A stretch of DNA of 64,000 nucleotides, from contig OX465587.1 of NCBI GenBank assembly GCA_950022655.1, forward strand, positions 35,707,153 through 35,771,152, given 5' to 3'. Positions 1 through 64,000 of the stretch are shown piece after piece (position 1 is the first letter of the stretch; each line of letters starts with the position of its first letter). The translations under genes and the position numbers were made by a program. The notes under the pieces were generated by a model. It saw only the letters and a program-made list of their open reading frames with translations, was not told the origin of the DNA and searched no databases. This DNA comes from Alentia gelatinosa (Eukaryota > Annelida > Polychaeta > Phyllodocida > Polynoidae).

Positions 1-223
1 ACCATCCGAAAGTCAGGACGTTAGGGCCCACTCGTTGGGACGTTAGGGCCCACCTGAAGCCAACATGGGGCCCACCTATCATAAGTTCTACATACATAAT
101 GGGAATATCCATACACGTCACATCTTTGATGCCTGTAGTATCCATACATGTAAAATCTGTAATGCCTGTAATGAATGGACGGACACAGGAAATGCAAAAC
201 AGGCATAACTAAAAGAATACATT

Positions 224-754
224 TGTGGTAGTGGCCGCCTGTCTAGCAGGTTGGATGACCCCAATCCGGAACGCTAGTTCCAGGCAGGATCCCACCCTAC
301 ACACTCCACGTAGGTTGGTTCGGCTTTCAGTGAGTTTGCACAGACCTAGTCACACATAACACAACACACGCCTTTAATAAACAGGAATGTTTATTAACAA
401 CTACTTCCCGGAAAGATCTGGAAGATCTTTCCCACAAGTACAGTAACCCAGCACAGATGTGCCGGGTAACGCTGGAGAGGCTAATCTAAAAGACTCGCCT
501 AACCACCAGGAAGGTTACGAGAACCCGCCTGCAAAGTGAGGGCCCAAGGGTCTGTTCTGTAGAAGAGAAGCGCGAGGACAGCCTGTCGACCTGCTGTGAA
601 CGCTGAGTATATATACCCAGCTTTACGTAATCCCGGTCTCCGCCGCGCCACTCTCGTGTGCGGTGTTGCCCGGAATCACTACACAGTAAGGATCGGCACA
701 TCGTGCCACCTTCCATAGAACACACGAACACTGCTGGATTCCCAACCCACTACA
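224..754 (-). mobile_element. Solo LTR of an LTR retrotransposon, 4-bp TSD
   Basis: The segment starts TGTGGTAGTGG and ends CCCACTACA, so its termini are TG...CA and nearly mirror each other. It is flanked on both sides by CATT (220-223 and 755-758), a 4-bp target-site duplication. On the minus strand a TATA-like block (GTATATATAC near 608-617) precedes an AATAAA signal near 390-395. That is the U3-R-U5 order and sets the minus orientation. No internal region follows, so this is a solo LTR left by LTR-LTR recombination. It is unrelated in sequence to the LTRs at 34134 and 47464. Confidence 0.65.
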
Positions 755-917
755 CATTGAACCAGATGGTGATAGAATATTTTTCTATAATCACTGTGTT
801 CTTGTCTTGCAAATAAATAGAATAAAATGTACTGATCACTGTGGTGTTTAAATTAATCCTATGATCCTAATATTAACAGAGTAATTGAACAATTCTGCAA
901 AAATTGGTGGGCCCTAT

Positions 918-1309
918 GGCTACTAAAAACAAATTTGTTTCTCATCACCGCGCGCATCTGCAAAAATGATTTCAGAATTTTTTTTTTTTTTTTGCTAAAA
1001 TAAGATGAACCTTGATAGAAATTATGAAAAGTATGTGTATTTAGCATCAAATTAAAGCTCCTGATGCCAGGGATGCTTTTAATGTATAAACAGTATAAAT
1101 CTGAAAACCCTGCGTACACAGACACCCTGCATAAGCAGGACACTTTGGCCTGGAACAGAGGGTGACCACTTATGCAGGGTTTTACTGTATGTCTAAAGCC
1201 CATTTTATGACACTCTTCAGCCATCTTTGATCAAGCCAAAAAAAAAAAAAGCGCCCTTATCATATTTTTCATGGATTGGTGATGAGAAACAAGTTTTTTT
1301 TGAGTGGCC
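918..1309. repeat. Short TIR element, about 390 bp
   Basis: The left end, GGCTACTAAAAACAAATTTG and on to 949, is imperfectly inverted at 1278-1309 (GGTGATGAGAAACAAG followed by a T run and GAGTGGCC). These are arms of about 32 bp around a non-coding interior. The interior includes the Tigger-like remnant at 1098-1189. No coding capacity, so it is a MITE-like element or a remnant. Confidence 0.4.
1098..1189. repeat. Truncated Tigger/pogo-like MITE remnant
   Basis: AAACCCTGC...CCTGCATAAGCAGG...TTATGCAGGGTTTTACTGTA shows the usual start and end of Tigger-type MITEs, in which a pseudo-periodic gCGGAcA/TAAGCAGG core is closed by TTTACTGTA. Only one terminal TACTGTA-like end is clear. Confidence 0.35.
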
Positions 1310-1811
1310 TAACATCCATTTATGCTATTTCTTCTTCCCGGGACTGGAGGTGTGAAGGCGGTATTGCGGTGTGGCCGAGGTGCGACTGGGGCTTTCTCAC
1401 CAGCGGTCTCGGCTGGGCCCTAATGTCCGGACTTACGAGTGGTGGGCCCTAAAGTCCTGCAATCGCACTATCCCCTCTCCATACATGGAGTGAAGAGCAT
1501 GAGGGGTGCAACTAGTATTGCGACCATTTGACCGCAGCAGTGGGGCATACCCTATACTTTACTTGCGATTGAATGCGATGAAATCATCGCAATAAGGGTA
1601 ATCAAAACCGGCGAGGGGGTTTCGATGGGGGCCATAAAACATGTGCACCGCACCAGTGAGGCACCAGTGGGGCCGGTCCTTGAAATTTTTTTTGTATACA
1701 GATACAAATTTTGAGGTTACTCTGGCCTCTGATATATATTCTATTTTCTGACGATACGACATTATCTAGAGTTTGTCACGGGCGGCCAGGCCCCCGGACC
1801 TCCAAATGATA

Positions 1812-1976
1812 TACAGTAGAACCCAGGCTAACGGACAACCCGCGTTAACGGACACCTTTGCTCGGAACGGTTCCCTCTATTACATGTTTATTTTAACCCC
1901 GTGTAAGCGGTCACCCCTCGTAAGCGGGGGCTTTGTCCCGGAACTGAGAGTGTCCGCTTAGCGTGGTTCTACAGTA
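1812..1976. mobile_element. Tigger/pogo-like MITE, 165 bp
   Basis: Begins TACAGTAGAACCCAGGCTAACGG and ends GTCCGCTTAGCGTGGTTCTACAGTA. The termini are inverted repeats of about 14 bp and begin with TA, the Tc1/mariner/pogo target dinucleotide. The interior has repeated AACGGACA and TAAGCGG motifs. There is no transposase. This architecture is well known for non-autonomous Tigger elements; the family call is from the termini only. Confidence 0.7.
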
Positions 1977-2344
1977 TGAATTTTTCATCCAGCAGTCATA
2001 TAGAGGCCTCATGGAGGGCATGTACTTAGGGTTGCTGAACCCTTCTGGGTTCTCTATACAGTCCCATATAGTTCAACAATATCAATCCCCCTGAGGGGGG
2101 GGGGGGGGTGAGAGCCACAGTAACCCCCACCTGGCAGAGATCACGTGACCGAATGTTTAACTCACACGCAAAGGTCAAAGAACTCTCGGGTTTTACCGCT
2201 AAGGAATCTGCTTGAGGAGTATAGGGCCAGAAAACGCCGTTGGGGGTGTTCCGTTCACTCTCAGGGCTGGGATCGGAGTGATGTCTCGGGTGGAGAGCTG
2301 ATGCTACAGTCTCACTGGCGTAAATTTCCTGACGCTATTCTTAG

Positions 2345-3195
2345 TGGACCGATGGCACCATGGACCAATGGCACCTTGACCGATGGCATCTCTTTGGACC
2401 GATGGCAACATTTTTCCTAGACTGATGGCACCACTCACTTAGACTGATGGCTGCTGCTTGGTTATACTTTCTACACCACTTTTCAATCATATCATATTTG
2501 CATATATATAGTCCTGAGAATTCATGTGATGATTAAAAAAAAGCTCCTGCTCCGGCCCATTCGGCGCCGGTAGCAGCCCCCTCGGTGCCGGCAGCGGCAG
2601 CATTCTATTATCTATCCAAGTTCCTACCTCCGATATACATATGGAATCTTGTAACATATGTAATGTTTTATGTGTTTTTATATAGTCCTGAGAATTCATG
2701 TGATGATTAAAAAAAAGCTCCAGCTCCGGCCCACTCGGCGCCGGTAGCAGCCCCCTCGGTGCCGGCAGCGGCAGCATTCTATTATCTATCCAAGTTCCTA
2801 CCTCCGATATACATATGGAATCTTGTAACATATGTAATGTTTTATGTGTTTTTATATAGTCCTGAGAATTCATGTGATGATTAAAAAAAAGCTCCAGCTC
2901 CGGCCCACTCGGCGCCGGTAGCAGCCCCCTCGGTGCCGGCAGCGGCAGCATTCTATTATCTATCCAAGTTCCTACCTCCGATATACATATGGAATCTTGT
3001 AACATATGTAATGTTTTAACATTCATCAAACGTTAAATTCAAACTAAAGATAAATCAAGTGGTGCCCTTAAGTCCAGGTAAAAAATAGGTGGTGCCATCA
3101 GTCTAGACAAGGCACAGATACCATCAGTCCAGGTGAAACTGAAAAGAGGTGCCATCAGTCCAGGTGCCATCGGTCCGTGGTGCCATTGGTCCAAT
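2345..3195. repeat. Foldback-like element with arms built of GATGGCACC sub-repeats
   Basis: The left arm (2345-2452) holds at least six imperfect units of the form GGACCGATGGCACC. The right arm (3059-3195) holds the same unit in reverse complement (GGTGCCATCAGTCC, GGTGCCATCGGTCC, GGTGCCATTGGTCC). Between the arms is a 174-bp tandem array. Inverted arms made of short tandem sub-repeats around an unrelated core match the foldback style of DNA transposon. No transposase is visible. Confidence 0.55.
2507..3030. repeat. 174-bp tandem repeat, three copies
   Basis: The landmark GTCCTGAGAA recurs at 2511, 2685 and 2859, giving an exact 174-bp period. Copies differ by a few bases. Because 174 is 58 codons, one minus-strand frame stays open across all copies (180 codons, 58-residue period). 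I take this as a consequence of the period, not as a gene. The frame has no recognisable domain and no promoter. Confidence 0.85.
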
Positions 3196-3199
3196 TACC

Positions 3200-5205
3200 A
3201 TAGTGGGTAGTCCTCCTGGTGGTGGTCTATCAGTGGCGGGCACCGCGCCCCGGGGGCATGTTGGGTCTGCTCCCGGCCGCCCCCTGACCACAGACCGCTC
3301 CCTGCCGCACGGAACCCGCTTCCCCTCGCCGTGTAGGGCACAGAGTGCGCTCTGCTGCCTTGTTCAACCGTTAGGGAATCATGGGGAGCTCCACTATCCC
3401 ATATTCGGACAAACACAATGCGATATCATATCAATTGTTCTTATTCAAACATTCAAAGGTTGATGTAATATAAAAAATATCAAAAACTGAAGCGTATACG
3501 TATGTACAATGGCACGAACATTTTAATCAATAAGCCAGATAAACTGCAACTATCAAGATAGTACTATGGTCGAATCAACTATGTTCTTTACTATTGTATA
3601 GAGTCTCGCAAGTTATGCATGGCAGAACGCCAGCCTAGGCATATGTATGCACTACACGCTCATCCAAGATTATGTTATAAATTCAATAATGAGTTTTGAC
3701 TAGATAATACTATAAGGTTTAACCTGTATGTGGAAACCGCCAACACAAAGCAAGATGGCGATAGCTGGAAGTAAGATTTAGGAATTAGAATAGGTTGTCT
3801 GTTTAAGGAAATGAACGATCACATGAGCTGCTGACGTAAGCAACAGCAGAGTATACTTCTGCGGTACCTTCGGAGAGCACCACTAGTAGAGAACTGTGAG
3901 AAAGCCGCTCCTTACTGGAGGATGAGCTTGAGTTGAGGTGCTCGGGGCCTTGGCTCACATGGAGTGGAGTCGCCTACTGTAGAACAACTATCGCATGAAA
4001 CTCACTGTCTCTGTGAGTAACTTACAGACCGATGTGCAAGGAACTAACTCTCAACGGGAGAGAACACAGAGAGGATACATTGGACTTAATGGAACGGAAC
4101 ACTGAATGGATTAACATCAAGGAAGTGTGTAGTGATATGAGTGAGTCCTGAACCTTCATATTCAAACTTAAGAATTTATCAAGGAGATAACATGGTTGAT
4201 GAAACAAAAGCGGAAAGTCTATTCAAACAACTATGGACATATCTTGGAATGATTGACTAATAGAACTTGAAGTGTTATATTTTTATGTGTGAAGATCGAA
4301 AATAATTTTTAGACTGAATTGTTTGTGAGTGATGATTGCTGTGGACTTAATGCATAACATAATATAGAGGCGAGTGAGCACAATTGTAGTGCACCCATAT
4401 CAACAGATTGATTCTCAGGATATTAAAGTTATCAAATCTTATATTATTGTCCATCCTTATTTCCTCGGGCCACAGGGATGTGAGGTGACTGTGTCGCTGT
4501 GGCCAAGCCATTCAAGATAAGTCTATCTTGAATTAGAAATCCCCACGAATCTAAATGACTGAATAACAGAGACAAGAAGTTAGCTATTCCTATAAGTCTA
4601 ATCAACCGTAATTAAGACCCATATAACTGTGCATTATAATGTAACTTTTTCCAGATCTGAATTTTTTAAAAAAGCTTTGATATCCCAGGCAAACCACCTT
4701 TCCTATATATGCAATAGGGATTACTTGAAAGGTTCTTAAAGCATAGTAAAGGATGGGAAGAGAACTAATCGGCCGTAAAACCAACGAAACATAACTAAAA
4801 TCATAGCAGATCCGGGATAGAAGATCTAAGCTGATCCTGACAGATTTTTTGACTGGCTAGGACGGGATGAATCTTGTGGGTGTGCCTGCGTGAACTCTAC
4901 TAGTGGAACAGCCCTCAATGAGCGATAATAGGGTTGCAAAAGAGAGGGCTAGACACACAACCAGATATTACAATATTTAGGAAGACCTTCCAAGATGCAA
5001 CCAAGCCCAATGTTGCCAGCTCAAGTCAGAATCTTTGTGGAATCAGCAGTTTAACTGAACATAGAATCTACTAGGTGAGGTGGGGACCTCCAGTGCGTCC
5101 GCAGAATGTCATGTATGATGCTTGGGCTTGGAACTTGCCATCAGCTCCAGATCTCTGTTTGGAGAGTGGTGCGTAGGGGACAAATGGTGGCTTGCACATG
5201 ACAAT
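3200..5205. other. No supported gene; non-coding
   Basis: A GC-richer stretch (3220-3390) is followed by AT-rich unique-looking sequence. A YY1-like AAGATGGCG lies near 3753 on the plus strand. Only short shadow frames are present. No repeat family recognised here recurs elsewhere in the window. Confidence 0.5.
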
Positions 5206-5208
5206 AAC

Positions 5209-5358
5209 TTTTTATCTCATTCCTGGTATCTTTTTCCTCATTGATTTAACATTTGAAACTTGTACTCAACGCCCATGGACTATTGTTAGAAAATACTCGA
5301 GATATTGTCACAGATGTTAGCCAATTGGTCAGTGATAGGGGTGAGATAAAATCTGAAT
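5209..5358. mobile_element. MITE family A copy (TTTATCTCACCCC termini)
   Basis: Starts TTTTATCTCATTCCTGG and ends AGGGGTGAGATAAAATC, an inverted terminal repeat of about 14 bp with a 120-bp AT-rich core. The same ends recur at 56886, 60533, 61206 and 61746. Confidence 0.6.
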
Positions 5359-5362
5359 TACA

Positions 5363-5487
5363 CTCGATCCATAGCCACTATAAGTACGCCGTTTATTTTG
5401 GGTTGCTTCATAATAATATCACTCGGCTTTGCGTTGTGAGATTAGTACCAACGAAAACTGGCATTTTCAGTAGTTATGGATCTCGAT
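5363..5487. mobile_element. MITE family B copy (CGATCCATAGCCACT termini)
   Basis: TCGATCCATAGCCACT at the left is inverted at the right as AGTAGTTATGGATCTCGA. A second copy in opposite orientation sits at 13358-13484 and shares GAGATCCATAG and internal GGCAAAGCCGA. Both copies abut a TTTATCTCA end of family A, so one family probably inserted beside or into the other. Confidence 0.55.
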
Positions 5488-5539
5488 GCAGTTCGTCCTT
5501 AGTTCCCTATATCCTAAGTTGTTGGCCCACTATCCGCTC

Positions 5540-5852
5540 GCACACCTCTCATAAGATCTCACACTCTCTAAGTCGTATTCTGTACTCTCACTACGCTCTA
5601 TGGAGAAGAATTCTTATCGAACTAGGCTTAGAGCCTTGATAGTCCACTGACCTGCCTCCCGTGCTAAAGACGTACATAAATGCAACCAAAGATTCCTATA
5701 ATCTCAATGATGCCACCTAGCGGGAATACTATGTGGCAGTGGATTCTCATGGCTCTAAGCCTAGTTCCTTAAGAATTCTTCTCCCATAGAGCGCAGTGAG
5801 CACCTTGTACAGATTGCGACTTAGAGAGTGTGAGATCTTATGAGAGGGGTGC
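5540..5852. mobile_element. Long-hairpin MITE, about 100-bp arms
   Basis: The left arm 5540-5635 (GCACACCTCTCATAAG...GCTTAGAGCC) is inverted at 5751-5852 (GGCTCTAAGC...ATGAGAGGGGTGC) around a spacer of about 115 bp. A fragment of the arm (GAGTGTGAGATCTTATGAGA) recurs at 49243-49270, so it is a dispersed family. No coding capacity. Confidence 0.65.
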
Positions 5853-6053
5853 CGCTCCACCAAGTAGCTGGCCCAGTCAGTTAAAGTCTCTCTGACTGAA
5901 GCACCGAATCCCTCCTCTCGCCTACATCCTACATTGATGCCCCCTTCTTCAACTAGCTACCCACTCCTCTCCAGCTCTTTATGTACCCCGTCTGTCCCCT
6001 TTTCAAATCGAGTACTGCAGCTTATAATGAAAAGGAGATCGATTTTACGAATT

Positions 6054-6635
6054 CAGGGATGTCAGTTGGGGTCAGGAAAAAAGTGAAAATACTCTCCATA
6101 TACCGCCTCGGAGAAACTGAATAAAATACATGGAAAACACATTACTGTCGGCCTTGGAACAGGGCTGAGGGTGTGTGGGAAGGTTCAGACCACTCTATCA
6201 TTGGCATGAATAAGGCTCAATTTACGCAATTTTTTCTATTTTACACATAAAAGAAAGATTCTCACGTGGAAGTGGAACCTGCCATCTCTGTTTAAGGATT
6301 TACCTTGTACCTAAGAATATTGCTCTGGCAGTCAGAAAAAAGCTGAAATCCACTTTTACTGTCAGACATCAATAACCTGCTACCTTACAATCCCACTACT
6401 AATCCATTCCCTCACTCTTAGTTATAAATCACCTAGTACCTCGGAGAGACTGAGAAAACATGTAAAACACATCGTTATTCTCCATGGAATATGGCTTGGT
6501 TGTATGTGGAGGCTTGAATCACAGTTTATTGGTGTGAATAAGGTCCAATTCATTCTCTCTTTGCTTTAATATGTATGTATTTGTATATATAAACTGAAAA
6601 AAAGGATTTCTTTGAAAATTGGAAAACTGCCATCT
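6054..6635. repeat. Two copies of a dispersed repeat headed CAGGGATGTCAG
   Basis: Copy one (6054-6290) and a diverged copy two (about 6325-6635) share landmarks in order: GTCAG.AAAAAAG, CCTCGGAGA.ACTGA, ACATGTAAAACACAT, TGTGTGG-AGGTT, TTGGYRTGAATAAGG, and a closing GCCATCTCTG. Related copies lie at 53762-54010 and, in part, at 10221-10345. Non-coding interspersed repeat of unknown class. Confidence 0.5.
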
Positions 6636-6799
6636 CTGCTCTGGCCACTCGCTTGTCCCGAACACACACTTCGCTCTTTTTCCCTTCTTCCTCCATCCGC
6701 AGCCCACACCCCGGAAACCAGCTCAAACACGTGTTACTACACGCCAGGTATCAGCTCAATTGCCATGGTTAGGCTAACTGCCGCTAGGGGCGGTAGAAG

Positions 6800-6960
6800 G
6801 CGAAGCTATGACGTCAGGTGCATGCGCAGTGACCAGCGAGCCGAGAGCCAATCAGTGACGATTAGCAGCAGGTACTGCAACACGCATGACCGGAAGCAGG
6901 TTCATTGCCCGCATTTGTGCTGCCCGCTGGTGCCACATGGCGAGGGACCAATCAGAAGTG
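6800..6960. promoter_or_regulatory. Promoter-like island: CRE, NRF1-like, ETS and two CCAAT boxes
   Basis: Within 160 bp there is a palindromic CRE TGACGTCA (6809-6816), an NRF1-like GCATGCGCA (6820-6828), CCAATCAG at 6848 and again at 6948, and an ETS site ACCGGAAG (6889-6896). The block is richer in CpG than its surroundings and has no TATA box. This combination is typical of TATA-less, often bidirectional, housekeeping promoters. No exon could be identified on either side, so the driven gene is unknown. Confidence 0.4.
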
Positions 6961-6989
6961 GCGTACTATGTGTGTTAGAGCTGTGAGGG

Positions 6990-9700
6990 CCGCGAGGGTA
7001 GAGTGAACCAGGAATCGTGGCTTTTCCATCAGCTGACTTCTGGGAACCATAAATCTGTTGGAAACCATATCTCTCACATCTTTATTTTGCAAAATATTTT
7101 TCAATAGGAGTTGAAAATTAAGATCAGTGAACCGCAACAGAGACGCTGACCGATGTTAGTGTCGATAAATGGGAATTTGTTACCGCCAAATGACAAAATA
7201 TGCCTCCGGCTAATTCAACCCAGGTTGATTCTCTTGTTGATGAAATGGGTCTGAGAGTAAGATATGCTAAATCAAAATTGGGTTTGAGATTCAGATATCT
7301 CTATAGAAATTTCACTTTCCTGCTGATATGAAACTTCATTTTCCTGCTGATATGAGCCCGAATGATAGACGCCATTCAAGAAGAAGCTACTGACATCTCC
7401 AGTCAACAGCCTGCAGAAAGATAACAGGATATTGGAAGGAGCTATGTAAACTAGCAGTGCAGCTGAGAAAATGCTCCGCACTGAATTCATCACACACCTA
7501 AGTTGATGAATGGTTCTCTTAACAGTCTCCATACTGCTACAGCCCTAAGACATTTATGCTAGTTGGAGCAACGAGTATAGAGTCTCTATACTCGTTGGTT
7601 GGAGTAAGATTCTACTCTGAAACTCTATGTGTGAGCATTTGGTGTGATTTTAAAGAAATGTTTTATATTGCTGTCATTATATTCGATATGTATTGTATGT
7701 TTTACTAATTTGGGTATTTTCCTTTGTGACCGTTCGCGTTGTACTAATTATTGCTATATCTGTTAGACTGTACGGAGAAAGAACAATATATGTTTAACGG
7801 TGATTCATATTTCTCTTCATTGATAGTTGAAATCTGTAAATACAAAGATTTCGAAATTCAAAAGAATGTTTAAGCAAAGCAGGTATTCGTCACTTTTGCT
7901 TACATTTATTGAATCTTTTTAAGTGGATCTGAAATTATATATGATTCACTAAATATCTATGAACTACTTTGCTCGTTATGTCGCTATAAACGATTAATGT
8001 TTTGGTACATTGTACTGAATGCACTTACCAGATATCGTAATATAATTCTGACATATGAGAATCCTGCAACTAAGACTGATAATAATTCCTGATGACTATT
8101 AATCATACGATTATCATTTTCATCAATCAATAACGATACACATAAATGTTGATGGCCTGAACATCATAAAACCAAATCGGATGTCCCATCAATGTATGTT
8201 TTAAACGCAAAAGACTTGAGCAATGCATAGCCATCTTTCATATCAGCGATAAAATCTTTCTGTGCGAGAACTCGTCATTAAAGAGACAATCATTGCTCCT
8301 TTATAGGAATCTACTTCAGTCTCTGAGCATAAATAGAGTCGAAATCATACTCTAGAGAGAGTAAGCGACATTATCTAACACTGCAGTTATAGACTGTCGC
8401 CATTAGTACTCCCCCGAGGGCACCTGATTGGATTTTCATGATGAGAGGGGGAGAGCTAGCTAAGCTGAAACGATGGATAATTCTGAATGAATAGAAGCCA
8501 AAGCACTTTCTTTAATTAATAGGGTCTTTAGATTAGACCTACCATCAAGCGTCAGGAAATAATTGTTTGCTGTATACATATTTCATCTTCATTTAGAGTG
8601 GCTGGGCTATCTGCCGCATCGTCCTCCAGAAAACTAATTATGGAATTAATTACCAATACAGAATAACTACTGAAAAAGAAGGAAACATAATAGAGCATAA
8701 GTTCATTGGTAGGTATAAGGTATCTCCCGTCGTAGCAGAAGCCACGGCGACACCTAAGATTTAATCTATGAGGTGTGGATGGATGGAAATTGCAATGTTT
8801 CAGCTGCACTTTATACTGCCCTGTTGTACACTGGGATTTAGAGAATGCCAATGAATAACACGTAATATTAGCGCAGTTTAAGTGTGTTTTAAACATATCA
8901 GAACTTCTTGGTCGTGATCCGTATGATGAACAAGTATTGTACATGTATCCATAAATTATTGTAGTTTAGGACCTGAACCAAATCCAATTCAAAATATTTG
9001 AATTAGGTGGTCAAGATTGTTTCTGGAATATAATGCTGATGACACGATTTAAGACATCTAAAATATTTTTCTTTCCAAAGAACAGAATATAGATCTTGGC
9101 ACGTTGAATATTGATTTTCTGATAGTAAAAGAATACTATAGTAATACACTACAGAAATGTTTCTCGTGTAACTAATGATTAACTACAGATAGATTTAGGT
9201 GTCTCTGTGGATAGAATTGGTTACTGCACAGAGATCAATTTGAGGTATAGCATCATCTATCACGTGCTGTGTTTTCTATAGACACTTTGTATTAGGTGGA
9301 TAATAAAAGTGTTAATTCTACATATCATAGACATACAACGATGAGTTCTTCATGAAATTGTCAAACTCAAGCCAAATAGAATTCAGCTTGAGGTTTGGGT
9401 ATCATGAAGATTATTCATTAATGATTCAGCATAGACACTTATACAAGCCTAGAGCATCAAAGGACAGAACCATGGGACCATGTTAACCTGGCATCAGTAC
9501 AAGTCGTACTGCAATAACCATCATCTATTTCCTTTTAAATCATATCTATTTTAAAAAAATCCCCAGGTCTCATTCGACCGATGTTTTTTCTTTGCCAAAA
9601 TGTGAAAATAAGTAAACTTTTCGTAAGGACAGGAAACTATTTCTGATAAACAAAATGGCATGGTTCCTATAAGTATCGATGATTATTTTGAAACTACTCT
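6990..9700. other. AT-rich non-coding stretch, no supported gene
   Basis: Only short random frames occur, the longest about 130 codons on the minus strand at 8552-8944 and without a recognisable domain. One perfect 29-nt palindrome lies at 7569-7597. No recurrent repeat was recognised. Confidence 0.5.
7569..7597. repeat. Perfect 14-bp-stem palindrome
   Basis: CAACGAGTATAGAG is followed by one T and its exact reverse complement. Isolated and not followed by a T run. Function unknown. Confidence 0.8.
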
Positions 9701-9719
9701 AAAACGTTAGCTAAGGTTG

Positions 9720-11395
9720 GACGCAGTCTGTGTACCTTATGGCCTCCAGGTGGTGTAGAGGCTGATTAACCCGCACTGGAGGGTAACAAGAGCTTCCCTC
9801 CATTTACACCCCTGTTTGTATGTCTCCGTAACACTCACCACTCTGACCCACCACGTTTACAGCCAAGGGTCTATCCCAGGGATGTTTACCCCTGTGATGT
9901 TTGTTCCCAACCCCGGGAATATTTACCCCAAAAATATCTCCTTCCCATGAAATATTTCTAGCTGGTTTCCTTCATGGCGTTCGTTGGTGCTAGACTCCGC
10001 TTGAAGAGTTAATTAGTTGGAGATCTCCAAGCATGTAGTAGAAATATTGGAGACAGCATTGTGTTTCAACCTAACCCCTGAAGATGGTATTCACTTCTAG
10101 TATGATTATCAAATACTGACCTGACTTAAAACCGATCCTCATGGACACTTCAACAAGCAATGTTAGTTACTGGATGTACATGCTAGAATTAAAGTAGGTA
10201 ATCCACGACTGTGATTAATACAGGGATGTCAGAAATAGCTTTCACGTGAGATTTGGTGCCTCAGGAAGACTCTGTGAACGTAGAAAATACGTTGCTAGCC
10301 AAAGTGGGGGCTAAGGGCCTGTGAGGAAGTTAAGACCATGACATGTATCATTGCCATCGACCATGGCGTACTAAATTATATATATTACTTTATGTCGTAC
10401 CTTCGTTTTGATGGTGGATTTCTATATTGTATACCAAACAAGTTCGTAATGAACCATTGTGAACCTTTAGGTTGACAGACATGTCAATAATCATCCATTT
10501 ATTTGTTTTTCTAGAAACAGACTTTCTATATACCAGATGGTAAATTGTTTCTTACCAACATCTGTAGCTAAAGGTGTTGGTTCCTGAATACAGCAATATT
10601 ATATTTTAGATATAATACACCTAGGTGGCCAATTCTTCATGCATAGATCTGGTAATTTCCTTGAAAAGAGTCAAATTTCCCTGACATTTTTCAAAATCCT
10701 AGTTTTCCGAAATTTCCGAATTCCCTGACTATTCAATGCCCTTTTCACTTTTCCATGATCTTCTTCTCCGAAGTGTGCCAACCCTATTAGCAGTGGCTCA
10801 TAACTGATCATGGAATTTAAACTGCTCTTCTAGTCGCATTTGATCTTGTTGAAGGTTAACTGCCAATACAATGATTCCCAAGGAATTCGGATGATATTTG
10901 CATGAAGGAATGACCAGATAAGATTTGTCAGTTTGGACACAAACTAGTATGGAACCTGACATTAGGAAATACAAAACTACTACAGCTGTCTTGCAATGGC
11001 TGTCTGCTAAAGGGCAAAGTCGCTACATGATACATCTCACGAAGAATCGAGAAAATATACATATGTACCGAGGCTTAGTGATTAAACAATCACTACCAAA
11101 ACATAGATATTTGTGCTTTTGAAACTCACTCATATATGGGTATTTATTCTTTCTTGGTTATGAACATCCCCGGAAAAACATTTCTTGAATTCTCACTCCC
11201 TACATATACTGTCATTTACTATATACCCATGCCGTATACACTGTAAATACGCACCGTTTCACCATATAACGTAAAAATACTGTACGGACCACTGGTCCCT
11301 ACACTAAAATACAGACCACCTTGCCATACACGTTTATTACGATATTGGTTGTTAAGCCAAATAATTTTCTTTTTTTTTAAATTTCGGGTATATAG
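9720..11395. other. Non-coding stretch with one repeat fragment
   Basis: 10221-10345 begins CAGGGATGTCAGAAATAGC and matches the head of the dispersed repeat at 6054. Around 10660-10780 there is a polypyrimidine-rich segment with reiterated TTTCCCTGAC/TTTCCGAA. No gene supported. Confidence 0.4.
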
Positions 11396-11399
11396 TAAA

Positions 11400-11549
11400 T
11401 ATAGAACGACCTACCATGCTTGTACAAGCCACAAAACTCGATAATAATTCATGGTTTGTACAAAACTCGGCGTAAACGCCTCGTTGCGTACGAACCGTGA
11501 ATTATCATCTCGTTTCGTAGCTTGTACAGCATGGTCAGGACGTTCTATA
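11400..11549. mobile_element. Hairpin MITE with TATAGAACG termini
   Basis: TATAGAACGACCTACCATGC at the left is inverted as GCATGGTCAGGACGTTCTATA at the right. The complementarity continues imperfectly inward (CTTGTACAAGC, TAATTCATGGTT / AACCGTGAATTA) to a small loop near 11475. The flanking TA suggests a mariner-like target. Single copy in the window. Confidence 0.6.
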
Positions 11550-12284
11550 TAAGTCTAAGTTCTACACTTTATATTCAACCTCACCCACATTCTCAATGAC
11601 TAAATTGCAAACAACAATCTACCTCGACATTCCTGTCAGGCATCAATATTTTTCCCACCCTGCCAAGCCGCTTTCATCAATTTTGTTTTGGTAACCCCAT
11701 TCTATACGGTTTTCATCCTACTATCGATGCAATATATATTATTCATTTGATTCTTATCACTTCAGCAGCTGGTATTCTTTAAAGCTTTTTTCAATACTGG
11801 AGGATAATATTACCCAAAATGAGGGTATTTTTCCGCCTGGCTCCAGTGACTTGATACTTTCTATGCACCCCATATAATATATCAAATAAACATAATTGGA
11901 AGTATCACATAAACTGTACAACATACTAAATTTTGGGCACATTTTGATAGCATGATACGGCTTCCCTGATATAAGGAATTGTAGCGAAACATATTAAACG
12001 TGTTGGAAGTCTTTGCAACACCGAGTTTTGTTTGAGAACGTTTACTGAACGAGTGCTCCAAATGCCTCAAATGTATTGCGGACTTGCTGAGTAAACGTTA
12101 GTTAACAAAACAAGGTATGGCATATAAACCCCAACAAGGTCAATATGTATCACTATTATTATATACCCCATATATATATATCAAATTTTCATATCTTTTA
12201 TAATATTTACCAAAAGTATGACAATGCCATACCGCTACCCACCGTATCTTTAGTACGGCGAGAGTCACAATACCATAGCTTTGC

Positions 12285-12515
12285 AATATGTGTGTTATGC
12301 AGGTATATAGTATACAATATGTGTGTTATGCAGGTATATAGTATACAATATGTGTGTTATGCAGGTATATAGTATACAATATGTGTGTTATGCAGGTATA
12401 TAGTATACAATATGTGTGTTATGCAGGTATATAGTATACAATGTGTGTTATGCAGGTATATAGTATACAATATGTGTGTTATGCAGATATATAGTATACA
12501 ATATGTGTGTTATTT
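12285..12515. repeat. 31-bp tandem repeat, about seven copies
   Basis: The unit TATGTGTGTTATGCAGGTAT plus ATAGTATACAA repeats with a 31-bp period. One copy has lost two bases and the last has AGATAT for AGGTAT. A simple minisatellite. Confidence 0.9.
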
Positions 12516-12603
12516 CATATAAAAAGTAATGATATATTTACTATATGTAGTGAGAATATTTTACAAATTATCGGTGAGGGCAGTCATAGACAGTTGGTGC
12601 CAT

Positions 12604-12619
12604 ATTGCGTATTGGGGGG
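12604..12619. repeat. Poly-G run
   Basis: An uninterrupted G run of about 15. A similar run lies near 2094-2107. Both are likely assembly-sensitive. Confidence 0.8.
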
Positions 12620-13357
12620 GGGGGGGGGGAATAGAAAATCATATCCCCATTTCCACCTGACGATTATATATATATATGCACTTGAAATGGCAAATAATTG
12701 GCCGGTTGTGCGAAAAGCCACAATCTGTGGAGAGAATTTTCAGGTGGGAACGCCGCAAAATACCATAGTTGGGATACCAAACATGGACCCCCACTTACAA
12801 TATCGGCTTGAAATAGAGTTAGACCCCAGTGTCTATAAGATTGCCTCAAATTGGTGTTTGAAAAGGGGGGAAACATTCCCTAATCATACCAAGGTTTCCC
12901 CAAGACCGGAGAATCAATAAGATCGTCTGCTGTGATTTGACCCGTCTGCCCCGTGGTCTAACAAGGAGGTCCACTTAATAGTCCTCTCCAGCTACACGAT
13001 TTACACTGCCATGGAGGAGAGAAGGTGCACGGTTGGTGACACTGTGGTGTTAAACATAGACAATAATCGATGGTTTTGTTTAAACAGGCGGTCGTAAAAA
13101 TACGAAAGGTAGACGCGTAGTAATACACCAGCATTAGCGAGTGTATCACGAAGTCAACCTTGATTGGTTTACAGAGCCGCCTCTCAACAAAACCATTTAT
13201 TCGTCTCCTTGAATAAATTGAACCCGGGAATTGACATATTATAAGGTATATCATTTGGGACTATTACTCTCCAACCATAGGTATACCGTTGTATATACAA
13301 TTTCAAGTGGGACTTTGTATACGACGTATGATAAATGTGTAATGAGGAAGAACTGCA

Positions 13358-13484
13358 TCGAGATCCATAGCTACTGAGAATATGCCATGAGTTTGGGTTG
13401 TGGAGTAATCTAACAAGGCAAAGCCGAATGGAATTCCGTAGCACACCAAAATGAATGACATTGTTCCAGTGGCTATGGATCTCG
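13358..13484. mobile_element. MITE family B copy, inverted relative to 5363
   Basis: TCGAGATCCATAGCTACT at the left is inverted as AGTGGCTATGGATCTCG at the right. Followed by a lone family A end (ATTTTATCTCATCCCTATC at 13495). Shares internal landmarks with 5363-5487 read on the other strand. Confidence 0.55.
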
Positions 13485-13639
13485 TGCGTTCCATATTTTA
13501 TCTCATCCCTATCACCGACTGATTAACTAACATTCATGACATCATCGGCCATTGAATTTATTTATTTTTTTAAATATTCCATGGGAGTTGAGCAAGAGTT
13601 CCCAATGTCTTGGGGGGGATATCAGGGGTGGGATGAATG

Positions 13640-14610
13640 CCCCACCCTTACCACCACCCACTACCACAACTACCCGCAATCCACCACCCACCACATACCA
13701 ACCGCCACCAAAACCATCCACCACCTGCCATCCGCCACCTGCCACCCACCATTTACCATCTGCCAACAAACACCCGTCACCCACCTCCAACCACCTGTCA
13801 CCCACCACCTGTTACCCACCACTTGTCACCCATCATTCTCCACCTGCCACCCACCACCTGCTAACCGCCACCACCTGCCATCCTTCTCCTGACACCCACC
13901 GCCACTGCCTACCACCAACCACCAGCCAGCTACAACCAGCCACCCACCACCCATCACCAGCCACCTACCACCCATGACCCATGACCCACTATCTGCCACT
14001 CACCACCTGCTAACAACCACCTCCTGCCATCCATCTTCTGTCACCCACCACCTTCCACCAGCCACCTGCAAACCGCTAGCCACCTACAACCAGCCAACTA
14101 CCACCCATCACCCACTACCAGCCACCCACCACCTTCTAACCGCCACCACCTGCCATCCATCTCCTGTCACCCGCCACCTACCACCAGCCACCTGCAAACC
14201 GCCACCCACAACCTGCAACCCACCACCCATCACCAGCCACCTACCACCCATGACCCACTACCTGCCACCCACCACCTACAAACCGCCACCACCTGCCATC
14301 CATCTCCTGTCACCCGCCGCCCACCACCTACCACCAACCACCAGCCACCTACAACCAGCCAACTACCACCCATCACCAGCCACCTACCACCCATCACCCA
14401 TCACCCACCACCTGCTAACCACCACCACCTGCCATCCATCTCCTGTCAACTGCTGCCCACCGCCTACCACCAACCACCTACAACCAGCCAACTACCACCC
14501 ACCACCCACTACCAGCCACCCACCGCCTGTCACCCACCGCCTGCCACCCAATACCAGCCTTCTGCCACCCAACACCTGCTACCCAACACCCGCCACCACT
14601 ACGGGCAACA
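13640..14610. repeat. CCACC-rich degenerate minisatellite, about 1 kb
   Basis: The plus strand is built of variants of CCACCACCTGCCACCCA with CCATCTCCTGTCACCC and CAGCCACCTAC sub-motifs, and almost no G runs. Long open frames in several registers, including a proline/histidine/threonine-rich one of 251 codons, arise from the lack of stops in this composition and are not genes. Confidence 0.85.
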
Positions 14611-14624
14611 CACAAATCACGGCC

Positions 14625-14730
14625 GTCAATAAATCGACTTCTATTCGGGCGCCGGCGGCGGGGGCCGGGCACGCGTCCAATGATTGCAGTATCGACGTCT
14701 GCGATACGCCGAGAGGCGCTATTTATTGAC
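14625..14730. promoter_or_regulatory. GC island bounded by GTCAATAAAT / ATTTATTGAC
   Basis: A compact block with CGGGCGCCGGCGGCGGGGGCC and a CCAAT-like CCAATGATTG is closed by a perfect 10-bp inverted repeat with homeodomain-like AT cores. It stands out from the flanking satellites. It could be a regulatory element or a short hairpin insertion; I cannot tell which. Confidence 0.3.
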
Positions 14731-14819
14731 TGCCACCCGCCCCACTTCTACAGGCCTCGCCAGCAGAGTGTGGACCAGAATGGTGTTAGAGTGAACCTGG
14801 TGACGGGACAGTTGAGGGT

Positions 14820-15235
14820 CGGTGGATAGGGTACTAGGGCACATGGGTATGGGGAATATGGGTATGGGTCTATATAGGGTATGGGGTGTAGGGGAATTGG
14901 ATGTTTGTGTATTTGAGTGTTGGGTATGGGAGAATATGGAGCATGGGGTATGGGGTAAGTTGGTATGGGAAAAGTGGACAAGGGTGGTATGGGGTATGAG
15001 AGTGAGGGGTGAGGGGTATAGAGGTATGGAATGTATGTGTAACGTAGGATGTATTCTGCTGTAAATAAAAAAGGGGTAGTATGGGTCATGGGGGTATGGA
15101 ATGTGTGGGCTAAAGGGTGTCTGGGTATAGGTATATGGGGTATCGGTAATATAGGATATCTCTGTATGGTATATGTGGTACGTTGGGGTGTGTTTTATGG
15201 GTATTGGCTATGCAGATATTTTAGTAAATGGGTAT
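14820..15235. repeat. G/T-rich degenerate minisatellite (GGGTATGG)
   Basis: Variants of GGGTATGGGGTATGG dominate the plus strand. It lies about 200 bp from the CCACC array of opposite strand bias. Open frames here are compositional artefacts. Confidence 0.7.
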
Positions 15236-15246
15236 TATTCTTTTCT

Positions 15247-15590
15247 TGTTTGATTTTATATTTGGTCGACCATTACATGTCCTTTCCAGACTTTCCCAAG
15301 GTTCAGCTTCTACTGACTGTTTTTACACAGCAGGGGTGGTGATTGAATCTAGGAGGTGGATTTAGGTAGATATCTCGACCCTGCACATTAACAGAGGGCA
15401 GGTTTCTTTTAGTACCCACATCACATACCTATGGTATTAGAAGGACTGCCCTTTGACATCTATATCAGTAACTCTACCACTGCTGGGGATGAACGTGAAA
15501 GGTGGCAGCAACGGCACTTGAACCCACAACGTTGAGATTACGGTTCCAGGGCCCTAACCACTGAGCGAACTCCCCATCCCCGATATGGGG
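15247..15590 (-). mobile_element. tRNA-derived SINE, copy 1
   Basis: Read on the minus strand, the head has an A-box-like TTCGCTCAGTGG and a B-box GGGTTCAAGTGCC (plus-strand complement 15517-15575). The body then matches copies at 51242 and 54045: a TACCACTGCT junction, CACCTCACACATAGA-like middle, and a tail ending in CAAGGT/GGAAAGG and TTTGTTTGG-type sequence. Non-coding and polymerase III-type. Confidence 0.65.
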
Positions 15591-15599
15591 AGTGTGTAA

Positions 15600-18015
15600 A
15601 AGGAATAAGTAAGGAGCATCACAGGACAGATTTGAAGGAGCTAAGGGCATTGGCATGGAGGGAATATGAAGCCAGATACAAGTGCACGGCTCAACTTCAA
15701 CCCAGGGCAGATACTGGAATGCTGCGGTGCCATAAAATCTGAACTATTCCGTTCAATCTCTCAGTCCGTTCCTCATGTCAATCAAGCCAAATCAAAGGTA
15801 TACCAGCGTAAAACTCACTCTCCAAACAGATTCGTGAGGCCCTCCACGAAAGACCATTCTCCGAAATAAACACATGACCTGTCGACGAGGTCTGGTAACA
15901 TGGTCGGGCTTACTTTAAAAGGAAAGACTGATGTGCCTTTTGATTGTTTATGAGATGGTGAAACTAGATGTAATGACGTCCCCTTGTATTTTCTGCTTAG
16001 ATATGAATGTCTAATAGGTATATTTTCCATTTGAATTCTGCAAGAGGCTTTCCATAACTGTGGCTATACTCTACGGAGAACCAGACTTAAATCTTAAGAT
16101 ATAAGTACTGGTAAAAATCACACCGTGAGGTGGGAAGTGGTGGTCCTACAGTTTGGAAATTGGCGTGCATTCCTTTTTAGAATCATTGCATATTGTGCGT
16201 AGAAAAGGACTAGAGGCGGGGTGAAATATTTCAGTAATCATGTGTAAATACTTAATTGATGATTGTTTTCCTTGGGGTTCAATCATGCAAACCGCATACG
16301 TCACTTTATCACTTCCCTTTTAATCCATATTTTCTATACTGTATCAACTCATTCTCTATTGGTGTGCTAATTGTTCTTAAATACTCGTATAGTGTATTTT
16401 TAATATTTAATTATTGTATACATCAGTTATGATTTTTAACCTATATCATTGGCGAGTCCAAATATCTACACAGCTATATTGAATAAAATCATTATACATA
16501 TAACACATTTCTATGACAGGTAGATGAATAATACAATTGATGAACGACTGGGAAGGTATTGATTAAAATATCTAGTGTCTATTTGACATTCTGAATGAAC
16601 TGATTGAAAAAACATAATATGAAAGTAAATGACAAGATATGAAGATGGCTCTTTAAAGATGTTTAGTAAAAGATTTTATTTCAATCTGACACTCTGTATC
16701 ACCTTATTAAAAAACATCAAAAGGATTAAAAGATCTGAAATAATATTACATTATATGAGGATATTTTGCTGGCTCTTAATCACCCATCTCCTTGTAATTG
16801 CATTGGGTGTTTAATAAAGTAATAATATAGGTAACGTCAGAAATACTATAAACATCTACAGCAAAAGAGCTGCTCTCCTGAGCCTCTCACAGGTTTTAGT
16901 GTCGATTGAACCTCATTCCCCATTTCTGTGGTAAGTTACGTCATTTTTCATCCCTCCTGGGGTTGTCGGTCGGAAACCACTCGTTCAGTTTTATGGTCAA
17001 TAGCTCTGAAACCGCGAAACGCGCAACTACTTAACCTAAATGTTCGCCATATTGACGTTCCACTTCTCGCGCGCTCTCGCCCACTCCCGCGAGAGTTGCG
17101 TTTTCATTCACTTGAGTCAAGTATGACACGAGACTGACGTCCAATCAACGTGTACTGGAGATGGAGATTAAACCTCAGGTTCAATTGTCAAATTATAAGG
17201 TACTTAGGCACGTATAAATTTAATGTATTAATAAGAGCGCATGATTCGAGTTCCTGGAGAGGTTTGTAGCAGTTGGATACGTGTGGTTTATAAAGATGGA
17301 GAGATTATTGTGAAGAAGTGAGCATGAATGTGAGGTGCTGTTACAACTGTGAGGTTATGTGTGAAATCAAGCTGTAGGTCAAGTTGTAGGTCAAGCTGTA
17401 GGTCAAGTGTGAGGCCAAGTTGTAGGTAAACCCAGCGTATACACAAGACGATTATAGGCGGCAATTCTTGAATTTTACACCACCTGACGACTTTCAGCTA
17501 TCCATGGCTAGAAATCGGTACATATAAAAAGTGTAAACGCTTGAGGAAATTGTTGGGTTGATGACTACTGTGGCCGATATCACCTAATCGAGTGCCACCT
17601 GACGACTATAGGCTAGAAGATCTACCGTCGTCACGTTTTAGTCGTCTCGTGTAAACGCCGGATTGATTGTCAGGTCGAGTTTAAGGTAAAGTGTGGCAGT
17701 GACAGACTGCATGTTGTGAGGCAAGGGTCTTGCAGCATGGAAGGATCTACAGTACAGTAGAGGGGACGGTTTCAAATATTTTAGATTCTCAAAGTTCTCA
17801 AAGTCAAGTGATTACCTACGAGTAAGCTCTACTCTAGGCTTCACCCATGGGATCGTAATCCAGTGTAAAGCTGGAGACACACAAAGCGAGAAAGGCAGCG
17901 ATTTCTGGACTCGCCAACACAAAATGGCGTGTATGTGAGCTATTATTTCATATTTCACCTGATTATTGCTTCTGAAACGCTATATAAGCGGTGGGATATA
18001 TTACTATGAAAAAAA
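15600..18015. other. Non-coding stretch, no supported gene
   Basis: Mostly AT-rich with short random frames. 17368-17430 has a small tandem of GTAGGTCAAGCT/GTAGGTCAAGTT. 17440-17660 contains two copies of a CACCTGACGACT motif. Around 16955-17110 there is a CpG-richer patch with GCGCGCTCTCGC. No exon could be defended. Confidence 0.45.
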
Positions 18016-18019
18016 ATTT

Positions 18020-18302
18020 AAAGGTTAAATGAGACTTACCTTGGTTAAGATGATATTTGACCTAAAGTCTATGAAGTTGCAAGGTCGTCGGATTGATCAA
18101 CAGAGATACGGCTCTCGCCGGGTACCAGCAGTATTCAACAAACCTACGGAGCACAGGTAAACTAACCCCAGATCAACACCAAAAACCCTGGGCAGGGAAA
18201 AACTAAAGGGGGGGACTGTTGATCAATCCGACGACCTTGCAACTTCATAGACTTTAGGTAAAATATCATCTTAACCAAGGTAAGTCTCATTTAACCTTTA
18301 AA
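18020..18302. repeat. Hairpin element related to the DIRS terminus
   Basis: Arms of about 83 bp (18020-18103 and 18216-18302) are nearly perfect inverse copies, from AAGGTTAAATGAGACTTACC to GTCGTCGGATTGATCAACAG. The 112-nt spacer starts AGATACGGCTCTCGCCGGGT, which also occurs in inverse orientation at the right end of the DIRS element (29065-29092). The hairpin therefore carries DIRS-terminus sequence and abuts the DIRS left end directly. It may be a non-autonomous or rearranged relative. Confidence 0.6.
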
Positions 18303-18341
18303 GTCTATCTCATGTTGCTGGTCGTCGGATGCCAACAGAGA
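18302..18341. repeat. DIRS left inverted terminus
   Basis: Reverse complement of 29088-29127. Contains GGTCGTCGGATGCCAACAGA, a variant of which (GGTCGTCGGATTGATCAACAG) also sits in the adjacent hairpin. Confidence 0.75.
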
Positions 18342-18394
18342 CTTCAAAATTTTACCTGGGCTCCACTGGAGAAGGTCCAGCCGATTGTAGAAGT

Positions 18395-19140
18395 CTAGGC
18401 ATCCTTCTCCATCCCAAGAACTGTCTCCTGGAAAGTAGTATCATCAGAGACCACCGAGCGCTTGTAAAACCTTGCGAAGGTATTGGCATTGGTCCATCGC
18501 GCTTTCCTCAGGATAGTCTGCATTGGTAAGTCCTTCAAAGCAGCCTTCGAGGTCGCCGCTCCCCTAGTCGAGTGGGCCTTAAAAACCTGTGTGTCAACGC
18601 CTGCTTCAGCCATGGTCGTTTTCAACCACCTAGCCACCGTGTCTTTAGACGCTGGGTGAGGGTCCTTCCCCAAAGTAAGCCAGAGTTGAGTATGATCACC
18701 CCGAAATCCTTTTGTTAAATCTGCTCGAGGGGTTGTCCTTCCCTATTGTGTTTAACCAAAGACCTTAACTGAAGAACCACGTCCTCGTCGTTCCAAATAA
18801 TATCCTCCACATTCAAAGCATGCAAGGTTTGACTCCTCTGTGCCGTGGACAACGCTAACAGCATCAGGGCCTTAAAAGTCAATTTCCTAATGTCTAGAGT
18901 CCGAAAAGGGGACCACTTCTTAAGCAAATTCAAAACGGTGTTAACATCCCACGTACGCTGATATCTCGCCTGAGGCGGCCTGGTATTGTAAATACCAGTC
19001 AAGAGTCTGGTAACCATGCTATGGTTTCCTACCGTAACCCCATCAATCTTATCCACATAAGACGAGAGAGCACTCCTCGCTGTGTTCACAGCTGAATAAC
19101 TCAGTCCTTGTTTGTGCAAAAAAGAGGCAAAATTTGTAAG
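18395..19140 (-). pseudogene. DIRS tyrosine recombinase, C-terminal part (broken)
   Basis: This is the catalytic half of a phage-integrase-type tyrosine recombinase, which in DIRS elements integrates the circular cDNA. The first arginine lies in LSTAQRSQTL. After an in-frame stop and a frame change near 18674-18715 the protein resumes with KAHSTRGAA, giving the H-x-x-R box, and FARFYKR, giving the tyrosine nucleophile. So the R, H, R and Y residues are all present but not in one frame. The upstream part, KWTLFCVENSIRPNKP and following, is 6.5 kb away at 25716-26015. The split point falls exactly between two consecutive codons of the family's N-terminal domain, which proves a later insertion. 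Confidence 0.8.
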
Positions 19141-19297
19141 ATATAAAAGATGGCCGCGAGGTAGAAGGATGTGTGGTGTCGCAGCTCCGTACTCCAACCG
19201 CAAATAACCCTACTATCGAGACGTCTTCTCACAAAATACCTGTGACATATATTGGATTCCTGTCCTCTGAACGGGGTGAACGCCTTGGTTGAGGAAA

Positions 19298-20626
19298 ATG
19301 CCTCCCGGTAAAGTAACTAGATCCAATTCCTCGACTACATCGACGATGAACAACGAACAGGTGAGCGAAAATTCGAGCATTGCCGCTCTACAACAGTCAA
19401 TAGACATGCTTATGACCAATGCAAAGAAAGATAGAGAAGAGGCGAAGAATGAATTACGTGATGGACTACTGAAAATCGAGAAAAAAATGGACGAGCAGAG
19501 TGAAAGTATGAAGGATTTTAACGAAACAGTGGAAGAAAGGGTAGAAGGGTTGGCCGCAAGACTTGACGACAGCGACACAAAATATGTCGAATTGGAGAAG
19601 CAGGTACAGGACATACATGAAGAAACTTGGAACCCAGAACTGATGTTCGAAAAAATGATGGATAAAATTGAAAAACTGGAAACACGTGTTGCTTTTCTAG
19701 AGGATGACAGACGCCGATCCAACCTCCTTATCGACGGTATTACCGAAACAGGGGACGAAAATGTCAAACACAAAGTCTTGGATTTATTCTCCGATTTGAT
19801 TCAACCACCAGCGGGAGCCGTCTCGCCAGTCGAGGCGGCCTTCAGGGTTGGTATCAAACGCAATCAAAGAGCAAGAACAATTCTAGTCAAACTGTCATCT
19901 CAAGTAATAAAAAGTGAACTATTCAAGAATATCTACAAGCTAAAGGGGTCTGCCAAGTGGAAGGATGTATTTATTGCCGACGATTTATCTCCAGCAAAAC
20001 AGTCGGAAAGGAATGAACTAAGATGTCTGGCAGCATACGCGAAACAACTTGGTCACAGCGCGGTAGTCAAGGGCCCGAAGCTAATTGTCGACAACGAGAC
20101 GTACCAATTCAGAGACATCGGGAAATTGCCCAAGGCAATCACGCTCGAGGCAGCTAAAATGGTCAGGGTGAGTGACGGATGGGCCTTTCAGTCGCACCAC
20201 TCGATGTTGTCTAACATGGCTGAGTGCTCTATCGAGGAAGCGGGTCACACGTGGTCCTCAGCTGAACAGCTGTTCTGTTACCGCAAAGCGGTGGCACATG
20301 GGGACTTAAAACTCGCCACTAAAGTGAAGATTTCTGAATCAGGCTACGAAGCAAAGCGACTCACCAAAGTGATTAAGACGACAAAGGAGTGGGACGATTC
20401 GAAATTGCAGGTAATGGAAGAGGTAGTTAAAAAGAAATTCGACCAAAACGACGGATTAAGAGACGCCCTCACCAAGATCAACGGCCACTTATATGAGGCA
20501 ACCCAAGACCGCTACTGGGGGTGTGGATATGGACTGAATGATTCAAAGAAAATCAACACCCAAACTGCTGCTGGTAACAACCTGGGTAGAATACTGGAAA
20601 GGATCCGCGAATCATATAGGCAGTAA
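19298..20626 (+). CDS. LINE ORF1 protein: coiled coil, RRM-like, C-terminal NADAR domain
   Basis: 442 residues from ATG at 19298 (the open frame also extends a few codons upstream from a TTG, which I do not use). Residues about 30-145 are charged heptad-like sequence (KKMDEQSESMKDF, MMDKIEKLETRVAFLEDD), a coiled coil for trimerisation as in LINE ORF1 proteins. Next comes RRSNLLIDGI and an RRM/Transposase_22-like nucleic-acid-binding region to about residue 280. Residues about 293-440 are a full NADAR (PF08719) domain: SHHSMLSNMAE, WSSAEQLFCYRKA, a central WDDSKL, KKKFDQN, LYEATQDRYWGCG and GNNLGRILERIRES, all family hallmarks in the right order. NADAR proteins are known to reverse guanine ADP-ribosylation. 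A role in guarding the LINE's RNA or cDNA from host ADP-ribosylation is my inference. Confidence 0.88.
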   Translation: MPPGKVTRSNSSTTSTMNNEQVSENSSIAALQQSIDMLMTNAKKDREEAKNELRDGLLKIEKKMDEQSESMKDFNETVEERVEGLAARLDDSDTKYVELEKQVQDIHEETWNPELMFEKMMDKIEKLETRVAFLEDDRRRSNLLIDGITETGDENVKHKVLDLFSDLIQPPAGAVSPVEAAFRVGIKRNQRARTILVKLSSQVIKSELFKNIYKLKGSAKWKDVFIADDLSPAKQSERNELRCLAAYAKQLGHSAVVKGPKLIVDNETYQFRDIGKLPKAITLEAAKMVRVSDGWAFQSHHSMLSNMAECSIEEAGHTWSSAEQLFCYRKAVAHGDLKLATKVKISESGYEAKRLTKVIKTTKEWDDSKLQVMEEVVKKKFDQNDGLRDALTKINGHLYEATQDRYWGCGYGLNDSKKINTQTAAGNNLGRILERIRESYRQ

Positions 20627-20646
20627 CAATCGACATACCGTCTAAT

Positions 20647-21351
20647 ATGGCTGCATCGAGGTTTTGGGAAAACCAACATGAGGGAAATCCGATTGAATGG
20701 TCGAGGTGGTCTCCAAAGCCGAGAAACGTCATTATGGCGGACAGCAGGGGCAGGAAACTGGAAAGTTTGCAGTGCTCTGATACAGGGAGGAGAAATAGAG
20801 TTTCTACATATTTTCACCCGGGGGCAAAGCTACAGCAAGTAATTGTCAAGTCGTACCATCATCTTAAAAGCTACCCCCGCGATAATGTGTATATCATAGC
20901 TGGTGTCAACAATATTACTGAAAGGCAAGGGAAATCATTCGTTTGTAAATGGGAAAATTCAACCGACCTGTGTAGTTACCTGACGGCCTATACCGAAGTA
21001 GGGTTAGATTGGCTGGATTTCCATTTCCCGCACGCCAAAGTGATTATTTGTCCTCTCATTGGACTGTCTTTAGGGCGCTGGTCCATCAACTACACCAAAC
21101 AGAAACAAGACCTTGTAAATGAAGCGGTTGTAAATTACAATGCCTACATCACTAAAGAAAATGATGAAAGAAACCTCATGACGCCGTGGATTGCTAAACC
21201 GGTTCATACGCCACGACATGGTCACTATGTGCACAACATGGGACTTCTACACGACGGTCTACACCCGTCAGATGAACTCGTTTCTATTTGGGAAAATGAA
21301 TTGATCAAATGCTTTGAGGTAAATACATTGGCAACTAGCCATTATGGGTGA
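20647..21351 (+). CDS. LINE-encoded SGNH/GDSL-esterase-like protein
   Basis: 234 residues, ATG 20 nt after the ORF1 stop and in another frame, so probably translated by re-initiation from the same RNA. SGNH blocks are visible: IMADSRGRKL near residue 30 (block I serine), HPGAKLQQV (glycine block), AGVNNIT near 85 (block III asparagine) and HDGLHPSDEL near 207 (block V Asp-x-x-His). All four name-giving residue types are present, so catalysis is plausible. CR1-type LINEs are known to carry an esterase-like domain, but normally within ORF1. Here it has its own ORF. Substrate unknown; membrane or lipid association has been proposed for the family. Confidence 0.75.
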   Translation: MAASRFWENQHEGNPIEWSRWSPKPRNVIMADSRGRKLESLQCSDTGRRNRVSTYFHPGAKLQQVIVKSYHHLKSYPRDNVYIIAGVNNITERQGKSFVCKWENSTDLCSYLTAYTEVGLDWLDFHFPHAKVIICPLIGLSLGRWSINYTKQKQDLVNEAVVNYNAYITKENDERNLMTPWIAKPVHTPRHGHYVHNMGLLHDGLHPSDELVSIWENELIKCFEVNTLATSHYG

Positions 21352-21947
21352 TAAACCATGTACTTCGAGGGAATCATTAGGTGAATGGTATTGTCAATGC
21401 GATTCAACAATGTTATAGGTAGAAAGATAACGTCGTTGTCATTCTACCTAGACCCCTCAAGGTATAGGTCGCTAGTCTAAAATCATAAATTTCCCTATTC
21501 TCCCTTTCGTGTCTACTTTACACGGTAAAAATTCCCTTTTATATAAATAATGGATCAAAATTAAATTAGGGGGCTACGTTTCAAGTTCTAAACTACTTTT
21601 ACTGATGATGATACCCCATTTGGTCACGTATTCCTTCGTGACCGCCAGTCTCCCACATGTTGGTATTCGTTTTTTCTTTCCTTTTTTCACTTACAGAGCA
21701 AGAGTCTCTGATTTTTCGTTAACTGTTACAATATTTCTTACATGATGGTGGGGAACGGGGTTGCTAAGCCATATCCCAGATCTACCATTAGGCCAAAAGG
21801 TGATGCCTGCTCCTATGAGAGCGCTGATTATACGGGAAAGCACTAAGTGCAGAACTCCCACGCAAAATGAGTTTGGGGTTTTATGGAATTTTTCACATGT
21901 GAGTGTAACAGGTTGTATTGTGTTATCATACCAGATAGGACTAGTAA
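21352..21947 (+). other. LINE inter-ORF spacer, about 600 nt
   Basis: No open frame of note. AT-rich with scattered stops between the esterase ORF and ORF2. It may hold a re-initiation or internal promoter signal, but I see no motif that proves it. Confidence 0.5.
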
Positions 21948-24900
21948 ATGTCAGTTGAAGAAGAAAAGGAGAGGCTGAGGGGGGAGAGGGGACTCAGGAT
22001 TGGACATCTAAACGCTGCTAGCCTTCTCAGTAAATTTGACCTTATTAAATTGCAACTAACTGATATTTTCGACATAATCTGTATTACTGAGTCAAAGTTG
22101 AATGACAGGATACCAGATGCATTAATTGATCTTAAGGGTTTTTCAAATGTGAGATTGGATAGGATATGGATCGACCCTGCAACGGGGCTGAAAAAAGGTG
22201 GTGGCGGTATTGCTATCTATGTTTCCAACAGATACACTTATCAAATTATGGATAATAATGAATTGAGCTCATCTGTGATTGATTTGGAATCGTTGTGGAT
22301 CAAGGTTCACAGAGAGTCAATGAGAGATGTAATCGTGGCTGCTATATATAGGCCTTGGGAAGGCAACTTGGGAAATGCCATAGAGTTATTGAAAGATAAG
22401 ATTGATATTGTCAACACCGAACAAAACGAATGTACAGTGACTGGTGATTTTAACCTGAATTGGATGAACAAGCAAAACGCCCATGTTAAATCCTTAAAAA
22501 ATTGGATGAACTGTAAAGGCCTCAACCAGGTTATTGAAGACTTTACCCGCTGTACTGATACCTGTAATTCTTGCCTAGATTACGTAATAACTAATGCCAA
22601 ACACATCAAATATTCCGGAGTGCTAGACTTAAATCTGAGTGACCACTGTGTGGTTTATATTGTTTCGGGCCAAAATAAACGAGTCTACGAAAAAATATAT
22701 TTTACTGGTCGATCACACAGAAACTACGACAAAAATACCTTTCAAGATACCTTATCAGGACTAAATTGGGATACCTTTTATAACGAGTCAGATCCAAACA
22801 AATGCTGGAAAATTATGTATGACTACATTATCGAAACTTTAGACAAAATGTGCCCAACTAAGGAATTCAAAATTAATAAAGCAAAGGAAGACTGGGTTAC
22901 AAATGAAATCTTAGAGAGAATAATAGACAAGGATAAGGCCTTAAGGAAATTTAAAAAAACTAAAATAACAGCAGATTATGTAAGGGCTAGATCATTACGA
23001 AATGAGGTTAAACGCTTAATATATAGGGCAAAAGCTACTTATATCAAGAACAAGCTGGATTCATACTCTAAGGATGGGAAAAAATTTTGGAAGGAAATTA
23101 GTAACATCTTACCCACTAGAACTGCTTATTCTCCAATATCTCTTATCGACGAAACTACTAATAGGAAAATTCCACCAGCAGAAACTGCAAGCTATATAAA
23201 TACCTTTTTCTCAAATATAGGGCCAAAGTTAGCAGCAACGAAGAAAAGGGAATGGGTAAACCATATCGATGAAATCAATCCAGATAAAATAATAGAGAGT
23301 ATTGTAATCAATCAAGATGAGTTGTTGAGTGCCATCAAGGAGATAGATGTATGGAAGAGCTCTAATACTGAAGGAATTTCCTCGCGTTTCTTAAAAGATG
23401 CCTTCTTAGTACTTCATGAACAGTTACTTTATTTGTTTAATCAATCCCTAACATCGGGCATATTCCCAGAATCTTGGAAGATGGCCAGAGTCACCCCACT
23501 AAAAAAAGCAGGGAACTCAACCTCAGTTTCTAATCTACGTCCAGTATCCTTATTACCCCTAGTCGGAAAATTAATTGAAAGAGTTGTGCACAATCACCTA
23601 AAAGATTTTTGCGAAAATAATAACATCTTAGAAAATGTACAAGGTGGTTACAGAGAAAATCATTCTACCCTCAACACTAGTGTCATGTTGACTGAAGACT
23701 TGCTCCAAGGTATTAATGAGAAAAAGATATCAATTGTTTGCTTTTTAGACCTATGCAAGGCATTTGATACGGTAAATCATGTTATACTGTTAAATAAGCT
23801 ACATCTTTTAGGCTTTAGAGGCAAAATTTATAACTGGATTAGGAGTTATTTGGTAAACCGTGAACAAACAACCTGTGCAAATGGTGTTATCTCTGAGTCA
23901 CATAAAGTTATATGTGGCGTCCCGCAGGGGTCCATTCTGGGACCCCTATTCTTCATCTTGTATATCAACGATATTACTAAATCCTTACGAAATGCAAAAG
24001 CCCTTTTATATGCAGACGATACGGCTATTTATCTCACTGGGAACGATATTCACTCACTTTATCAGCAAATGCAGTTGGAACTAAATTATATAGTAAATTG
24101 GTGCGATGAGAACAGGTTGACAGTCAATGCCAAAAAAACAAAATATATGTTTTTTGGGTCTTCACATGCTATTGCAAAAATTGTATACCAACCTCTTTAT
24201 ATGAATGATCAAGTTTTGGATCATGTTTTCCATTTCAAGTATCTTGGCTTTACATTGGACCAATACCTAAATTTCAATAAGCACCTAGAAGGTACTATTA
24301 ACCCTTTAAGGGCGAATGATGCCTTGAGGCATCATCCAGGCCAGGGCGAATGATGCCTTGAGGCATCATCCGGCCCAGGGCGAATGATGCTTTGAGGCAT
24401 CATTTCTCCAAAATCTTCAAAATCGTTTTTAACAAAATATAATAGAGAAACATTATTCAAATTTTCACAGAATGTATGTATGATACCATTATTAGTATTT
24501 CTATTCAAAATAAATAAAATATTTAAGATTATATATCATATCCCGTGATTAAACAATTAAATTGTGGTTTTTAACGATTGTGTGCCCGTCCCCTAGCGGT
24601 ATAAAGTGTCACCAGCACCCGTCCTGCAGGCAGTAGCTTGGCCACAGGCACTTGTCCTTAAAGGGTTAATAAAGTTGCAAATAATTTATATATTCTTAAA
24701 AAAATCAGAAAGTACCTCGATGTAAAAACTGCATTATTGCTATATAAAACAATGGTTCTCCCCTATTATGATTATGGAAATGTTATGACTTACGGTAGCC
24801 GACAAGATTTAAAAGACCAGTTACAAATTAAGCAAAATCTGGGCTTACGAATGTGCTTAAAACAAGATAAATTTTCAAATGTTGTACAGCTTCACAGAGA

Positions 24901-25189
24901 TGCAAGAACTCCCTTGTTAAAAGATAGAATCGACATGCACTTATTGAACTTCATGTTTAAACTTCAAGATAATGTAAACCTTGTCAAAACGCCAACTAGG
25001 ATAACTAGACAGTTCGATGCGGTTACTTTCAAATTACAGAGACCTCGATGTGAAAAATATAAAACTGGTACACTTTACCATGGTGCTAACCTCTGGAATA
25101 CATATGATCGTAATGACAGAAAAATAACCGATTATAATAGATTTAAACTAAAGCTAAAGCGCAAGGCATTGGACAAGCTATGGTTATAA
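21948..25189 (+). pseudogene. LINE ORF2: endonuclease and reverse transcriptase, split by a MITE
   Basis: The first 801-codon part (21948-24353) holds an AP-type endonuclease: HLNAAS near residue 20, ITESKL near 46, GGGGIAIYV, GDFNLNW near 165 and SDHCVVYI near 232. Then comes a LINE reverse transcriptase: FLDLCKAFD near 598, GVPQGSILGPLFF, and the catalytic YADD near 687. At 24298 a TTAA-flanked MITE enters; its first bases add a short foreign tail and a stop. The native frame resumes at 24670 and runs to 25189, ending in the usual R/K-rich C-terminus. Removing the MITE plus one TTAA leaves the reading frame uninterrupted across the joint, so this is a single late lesion. Confidence 0.88.
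24302..24665. mobile_element. piggyBac-like MITE, 364 bp, TTAA target duplication
   Basis: Flanked by TTAA on both sides (24298-24301, 24666-24669). The termini are CCCTTTAAGGG and CCTTAAAGGG, matching piggyBac ends that begin CCC. Near the left end there are three tandem units of 33-34 bp (24308 onward), each with a small palindrome GATGCCTTGAGGCATC. No transposase. It is the lesion that splits LINE ORF2. Confidence 0.8.
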
Positions 25190-25714
25190 TTCTTCTGGAC
25201 GTATGGGGATTTTGCAGAACTTACGCAGTGTTTTTCTCGGGGTGTCCAATGGTCCGCTCTCTTCTAGGCCTTTCCTAGATTTGTTATGATAATCATATGT
25301 ATTGCAGATATATTCGTTTTTGAGCTATGTATCAACCTGATTATTTTCTCTTTTTCATTTATATCGGCGCCTTTATTGCGTAATCATGTTATGGTCATTT
25401 AGTAAAATACTTTAAATTGACGCCACTCGCACAAAACAATGACCCGATAAATTATGATGTTACATTGTATATAGGTATTACCTTGACATTATTCATGTGG
25501 TACAAAACACAAAATTAACAAAGGATTTTGTATTTCTTGTTGATTGTACTTGATGTTCTATTGTCTATTTGAAGTATACACTGGCTAAAGCATAGCTAGC
25601 CAGCCGATCAATTGTAAGGTTGTGACTGCCTCTGTGATCAGTCCAGCTATTCGTAGTTGAACAGATGGCAGTATAGAAATGGAAAAAAAAAAAATAAAAA
25701 AAATAAAAAAAATT
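25190..25714 (+). other. LINE 3' UTR and A-rich tail
   Basis: Non-coding, AT-rich, ending in an adenine tract with AAAAAAAT units (25682-25714). The recombinase codons resume at once on the other side. Confidence 0.7.
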
Positions 25715-25715
25715 T

Positions 25716-26015
25716 CATAACCTCAAATAAAGAAGGCTTATTTGGCCTAATGCTGTTTTCCACGCAAAATAAAGTCCATTTCTTCAAAGATACATCATAT
25801 TGTTTTTTAGTGGAGACTCTCCAGGACTGCATAAACAGCTCCGCCGTCTCGTCATCCAAACCCTGGGCAGTCAATGCCCGTTTTATATCAACCATGCAGC
25901 AAGGCGTAGGGGCCACAGATCTCCCGACACCGGATCCCTCAGGCTGATCCGTCCTAAGTCCAGTCTCCTCTTGGCCGTCCGCCTCAGGAGGCCTTCCCAA
26001 GGTTGCGCCTCCCAC
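25716..26015 (-). pseudogene. DIRS tyrosine recombinase, N-terminal part (cut by LINE)
   Basis: Minus-strand frame with SWRVSTKKQYDVSLKKWTLF and the SAM-like core-binding segment KPSLFEVMKF, typical of DIRS recombinase starts. It stops abruptly at the LINE tail. The next native codons (LTNFASFLHKQG) lie at 19140 and below. It continues in phase from the RNase H region upstream (25883-26392). Confidence 0.75.
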
Positions 26016-26392
26016 GACGGCGTAACCAAGATGCCCTCTGCCACATCCTTCCGGGCCTTCTGAAGAACTCTGAGAGCCAGCCTGAAAGGTGGGAAAGCAT
26101 AAAACCCATCAGTCCATTTGCATGAAAAGGCATCAATGAATTCCGCCCCCGGATCCGGGTGCCAACTACAAAAACGAGGCAGCTTAGCAGTAAGTCGCGA
26201 TGCAAATATATCAATACAACAGGGTCCTAACTTCTTGATTATCAGATCAAAGGTTTCATCAGGTAATTCCCATTCCGATGTAAAACAAGCTCGAGACTCC
26301 CCATCAGCTTCTACATTCTTTATTCCTGGTATGTGAGCAGCTATAACCCAGAAGGACTGTTTCTCACACATGTCCCAGATGTCCTTTGCCAC
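25883..26392 (-). pseudogene. DIRS RNase H tail and linker (frameshifted from RT)
   Basis: KDIWDMCEKQSFWV, AAHIPGIKNVEADGESR and CIDIFASRL...LPRFCSWHPDPGAE...YAFPPF are hallmarks of the DIRS RNase H C-terminus and the conserved segment after it. The frame differs from the RT ORF: at about 26385 sequence equivalent to the usual GG-T.S..CN.LA region is missing and the frame changes. The break is probably a small deletion. Confidence 0.75.
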
Positions 26393-27767
26393 CGTGGTTC
26401 ACATAGGCTACCGCCGTGGTGTTGTCTGATAAACAGCGAATTGTAGTGTGTGACAATGACTTTGCAAAACACCGAAGACCAAAAGCCACAGCTAGCGTTT
26501 CCTTTACATTAATATGTAACTCTTTTTCTTCCAAAGACCATTGTCCTCCCGTGGAGGTACCATCATGCCAAACTGCCCCCCAACCTGTGTCGGAGGCATC
26601 CGTTGTCAAAGTATACCGAGGTGACCGCACCCTGATATCCTTGAACCCATTGTCAATGTTCTTTTGCCACCAGTCAATATCCTCTAGACCAGCCTCAGAA
26701 ATATCCATGACTCTCTCATAGTTCCCCCTCTCTTTTTTCAAAGCCAGAATTTTATCCCTTTCCAGCCTCCTATAATGCGCCTCACCAAACTCAACACCTT
26801 TGGAATAGTCCACCATCAGACCAATCAGACTGGCTACTTGTCTGATCTTTACACGTGAACCAAACCCCAAAGACCTCGCCTGGTCATGGAATTTTTGCAG
26901 CTTAGCGACCGTGGGGGAGACCGTCATTCGAGCGGTGTCAATTACATAACCCAGAAAAACAAGTCTCTTAGTGGGCTCAGTAACACTCTTACTCCTGTGA
27001 ACCTTGAAACCCAGTTTCACAAGCAGGTTCAAAAGAGCACGAATAGTAATTTGACAGCGCTGCTCCGTTTCTGCCATAATGAAGGTGTCATCTATATAAC
27101 CAAACACCGAGTGTCCCTGCCTCTGTAAAAACGCAAAGACAGCCTTCAAGATCCTGGTAAACATTCTAGGTGCCTGAGCCAAGCCGTTAGGCAGGCAGGT
27201 GTATTGGTACAAAAAACCCTGCCACTCAAACCTCAAATATTTCCTATGGTCAACACGAATGGGTATCGAATAATATGCATCTGACAGATCCAAAGACCCC
27301 ATGAAAGCTCCTTCATGGACCATATCAAGAGCCGTCTGTAACGTCTCCATCTTAAAATGTTTGTAAGCGACCGAGTCATTTAATTCAGACAAATCCAAAA
27401 TCATACGCGAAGTACCATTTGGCTTAGGCCTCAGAAAAACATTAGACACGTATTGCCCCTCCACAGGTCTACATTTCTCTACAATGCCCCTGTCTAGCAG
27501 CTCAGCAACTACAACACTGAGATTCAGTCTAGCTTCTTTAGACAGAACAAAAGGCCTCGGCAGCTCACTTTGTACTGGGAGCTCATCAAAATCAATAGAG
27601 GCACCTTTCACACAGTCAATGATGTAAGAATCATGTGTAATTTCTAGCCATTCCAAAACATGGTAACGAGTACCCCCTGGCAAGAAAGTACCAAAGTCAG
27701 GCGAACAGAAGGAGTCACTCACCTGTGGCTTATTTACTGTGACCCCTTCCGATGAAAACCCTGCCAT
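26364..27767 (-). pseudogene. DIRS reverse transcriptase / RNase H
   Basis: 467 codons from ATG at 27767, overlapping the gag-like ORF by 34 nt in the -1 frame. RT motifs: LDLSDAYYSIPI, LPNGLAQAPRMF and YIDDTFIM (catalytic YIDD). RNase H motifs: TTDASDTGWGAVW, HINVKETLAV and LSDNTTAVAYVNHGG, then the frame is lost. DIRS RTs copy the element's RNA into a circular DNA that the tyrosine recombinase inserts. Intact up to the RNase H break. Confidence 0.85.
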
Positions 27768-28687
27768 GAGCGGTTGTAAGGCTTGTCCTTAGGCTTGTCG
27801 TTGCGCCACTTTGGCTTGAACTGTTTGTTCCGCCCTTTATAGCCAAAGTCTTTCTTGAAAAACTCTTTCCTGTCAGACTGGTCAAAACGTTTCTTTGACA
27901 TCTTGTCTGCTTGTCGAATTTCATCCTCTGCCTTTTTCATGGCACCATTCAGATCTTCACCCCCCAACCAATCCTGGGTAGCGGGATTATCTTCAGACAA
28001 AAGATTCCCCCACTTCTTGTCCAAGTTAAGTTTGAGGAGGTATCTGCGAGTAAAAGTTGTGTCAGACATGGCCCATGACAGCATCAAGTTACTGTCCATT
28101 AAGCCCACATAGGACTTCGCCAGTGCTGGCGCTTTCTCCCGAATCTCCGCATCGGGATTCCCCTTGGCCCACTGCTTCAAGTCAAAAAGCGTCTGGGATT
28201 GAATTGCTACAGCTGACATAGCCCCAACAATATTCTGTTGCGTGTCTGCAAGATACTTGTCCACATACAAAGAATCCTTCGAAGAGATTCGGCTGAAAAC
28301 TTTATTCAGCTTCGGCACTTTGAGCGTAGTCGCGTTTGCCGGCCGCGGATAGAGTTCCCTCTTGTCCCGCACAACATCCTTCTGTAATGGCGGACCAACC
28401 ACACGTGACAAAGTGCGAACCACCATTTCTGAAACTTCTGGGCCCGTCTTGTCCTCAGCATTAGTGATATGACAGAGACCCTCATGATAATCATCTGCCA
28501 CGTCCTTTTGGCCGTCCTTGGGAAGTGAAGAAGACTGTCCACACTCTAAATCTTCATTCGAAGAGTCCGAGTCAACATGACTGACAGCACCGGACGAGGC
28601 AGCCGGCGTGGTCGCACGCTTACGCTCCCTCTCATCGAGCATGATGGTTAGCATCTCTCGGAACTCATCCATCTGTGTCACAGACAT
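27734..28687 (-). CDS. DIRS gag-like protein
   Basis: 317 codons from ATG at 28687. Serine- and charge-rich N-terminus, a helical middle (NKVFSRISSKDSLYVDKYLAD...), and a very basic, K/F/G-rich C-terminus (KEFFKKDFGYKGRNKQFKP) suited to nucleic acid binding. No zinc knuckle, as is usual for DIRS gag-like ORFs. Position and composition, rather than a domain match, support the call. It appears intact. Confidence 0.65.
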   Translation of the reverse strand: MSVTQMDEFREMLTIMLDERERKRATTPAASSGAVSHVDSDSSNEDLECGQSSSLPKDGQKDVADDYHEGLCHITNAEDKTGPEVSEMVVRTLSRVVGPPLQKDVVRDKRELYPRPANATTLKVPKLNKVFSRISSKDSLYVDKYLADTQQNIVGAMSAVAIQSQTLFDLKQWAKGNPDAEIREKAPALAKSYVGLMDSNLMLSWAMSDTTFTRRYLLKLNLDKKWGNLLSEDNPATQDWLGGEDLNGAMKKAEDEIRQADKMSKKRFDQSDRKEFFKKDFGYKGRNKQFKPKWRNDKPKDKPYNRSWQGFHRKGSQ

Positions 28688-29127
28688 AGCCGAACTTTGA
28701 TGTCAAGTTTGAGGCTCTAGTCTCACAATCTCCTCTTGCCCTTGTCAGGCCGGAGAATCAGATTTCTCAGTAGTTTTAGCCTTACTGGCCGCCCTCTTCG
28801 GGCACGTCCTATCCCCTTGTGTCTCCGCCATGTTGGAAAAACACAGAAAGACAGAGTCACGCGGTCCCAACCAAAAATTTGGTCTAAACACGGGAACCGG
28901 AGAACTGTCCAAAAAACAACTGCTCCACGCACGATGGTGAAGACTTAAGTCGTTAAAAAGGGATGTTTGTACGAAAAAACTCCACACGTAAATCCTCCAA
29001 AAACAGCCACAAAGACCGTTACGAAACAAAACACTGCCAACAAGCGTACCAGCAAGTTGCCACTGCTGGTACCCGGCGAGAGCCGTATCTCTGTTGGCAT
29101 CCGACGACCAGCAACATGAGATAGACT
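28688..29127 (-). other. DIRS 5' leader and right inverted terminus
   Basis: A 440-nt leader between the inverted terminus (29088-29127) and the gag-like ATG. Next to the terminus, 29065-29095 carries the block shared in inverse orientation with the 18020-18302 hairpin spacer. No other ORF. Confidence 0.6.
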
Positions 29128-29434
29128 CTCAGATATATGTTATTTTGTATTGGCGATTTCAGAGATCGCCACCTTGACTCGCTCCGGATTGATCCAGAGA
29201 ACAGGTAAATCTTGGCGGCGAGCATCTTCGTTATTTATACCGCCCTCAGCCCTCGCCTTCTGGCATGTGTAACCGGGAGAACCAGCGCGTAGTTATCAAA
29301 TACATCCACACTATCCTAGTTACCGTACAATGACTGGTGTAATATGATGATGTGAACCATGTTCTCAGCTGCAAAGATGAAACGAATCAATGCAAGGTGA
29401 TGTGTGGCGATCTTTAAGTTATGTTGTTACACCT

Positions 29435-29958
29435 TAAGTGGGATTCACACGGTGGGATTCACGTACCTCACGGGCCGTTTTTCTGAGACAAATCCTGTTG
29501 AGATTTAGTACTGGAACCCGATCTCCTCGTGTGGAAGACGCTTTTTGCTGAGACAACTTTTGTCTCTAGCAATTGTCGGCGACAATCACCCTAAACAAGG
29601 AACAGAATCTCATGAAATTTTGACTTTAAACAGGTTTAAAATTTAGAGGGGCATTGTGGTGAGACAAATTTCACACATTCTCCCTCAATCTGTGAGTCTC
29701 AGTTGTCTCAAATAACACCTTTTCATACGGGGAAGTGCCCTGAGGCAGCGACTGTGTACCCTGTGTACCCTGTGTAGGGGTGTATCTATGTACCTGTTAA
29801 GTCTTCCTATGTTAATTGAATCCAACATGTTACCCTGAGACTGTAGAACACCACAATCTGTGAAACTTTGTACCCAGCTGGAAATAGTAGCCGACTGGTG
29901 CAAAGGTGTGAATTACACCAGGCTCAGGTCCATTTCTCCCATCGTGTGAATCCCACTT
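29435..29958. mobile_element. TIR element family C, about 520 bp
   Basis: Begins AAGTGGGATTCACACGGTGGGA and ends TCCCATCGTGTGAATCCCACTT, an inverted repeat of about 22 bp. The interior has repeated TGAGACAA, GCAATTGTCGGCGACAATCACCC and AATCTCATGA motifs that recur in reverse order at 50167-50725. No transposase; a MITE or deletion derivative. Confidence 0.65.
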
Positions 29959-30129
29959 CACTCACATGGTCCACTTTCCCCATGCACAAATTACATGCCA
30001 TCACTGAAACTCGGTCCGAAACAGGGCGGCGTTGATTGAAATAGTTGTATTCTAATTGAATTGAGACGTACATGTCCTGACGGTCGAGATTGAAGACGGT
30101 GATGTTAAGTGTGGAGCCATTATAAAACT

Positions 30130-30986
30130 GGATCCACACGATGTGATTCATGTACCTCACAGGGAGTTTGTCTTTTTTTGTCTTAAAAAAAAAGGTTTTT
30201 TATCTATCCTGCAAGGGTAGTCAGTCAAAAGACCGGTGTGATATACCCTTACAGCACAATAGGGTGATATCTTACAATATGTTGGGTAGTACATCCGTTT
30301 GTCTACTTCTATTAATGAAGTTGAAGGTAAATCCACAAAAACCAGACGAGTTGATCTTAAAGATAGGACGGTTTATTCGGGGTTGTTGTACATCAAAATA
30401 GGGGGCCAAATTCAATACTTGGTCGCAACGTTTCGTCTCAGTTAATGACTTCTTCAGGCAGTATTTATGTAGTACTTCTATTAATGACATATTTGTTGTA
30501 CTAATCACTAACCCTAATTTTCGCCAGTAAAGAGTAAGAGTTATTGAACTAATACATTTCTACCTATACTTTAATCATACAATATCAATAAAGCACATGG
30601 TACGCACCTTCATACTTAGATACAACTTATAATATACTTGTCAAGTTTGTGTTTTTTACCTACTATCCATAGGTCCAGTCTTCATGGATATATTATGAAT
30701 ACCTTTATTCTTCAGAAATACAGTTTAACTTCTCTCTAACATTTGTTGTATACAGCATATAAAGTAAATACAGAGAGTCAAGGTCTACAAAGGTAGACAA
30801 TGTCTGAGAAAAACCTTGATGAGATTCTGTGCTCGAACACAATCTCTTCGTCTAAATTATTGGGTTCTATTTGCCTGAGACATGTTTTCACCTGCAATTG
30901 CTGGCGACATTTACCCTAAAAAGGAACAGAATCTCTTGAGATTCTGAACCCTGTGGGGTACATGAATCCCACCGTGTGAATTCCAC
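30130..30986. mobile_element. TIR element family C, diverged, with internal insertion
   Basis: The left end GGATCCACACGATGTGATTC and right end GAATCCCACCGTGTGAATTCC match family C termini. GCAATTGCTGGCGACATTTACCC near 30893 is the family's inner motif. The middle (about 30200-30740) is unrelated AT-rich sequence with a Penelope-like motif and probably arrived later. Confidence 0.45.
30360..30480 (-). repeat. Penelope-like end fragment with degenerate hammerhead-like core
   Basis: On the minus strand CTGAAGAAGTCATTAACTGA is followed by GACGAAACGTTGCGACC. Penelope-like elements often end in sequences of the form CTGA-GA-stem-GAAACG, relics of a hammerhead ribozyme. The CTGAUGA core is imperfect here (CTGAAGA), so activity is unlikely. 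Family call is tentative. Confidence 0.3.
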
Positions 30987-30989
30987 TAA

Positions 30990-33195
30990 ATGTCCATTCT
31001 CCGGGAAGACTATATAGACGGAACCAAGACGGTTTCTCTGGGTTGGTAAGTGATGGTGACGTCGGCAATAAAGGCTCTATCCATTGCACAAAGGATAGTC
31101 CAGAAACAAGAGTTAAAGACAAAATAGCACACTGCGCCGCTCCAGTTTATTGCTCCGCAAAACCTGTCTCTACAATATTGGACTCTTTACAATCTTAGGA
31201 TTTTAAGATGTTCCCTTCGCGCCTTTTTTCCGGGCGATGTATTACTACTCAAGGTAGTATAGTTCCTATCAGTATAGTATATCTTAGTAGTTTTCACAGT
31301 AAGATGTGTAAATGACATTGAAAGATTTGTTCACCTTTCTTTTTTCACCTCATTATACCTTTATCCTGGACTACTGCCAACTACCAGCTTGTTATATCCG
31401 ACACTTGAAACTACGTTTCGCACATTGTTCTCCCTCATTTCTACAACTAATAACTCACTCCCTCTCCTCTCAAATTCATATTGATCTATATTCCCTTACC
31501 TCCGACTACCCTTGACCTTTGTCTTTAAACATGGCTGAGTCTCTTCCCTCATTGTTCCCACTGACATTCTTTATTTGATAGATCATTAATGGTGGACCAT
31601 ATGTTCTATCAACTGCTGCCTCGCTCACATCCATTCCCACTTGTTCATACCTCCGGATCCTCATCATTTCACATCATATGACACTGCTGTCCCTAGAACC
31701 AGTCTTTCACTTTTTACAGTTAAACTTACTCAAACACTTATCTTCAAGATTCTCATAATGCCCATCCTCCATCCTCTGCCCCCCTTTTCATCCATCTCAC
31801 CCATCACCCTTCCCACTGCCCTGTCCTTTGATTCCTTTAGGTGTGTTTCCATTAACAGATTATTGCCTTCTGATATGCGGTTGGGAATTACGGAGCGATC
31901 ATTTGAGACTGGACAACATCGGCAAATGGAAACAAGTGAAACGGCAAATCTTTCAATCACCAAAAAATATGCCTTCCTGACATCAGTGATGTTCAAGATA
32001 TAGGCTGGTAGAAAAGCAACAATTCACACCCAGGGAATACATGGCCAGTGAAACATAACACTAACGACTACCCTCACAACCCCCACCGACTAGCAGTCAG
32101 TAGCCACCTCTGAGTGACTTTCAACAGAACTCTGTGTATACGGCACATAGCCTATGATCCATGGGGGCTGTCATGACGCCCCCCCCGAGTAGGTGTTCTT
32201 CACTAATGGAGGTGAAAAAACAGGTGTTCTTTACTAATGGAGGTGCAAAAGAAGTGAGTGATAATTGGGAGGTGTCACAACTCTAGCCTTCCTCACATAT
32301 CTATATAAAGTGTTCCATGTGGAACGTATCAAGTCTTGGGTTTAATTATTATGTCATCCTGCTCTGGGATTGGTGTAAAGCGTCAAGGGAACCATGGTAA
32401 AACATTGAAAGGCAGTTGAATTTCATAAGAACAAAGAGCCAGAATATAGATCCGGCCCCCAATGGGCCTGCCATACTGCTGGCCACCTAGTGACTGCTTC
32501 ATGAACTAACAATGGCCCTGTCCCCTATACTTTGTGTTCTACTTATTCTTGATTACCACCGGATTGTATCTGAAAAACTCAAAATTTGAGATGATACTAC
32601 TTCTAAATAAAAAGATTAAAATTAAAAAAATTAAAAACTCAAATAACAAGTGCTGTTTTTGTCAGCCAGTAGAAACTTCACCCTACACCCTTCCTGCTAT
32701 GGCCTGCTGCCCCGTCCTTTAATGCATTTGTCCTCACCTACCATCACCCGACACGGTCCGGTCCTACTCTGCCCTTGGCCGTGCCCTCCGCCTCCCACGA
32801 CTCCTATTGATTTAACTCCTCTTCTCCCGGTGAAAGACAAATACGAAACGGTCTGTGAGAAAGGCGCACTGTGTCTCACAGACGGCGCCACTGTCGCTCC
32901 GGGCCCTGTGGCCAGAGATTCCGCGCATGCGCCGAGGCTGCTGGTTAGTTTTTTCGCTGGTTCCTGCTGGCGTTTTCTCGGCGTGTTAAAAACGCCGGGC
33001 GGGCGTTGATTGCTGTTACTGTCGAAGCAGACGACAATCAGCTATTAAAAGTTCCCGTCTACCCCTGGCCCCCTGGTGAGCGCAGGAAAAACGTGACGGC
33101 ATGACAATGACTCTGGTAGAGACAAAAAAAAATACATGGAAAAATTGGCCTCCTCTGATACATTGTAGGTTTTTTACGCAGGAATGAAATCAAGG
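30990..33195. other. Non-coding stretch, no supported gene
   Basis: Includes a local duplication (TAGGTGTTCTTCACTAATGGAGG, 32190-32250) and a GC-rich patch at 32880-33060 with an NRF1-like GCGCATGCGC at about 32923. Short frames on both strands lack domains. Confidence 0.45.
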
Positions 33196-33199
33196 GAGA

Positions 33200-33460
33200 C
33201 AAATGACGTCACAAAACAGTTGGAGAGCTTCGCGCCTTTAAGAGTAGTTGCCTGATGGGCGTTGAGGAGAACCAATGAGATTGTCAGCGTGTGCACGTTA
33301 CAACGCATAGACTAATCATATTCTGGTCCTACCGTCACGTGATATGCCACAAGCCAATCAGATTCACCCTGGTTTGGTGATGCTTTCTTAAGCAACCGCA
33401 GACACAGGCACCTGATGCATCTTACACCAATCACAAGCTGGGTTTTGGACCACGTGACCC
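33200..33460. promoter_or_regulatory. Promoter-like block: CRE, three CCAAT boxes, two CACGTG E-boxes
   Basis: TGACGTCA (33204-33211), an E2F-like TTCGCGCC (33227), CCAAT at 33272, 33354 and 33427, and CACGTG at 33336 and 33451 lie within 260 bp. Spaced CCAAT boxes with CRE and E-box sites are usual in animal promoters. No exon was recognised on either side before the provirus at 34134. Confidence 0.4.
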
Positions 33461-34092
33461 ATGATATATTCTACTCGGTTTCCCTTGCATATTAGTCACT
33501 TCCTGGGTTCTATCACACCATCCTTCCTGTTTATTGAGCGTGGAAACACGCTCAGATACGCTGATTATAGTTTAGAGAGAGGTTATTGAGACTTCGAATG
33601 TGCTGCAAAAACTATTCACTATCTGTGTGCCAGAGCTGCGATATTTGTAGGGCGTAGGGTACCAGGGTCTTAGTGTACTAGAGGAATAAGAAAAATACAG
33701 GACTCTATAGTTACATAAGGATAAAATGTAATGAGACATCCGGTATTAAGAGTGGTATTTGTACGCACAAAGACAACAATCCATCTATCATCTTGTATCA
33801 TTATTCATGTTTTTGCATTGTAAACCTTATTGCATGGAAGAACGACCTGTACTTTTCGAATGGCAATAAAAACTATATAAAAAAAGGAGTAGCCAACTGA
33901 CCAAGAGAAATCACTACAGATCGAAATAACTCACCTGATTGACGCCCTTAAGCTTGATATATATGAATTCTACAGAGGCAGTTATCGTTGTGGATAGTTG
34001 GCTTGCTACTGAGTGGGTTAAATAAGATGACCGACAGACTGGACAAATACAAAACCTTATAACGGTTATTTATCTAAAAGTCCAAGGTCATT

Positions 34093-34133
34093 CGTCATTG
34101 GTGATTTGTTTTGTTTGTTTGGGTAGTTTAACA
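34093..34133 (-). mobile_element. Tail of SINE interrupted by the provirus
   Basis: TTTGTTTGTTTGGGTAGTTTAACA matches the tail side of the SINE at 54045 (TTTCTTGTTTGGATAATTCAA). The SINE body resumes at 48913 beyond the provirus. The last five bases, TAACA, are the left copy of the target-site duplication. Confidence 0.6.
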
Positions 34134-35828
34134 TGTTAGATGGGGCCGCTGTAAGCTCGTCCACACCTCCTGCGTGCTGAGTTGCTTCCCCCACTGAAAC
34201 CGCTATGGTCACACAGTGGGGTGAGGCTCCGTAACAAAACAACTCTAGTGACAACGTGTGGCTGAAGCTGAGGAGAAGATGGATCTGCCTTATGCCGGCA
34301 GTCGCTTTATTATATATTGGAATACATTTAGACGTCACCACGGGTGAGTACGTCACACCTTCACATACCATTCCTTTTACAGATTATACCAGGCGTGGCA
34401 GCTGGTTACAAATATGGTTACAGTCACTTTATTGGTCACAAATAGTCACGTGCAAAGACAAGACGCTCTCCCTAATATAGAAACGTCGCTTCCGTCACAC
34501 ATGCAAAGACAAGACGCTCCCCCAAATATGGAGACGTCATTTCCGTCAGGGGGCCTCCATCCCATAATATGAAGGGAACCACAAAGATGTTTGCGCGTCC
34601 CTCCGGGAGGATCCTGACATGTCCTGCCACGTGCAACGTCTTGAGGTAAAATCTCCACATACACATAAGGATATATAGTAGCTTGGAAAATATATTAGCT
34701 TGGAATAGATAACAATTGTTAGGGAGGACAATATTTGTGAGGGAAAATAATAGCTTTAGTATTTCTCCCTTCTCATGCACCACAGGTATTCATCCCTAAT
34801 TATTTACTACCACTGAAATCTTATTTCTCACATAAGAAGGATTACGGTTTTCCTTTATCATATAGAAGCATGCACACATGTTCCCCTTGAGAGCGTGAGA
34901 AAGCCGGACATGCGAGCAGGGGTTCTCACAAACAAGCTGTCATGAGCTCGTCATGAGCAACGACTTGTTGAGACTAGAGGCGGATACAACACGGATGTGC
35001 ACATAAACACAGCCACGCGGAGACAGGAACTTTCCCACCGGCGACTTTCGCCTCTCTCTTCCATATAATATATATTTTCCCTGTCTGACCATGTTTAAGT
35101 CGTATCTATAAAGGGGAAACATATATAGGCAGAGAATAAATAATAGGAAATATATATGTATATATATTAATACTTTTGGCCACATGCCCAGGAGAAATAA
35201 TAAAAGAATAAGAAAAATAAAAGACTGGTTAAAGTGACCAGTTTCACTGGGTATTTCCTAGAAAGAAAAGAAATTCTCCTGTAAGGGTGCCGCTGTATCT
35301 TAATGTAACATACTATCTATAGCTAGACTTCAGTGATTTGCTTAATATTAGTTTTCCCAAGTTTTTCTGTGATATTGGCTATTTATGGCCGCACGCGACA
35401 TTGGCATCGTCGTACGCGACATTGGCATCGTCGTACGCCATTGGTACCGTCATCCACGACATTGGCATCGTCATACGCCAATGGCACCGTCATACGCGAC
35501 ATTGGCATCGTTATACGCCATTGGCACCGTCATACGCGACATTGGCATCGTCGTACGCGACATGGCATCGTCGTACGCGACATGGCATCGTCGTACGCGA
35601 CATTGGCATCGTCGTACGCGACATTGGCATCGTCGTACGCGACATGGCATCGTCGTACGCGACATTGGCATCGTCGTACGCGACATGGCATCGTCGTACG
35701 CGACATGGCATCATCGTACGCGACATGGCATCGTCGTACGCGACATTGGCATCGTCGTACGCGACATTGGCATCGTCGTACGCGACATGGCATCGTCGTA
35801 CGCGACATTGGCAGGGCCGTACGTGACA
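34134..35828 (-). repeat. 3' LTR, 1695 bp
   Basis: Co-linear with the other LTR at an offset of exactly 13,330 bases until the U3-start array. Substitutions seen at 34464, 34834, 35425 and 35556. The U3-start array here (35389-35828) is 246 bp longer than in the 5' LTR. It is preceded on the minus strand by the polypurine tract. Confidence 0.92.
35389..35828. repeat. U3 tandem array of CGACATTGGCATCGTCGTACG
   Basis: About twenty units of 20-21 bp, with TTGG or TGG variants, rich in CpG and in the palindrome CGTACG. Absence of stops makes open frames in all registers; none is a gene. It sits at the start of U3, the usual place of enhancer repeats in LTRs. The partner array at 48719-48912 has about half the units. 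Confidence 0.85.
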
Positions 35829-35832
35829 TCTG

Positions 35833-35844
35833 CCCCCCCACCTT
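35833..35844 (-). promoter_or_regulatory. Polypurine tract
   Basis: On the minus strand AAGGTGGGGGGGCAGA directly precedes the 3' LTR start TGTCACG. A purine run at this site primes plus-strand DNA synthesis in LTR elements. Confidence 0.7.
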
Positions 35845-36944
35845 AAAATAATCCGCAATCTTCCCCAGGTTGCTGATGATTTAAGACAAAAGAAGATAAT
35901 TTCGGGACTTCAGTCACGGCTGCCATGTGCAGTGAGGAACACTCCCTAATTATGGCTACTTGGTGCAGCAAGGAACACTCCCTGTGCCCTGACTGGGAGT
36001 AAGAATGGGCATAATACCTCCGGATGGAGGTAGGCATCAGGAAGTAGGGCCGGACCTCTTGACAGCAGTAGCTAGCCAAGTGATTTGGTCGACCATTCTA
36101 TTGCCCCCGAAGAAGATATTGAAGGACAACTTCTTGGAATCTATTTTCCTTCCCCCGAACATGATTAGTTCGGCAACCCACTGAGGTCAGGGTTTCAGCC
36201 CCCAAAGGAAATATCGAAGGACTACTTCATGGAAGGATAAGGAAATTCCTTTTTTTTTTTTTTCAAACTTACGATTTGTCTAAGAAGAACTTAAATTGTC
36301 TAGAAAGGAAGGAACTTAACAAATTGTCTAAGAAGGAGGAAGGCACAACCGGTCGCGCCGCAAGTTCTTATGCTACTCACATTATATTTTCACGAGCATT
36401 TTGCCGAGGGTTATATCATACACACGCACTCGATCTCCTCTTCCTACAAATTATTTAGGAAGGAAGACTGGACAAGAAGGAAAATTGGAGAAATTGTTTG
36501 GGAAGAACTTAAAACTAAATTATTTGGGAAAAACTTAAAACTAAATTGGGATTTGGGAAAAACTTAAAACTAAATTGGTTGGGAAGAACTTAAAACTAGA
36601 TTGTTTGGGAAAAACTTAAAACTAGGAGGAATAGGTCCTAGCGACCTTAAGGAACGTGCTATTGCTGGACGGCAAGTATCCATTCGCACCAATCACTTGC
36701 CCACCCAAGTGAGGTCCAAAGACGGGATCTATCAATACAAGGTAGAGTTTCAGACCTCCTTTCGACAGCCTTTCAATTCGAAAGAGACTAGTCCGGGGGT
36801 TTTAGAGGGCAAACGCTGAAAGCATACCACAGCGTCTTGCAGACCTCTCGCTAACTCTCCAATATACCTGATGACCAGAGTCACCTTTAAACAGGGTAAT
36901 ATGCTTAGTTCATACGGCTCTATCTGTTCCTTGAAAACGACTAT
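35845..36944 (-). other. Provirus 3' untranslated region
   Basis: No coding capacity seen on the minus strand. 36470-36625 contains a short-period repeat (GGGAAAAACTTAAAACTAAATT, about 28-31 bp, five units). A T run lies at 36250-36263. Confidence 0.55.
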
Positions 36945-37802
36945 TTAACCCCAATTCTCTGTGTGATCGGAGGGGATGGGTGGTAATCTTATTACCGCAT
37001 GGGAAGGAATCCCCAAAAGGTCACGGCACCTGTATTGCCTCATGGCCATTCCCCAATTCACCAGGTCCGTCTGAACCCTTCCGTTACCCTGCAGTACCGT
37101 CCCACAAAACGTGCACGTTTCCCATCGTCGCACCATCTGGTTGAGAATCATCCAGAAACACTTTTGGTGCACGAGAGCGCCGCAGCAGGTCATTCGCGCC
37201 GCCATTCTGACATCCCACCTATTCCTACATTCAATATAGGTAAGAGTCTGCAAACATATACAACACAGTCCGGTTTTATGTTGTCGAAGGAAAGCTTTTC
37301 TCCTAGCACCGTGCCGTATCACTCTTCTAATTCCCGCCTTAGAGAATTCCCCACGCCTCTCATCATAGATTCTCGGGAAAAGGTCTTGCCGGTTAGTGCC
37401 TGTCCAGTTAGTCAGGGCTTCCATAACTAGCTCCCCTCGACCTGCTATTCTTGGGGGATAATAGTTTAATACCTCACCCAAGAAATGGTGTGCCTTCTCA
37501 GGCTCTAGAGTAAATGCGATTTCGACTATTAAGTGGTAGAGCTCATCGCACCCAAAGAAATTACAAAACTCCACGTATGCGTTACCGGAGCTTTGTGCGC
37601 GCGCCAAAGCATATATATTATTATGATTAGTGAAAGCTTTAAATACCTGGATATATTCAGTATCTGAAAATATAGGTGGCAGAGTTATGGTCGTTACGCC
37701 CATCTCACCATCATACTTCCACAAAGCACGAAAATACCTGCTATACCGACTTAGTTTCTCATATTCCAGCTCGTGGAAAATAAACTCAGCGGAGACAGCC
37801 AT
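36945..37802 (-). CDS. Provirus accessory protein: BTB-like N-terminus, RING-like zinc C-terminus
   Basis: 285 residues from ATG at 37802 in a strong context (AAAATGG). Residues 1-115 resemble a BTB/POZ fold: FIFHELEYEKLSRYSRYFRA, ITLPPIF, a helix near FKAFTNHNNIYAL and NFFGCDELYHLI. Residues 180-233 form a treble-clef/RING-like set: C180-x2-C183, C206-C207, H212-x2-C215, C230-x2-C233 (CCICLQTL, TCCGALVHQKC, CTFCG). Some RINGs use other spacings, and the fourth ligand pair is not certain. BTB plus RING suggests an adaptor for cullin or E3 ubiquitin ligase activity, but that is inference. It lies on the same strand as env, downstream and before the 3' LTR, where accessory genes sit. I do not recognise a named homologue. 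An alternative is a captured host gene. Confidence 0.65.
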   Translation of the reverse strand: MAVSAEFIFHELEYEKLSRYSRYFRALWKYDGEMGVTTITLPPIFSDTEYIQVFKAFTNHNNIYALARAQSSGNAYVEFCNFFGCDELYHLIVEIAFTLEPEKAHHFLGEVLNYYPPRIAGRGELVMEALTNWTGTNRQDLFPRIYDERRGEFSKAGIRRVIRHGARRKAFLRQHKTGLCCICLQTLTYIECRNRWDVRMAARMTCCGALVHQKCFWMILNQMVRRWETCTFCGTVLQGNGRVQTDLVNWGMAMRQYRCRDLLGIPSHAVIRLPPIPSDHTENWG

Positions 37803-38769
37803 TTTGAATCACCCTTCACTGAACGTTACTCTTTCTCACTCACACCTGTCCCGTCCTGTGCTTATGGATAGTGGCCTCAGAGGCACGAAGTCAAGTAGTT
37901 TCCGCAACGTCCCCACCTCAGGAGCTTTGACTCAGTTAACAAACGCTCCGTAAGGAGAAGGCATCGTTGGGTACCACTGTTCTTACGTCGCTGATGGTGG
38001 CCTTAGGCACACGAAACACACGTCCCCACCTTAGGAGCTTTGACTCGGTTAACAAACACTCCATAAGGAATCGTTGGGTGCCGTTTTTCTATGTTACCTA
38101 TGTTCTCCAATTTTCCTTCTACTCTACTTGTTTCAGCGACAGGAACGCGAACTGTTCACCACAACATATTAAAACAACCTTTCGTCTTTTGACGACACAC
38201 CACATCACCTTATAGACCATTACATTCAGTATTGTTCATAGGATCATTGATCTTTAGATTAGACTGAACACCAGAGCTGTGAGATAGCACCACTAGAATC
38301 GTCTACCTATTAGACGTTCTGTAACCATTGTTTTCAGGTCCATGAAAAAGTTGTCATTGTTCCTTTTCTCCTAGAGCACTCCTCAAAGTCCTGGAAGGAG
38401 TTCTCATTGAGATTTGATTGTGCTGTGCTTTTCCTAACAATGAATGTCACCTGCATTCGAAGAGGTCCAAACATTTCCTTCAGTCAGATAGCATAATTCT
38501 GCTTAAGAAAGAACATGGCGGATCGCATGACGGGAGGCCGCACAGCCTGACAGACCATATGAGACGCCACCATAGTCCGTTGCAAAAAGGATTTCACGGT
38601 TCTAGTTTTGGAGGTCGTCACCCAGTGGTCATGGGCAGGTCCAGCTCCAAGACTCAGACATCAAGATCATTGTGTTAGAATAAGCGCCCAGTGGCATCAT
38701 GCTAGAATAAGGTTACATTACATCGACCTCTTATGTTGGCAGCAAAAATATGGTAATCCTACTCTCATT

Positions 38770-39195
38770 TCAAAATAAAAAGGGACATCACTCGTGGGCC
38801 TTTCCATTTTGTTAAACGAGAGCAAGGGCAAATTACTCGTGGCCTTTTTGTTTTGTTAAACGAGAGTAAGGGTAAATCACTCGTGACCTTTTTATTTTGT
38901 TAAACGAGAGTAAGGGTAAATCACTCGTGGCCTTTTTATTTTGTTAAACGAGAGTAAGGGTAAATCACTCGTGGCCTTTTTATTTTGTTAAACGAGAGTA
39001 AGGGTAAATCACTCGTGGCCTTTTTATTTTGTTAAACGAGAGTAAGGGTAAATCACTCGTGGCCTTTTTGTTTTGTTAAACGAGAGTAAGGGTAAATCAC
39101 TCGTGGCCTTTTTGTTTTGTTAAACGAGAGTAAGGGTAAATCACTCGTGGCCTTTTTATTTTGTTAAACGAGAGTAAGGGTAAATCACTCGTGAA
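38770..39195. repeat. 44-bp tandem array in the provirus
   Basis: The unit CGTGGCCTTTTTATTTTGTT plus AAACGAGAGTAAGGGTAAATCACT repeats about nine times. CGAGAG recurs at 38861 and 38905, giving the 44-bp period. The first copies are most diverged. ACTCGT and ACGAGAGT in each unit can pair. Confidence 0.9.
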
Positions 39196-39390
39196 ATTGG
39201 AAGGAGGGTAAGGCTATCCCTCAAGAAATTGGAAGGAGGGTAAGGCTATCCCTCAAGAAATTGGAAGGAGGGTAAGGCTATCCCTCAAGAAATTGGAAGG
39301 AGGGTAAGGCTATCCCTCAAGAAATTGGAAGGAGGGTAAGGCTATCCCTCAAGAAATTGGAAGGAGGGTTCTCTGCGTTACCATCAGGCA
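39192..39390. repeat. 33-bp tandem array in the provirus
   Basis: GAAATTGGAAGGAGGGTAAG plus GCTATCCCTCAA repeats six times with a 33-bp step (39192, 39225 and on), directly joined to the 44-bp array. A lone half-unit recurs at 39489-39510. Confidence 0.9.
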
Positions 39391-39890
39391 AAACATTCTC
39401 CACTCCATTCTCTTTCTTCGTCGGAACCGTTAAACATTAGATCGAGTGCCTCTGATCTAGAAGATGAGGGCAAGTTTAAGCCAAAAAACTATCCCTCAAG
39501 AAATTGGAATTGTTTCAATTACTGATTTTCACGCATCAAATGAGCTCAAAGCAACTACTTTCAAGGTCATTTACAACACTTAGCAGTAACACCGGTTGTA
39601 ACCACTTTCCGGCGTAAAAGAGGGGAATGGTCACAGGAGGTAATCGTCATACAAGATGGGCGTGGTCGATGTGACCTGGGAGGAAAACCAGTTAAAAGAC
39701 GCAGAATAGCCGATTAAAAATAAAACAAAAAGAACATAAGTAAAAACAAAAACAAAGAAAAGAAACAGTACCACTCTCATCCTGTCAACCCTGTGACAGT
39801 TGTACCACCAGTTGTATCAGAGTTTTGTTCTTATTGTGTGGACTGAAGAGAAGATTGTCTTTATTGTGTCGTCCGTGTTCTTCACACATC

Positions 39891-40133
39891 CCGTCCGAGC
39901 ATGGTTCCGTCAGACACCCTCGTTATCACACACTCCGTCCGAGCATGGTTCCGTCAGACGCCCTCGTTATCACACACTCCGTCCGAGCATGGTTCCGTCA
40001 GACGCCCTCGTTCTCACACACCCCGTCCGAGCTCGTCTCTGTCAGACGCCCTCGTTCTCACACACCCCGTCCGAGCATGGTTCCGTCAGACGCCCTCGTT
40101 CTCACACACCCCGTCCGAGCATGGTTCCGTCAG
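39891..40133. repeat. Second 44-bp tandem array in the provirus
   Basis: CCGTCCGAGCATGGTTCCGT plus CAGACGCCCTCGTTCTCACACAC, with starts at 39891, 39935 and 39979 (period 44), about six units. The sequence is unrelated to the first 44-bp array although the period is equal. Plus-strand open frames across it are artefacts. Confidence 0.9.
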
Positions 40134-40319
40134 ACGCAGCGTGGTTCAACACCTCATCCACCAGGTGCAGCATGGTTCAGCACCTCAAAGTAGAACACCA
40201 AGGGTGTGAGAAACAGTTATTTCGGTCTTTGCACAGGTCATCAGGACAACAGTCAGGAAGGATCGCTGAAACAGGTGTTAGTTTTTGAGCTTTTTGATCA
40301 TGCCCTCATTCCCCCTTTT

Positions 40320-42138
40320 TTATCTCGGTGGGCTAGGACTGCGGGAACGACTAATTACGTCATCCTCATCTCCCTCGTCTGGCACGTCCACCTGAATCAT
40401 AGCCTCACAGGTTCGAGCACTATACCCCACATTAGGAAGAACCTTTTTCCTCTTACTCCTCTCTATACCATAGCATTTCTTATTCTTACAGCATAGTGAA
40501 AACCCTTGCTTCCCAATCTTTTCTCGAATCTTATAACCTGTTTTTGTAAGATACAAAAATACTACAAATCCCACTACTATTGCTAGGGCTACTATAAACC
40601 AAAACCACCAGGCTCTACTTGATACGCTAGCTTGTATAGTTTTTATTCTTGATACAATTCTACTACGAGGAGGGACTTCAAGGGCATTAAAGGAGGGAAA
40701 ATTTAACTCAGATATGCCGCTAGTCTGCCAAACTTTATGCGTTCTTATTGGGTACCGGGAAAAATTCAACCAAGACAAATCTACGGGCTGTGGTGGTGGG
40801 ATGGTTATGTTGTGGAAAAACCGAGTAAGGGGCAAGCCTCTAAGATTCCAGAAATCGGTGTCAAGTCCACATCGCTGGTCTACTTGGATAACATAACTTC
40901 CGGCAGTTAATTTTCCAGTAACTGGACTTTTATGAGGACATGCATAGTGGTAAGTTGTGTCTTCTGTTTCTACAATGAATCTATTTAGGGGAGTTGAGAC
41001 TATTCTAGATGGTGGCGGTCGCCCAGTGTAAAGTGTCACCGGACACTTGGCTTGTTGTTCCGCGTCTCCATTTATTAACCCATGCAAACACGGTTGTTGC
41101 CGTCTATCATACTTCACCCCTGATTTACACGCTCGCGGGTCTGGACCATAACATTCATACGGGAAATACAGATCCTCAGTTGTCAAATCTAGAACAAACG
41201 GTTGTGGCTGGCGGATTTTTATACATTTCTTCCCTTCACATACTGCCATGGTGTTTATAGTGTATAAACGCTGCTCATGGGACCCGAATAAAGGTGCTTG
41301 CAGGACACAAATGGCCTGGGAGTCGACAACTATTATCTTCTCCACCCGGACATAGGCATAGTAAGCTAGGGTATTAACTTGTAGGCCGTTATCTTTTGAA
41401 GAGAGTATTTTCTCCATTAATGGCACAGGCACTACTTGATCAGAAACAACTCGTGCTTCACAGGCGACCCGTACGCTAGAGGCCTCAGCCACCGCTGCTT
41501 CGTAACTAGTTAGATGTTCATCTATTAAATCCATCACCACCGTGAATCCCAGTACTACCCCATTATACTCAACAATAGGTTCCATATGACTCAGGCGTAT
41601 TATGTTTCCTTCTTGCGCGTTTTGCCTCTGTATTATTGAGTTTACAGTATGGGTCAACTTCTCTTCCTGCACTCCCAACAGGTTTACCTTGGCAACTAGT
41701 CCTATTTGTGTGTCTACCACACCCTCAATTTCTTCCGCCAATGCCAAATCTGCTGCCTGCAGGGCTTCAATATCGGCTTCAGTGGCTGTTCCAAATAAAA
41801 ATGAAGAAATTTTGCCAACTATATTCAAAAGTCCCCTTTTTCGTCGACTGACATGCCTTATCCGCGTCCGAATGACAGCAAGTCTTCTCAACAAATTTTC
41901 GGTGAAAGCCAGTGCATCTGTGTTAGGGTGGTTAAAATTATATCGCATTTGTTTTTCTCTTATGCGATTCTCTATACTGTCACACATCTGCAGCCATTTC
42001 ACATCCAGTGAATGGTCGGCCGTTAGGTATACGTAAACTTGGGCATAAGAGCGTATCTCTCTCACCTCCTCTTCGTGAGATATAATGGCCCCAGTTTCTA
42101 TCTTGCTTATCTCCTGTCCGCTGGATAGCGCCAGGCAC
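40320..42138 (-). CDS. env: Envelope fusion glycoprotein (env), baculovirus F-like, from a spliced mRNA
   Basis: The open frame runs from a likely splice acceptor (TTGTTTCAG, exon from 42138) to 40320. There is no good ATG at its start; a frame start at 42065 would be GTG. The first residues after the acceptor end in a small, hydrophobic LALSSG segment like the end of a signal peptide, so the upstream exon probably supplies the start. A furin-type RRKR site lies about 75 residues after the GTG codon and is followed by a glycine-rich fusion-peptide-like segment, as in insect errantivirus and baculovirus F proteins. A single C-terminal membrane span (WFWFIVALAIVVGFVVFLY) and an acidic cytoplasmic tail follow. 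No internal stops. Mediates membrane fusion in related elements; function here untested. Confidence 0.8.
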
Positions 42139-42150
42139 CTGAAACAAGAT
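42139..42150 (-). promoter_or_regulatory. Putative env 3' splice site
   Basis: Minus strand reads ATCTTGTTTCAG then GTGCCTGG, a pyrimidine-rich tract followed by CAG. It lies 19 nt beyond the pol stop. The donor is not identified; errantiviruses use one near the start of gag. Confidence 0.5.
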
Positions 42151-42156
42151 GAGGAC

Positions 42157-45100
42157 TCAGTTAGTACAGAGTCTCACCGTTTCCAGCCAGGAATTCCAAT
42201 TAATTTCAAAAGAATTAGGACACCCCCTGCTCTTACTTGAGGAAGTGTTAACAGCAGCTGCTGCCGGCGTAAGGATTGTGGACAGATGGGGGTTTGGGAT
42301 TAAGGGAATCGGGGTAGCTTCGGCGGGTGGAAGCCTTGATTCCTTACTCGTTGGGGCAGGCACTGGATCTACCTCCTCATACGACTTGGCTTCAGGAATG
42401 ACCCGAGCATTCCTTTGGTTAACTCTAACGACGCGTCCCGTTTCGAGTTCCTCTACGCGGAGACCTCCGTCATGATTGGAGATCACCCGGTAGCCGGGCT
42501 GCCACTTAGGCTGCCCCTTCCGGGGAAAGAGAGCGCGCACCGTGACAAAGGCCCCAACGGGTAAGCGTTTAGCCCGACCCGGCTCTTTTGTCTTATAGGC
42601 GGCTCTCGTTTCCAGGCGGAATTCACGCAATAGGCTCTGGGCTAGCCGTATTGCCTGTAACCTTTCACCTTCGTCAGGGTTTCCTGTAGTGGTTCGGGGC
42701 AGGCGCGCTTTCCTACCATACACTGATTGGTACGGGCTGATGCCGGCGGGACCAGCCGTAATTCTATACGCATATAGCGCCTCGGACAGGTACCTTGTCC
42801 ATTTTCGCGGGTCTCCCCCTGTTAGTTTCAATAGCAACTTCTGGATGGTTCCATTGAATCGCTCTACCATCCCATTGGACTGGGGATGATACGGCGAGGT
42901 CTTACGGTGTTGAACACCATTATTTCTCAGCCATTCCTCAAAATGGGACTCTGTGAATTCCCCACCATTATCAGTCACTACGGCTGTGGGGAGCCCATAT
43001 CTGGCCACTATCTCCCGTGAGAAGGCTTCCCACACAGTAGCAGATTTCTTTGATGCTATTGGTATTGCTTCTACCCAGCCAGTTAGATGATCTATACACG
43101 TTAACAGGTACTGTCGACCTCTTTGATCTCTAGGGAAGGGTCCCACCAAGTCCATTCCCCAGGTGTGGAACGAACACGGGGGCGTAGGCATCTGTCCCCT
43201 TGGGGCAGCAGCATTCGCCGGTGTGAGGGTGTTACATAACACACAGCTACCTATGTACTCCCTAATGGTTCTCCGCATTCCGGGCCAAAGGTAATTTTCT
43301 TGTACCCTCTTTAGGGTCTTTTCTGGGGCCGAATGCCCCACTTCCCCATGACAACGATCTACTACTTTCTTCCTATACTGCTGGGGTAACATCAACCGAG
43401 GATAGGTACCTCCGTTTTTAAATGGTTCTGCTATGCTATACAGGATTCCCTGATATACCACATAACGGGTTTCGTCTGTCCCCTGCTCAGCCTCAATGAA
43501 CCCATCTTTGAACTGTTCTTTCTGGAGCTTCTTCAAAGCCAGAGGATCAATGCTGTCAGTGTTCCAGACGTCTGGGGTTTCTGACGCCCAGGTCTCCTCC
43601 CCGCCTTGGTCACTATCTGGGGCTACACTTGCTATCCTAGACAGCATATCTGCTCGGACATTTAACTTTCCCTTGTGATACAAAATCGGGGCGGCATACT
43701 CGGATATCTGGATCGACCACCTTTGGAGCTTGGTATTCCTGATTTCTGATTGGAAAAGACACCTTAAGGGCTTGTGGTCCGTATGGATTTCAAAGGAGGC
43801 ACCCCCTCCCAGGTACGGGTGTAACTTCTTAAGGGCATACACAATAGCATAGGCTTCCTTTTCTATGATAGGCCATAATCGTTGACGATCGGACAGTTTG
43901 TGCGAGACATAATGTATGACCCGTTCTACCCCTTTATCATCTTTTTGGACAAGGATAGCACCAATGCATCGATCAGATGCATCGGTGTATAAGATGTAGG
44001 GCTTGTTAACATCGGGGTGCGCTAAGACAGGTGCTTTGGTCAAAGCAGCCTTCAGCTGGTCGAAGGATTTTTGATGTTCTTCACCCCAGATAAACTCGTT
44101 CTTTGGTTTCGTCAACTCCGTCAGTGGCACCGCAAGGGTCGCGAATCCTGGAATGCACTGACGATAGTATCCTGCCATACCAAGGAAACTTCTTACTGCC
44201 GATCTATCTTTTGGCGGTTCCATATCCCTTATGGCCTCAGTTTTCGACTCATGGGGGCGGATGCCCTCAGCATCGACCACATACCCTAGCAATTCTATTT
44301 GGGTCTTGTAGAAGCTACACTTTGATGGTTTTACCTGCAGACCTGCCTCTCTCAATCTGTCAAGGACCTTCCCCAGATGTTCTACATGCTCTTTCTCGTT
44401 CTTGCTATAGATAACAATATCATCTATGAACACCATGCAGCAGCGCCCGATGAGCCCTGTCAACACTTTGGTCATGGCTCGTTGGAACTGAGCCGGGGCA
44501 TTCTTTAAACCAAAGGCCATTCTGGTGAACTCAAAAAGTCCGAGATGACAGGTAAAGGCCGTCTTTTCGATAGAGGCGGGGTCCATAGGCATCTGCCAGT
44601 ACCCGGACTTAAGGTCTAGGGTGGAGAAAACCTTGGCCCCCTCTAGTGTGTCAAAGATATCTTGAATATAAGGCAGCGGATAAGCATCACCTTTTGTCAT
44701 TGCATTGATTTTACGGTAATCTACACAAAACCGAGTACCACCGTCCTTTTTCGGGACCAGGGTAATGGGAGACGCCCAGGGGGACGTGCTCGGCCTTACT
44801 ACCCCATCAGCTAGCATTTCTTGTACGCATTGTTCTACCTTTCCTCTTTTGTCCAATGGCATTCTATAGGGGTTCTGATGAATAGGGCCGCTGTCACCTG
44901 TGTCAATCACTGCTGGCGGCAGTGATCGAGCAACTCGGACTAGCGTCTCCTTTTCACTAAACACATCCCGATACCTCGTTAAGACGTCATTAACGAGGGA
45001 ACTACTCGACATTGGGACTTGGGATACAGACATTACAGGACCACAATACTGTGATGGATTAGTTACAAGCGGATATACTTTCTCTCCTAACCTCATTATA

Positions 45101-45549
45101 TTTTGTACAAAATCGATTACACATGCCCGGCGGCATAGATTGGACCCGATTAACAAATCGACTCCCCCTGCATTATCGCACACTAAAACCTCTGTAGGGA
45201 ATCCCCCTATATTGACAGTACAGGTACCCCTTACAGTCAGGGTGTGTCCGGTTATACTCCGCACCATGGGCGGTTCTTCTAAAGGAATAAACTTTGGCAA
45301 GCGAGTATACAGTTGAGCGGTTATAAGAGTATGTGTACTACCAGTGTCTATCAGGGCTGTTACCTGTATTCCTTCTACATCGAGTCGTACCCTAGGTCGT
45401 ACGGCTCCTGTCGCGCCGCAACAGCGCCCATCCCCTGGCCAAGGGGTGAGGGCTGAGGGCTTAGCTAGTTTCCCTGGTTGGCTGGAGGAGCCACAGGCGT
45501 AGGAAAATACCCTTATTTTGGCAATCATACCTCCAGTGTTGTTCTCCAC
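42157..45549 (-). CDS. pol: Pol polyprotein: protease, reverse transcriptase, RNase H, integrase
   Basis: 1130 codons open without a native ATG (the first codon of the frame is GTG), overlapping gag by 89 nt in the +1 frame. Aspartic protease ALIDTGSTHTLI near residue 68; RT with LDLKSGYWQMP, FGLKNAPAQFQR and catalytic FIDDIVIYS near 373; RNase H YTDASDRCIGAIL near 520 and IHTDHKPL. Integrase: zinc H-H-C-C (HGEVGHS, CVLC) near 730-770, then the D,D35E core (GMDLVGPFP, VVTDNGGEF, PYHPQSNGMVERFN), and a C-terminal segment after LPVGAFVTVR. All catalytic residues visible and no stops. This is the Gypsy order with integrase after RNase H. Confidence 0.92.
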   Translation of the reverse strand: MENNTGGMIAKIRVFSYACGSSSQPGKLAKPSALTPWPGDGRCCGATGAVRPRVRLDVEGIQVTALIDTGSTHTLITAQLYTRLPKFIPLEEPPMVRSITGHTLTVRGTCTVNIGGFPTEVLVCDNAGGVDLLIGSNLCRRACVIDFVQNIMRLGEKVYPLVTNPSQYCGPVMSVSQVPMSSSSLVNDVLTRYRDVFSEKETLVRVARSLPPAVIDTGDSGPIHQNPYRMPLDKRGKVEQCVQEMLADGVVRPSTSPWASPITLVPKKDGGTRFCVDYRKINAMTKGDAYPLPYIQDIFDTLEGAKVFSTLDLKSGYWQMPMDPASIEKTAFTCHLGLFEFTRMAFGLKNAPAQFQRAMTKVLTGLIGRCCMVFIDDIVIYSKNEKEHVEHLGKVLDRLREAGLQVKPSKCSFYKTQIELLGYVVDAEGIRPHESKTEAIRDMEPPKDRSAVRSFLGMAGYYRQCIPGFATLAVPLTELTKPKNEFIWGEEHQKSFDQLKAALTKAPVLAHPDVNKPYILYTDASDRCIGAILVQKDDKGVERVIHYVSHKLSDRQRLWPIIEKEAYAIVYALKKLHPYLGGGASFEIHTDHKPLRCLFQSEIRNTKLQRWSIQISEYAAPILYHKGKLNVRADMLSRIASVAPDSDQGGEETWASETPDVWNTDSIDPLALKKLQKEQFKDGFIEAEQGTDETRYVVYQGILYSIAEPFKNGGTYPRLMLPQQYRKKVVDRCHGEVGHSAPEKTLKRVQENYLWPGMRRTIREYIGSCVLCNTLTPANAAAPRGQMPTPPCSFHTWGMDLVGPFPRDQRGRQYLLTCIDHLTGWVEAIPIASKKSATVWEAFSREIVARYGLPTAVVTDNGGEFTESHFEEWLRNNGVQHRKTSPYHPQSNGMVERFNGTIQKLLLKLTGGDPRKWTRYLSEALYAYRITAGPAGISPYQSVYGRKARLPRTTTGNPDEGERLQAIRLAQSLLREFRLETRAAYKTKEPGRAKRLPVGAFVTVRALFPRKGQPKWQPGYRVISNHDGGLRVEELETGRVVRVNQRNARVIPEAKSYEEVDPVPAPTSKESRLPPAEATPIPLIPNPHLSTILTPAAAAVNTSSSKSRGCPNSFEINWNSWLETVRLCTN

Positions 45550-46993
45550 AATAGCAAGGACGAGTCGGGGGTCGAGCCCGACACCCTTCTACTACATGGC
45601 CGCTCTGGCGACACCTCTTGCAGGCATCTTCTGCCACTTCTTGCGATCTAGCCCCACCAGAAGAATCTGTAGGCCCGGGCCCATCCCTGCAATCATTTGC
45701 AAAATGACCCAACCTATTACACCGGAAACATTTATCCTGTGAGGTGGCTGTACGTGGTTTCTTTTTTCTTGGATTTGTATTGGGTTCGGCTTTCTTCTGA
45801 GTGCCTTGCACTGCTAAAACTTGTTTCATTTTATCTCTCATTTCCTGATGGGACCTATTGGCAGAAGCCACCTCCTGCCTCAGTTCTTCTACTACACCCC
45901 GCAAGAGGGCGGTTTCACTGACTTCTTGTTCGAGTGAATTTACTTTCCCACTATCTCTAGGTTTAAGATAGTCTTCTCTTTGGCTATATGAGATAATCTG
46001 TTTTATGGCTACCCGGAGGGAGATAGGTCTGCGGGACGCAATTCTACATGCTGCTGTCCTGTCCTCCATCCCGCTAAGGAGATCCCTTATTAGGTCGGAT
46101 TGATCTTGTGGCAGGCTTGCGTATCCCTCATTAAAGAGAGTCTCAAAGGCAGAGACATATGCACGGATAGATTCCCCTGATCTCTGAGCTAAATTTCTTA
46201 ACTTATCTCTCTGGGCCTGTTGGAAATCTGCTGATACATACGCATGGGCCAGGGTGTTCTTTATTATAGGCCAAGTGTTCTCAGGGTTGGTTATTAGTCG
46301 TCTCAGGCTAGCCCCCAAAGGATCAGAAGCTGTAAGAGTGGCTACCTTCAGACGTATGTTTTCCGGTAATTTGTCTAACTCCCTCAGCCAAGCTAGGGTT
46401 TTGGCTGGGTTTGTTCCCTCACACCTACCTACATCGCGAGAATAACGACCCAATGAATGGTTATCAGCCACGGCCGCCAATAACTTAGTCATATTCTCAT
46501 CATCCTGTGTTCTTCTATTTATACCTTCATCCTCATCTATCTCAGTTGCCTCATCATCCGTATCCTCATCTCCCTCAGTGAGATACGTATACCTCGTTCT
46601 CACCTCCTCTCCATCTCTGCCAGATCCCTTTTTACTCATTTTTGCTTTCTCTGCACCACGCTCTGCAGCGTCGGCACTACTCTCTGCAGCGTCAGAAAAA
46701 TCAAAGATACTACTAGGCTTGGCTTTAACGGACTCTGTGGTACTTTCCTTACTTTTCCCCCTGGCTTCGGACCGAGAAGCGGAGGTTTCCTCTTTATCTG
46801 TCATTCCCAATCGTCGGTTACCTCGTTGTACAGTATCTGTCTGCAACCCTACATTCCGTAAAACCTTACTACATGGGGAGGTGGTGGTGGAGGAATCGGA
46901 GATGGAAGGGGTAGAGGTGACCCTAGAGGGGGCGGAACGTGGTAGGGGGGTATTTTGTCTGGTATCATATTTATGCCTGGGTGTATCAACCAT
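45461..46993 (-). CDS. gag: Gag polyprotein with CCHC zinc knuckles
   Basis: 510 residues from ATG at 46993, 450 nt after the primer-binding site. The N-terminal third is charged and serine-rich with an acidic block (TEGDEDTDDEATEIDEDEG). The middle has the retrotransposon-gag capsid pattern (LREL.KLP, DKLRNLAQRSGESIRAYVSAFE.LFNEGYASLP). A classic zinc knuckle CFRCNRLGHFANDC lies near residue 419 and a second CKRCRQSGHVVEGC near 456, with a partial third CYCGEQHWRYDC. The frame stops in the overlap with pol. Forms the particle and packages RNA. Confidence 0.88.
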   Translation of the reverse strand: MVDTPRHKYDTRQNTPLPRSAPSRVTSTPSISDSSTTTSPCSKVLRNVGLQTDTVQRGNRRLGMTDKEETSASRSEARGKSKESTTESVKAKPSSIFDFSDAAESSADAAERGAEKAKMSKKGSGRDGEEVRTRYTYLTEGDEDTDDEATEIDEDEGINRRTQDDENMTKLLAAVADNHSLGRYSRDVGRCEGTNPAKTLAWLRELDKLPENIRLKVATLTASDPLGASLRRLITNPENTWPIIKNTLAHAYVSADFQQAQRDKLRNLAQRSGESIRAYVSAFETLFNEGYASLPQDQSDLIRDLLSGMEDRTAACRIASRRPISLRVAIKQIISYSQREDYLKPRDSGKVNSLEQEVSETALLRGVVEELRQEVASANRSHQEMRDKMKQVLAVQGTQKKAEPNTNPRKKKPRTATSQDKCFRCNRLGHFANDCRDGPGPTDSSGGARSQEVAEDACKRCRQSGHVVEGCRARPPTRPCYCGEQHWRYDCQNKGIFLRLWLLQPTRETS

Positions 46994-47442
46994 CTAGGTA
47001 TAGGGTCTCCCGTTCAAAAAGAGGGTTTTAAAGGTACTGAATTAAATTTTCATGCCACATTCCAAATACAATGCCCGAACCCATTACTACCATGCAAAAC
47101 AGATGTACTCCTACTCACCAAACCAGACACAGGGTTGTCGCAGCCAGCCTCCCGAGGTTCTGAGGTCTCCACAGCCTAGGTAGACAGGTGTTCCCTCTAT
47201 CACTGTCGACACTCTCCCGTGGGCAGAACCGTGATGAGTTGTCTCGTTCCATCGTCCTGTGTCTGTCTCTACACACCACTTCAGATAAAACACCAGCTGT
47301 CAGTTCGGCTCTCCTGAGCTGAACCAGACTATGAGGATATAACAGTCAGTGTCGGATGCACGGTAAAGTGGGTATATACCAGAGATCCCTGTGGTGGCTG
47401 CCTCCTCAGGGCCCATCACGTTCGTCACTTCATACTATATGT
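46994..47442 (-). other. Provirus 5' leader
   Basis: About 450 nt between the primer-binding site and gag; no ORF. It probably carries the packaging signal and the env splice donor. Several GT dinucleotides exist and I cannot choose one. Confidence 0.5.
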
Positions 47443-47461
47443 AATCACGTCGGGGTCACCA
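47443..47461 (-). promoter_or_regulatory. Primer-binding site for tRNA-Trp
   Basis: Minus strand TGGTGACCCCGACGTGATT lies 2 nt inside the 5' LTR end. Its complement AATCACGTCGGGGTCACCA equals the 3' end of animal tRNA-Trp with CCA, known to me from the conserved T-arm and acceptor sequence. Confidence 0.8.
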
Positions 47462-47463
47462 TT

Positions 47464-48912
47464 TGTTAGATGGGGCCGCTGTAAGCTCGTCCACACCTCC
47501 TGCGTGCTGAGTTGCTTCCCCCACTGAAACCGCTATGGTCACACAGTGGGGTGAGGCTCCGTAACAAAACAACTCTAGTGACAACGTGTGGCTGAAGCTG
47601 AGGAGAAGATGGATCTGCCTTATGCCGGCAGTCGCTTTATTATATATTGGAATACATTTAGACGTCACCACGGGTGAGTACGTCACACCTTCACATACCA
47701 TTCCTTTTACAGATTATACCAGGCGTGGCAGCTGGTTACAAATATGGTTACAGTCACTTTATTGGTCACAAATAGTCACGTGCAAAGACAAGATGCTCTC
47801 CCTAATATAGAAACGTCGCTTCCGTCACACATGCAAAGACAAGACGCTCCCCCAAATATGGAGACGTCATTTCCGTCAGGGGGCCTCCATCCCATAATAT
47901 GAAGGGAACCACAAAGATGTTTGCGCGTCCCTCCGGGAGGATCCTGACATGTCCTGCCACGTGCAACGTCTTGAGGTAAAATCTCCACATACACATAAGG
48001 ATATATAGTAGCTTGGAAAATATATTAGCTTGGAATAGATAACAATTGTTAGGGAGGACAATATTTGTGAGGGAAAATAATAGCTTTAGTATTTCTCCCT
48101 TCTCATGCACCACAGGTATTCATCCCTAATTATTTACTACCACTGAAATCTTATTTCTCACATGAGAAGGATTACGGTTTTCCTTTATCATATAGAAGCA
48201 TGCACACATGTTCCCCTTGAGAGCGTGAGAAAGCCGGACATGCGAGCAGGGGTTCTCACAAACAAGCTGTCATGAGCTCGTCATGAGCAACGACTTGTTG
48301 AGACTAGAGGCGGATACAACACGGATGTGCACATAAACACAGCCACGCGGAGACAGGAACTTTCCCACCGGCGACTTTCGCCTCTCTCTTCCATATAATA
48401 TATATTTTCCCTGTCTGACCATGTTTAAGTCGTATCTATAAAGGGGAAACATATATAGGCAGAGAATAAATAATAGGAAATATATATGTATATATATTAA
48501 TACTTTTGGCCACATGCCCAGGAGAAATAATAAAAGAATAAGAAAAATAAAAGACTGGTTAAAGTGACCAGTTTCACTGGGTATTTCCTAGAAAGAAAAG
48601 AAATTCTCCTGTAAGGGTGCCGCTGTATCTTAATGTAACATACTATCTATAGCTAGACTTCAGTGATTTGCTTAATATTAGTTTTCCCAAGTTTTTCTGT
48701 GATATTGGCTATTTATGGCCGCACGCGACATTGGCATCGTCGTACGCGACATTGCCATCGTCGTACGCCATTGGTACCGTCATCCACGACATTGGCATCG
48801 TCATACGCCAATGGCACCGTCATACGCGACATTGGCATCGTTATACGCCATTGGCACCGTCATACGCGACATTGGCATCGTCGTAGGCGACATGGCATCG
48901 TCGTACGCGACA
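47464..48912 (-). repeat. 5' LTR, 1449 bp
   Basis: TG...CA ends and co-linear with 34134-35828. AT-rich TATATAATAAAG on the minus strand near 47636-47650 can act as a TATA or polyadenylation signal. A U3-start array of about nine units (48719-48912) ends the LTR. Confidence 0.92.
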
Positions 48913-49105
48913 TAACATCCAATATGTTCTATTAGACTTACTTTGGCTTTGGTCGAATCTATGAGATGAATTTAAGTAGAAATTTCACCCCTGCACAATT
49001 ACCGAGGTGAGAGTTCTTTTACTTCCGATACCACATAGACATGGAATGAGAAGGATTGGCATTTGATATAGCAGTAAATCTACGATTGCTGGGCCATTTG
49101 TTCCT
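48913..49105 (-). mobile_element. SINE body resumed after the provirus (copy 4, head lost)
   Basis: Starts TAACA (target duplication) then TCCAATATGTTCTATTAG and TTACTTTGG, as at 54071-54100. It continues through GGTGAGAGTTCTTTTACTTCC and TGAGAAGGATTGGC to TACGATTGCTGG, where the tRNA-like head is missing. Confidence 0.65.
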
Positions 49106-49242
49106 AGTTACTGTTATCTGCTTCCACCCTTCCACTATATAGGTCGTTTACTACCTGACATAATCGAGCCTCGTGAGTTACCTTTGAGCTACAATGCAGT
49201 GCCAAATAAAGATAAAGATGGAGAATGTGGTGATTTGTTCGA

Positions 49243-49285
49243 GAGTGTGAGATCTTATGAGAGGGGTGCACCGCACACCTCTTTG
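49243..49285. repeat. Fragment of the hairpin MITE at 5540
   Basis: GAGTGTGAGATCTTATGAGA then GGGGTGCACCGCACACCTC matches the arm end of the long-hairpin MITE, here as a short palindromic scrap. Confidence 0.45.
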
Positions 49286-49658
49286 CTACTGCTTGTAACC
49301 CACCCCGAATCATCTCTCAAACTACCCAGGTGCAGTGCGTACTATCCTCTTAATACTAGCTGTAACCCATTCCCCATCATCTATGGCTGTGCCCTTCCAT
49401 AAACCCTGTAACCTCTACTACTAGACACAGGGCAGTGCGAGGATATGGGGTTACCGGGAGTGGGCAGGCAGGGGCTCACCTCCCACTCACCTCTGGTGGA
49501 GGTCATCTCTGTTACAGCAGCGCCTAGTGCTGAGAGGTCATAAATCAACTCGAGGGCATTGTGCCGTGACGCCGGCGGGGCAGCGCCATTACTCATCCCT
49601 GACTCTCCGACCCGTATTGCCCCCCGCTGATCCTACACACCCCCTACCTGCCTCTCTT
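49286..49658. other. Non-coding, GC-moderate, nothing recognised
   Basis: Short frames on both strands without domains. Confidence 0.4.
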
Positions 49659-50166
49659 AAGTGGGATTCACACGTAGAGACTCACGTACCTGAGACTGGT
49701 GTACTTCACACGTTTCCCCTAGTCTCAGACAATTCTCGGTTGGTACAAAATTCTCATGGTAAAGTGCTTTGATCAGTCTCAAGGACAAATGGTGAATTTT
49801 ATTTACATGGGAGGACTGACCTGGTACATAGTCTCAGACTGGTCATTGTGAATACTCACCCAGGGACTCAAGTACCCTTGAGGTGAGGGGTGTTACAAAC
49901 ATGCAATGATGCCTACTGGCCTCCTATTGGCTAGGGCAAGTACATAGTCGCAGCAGGTCCATTTGTCTCATCAAAATGATCCTATACATTTTAAACCTGT
50001 TTAAAATCAAAATCTCATGATATTCCGTACCTGTTTAGGGGTAATTGTCACCGCCAATTGCAAGGAAAAAAACTTGTCTCAGAGAAATGGAACCCTACAA
50101 TTCAGACCAGGAGATTGTGTTACAGTACAAAATTTCAGCAGAAATTGTCTCAGACAATCACCCTGT
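49659..50166. mobile_element. Partial TIR element of family C
   Basis: Left end AAGTGGGATTCACACGTAGAG, then CTGAGACTGGTGTACTTCACAC and inverted GTCTCAGACAATCACCCTG near the next element. The right end is taken over by the element starting at 50167. Confidence 0.5.
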
Positions 50167-50725
50167 AAAGTGGGATTCACACGATGGGACAAATGGACCT
50201 GAGACTGGTGTACTTCATACCTTTGCACCAGTCTGCTACTATTTCCATCTGGGTACAAAGTTTCACAGATTGGGGTGTTCTACATTCTCAGGGTAACATG
50301 GTGGATTCAATTCACATGGGAAGACTTAACAGGTACATAGTCTCACCCCTACATCCCTACACAGGGTTAACAGTTGTCGACTGAGGGTACATCCCCCTGT
50401 GAATAGGTGTTATTTGGGACCACTGAGACTCACAGATTGGGAGAGAGCATGTGAAATACATTTGTCTCACCAAAATGCCCCTCTGAATTTTAAACCTATT
50501 TGATGTCAAAATCTCATGAGATTCTATTCCTTGTTAGGGGTGATTGTCGCCGACAATTGCATGGGAAAAAAGTTGTCTCAGCAAAATGTAACCTTGTCAT
50601 TCACACGGGGAAATTGTGTTCTAGTACCGAATCTCAGCAGGATTTGTCTGAGACAATCACCCTGATGCAGGTGCAGGAATCCCACCGTGTGAATCCCATT
50701 TTTTCCCACCGTGTGAATCCCACTT
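50167..50725. mobile_element. TIR element of family C, about 560 bp
   Basis: AAAGTGGGATTCACACGATGGGA at the left and TCCCACCGTGTGAATCCCACTT at the right. Co-linear in inverse orientation with 29435-29958. No transposase. Confidence 0.65.
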
Positions 50726-50961
50726 AAAGTGGAATTCACACGATGGGATTTGCGTACTTCACAGGGCTCAAAATCTCAAGCGATTTTGTTCCTTTTTAGG
50801 GGGAAATGTCTTTAACAATTACATGGAGGAAAACATGATTCAGGGAAATGAATCCCTATAACTTAGAAGAAGAAATTGTGTTTGAGTACAGAATCTCAGC
50901 AGGATTTTTCTCAGACAAGCACCCTGTAAGGTGCAGGAGTCCCACCGTGTGAATCCCACTT
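50726..50961. mobile_element. Short TIR element of family C, about 236 bp
   Basis: AAAGTGGAATTCACACGATGGG at the left and CCCACCGTGTGAATCCCACTT at the right, with the AATCTCAAGCGATTTTGTTCC inner motif. It begins directly at the end of the previous copy, so two copies are abutted. Confidence 0.6.
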
Positions 50962-50975
50962 AACACCGCAGGGTA

Positions 50976-51180
50976 GCGGGGTAACTCAGTCAGTAACCCG
51001 CTGGCCTGTGGATCAAGAGATCTGTGGTTTGAGGCTCAGCCACACTGCTGTGCTTTCTAATTGTCTGTCATCCCCACCTCATAGATTCGATCTTGTGGTG
51101 ATACGACCCGGGCTGTTGCTACGACATAAAACACCATCAACCAACCTCTGGTTGTTGCCTGAGCTCTAATAAATCATCTA
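50976..51180 (+). mobile_element. Second SINE family, tRNA-like head
   Basis: Plus-strand head GGGGTAACTCAGTCAGTAAC (A-box-like) and GTGGTTTGAGGCTC (weak B-box), then a body ending in GTTGCTACGACATAAAACAC and CATCAACCAACC, a tail style common in mollusc-type SINEs. Not related to the minus-strand SINE next to it. Confidence 0.5.
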
Positions 51181-51241
51181 CACTGGCCTCTCATGTGCCC
51201 GCTATTAGCTTCTCATAGCAACATGATCCAGTCATCTACTG

Positions 51242-51575
51242 CCATCTATGCTTGTTTGTTTGGTTTGTTTGGTTTGATTTTACGTCCAGTCAACCATTAT
51301 AGGTCCTTTCCAGACTTTCTCAAGGTTCTTTTACAGCACAAGGGTGGTGATCGAATCTATGTGATGAATTCAGGTAGAAATCTCACCCCTACAAATTTAC
51401 CAGGTGAGAGTTCTTTTACTTCCCACACCACATAGACATGGTATGAGAAGGATGGCCTTTGTTATAGCAGTAAATCTACCACTGCTAGGGGTGGGACTCG
51501 AACCCACAAAGTCTTACAACCTTGGGGTTACAAGTCCGGTGCTCTAACCACTGAGCTAACTCCCCACCCCGATCT
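51242..51575 (-). mobile_element. tRNA-derived SINE, copy 2 (best preserved)
   Basis: On the minus strand GGAGTTAGCTCAGTGGTTAGAG is the A-box region and GTGGGTTCGAGTCCCACCCC the B-box, close to a real tRNA. The rest matches copies at 15247 and 54045. The tRNA-like part has a long anticodon-side insertion and no proper CCA end, so it is a SINE head, not a tRNA gene. Confidence 0.75.
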
Positions 51576-51579
51576 ATGC

Positions 51580-53040
51580 TTGACCCTCCTCTCTCTCTCT
51601 GTTCTTTTGATAGTGTTTATCAACATAAATTGCTGGCCTCAGAAGAAAAGATCTGTACCTTCTGTCATATGCTAACCGACTCCTTGCAAATGTGCCTGCT
51701 AAACCTATCATGTGACTATCCCTCCTACCTCATGTGGACCCTTGTCACTACATTGTCATGTACCCGGATTTCTTCCCTTGCTACAGCTGCTACTCTACCA
51801 CATGCACTTCAAACCACAATGCTTGTGCTCCTACTAGCCCTTGCCATTCCTGCCGTTTTATGAGGTCTTCTTTTCATACTGAGCACAGAGTCATGATCAT
51901 TTGTTGTATATGCCACACAGAAGGGAGTCTGAGAGTCGCAGTAATAGATATTTAAACTTTATCCAATCGGCTTTTCTTAAACCGTATACCTATAGTATTA
52001 CTTTATAGCATGGTCAAATCCCACGAAAGGGTCTACTGGTGTTTTAGCAATTATATCTTAAAGTAAAATCAACTGTAAAGATGTATCATGAGGCTTAGCT
52101 AGAGAGTCCTTGTCCCACTGTTTTTTTCCTACCACGGAGCCTTACGGGATTCAATTGGAACGAAAAAGTTACATAAAAATAAAATCAACTGTAACATTCA
52201 ATTTAATGTCTATGCGAGGAGTTAGGTCAGAAAAGTATGATATAAAATCTTAACATTATGTAAGCATAGATTAAGCGAATAACTACACTGAAAATAAACT
52301 TAGCTTTAAACCCTGTTCTAGAGTATAAAATACATAGTGAATATTTGTAAATATTCAAGAAAATAGTACATCCTTTCATGTGAAGCTGATGATATTGAAG
52401 GAAACAACTATCTTTTAGTGTATGATACTGTTATTGCAATTTTCACATTTGTGTCAGGCTACGAAATAGCAGATTTTACTTGTTGGAATGGTGAAAGTCA
52501 AAGGTATTTAAGGTTTTGAGAAAATGATGAATTGTGAAGTGCATTCTTACAAAATAATGAGGAAAGGATTATTAGGTCATGTATTTGTTTCATAAGTGTG
52601 TGTCGTTTCATAGCCTGATCACTAATTTTTAGACTGTAATATCATATAGCTAAGTCCTTATCATGGAATAATGTGAGAAAAAATTAGCAGCCAATTCCCG
52701 AGCACTATATTTTCAGATAACTCACTAATGAATCAGATTAGTGGACCTTCGTTTTTTATCAAAATTGCACGACTTTCATGGGATTCGACCACAAATATAT
52801 ATTTATATGAATGTAGACAATCGATCGTACTTTGATTGTTTATGCTTTCTCTTATTTTCTAATTGTCCAAAACCAAGGTGTCATCTCCTGATGCAGGTAC
52901 ATCGATCACCTCTGTGACCTAGTAACAGACAGTCCGATACATAATCATTTCCATCGTTAAGATATTACTACGTTGTAAGTCTCCGTTTAGATTATTCCAC
53001 ACCTACATGCCTCTATAGACCGGACTCGCCCTGAAAGGAC
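51580..53040. other. AT-rich non-coding stretch
   Basis: Includes a CT run near 51588. No repeat family and no coding domain recognised. Confidence 0.45.
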
Positions 53041-53079
53041 TAGTATTATGTTCTCCTCAGGCATGAGGGTTTTTGACTA

Positions 53080-53390
53080 TGTCCAGGCTTTTAGTGAATT
53101 TATACATGTAGATATGCAACAGGTGTTTAGTAGATTTATACATGTAAATATGCAGCAGGTATTTAGTAAATTTATACAGGTATTTAGTAAATTTATACAT
53201 GTAAATATGCAGCAGGTATTTAGTAAATTTATACAGGTATTTAGTAGATCTATACATGTAAATATGCAGCAGGTATTTAGTGAATTTATACATGTAGATA
53301 TGCAGCAGGTATTTAGTGAATTTATACATGTAAATATGCAGAAGGTATTTAGTAGATCTATACATGTAAATTTGCAGTAGGTATTGCCTT
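53080..53390. repeat. 36-bp / 21-bp minisatellite
   Basis: Units TTTAGTGAATTTATACATGT plus AGATATGCAACAGGTG (36 bp) and a shortened 21-bp form TTTAGTAAATTTATACAGGTA alternate. Both lengths are multiples of three, so frames stay open on both strands (about 110 codons each). No evidence of a gene. Confidence 0.85.
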
Positions 53391-53761
53391 ACTTTAAGGT
53401 AACGACACAATACATCACTAATATAATCTACATTGCTTATTCAAAATTAAACGTTAAAACCAGGACACAACTCCAGCATGAAGACGATATTGTCAAACAT
53501 CAGAAGCAGCAGAGTAACCAGGTATAAGAAGCAGACGGACCCCGAGACGGGCTAATCACCTGGTCCAGGCCTGACCTTTTAGAGAACTGTGTGAGGTAAA
53601 AACTCGGCTGTCCACCACTTTCACTGAGGCCCGGGTCTCTGCCTGTGTCTGTGAGCGCTGTCTGTGTACAGTGAATTACTGAGAACCGGAGATTATGTCC
53701 AGGTAAGGCTTCTCACGGGGAAGGAAGCGAAACACGCGGGAAATCATCGGTGATATAAGTG

Positions 53762-54010
53762 CAGGGATGTCAGTAGGGTCAGGGAAAATAGTTCTCATCG
53801 GGAATTTATTGCCTCAAAGTGATTGAGAAATTATTGAAAGTACATCAATGTTGGCAATGAAATAAGACTGATGGTGTGTGGGGAGGTTAAAACAACTGTT
53901 TAATTGGCGTAAATGAGACACAATTTATACCATTTTAGTTTTATATAAAAAGATAATTGGATAAACTGGAAATGAAAACAAGGATTTCCTTGGAAAGGTG
54001 AAAAAAGACA
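53762..54010. repeat. Dispersed repeat headed CAGGGATGTCAG, copy 3
   Basis: Same landmark order as 6054-6290: CAGGGATGTCAGTAGGGTCA, a TGCCTC-AA-GTGATTGAG segment, GTGTGTGGGGAGGTT, and AAAACAAGGATTTCCTTGGAAA near the end. Confidence 0.5.
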
Positions 54011-54044
54011 TCCTTGTAGTGGAGGGTGAATGGTGTAGAGTTGG

Positions 54045-54360
54045 TTGTTGTTTCTTGTTTGGATAATTCAATGTCCAATATGTTCTATTAGGCTTACTTT
54101 GGGTTTGATGGTGATCCAATCTATGAGAGGAATTTAGGTAGAAGTCACATCCCCAGACATTTACCGAGGTGAGACTTCTTTTACTTCCCAATCCACATAG
54201 ACATAGTGTGAGAAGGATTGGCCTTTGATATAGGAGTAAATCAACTACTGCTGGGGATGAAGGAGAAGAGTGGCTGCAGTGGGACTCAAACCCACAAAGT
54301 CCTATAGCCTTGTGATTATAAGTCCTGTGCCTTAATCACTGAGCTAACTCCCACCCCTTT
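54045..54360 (-). mobile_element. tRNA-derived SINE, copy 3
   Basis: Minus-strand head GGAGTTAGCTCAGTGATTAAGG and GTGGGTTTGAGTCCCAC, body as in copy 2. It supplies the uninterrupted reference that shows where the provirus landed in copy 4. Confidence 0.7.
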
Positions 54361-54768
54361 CGGTGCAGAGATATGACTAACAGATACAGGGTGGATGGCA
54401 GATGTGTTAATGGTTCAGTTTGTTAGTTTTTAGGGGTCCATTGGCTTGTCTACTAGGTCACAGGCACGTCTACTGAGCCTCTCTAAGTCTAGCTGCGGCT
54501 GAGTGCGCCAGGTAGCTGCCTGATGGGTCCTTGTGGGCCTACTAATAGCTACCTGTGAGGTCAAAGGCCGCTTGCTATAATTGGCACAGCGTTGGAACCA
54601 GTCTAAACAAGTATCTGGCCACCTGGCTGGTACCTAGAATATGTACTGGTTCTGCATGAGTAAGGAAGGTCCCCGGCAAAACCACTGGTCAGCTGGGTAC
54701 CAGACTTACATGGGACTACTGCTGAGGACCCAGCAGGAGTCTGCACCTGCCCAGTGAGGCTCCACAGG

Positions 54769-54805
54769 TGTATATAAGGCCTGTTGAAGTTCAGCTGGGC
54801 ACATT
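54769..54805 (+). promoter_or_regulatory. TATA-type core promoter candidate
   Basis: GGTGTATATAAGGCC has a consensus TATA box at 54771-54778. About 30 nt on lies CACATTGGGG. Upstream (54420-54760) is G/C-moderate sequence with repeated TAGCTGCCTG and GGTACC. It could be an LTR promoter, but I found no paired LTR. Confidence 0.3.
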
Positions 54806-54889
54806 GGGGTTGAGGGACTACCTGTAGTTCCTCACCAGAGCTCTGTCTCTGCTGCCTGCCTGTGTGGGCTTTCGGGTTCCCTTTGGGCT

Positions 54890-55095
54890 GGGTTCAGAGA
54901 GTCCCAGATGACGGAAGGAGGGGTTAACACTTCGGGCGGATTCTGGGGCTACTGACGGATTTCTGGAAGATGGAAGGAGTCTCAGAGGACGGAAGAAGGG
55001 GACCCGTGTACCCTTCGGACAAACTCTGAGGTTCCAGACAGATGCCAGGATGACAGAGGGAATCCCGGAGGACGGAAGAAGGGCCACTTTGGACG
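54890..55095. repeat. Degenerate tandem repeat of about 60-65 bp
   Basis: GAGGACGGAAGAAGGG and GGACGGACTCTGGG style segments recur three to four times. Purine-rich and non-coding. Confidence 0.5.
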
Positions 55096-55365
55096 GACTC
55101 TGGGATTTTCGGTATCAGTAGGGCCTAATCACCCCTATCTGATCCTGGGCAGAGCAATGGAGGTGCTGGGTGGCTGTGGTAAAACAGGTTTGCGGGTGGA
55201 ACAATCACTGGAATGGCCAAAACTGTGGTGGTACTTGGGATATGCTTTGGCCGGTCCTGACACCCAGCCACTAGTTTCTTTAATGCTCAGGGACCTTAAT
55301 GGAAAATCACGCCACCATCTCAAGACCCAGTTTTTGTCACTGGCTTTAAACCTCTTGGATTTTTA

Positions 55366-55425
55366 TCACATCTATGAGATGAATTCAACCAGAAAGCTCA
55401 CCCCTACACATGTACCATGTCTACT
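55366..55425 (-). repeat. Short SINE body fragment
   Basis: ATCTATGAGATGAATTCAACC and AGAAAGCTCACCCCTACACA match the body of the minus-strand SINE family. Confidence 0.4.
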
Positions 55426-55957
55426 GTATATATGAAAATACTATTAGACAATGTTATGATGCCATATGATAATCAGGCCACAGAATGGAAATTTTAGATG
55501 ACCAGATTTACACATGTAGACGAAAAACCAGGTTGTTAATGATGCAACCACCAGGTGACATCTAAAGCCCTAAAACTGGCTTATAATATAAATATATAAG
55601 ATATTCACTGGTGTCAGATCCAAGGGGGTCGTATGCTCCGAGGAGTTGACGTGTAGTAATATCCGAGTGCATGCGAGGATATTGCGCAGAGGCCACTCAG
55701 AGGAATATATACAGCCACTTTTATCTGAAACCAGTCTATAATGTATTTATTATCCACCTTTATCTGACATGTGGGGTACTGATATTAGTTCGTTTAGGTA
55801 CGCACCAATTTTTTCATACGCATTATTTTTCCGTATGCGCCGGCTTTTGCAACCCGAAGCATACAACATATCCGTTTGCTCTGGGTACGTAGATACACAC
55901 TGCCAATGTATTTTCTAGGTACTCTATGTATTAGGTGGATTATAGATGAATATATGT

Positions 55958-55959
<2 letters not shown>

Positions 55960-56022
<63 letters not shown>
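55960..56022. repeat. (TA)n microsatellite
   Basis: About 30 TA dinucleotides in a row; the open frame that spans them is an artefact. Confidence 0.95.
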
Positions 56023-56023
<1 letters not shown>

Positions 56024-56089
56024 CTATTATACAGTATTGTATCATATAATAAACAAGACAAAGAAAGGATATCTTAGATGCATATCTCC

Positions 56090-56510
56090 ACGTTTAGAGA
56101 AGAAGCAGAAGGTTAAAGATGCCTTCGCCGGAGGGCATTTAAGGCGGCCTGACTGTGAGCTGCTCTCCCTCGCTCTCTCCCTCGCTCTCTCCATCACGAC
56201 CCTAACTCACATAGACATGACACGCACCCTCCTCCCCAGACCCACTCCTCCCTTCTCTCCTCCTCGTAATAACCACGCGCCAACATCCGAGAACACGCGA
56301 GACTTCCCGACATGCTCCGCGGCCCGACGACAGCGCCACCGCCGGCCATGTTGCGTCGCGCGCATGGGCAGTGCGGTGGTGCTGGGACGCCGTCTGGTGG
56401 CAGGTGTGGAGGCGGAGGGCAGGTGTTTATCCTGTTTGAATTGCGGTGGACGCTGGTATGTCACGTGGTCAGGCTGTGTTGAAGTCATGTGATTGCTCAC
56501 GTGAGGGACA
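56090..56510. promoter_or_regulatory. GC/CpG-rich island, possible promoter
   Basis: 56310-56400 is dense in CpG (CCGCGGCCCGACGACAGCGCC, CGTCGCGCGCATGGGC) with a YY1-like GGCCATGTTG on the plus strand and CACGTG at 56464 and 56499. Set in AT-rich surroundings. No exon assigned. Confidence 0.3.
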
Positions 56511-56659
56511 GGGTCTAGACCTTTAACTGTTTAAAGATAAAACCTCACAAATTCACCAATTTTGGTGGTTTCACATTTTCTTCTTTTTTTATGTAGTCAA
56601 TATTCGATCTTTTATTGTGTTTATACTATTAAATATATTTATATGATAATAAAGATAAC

Positions 56660-56721
56660 AACAATAATAACAATAATGATGATGATAAGAATAAACGTAA
56701 TAACAATAGTGATACTACTAC

Positions 56722-56762
<41 letters not shown>

Positions 56763-56790
56763 ATAATAATGATAATAATAATAGTATTGC
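56660..56790. repeat. ATA/ATG/TAG microsatellite cluster
   Basis: AATAATAACAATAATGATGA followed by a TAG/GTA trinucleotide run of about 15 units and more ATA. Confidence 0.9.
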
Positions 56791-56885
56791 TTTATACAGA
56801 AATATACAATATTTAGATACAGTGGAAGATCTAACAATCGTTTTAGAACTGTACGTATGTACCTTTATTTTACGAATGAAAAATG

Positions 56886-57051
56886 ATTCTATTTATCTCA
56901 CCCCTGTTACTTTTGTCCCATAGACTTAACATTGGTAACTCTTTCTCCATGCCCCTACGAGTATTACAGTCTATTCTCCATGGTCTATGGCGTCATATAT
57001 CCAGTGTCTAGGCCATTCTTTTAGTATGAACAGGGGTGAGATAAATACAGG
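56886..57051. mobile_element. MITE family A copy
   Basis: Left TTCTATTTATCTCACCCCTG, right CAGGGGTGAGATAAATACAG; a long inner match to the copy at 61206 includes TAGACTTAACATTGG and CTTTCTCCATGCCCCTAC. Confidence 0.7.
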
Positions 57052-57119
57052 AAGCGACTCTTTCGGTCAAAGTTGTTGTGTTGGAATGTTACACAATATT
57101 CACCCTACTTCGCCTCGTT

Positions 57120-57480
57120 CATAGAGCAGTGCATTCTGGGAGTCACATGAGGCACTTTAGTCGCCATTTTAGGACTCGATAAGTGGAAAGTAAGTCACTT
57201 GGGAATAATGGCAGAACAGACCTGTAGGTCACAGGGTGCTGGTGGTTACTAGGTCGTGCCGTATGGATCTTTACGTGCCCTCCTCACACAACAGGTGCTG
57301 CCACCGTGTGACGCACCCCGTAACCCCTCCCACTGGTCCCTATACTACACAGCACGCCCCACACGTGCGCCCGCCAGCAACAAGCGAGCAGGGGTTACTA
57401 ACCGGAAGTTATTAGATAAGCATGCGCGTAAAAGATGGCGTTGGTGTAGGAATGCCTCGTTTCTGGCGCATCATTGCGCA
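57120..57480. promoter_or_regulatory. Promoter-like region with ZNF143-like and YY1-like sites
   Basis: GCATTCTGGGAGTCAC at 57131 resembles the conserved ZNF143/SBS core. GTCGCCATTTT at about 57161 and AAGATGGCG at about 57432 are YY1-like on opposite strands. GGAAAGTAAGTCAC at about 57186 looks like a splice donor. CpG is raised at 57290-57420. No coding exon recognised. Confidence 0.3.
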
Positions 57481-58136
57481 GGGTACCCCACCACCTCGAC
57501 ACCCCACACTGCATACACACACAAACACACATACACACAGGTAGTAAGTAGGCCTACAGCCCAGCCCAGCACCCACCAGCACCTATTTCCTGTCAGTGGA
57601 TACACCACTCTCCCCGCAGATCTTTAGTGCCGCTTGGGCTTTACTCGTCTCGGCTCCAACCATATCACGTGATATAACGCAACAGGAACTGAAACTATAT
57701 CCAGGCTCCCAAAGAGTGGAAGTGTCAAGGAGGTGTAAAGACAAATCGTGAGTGAGTGAGAAAAGTGTTAGATGAGATTTACTGACATTCCAGTAGTCTC
57801 TCCTTCACCTCAAAACCTGTACAGTTTGTGTCTGATTTGCCAATTTAAACGAACATATTAGTTTTGTTGACAAAATTCTCTTGTTGACAAAAAAAACAAA
57901 AAAACAAAAACATTGGCGTAAGGGGCAAATGTCGTCCAGGAGAGTTACCATGGCACAGAGATACACACAGGGCGCAGGATATCTGCTTGGAGAAGGTGCC
58001 CCCTGGCGGGCCCCGCGTGTTTGCCGCGTGTTTGGGCGGAGAGTGAGGAACGCGTGAGTAAACAGGCCTTGTGGGCGGCGGTAAACACGGGAACAGGGTA
58101 AACCCGCACGCCTCGTGAGCACCGGGAAGTATGCCG

Positions 58137-58876
58137 CCCGGAGGATGGAGGCTGAGGGGGAGGAGGGCGAGGAAGAGTAAGAGGAGGAGGAGGGGAGGAG
58201 GTAGAGGAGGGGAAGGAGGAGGAGGAAGAGGAGGAGAGGGAGGAGGAGGAGAAGGAGGAGGCGGGGGAGGAGGTGGTAGGAGGAGGAAGGGAGGGTGAGA
58301 GGGAGGGAAGAGGAGGGGAAGGAGGAGGAGGGGGAGGTGGAGGAGAGGAGGTACTAGTAGCAGGAGGGGAGGAGGGGGAGGAGAATGGGAGGAGGAGGTG
58401 AGGAGGAAGAGGAGGAGGGGAGGAGGGAGAGGAGGGGGAGGAGGGAGAAGAGGGAGAGGGGAGGAGGAGGGGTGGTGGTGGTGGTTTGTGGAGGAGGAGG
58501 AGGAGGAGGAGAAGGAAGGGGAGGAGGAGGAGGGGAGGAGGAGGAGGGGGAGGAGGAAGAAGAGGAGGAGGTGGGGGAGGGGGAGGAGGGAGGGGGAGGG
58601 AGAGGAGGGAGGAGGAGGAGGTAGGAAGGAAAGGAGGAGGTAGGGGAGGAGAGGGAGAGGGCTGAGGAGGAGGACGGGGGAAGGTGGTAGGCGCAGGAGG
58701 CGAGGAGGGGGAGGAGCAGGAGGAGGAGGAGAAGGAGGAGGAGAGGAAGGGAGGAGCAGGAGGAAAGGGACGATGGGAGGGAAGAGAAGGAGGGGAGGAG
58801 GAGGAGGAGAGGGGAGGAGGAGGAGGAGGTGGTGGAGGAGGGGAGGGAGGGAGGAGGAGGGGGTTGAGGAGGAAGT

Positions 58877-58907
<31 letters not shown>

Positions 58908-59075
58908 GAGGAAGAGGAGGAGGAGGGAGGAAGAGGAGGAGGAGGGGAGGTTGTAGGAGGAGGAGGGGAGGATGGGAGAGAAGGAAGAGGAGGGGAGGAG
59001 GAGGGGGAGGGGGACGGGGAGGGTGGGAGAGAGGGAAGAGGAGGGGAGGGAGAGGAGGAGGGGGCTTGGAACGAA
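58137..59075. repeat. Purine (GGA)n tract of about 0.9 kb
   Basis: Almost pure G and A on the plus strand, GGAGGAGGA-type with GAAGAG and GGGA interruptions and rare T or C. Frames over 250 codons in either strand (serine/proline/leucine or glutamate/glycine/arginine) are compositional. Can form triplex (H-DNA) or G-quadruplex structures in principle. Confidence 0.95.
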
Positions 59076-60530
59076 TTGGAACAACCAATGTCGAGAGGTT
59101 ACATACACTCTGTAACATTCCTACCCTCAAGAACAGAAGACTAGAACTTATGCTCTGTTACATGCGAAAGATAGGTTGCGAACAGGTATTATCCGCGAAT
59201 TGGAAGATGATCCCGACTTAGATAATGACACCACAACACCAATCAGTGGCAATACAAACACACAACTCGAACTCCATTCGGGTGATCAAGACGGTGACCT
59301 ACATCGCTTTAACGACCAGGAATCACATATCATACACCGCCCCCAGTAAACAGAATTTTAAGCACGCGATACGGAAAGACATGTTTCAATGATTTCAATG
59401 ACTCAAGGTAACCTGTAACCTATTTCCATAAAATAGGATCCACTCATCAACACACATGTTTTGTCCGAGCCAAACCTCCACCTCCTCCCTCCAAGCACCT
59501 ACATACACACCGACCAACTACCTAACCAGCCTGTCTAGCCTCCTTTATTGGGATGAAGTGATATGTCTCACACTTACAATCATAACTACACTTTGCATAA
59601 TCATCATTGCATCATTCTCATCAAACGGACAACAAAGAGTCACTTGGTACTCATATAACGAGAATCACTGGATAAGTAACCCAAACTACTCATTGCCTCA
59701 TCCTTCTCCTCTTAGATTGTGTTTTGTTCTCTGTCCTTTCACGCTGTGCGATTTACTTCATTGTAATACTCTGTGTATCTTCATATATTGATCTAGATGT
59801 AATAAAAAGGTATCCAATTTGATATACGGCCAATGGGTATAGTGGTAGACCGCTTAACTTGTACTAGCGAACTATATTTTTAAAAAAACTTTAAAAAAAC
59901 CAAACACAGTTAAAAAATGACACCAGGAGGCACGCATGCATCTCGTGGACTATTTTACAGACGCTGTGATTGTTTTTGCGGCGCAGGGTCAGGTCTTGTA
60001 TGCCATCAGCTTCATGAGAGAATCATTTGTATGAAATTACAATATCGTATATGTCTAATTTCAGAGAAGGGCTTATTCAACTCTCGATATAAATGGTTGC
60101 ATTATCGGCTTGATAGCTTGTAAGAACACTTTAGTATGAAGGAATACTGATACAACTAATGATTTTAACATTTATTCTCTTTTATCATATATCCACAGTT
60201 TCCTCTTTCGAGTTTATTCTGCCTTACAGTATTACCACTAAACGTTTCATTCATACAGACAGCACCGGTTCTCACATTGGTCAGATGTCCTTGGCCAGAG
60301 TTTCCATCTCCGTCTCAAAACTAACTCTCTCTGTTTGATCGAATCAAACTCCCCCTTAAATGTATCTTGAAAGTCTCAGGGATGTTGACTTCACACAAAC
60401 TGACTATAGATACATATGGGAAGAAAAAGAACGAAACCCATACTTAGGATTTCACACTGGGCTGTTTTCATTCCAACCTGGTCTATATGGATTTTAACCT
60501 AGACCGTGTGGAATGTAACCTGGGCAGGAT
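59076..60530. other. Non-coding stretch, no supported gene
   Basis: 59085-59390 has a faint resemblance to a decayed LINE RT C-terminus but is not firm. A half tRNA-like string (GGGTATAGTGGTAGACCGC, 59835) lacks a B-box. Otherwise unremarkable. Confidence 0.4.
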
Positions 60531-60532
60531 GT

Positions 60533-60686
60533 GAAATTATCTCACCCCGGTATTTTTCCAGATAGGCTTAACATTAGGAACTCGTAGGCCACTGCCATGA
60601 AGTTGTGTACCTAATAATCAATGGCTAATTGGGTGATTTATTTCATCAACAAATAATGTTATACGGGGTGAGATAAAATCAGAAAC
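60533..60686. mobile_element. MITE family A copy
   Basis: AATTATCTCACCCCGG at the left and ACGGGGTGAGATAAAATC at the right, with the inner AGGCTTAACATTAGGAACTC. Confidence 0.6.
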
Positions 60687-60919
60687 CCACTCAATAAAAA
60701 TAACTTGGTCCGCACTCAACCTAGTTTGTCAAACTCGGTGGAGTACAGACCACGTTATTCTCATCTCCTGGGTTTCCTTCTAAGTACGTACCCTCTTGGA
60801 CGAACTATATACATGTGGGGCAGGTACGTAACCATAGAACAGGCAATATTGGTACAGAATATCACACGCCTCTCTCAACCCTTACTGCGGCACCCATTCT
60901 GACACTCTCCACGCGGAGT

Positions 60920-61145
60920 CTTCAGGCCTCACGAGGCACGACAATATGACAGGTAGACAGATGCATGCTGGGAGCCTCGTTATGAGTTCGCCTACAGCTC
61001 GCCAGACAAATCCCGCAACTTGTCACGAGGCAAATTAAAAACGGGTCCGGGCCCAGACCTGGGAGCGGGCTCGGGGCGTCTCCCTAATTAACGGCGGGGC
61101 CGTGGCGGGAGATTAGGACGCACCGCGCTATACGGCAGCCAAATG
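60920..61145. promoter_or_regulatory. GC island with homeodomain-like cores
   Basis: GGGTCCGGGCCCAGACC, GGGAGCGGGCTCGGGGCG, then CTCCCTAATTAACGGCGGGG and GGCGGGAGATTAGG. Paired TAATTA/GATTAG cores in a GC-rich setting resemble conserved developmental regulatory elements. Inference from sequence look only. Confidence 0.3.
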
Positions 61146-61205
61146 TCGTCTGCTCACTGCGAGTGTTGCTCAATGTCCCATTCCCATCAAAATTCTGTGT
61201 GGTGT

Positions 61206-61363
61206 TTCTAAATTTATCTCACCCCTGGAATAAATGTCCATAGGCTTAGCATTGGAAACTCGTTCTTCATGCCCCTACAAGTATTGTTATCCGTTCTCCA
61301 CGGTTTATATCCTGTGTTTTGTCCATTCTTTTAGTGTGTACAGGGGTGAGATAAATACAGAAA
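61206..61363. mobile_element. MITE family A copy
   Basis: AATTTATCTCACCCCTGG at the left, CAGGGGTGAGATAAATACAG at the right. Shares inner sequence and some right-flank sequence (CGTTTTGGTCAAAG) with the copy at 56886, so the flank may be part of a larger element. Confidence 0.7.
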
Positions 61364-61745
61364 GCAACTCGTTTTGGTCAAAGAAGTCATTCTCCAACTC
61401 GTTTGATTGCTACCCGGTATTCACTCCGCATCAAACTCGTGAAGAACGACGACTTTGACCAAAACTTGTTGGTTTCTTCTTTATCTCAAGTTCCTTATCA
61501 TCTTATTCGCTTAGAAATGTGGTATGTTGTATATGAATGTTGCTTGATGTTTCATTTGGGCGATAAGGACTCGCCATAAAGTGCTATATGGCAGTTTTAT
61601 ATAGAACTGCATCGAGAATGGTATAAATACACAATACTCCACGACCTGGATGGGCCACAATTGTTATCAAGGCGACGCTGAGTGATGATTATAGCCCATC
61701 CAAACTAGTGGAATATTGTGAATTTTAAATACAATTTGAGTGCGG

Positions 61746-61938
61746 TTCTGGATTTATCTCACCCTTTTCACCGACATTGAATAGCATCCCAACATCAGAA
61801 TGATTCAAATTACTTCACAAATTCAGTTGGTTAATATCGTGGCATAACTGTGGCATGGTATTGTCACTTCACCGGGGGGGGGGATTTTTTCTAACGTTAT
61901 TCCTATGGCTAACCTTGTACCAGGGGTAAGATAGAATT
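61746..61938. mobile_element. MITE family A copy, diverged
   Basis: GGATTTATCTCACCC at the left and CAGGGGTAAGATAGAAT at the right. Interior holds a G run at 61875-61883. Confidence 0.5.
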
Positions 61939-61989
61939 GCTGTCTGCTCTATGTGACAAATGTGGCAAATGCAAAGCATGCTGTTCACT

Positions 61990-63005
61990 GTATCTATCTA
62001 TCAAAATGTCTGTTATACCTGAATGTTGCTCATTGTTTCATTCCCATTGAAATGTCTGCAGTATATGAATGTCTTTTTTCATTCAGGAGATTAAAACTTC
62101 CACAGTTCTTATATGTCATCTGATCTGTGCAAATGTTGCTCAAAGTTTTATCCCTATCAAAATCTTGTCTGCTCTGTACAAATGTTGCTTAATGTTCTGT
62201 GCCCATCAAAATGTTGTCTGAATGTTGCTTCCTGTTCTACTCACATCATAATGCATTCTGCTATTTTTGAATGTTGCTCACTGTTTCATTCAGATTGAAC
62301 TGTCATCTGCAAAATATGAACGTTGCTTAATATTCCATTCCCATCAAAATAGATTCTGGCATAGGAAAAATTCGGTCAATGTTGCATATCCATTAGAATG
62401 TAATTTGCAGTATACGATTATTTCTCAATGTTTCCCCTGAAATGTCATCTACTATATATAGATATTGCTCACTGTATATTTCCATCAGAATGCCGTCTGC
62501 TGCATATAAATGTTGCTCAATATTCTATTCGCATCTACATGTTGTATGAAAAATGTGAATGTTGTTCATTGTTCTATTCCCATTACATATGTTCTCACAT
62601 GGTTGTTATTGTCATACAGAAATCAGGATGTATGTCTATGGCATTTGACATATGGTAAATCAGGTTATGAGAAACTTGAGAAGGATGCGCTGTATTCCCA
62701 TTCAAGTGTTTCTTGCAGTGTACGAGTATTTCTCAATATTCCCACTCAAATGTCATCTGCTTCATATATAATAGATATTGTTCACTATACATTGCCATCG
62801 GAATGCCGCCTGCCGCATATGAATGTTGCGCAATATTTATTTCGCCTCAAAACATTTTCTTCAAAATATGAATGGTGTTCACTGTTCCGTTCCCATTACA
62901 TGTGTTCTGACATGGTTGTCATTGTCAAACAGAAATCTAGATGTATGTCTATGGCATTTGACATATGGTAAATCAGGTTATGAGAAACTGGAGAAGGATG
63001 CGCCC
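61990..63005. repeat. Degenerate satellite of about 60 bp with a higher-order repeat
   Basis: Variants of TGAATGTTGCTCAATGTTCC plus ATTCCCATCAAAATGTCATCTGC recur roughly every 55-65 bp from 61990. Two successive blocks of about 305 bp (about 62390-62695 and 62696-63001) match much better to each other, including GTATGTCTATGGCATTTGAC and ATGGTAAATCAGGTTATGAG. Confidence 0.75.
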
Positions 63006-63009
63006 TGAG

Positions 63010-64000
63010 GTAAAACGTTTACTGTCTGACAAGAGTTTGTTAAAAAGTCAGACGTCGCTGAAATGACCTATCGAGGAAATGAGTGACAGAAGTGGAACGT
63101 CTCAAATGATGACAGGGTTGTGGCAAATGCAAGGCATCCTAAGACAGATGGGGTTGGGAGCAAAAACTAGGAGGAGGCTGGAGTAAAAACACAGCATGAC
63201 TAATCTGTGGGAGAGTGTGTAAAATGTGGGACTGCTCACTTCCTCACTACCTAGGTAACAGGCAGAATTGTAGGAGACTCTTTCCGTGGTATTCTCCAGA
63301 ATAGTCAAGAAGCACTGAAACTAGAATAGAGTTTGGTAGCAATACATTCTTTCACTCTAATAGCTCACTTTTTCAGCTAGTTTGACTGTTCCTGGTAAGT
63401 GATGAGTATTCTTTTCTTTTTGCCAAATCACTGAGAGATTGAATGTGAAGTGTACATAGTGGTTTATCATTATTTGTAACAACCTTCAGTTTTCCAGTGT
63501 TAAATCCACTGTGCACATTCTGGTCATTTATGAAACATTAGAATCTTATTTCCAAGCACATTGCAAGAAGTTGAGAAAAGGAAAAATGATTGTATATGAT
63601 TATGGATGAAAATCACTTAAGATCAAATCTGGTTTCTTTTGGTCTAATGGATGATTTATTCAGTTTCAAGTAATTTACATTACTTTATATCGAAGCTGCT
63701 GACTACAATATTGAGATCCTCCAGAAACTTCCGAATCCAATGTCAATATTGAAGAAAAATAATAATATTTCCTTTCAAGCAGCAACCCCCTCAGTGCCAC
63801 GACCGAAGCACATCCATAGCTATCAATTAACACCTGGTAAGCATCATGCAACTGACGTCATCTAAAATATACTCTCGCTGACACAGTCAAGACTGTCAGA
63901 AGTAGGGCATGATAATTATATTTTTCTCTGTAGTGCTCATTAACCTACATTTTACTGTTCGCTCTAATCAAAACTCCACGGCAGACACCGCTTAGTATTG
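63010..64000. other. AT-rich non-coding end of window
   Basis: No repeat family and no coding domain recognised. Confidence 0.45.

Follow-up and report, generated by a model that had tools for sequence, protein, structure and literature searches.

A three-ORF LINE of the polynoid annelid Alentia gelatinosa encodes an L1-type ORF1 protein with a C-terminal NADAR domain

The ORF1 proteins (ORF1ps) of LINEs are thought to package LINE RNA, and they come in several architectures. Type II ORF1ps, found in human L1 and in subgroups of CR1/L2, combine a coiled coil, an RRM and a CTD (PMC4120745); neither NADAR nor YbiA is mentioned in the main text of that source. An SGNH fold is also found in LINEs, in the esterase ORF1ps of ZfL2-1 and CR1, and the RepBase esterase ORF1ps described alongside them lack an RRM (PMC3905857). 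Closest to the element described here are Tx1 LINEs of the oyster Crassostrea gigas: in one passage of PMC12477816, the ORF1 proteins of several families appear to hold a NADAR domain of the YbiA family, for which a part in RNA processing is suggested, and an Ectocarpus Gypsy lineage is given as a second retroelement-borne NADAR. Since the oyster domain has been noted, a LINE ORF1 with a NADAR is not new as such. Other RNA-related settings include the polyproteins of positive-strand RNA viruses, which are likewise selfish RNA-based replicons, in a source whose main text does not deal with retroelements (PMC9503650), and nematode SNA-3, a eukaryotic RNA-processing protein with three NADARs that differs in being an essential host trans-splicing protein and not a transposon product (PMC9303266). 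What animal NADARs do physiologically is described as unclear (PMC11125620).

We examined a 64,000-nucleotide stretch of A. gelatinosa DNA (the window) that holds a three-ORF LINE whose ORF1p is of the L1-type RNA-binding kind with a C-terminal NADAR domain (Table 1). Endonuclease (EN) and reverse transcriptase (RT) domains, dispersed copies and an A-rich 3′ end identify it as a non-LTR retrotransposon; its junctions are A-rich, and no clear target-site duplication was read at them. L009, a 99.1–99.2% homologous copy over window positions 19150–24301 and 24666–25703, lies in different flanking sequence. The RT frame of the window copy is interrupted by the 364-bp insertion, which contains three GGGCGAATGATGC repeats. 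Like the C. gigas elements, this LINE has a YbiA-family NADAR in ORF1; unlike them, it has a separate esterase ORF and an RT that does not score as L1/Tx1-type.

Table 1 Features of the LINE copy in the window
Feature	Position	Strand	Remarks
Whole LINE copy	19150..25703	+	Ends approximate; starts ATGGCCGCGAGGTAG, ends in A-rich tail
ORF1, 442 aa, coiled coil, RRM, CTD, NADAR	19298..20626	+	
ORF1 coiled-coil helix, residues 27–139	19376..19714	+	Model secondary structure
ORF1 RRM and L1-type CTD, residues 140–290	19715..20167	+	
ORF1 NADAR domain, residues 291–442	20168..20623	+	Aligned with ADP-ribose contacts of 8BAU
ORF2, 234 aa, SGNH/GDSL esterase fold	20647..21351	+	S33, G59, N88, D203, H206
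Non-coding spacer, esterase ORF to EN-RT ORF	21352..21947	+	
ORF3 first part, endonuclease and reverse transcriptase	21948..24301	+	PF03372 E 1.2e-7, PF00078 E 8.2e-37
364-bp inserted element	24302..24665	+	Ends are inverted CCCTTTAAGG; TTAA at each flank; missing from L009
ORF3 last part, C-terminal region of RT protein	24666..25190	+	Directly after RT part in 19/20 fetched loci

The spacer upstream of EN-RT was measurable in 15 of 16 copies and spans 341–743 nt in those 15; at about 600 nt in the window, its length is similar across most of the diverged copies measured. Around the LINE, a minus-strand retroelement with an RT occupies 18000–19149 and 25704–28687, so placed that the LINE seems nested inside it; this element looks DIRS-like, with a putative recombinase part at its left. 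Elsewhere in the window, ORFs of a Gypsy-type LTR element (gag and pol) lie on the minus strand at 40320–46993, one of them matching Baculo_F, an envelope-like protein, and a tRNA-like match of 37.2 bits at 51486–51565, also minus, is possibly the head of a SINE.

The initial annotation, made from the sequence alone, had read the ORF as a LINE ORF1 ending in a NADAR domain, with a coiled coil and an RRM-like part ahead of it. Each element of that reading was borne out. PF08719 matches the window ORF1 at 84.9 bits (curated Pfam score, 35.1), the NADAR part has a YbiA fold, and the preceding parts show the type II order of coiled coil, RRM and CTD, an L1-type CTD being recognised as well. The Pfam score and the fold comparison together rule out a chance motif match. 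Residues E323, K330, K357, W365, K369, E400, D404 and W407 align with the ADP-ribose-contacting residues of the Phytophthora nicotianae NADAR (8BAU). This structure and E. coli YbiA (2B3W) share the fold and the active-site Glu pair with the window domain, but neither is fused to an ORF1p, and the Glu-to-Trp loop of the window domain is one residue shorter. Among database proteins, 21 homologs were found, every one annotated NADAR; the RRM-CTD region searched against the protein database gave 275 candidates, none at E ≤ 0.001, and a sequence search of the PDB with the N-terminal 291 residues alone gave no match.

The second product, ORF2, has an SGNH/GDSL fold. It shows the Ser, Gly, Asn and His blocks of the SGNH/GDSL motif set. 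In alignment A2 (the window plus 12 of the 20 loci fetched from the genome), S33, G59, N88 and D203 are invariant across the 13 sequences and H206 nearly so; L017 and L028 were left out for stop codons, L027 was dropped alongside them, and L009, L011, L013, L015 and L016 were also omitted. Pfam gave no match for the window ORF2, and the seven matches of a PDB profile search with it were all at chance level. A separate SGNH-fold ORF thus sits in the same LINE as an RRM-bearing ORF1p. One element supplying both as separate proteins is a pairing not found within any RepBase esterase ORF1p (PMC3905857).

Other copies in the genome carry the NADAR as well. A first look at the 1.234-Gb genome (101 contigs) gave 3756 ORF1 candidates. 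Scoring covered the best 95, and each of these passed E ≤ 0.001; they lie on many contigs, and the 21 database proteins add to them. We took 20 loci of 10 kb from the scored list, picked mostly for intact ORF1 frames. ORF1 and esterase matches were present in all 20, RT matches in 19 (L027 without) and endonuclease matches in 18 (L027 and L028 without; L012 with only a stub), and ORF1 identity to the window ranged from 38% to 98%. ORF1 frames lacked internal stops in 19 of 20 (the window and 19 loci, L013 excluded), loci having been chosen mostly for this; EN-RT frames reached at least 930 codons from the EN start in 6 of 17 measured.

Selection on the domain was estimated by the Nei-Gojobori method in 17 chosen pairs. 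Seven between-family pairs with finite dS gave a NADAR dN/dS of 0.03–0.08, rough values with one pair near saturation; five pairs were saturated, and five young pairs with few changes ranged from 0.05 to 0.53, one being undefined. NADAR dN fell below coiled-coil dN in 10 of 12 diverged pairs and below RRM-CTD dN in 7. These comparisons indicate that the NADAR is under purifying selection and that spreading lineages keep the domain. We also read 12 hand-picked RT places, taken from 81 RT matches for their long open frames and for having no listed ORF1 match, a choice that leans against finding ORF1. Two had a NADAR remnant, none had a NADAR-less ORF1, and in 10 the 901 bases read contained neither a LINE ORF1 nor an esterase; these 10 are most likely 5′-truncated copies, and truncation is seen in L049 and L056.

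NADAR-bearing ORF1s extend beyond the window family. PF08719 gave 3136 first-look candidates over the genome, and the best 150, which were scored, all reached at least 99.9 bits, above the 84.9 bits of the window. Repeated frame lengths among these 150 (580, 620, 777 and 811) point to several NADAR repeat families. Four of the scored matches were read (L041–L044). At L041 (positions 628–1356), a NADAR of 180 bits lies in a 242-aa frame with a Ser/Lys-rich C-terminus; this is probably a host NADAR gene, because no other frame above 170 aa occurs in the 1.8 kb read. L042 and L044 have the order NADAR ORF1, GDSL-motif ORF, EN-RT, the middle ORF having no Pfam match in L042 and a sub-threshold Lipase_GDSL_2 match in L044. 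In L043 and the adjoining L045, a NADAR ORF1 is followed by EN-RT.

The RTs of these elements differ in affinity. That of L043 and L045 matches human L1 ORF2p at E 5.9e-78 (R2, 1.5e-16) and is assigned by sequence to the L1/Tx1 type, which this element shares with the oyster LINEs. The RT of L044 (8C8J, 6.8e-15; R2, 8.4e-13) and the part read of that of L042 (group II, 2.2e-8; L1, 7e-7; R2, 7.8e-7) are not L1/Tx1-type. The window RT matches labelled human L1 entries from 2.9e-14, 8C8J, named only as an RNA-directed DNA polymerase, at 1.2e-14 and R2 at 5.8e-14; with no clear preference for L1 ORF2p over R2, it rules out an L1/Tx1 placement of the window element. Window-like RTs are presumably of CR1/L2/Jockey type, a label attached on the basis of motifs such as GVPQGSILGP.

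Aligned with hhalign, the RRM-CTD-NADAR stretch of the window family matches L043 at E 4.3e-48, L042 at 8.4e-33 and L044 at 4.3e-29, which indicates that a homologous stretch is joined both to L1/Tx1-type and to other RTs. The best partner, L043, has the most distant RT, which fits an exchange of ORF1 as a lead and not as a phylogenetic test. ORF1s of the Jockey superfamily are described as modular and as swapping domains (PMC4120745). In one database protein, P0039, the stretch after the NADAR is 40% identical to the window RT. By eye, the Glu-to-Trp/Phe loop is one residue shorter in most aligned LINE NADARs than in the host-like gene (P0011 differs). No other row compared exceeds 34% identity to the host-like NADAR, which in an unconstrained tree falls among LINE NADARs on long branches. 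With such branches present, an AU test did not reject a single clade of the 33 rows taken as LINE-derived, to the exclusion of the host-like gene and of four standalone NADARs (p-AU 0.15).

In the NADAR site, according to PMC11543638, E43 and E125 bind the distal ribose, the pyrophosphate is contacted by K50, R79, W89, R93, W133 and, via water, D130, and the E. coli C7 NADAR requires D171 (equivalent to E125) and K95 (equivalent to K50) for efficient guanine de-ADP-ribosylation, its K95R variant having kept working in vitro. We counted the corresponding residues in 32 ORF1s from this genome and the 21 database proteins, leaving out L013, whose ORF1 is truncated and split. E323, at the E43 position, is Glu in 53 of 53, and E400, at the E125 position, is Glu in all 52 rows that cover it. 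Own-genome ORF1s have Trp at W365 (32/32), Lys or Arg at position 369 (32/32), Asp at D404 (28/32) and Trp at W407 (31/32); the database proteins have 14/21, 16/21 and 10/20 at the first three and, at W407, Trp in 4/20 and Phe in 16/20. K330, at the K50 position, is Lys in the window and in 10 of the 32 own-genome ORF1s, with Leu in 19 and Met in 3, and in the database proteins it is Lys or Arg in 6 of 21 and replaced in 15 (strict Lys is missing in 16, one of which has Arg). On a 52-row ORF1 tree built without the K330 column and without the truncated P0018, the Lys/Arg state changes at least three times; the window subfamily retains Lys.

The invariant Glu at the E125 position (52/52), where an Asp would mark the DarT-type (BC4488) subfamily, rules out that subfamily, as do neighbours that are LINE ORFs with no DarT linkage. 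The initial annotation's analogy with DarT-type toxin-antitoxin pairs is therefore loose: the window NADAR belongs to the YbiA type, and those NADARs that occur away from DarT1 are reported as poor DarT1 antitoxins (PMC11125620).

Only 10 of the 152 NADAR columns show no variation in 47 ORF1s, and E323 and E400 are two of them (rows P0018, L009, L011, L015, L029 and L037 omitted; alignment A1 omits L009, L011, L013, L015, L029, L032, L037 and P0018). Among 20,000 random NADAR column sets in these 47 rows, 168 were as low as the eight named contacts including K330, and 79 as low as the contacts minus K330. Adding K353, a position described in one place as without ligand contact (PMC11543638), lowered these counts to 48 with K330 and 28 without. 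Removing both Glu raised them to 1903 with K330 and 1253 without; with so many random sets matching, selection centres on the Glu pair, and nothing clearly sets the pyrophosphate contacts apart. The pattern argues for a site that binds ribose and may be catalytic, without fixing the exact ligand. Loss of the catalytic residues in most copies, named in the initial annotation as refuting its reading, is found for one residue: the lysine essential in the E. coli C7 NADAR is replaced in 22/32 own-genome ORF1s and 15/21 database proteins, but the Glu pair is invariant and the window subfamily keeps the lysine.

Our preferred reading, with a probability of roughly 0.4, is that the NADAR in ORF1p works as an RNP-tethered eraser of ADP-ribose on LINE RNA, cDNA or RNP proteins, which goes beyond what the fusion and the Glu pair themselves establish. 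ORF1p would coat LINE RNA and so bring the NADAR into the RNP, where it would strip ADP-ribose, most likely from guanine bases of LINE RNA or cDNA and possibly from RNP proteins; left in place, the ADP-ribose would block packaging, translation or reverse transcription. Chemically, LINE RNA is a plausible target because NADARs were the only hydrolase family found to undo ADP-ribosylation of guanosine in RNA, which the macrodomain and ARH enzymes in the same tests did not do (PMC11833690). Lineages with the pyrophosphate-binding lysine replaced may have shifted ligand or encode a weaker enzyme; the window subfamily retains the full set. Counter-defence by a NADAR ORF1p, as proposed in the initial annotation, is plausible as a hypothesis. 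Only tentatively do we put forward the fuller proposal that RRM-CTD-NADAR is an ORF1 module shared by LINEs and exchanged between L1/Tx1 and other groups, and that it is an RNP-tethered guanosine-ADP-ribosyl hydrolase clearing host ADP-ribose from LINE RNA or cDNA.

Because the lysine is so often lost, the main rival is that the NADAR reads or targets ADP-ribose and does not hydrolyze it; it might, for example, direct the RNP towards DNA breaks that bear ADP-ribose and serve as start sites of target-primed reverse transcription. Replacement of the residue needed for efficient hydrolysis in most ORF1s examined, with the fold and both Glu staying, would suit such a role. Two things argue against it: the Glu at the E125 position, on whose counterpart catalysis by the E. 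coli C7 NADAR depends, is invariant, and the window's own subfamily has kept the lysine. We consider the reader role rather unlikely. ADP-ribose need not be the substrate, because YbiA also acts on riboflavin-pathway intermediates (PMC11543638), and the domain might instead act on small molecules such as free ADP-ribose derivatives, NAD-derived signals or other N-glycosides, and not on nucleic acid or protein. Such substrates have been proposed for phage NADARs, and conservation in the site lies in the Glu pair at the distal ribose and not in the pyrophosphate contacts; however, the fusion partner of the domain is an RNA-binding protein, and the same source favours macromolecular targets for the NADARs of eukaryotic RNA viruses (PMC9503650), which makes a small-molecule substrate improbable. 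The modular Jockey-superfamily ORF1s would allow a passive structural extension of ORF1p that binds no ligand, but with both Glu among the few invariant columns we hold this very improbable. A chance or assembly artefact, or recent host-gene capture by one copy, has practically no likelihood given the 95 matching candidates on many contigs, the same neighbours in 19/20 loci (which rule out single-copy capture), the 21 annotated homologs and the low identity of the host-like NADAR.

In the literature searched, with partial coverage, we found no report of a NADAR in LINEs outside Tx1 or beside a separate esterase-fold ORF, nor of NADAR-ORF1 abundance in one genome or of the site conservation pattern. 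That many LINEs keep the NADAR fold and both Glu in the protein that packages their RNA points to a part for ADP-ribose, or for related chemistry, in retrotransposition, and the family offers testable pairs in lineages with and without the lysine and in elements that join the same module to different RTs. If the eraser reading is true, the domain would be a retroelement counter to nucleic-acid ADP-ribosylation, implying a host defence of this kind in these organisms.
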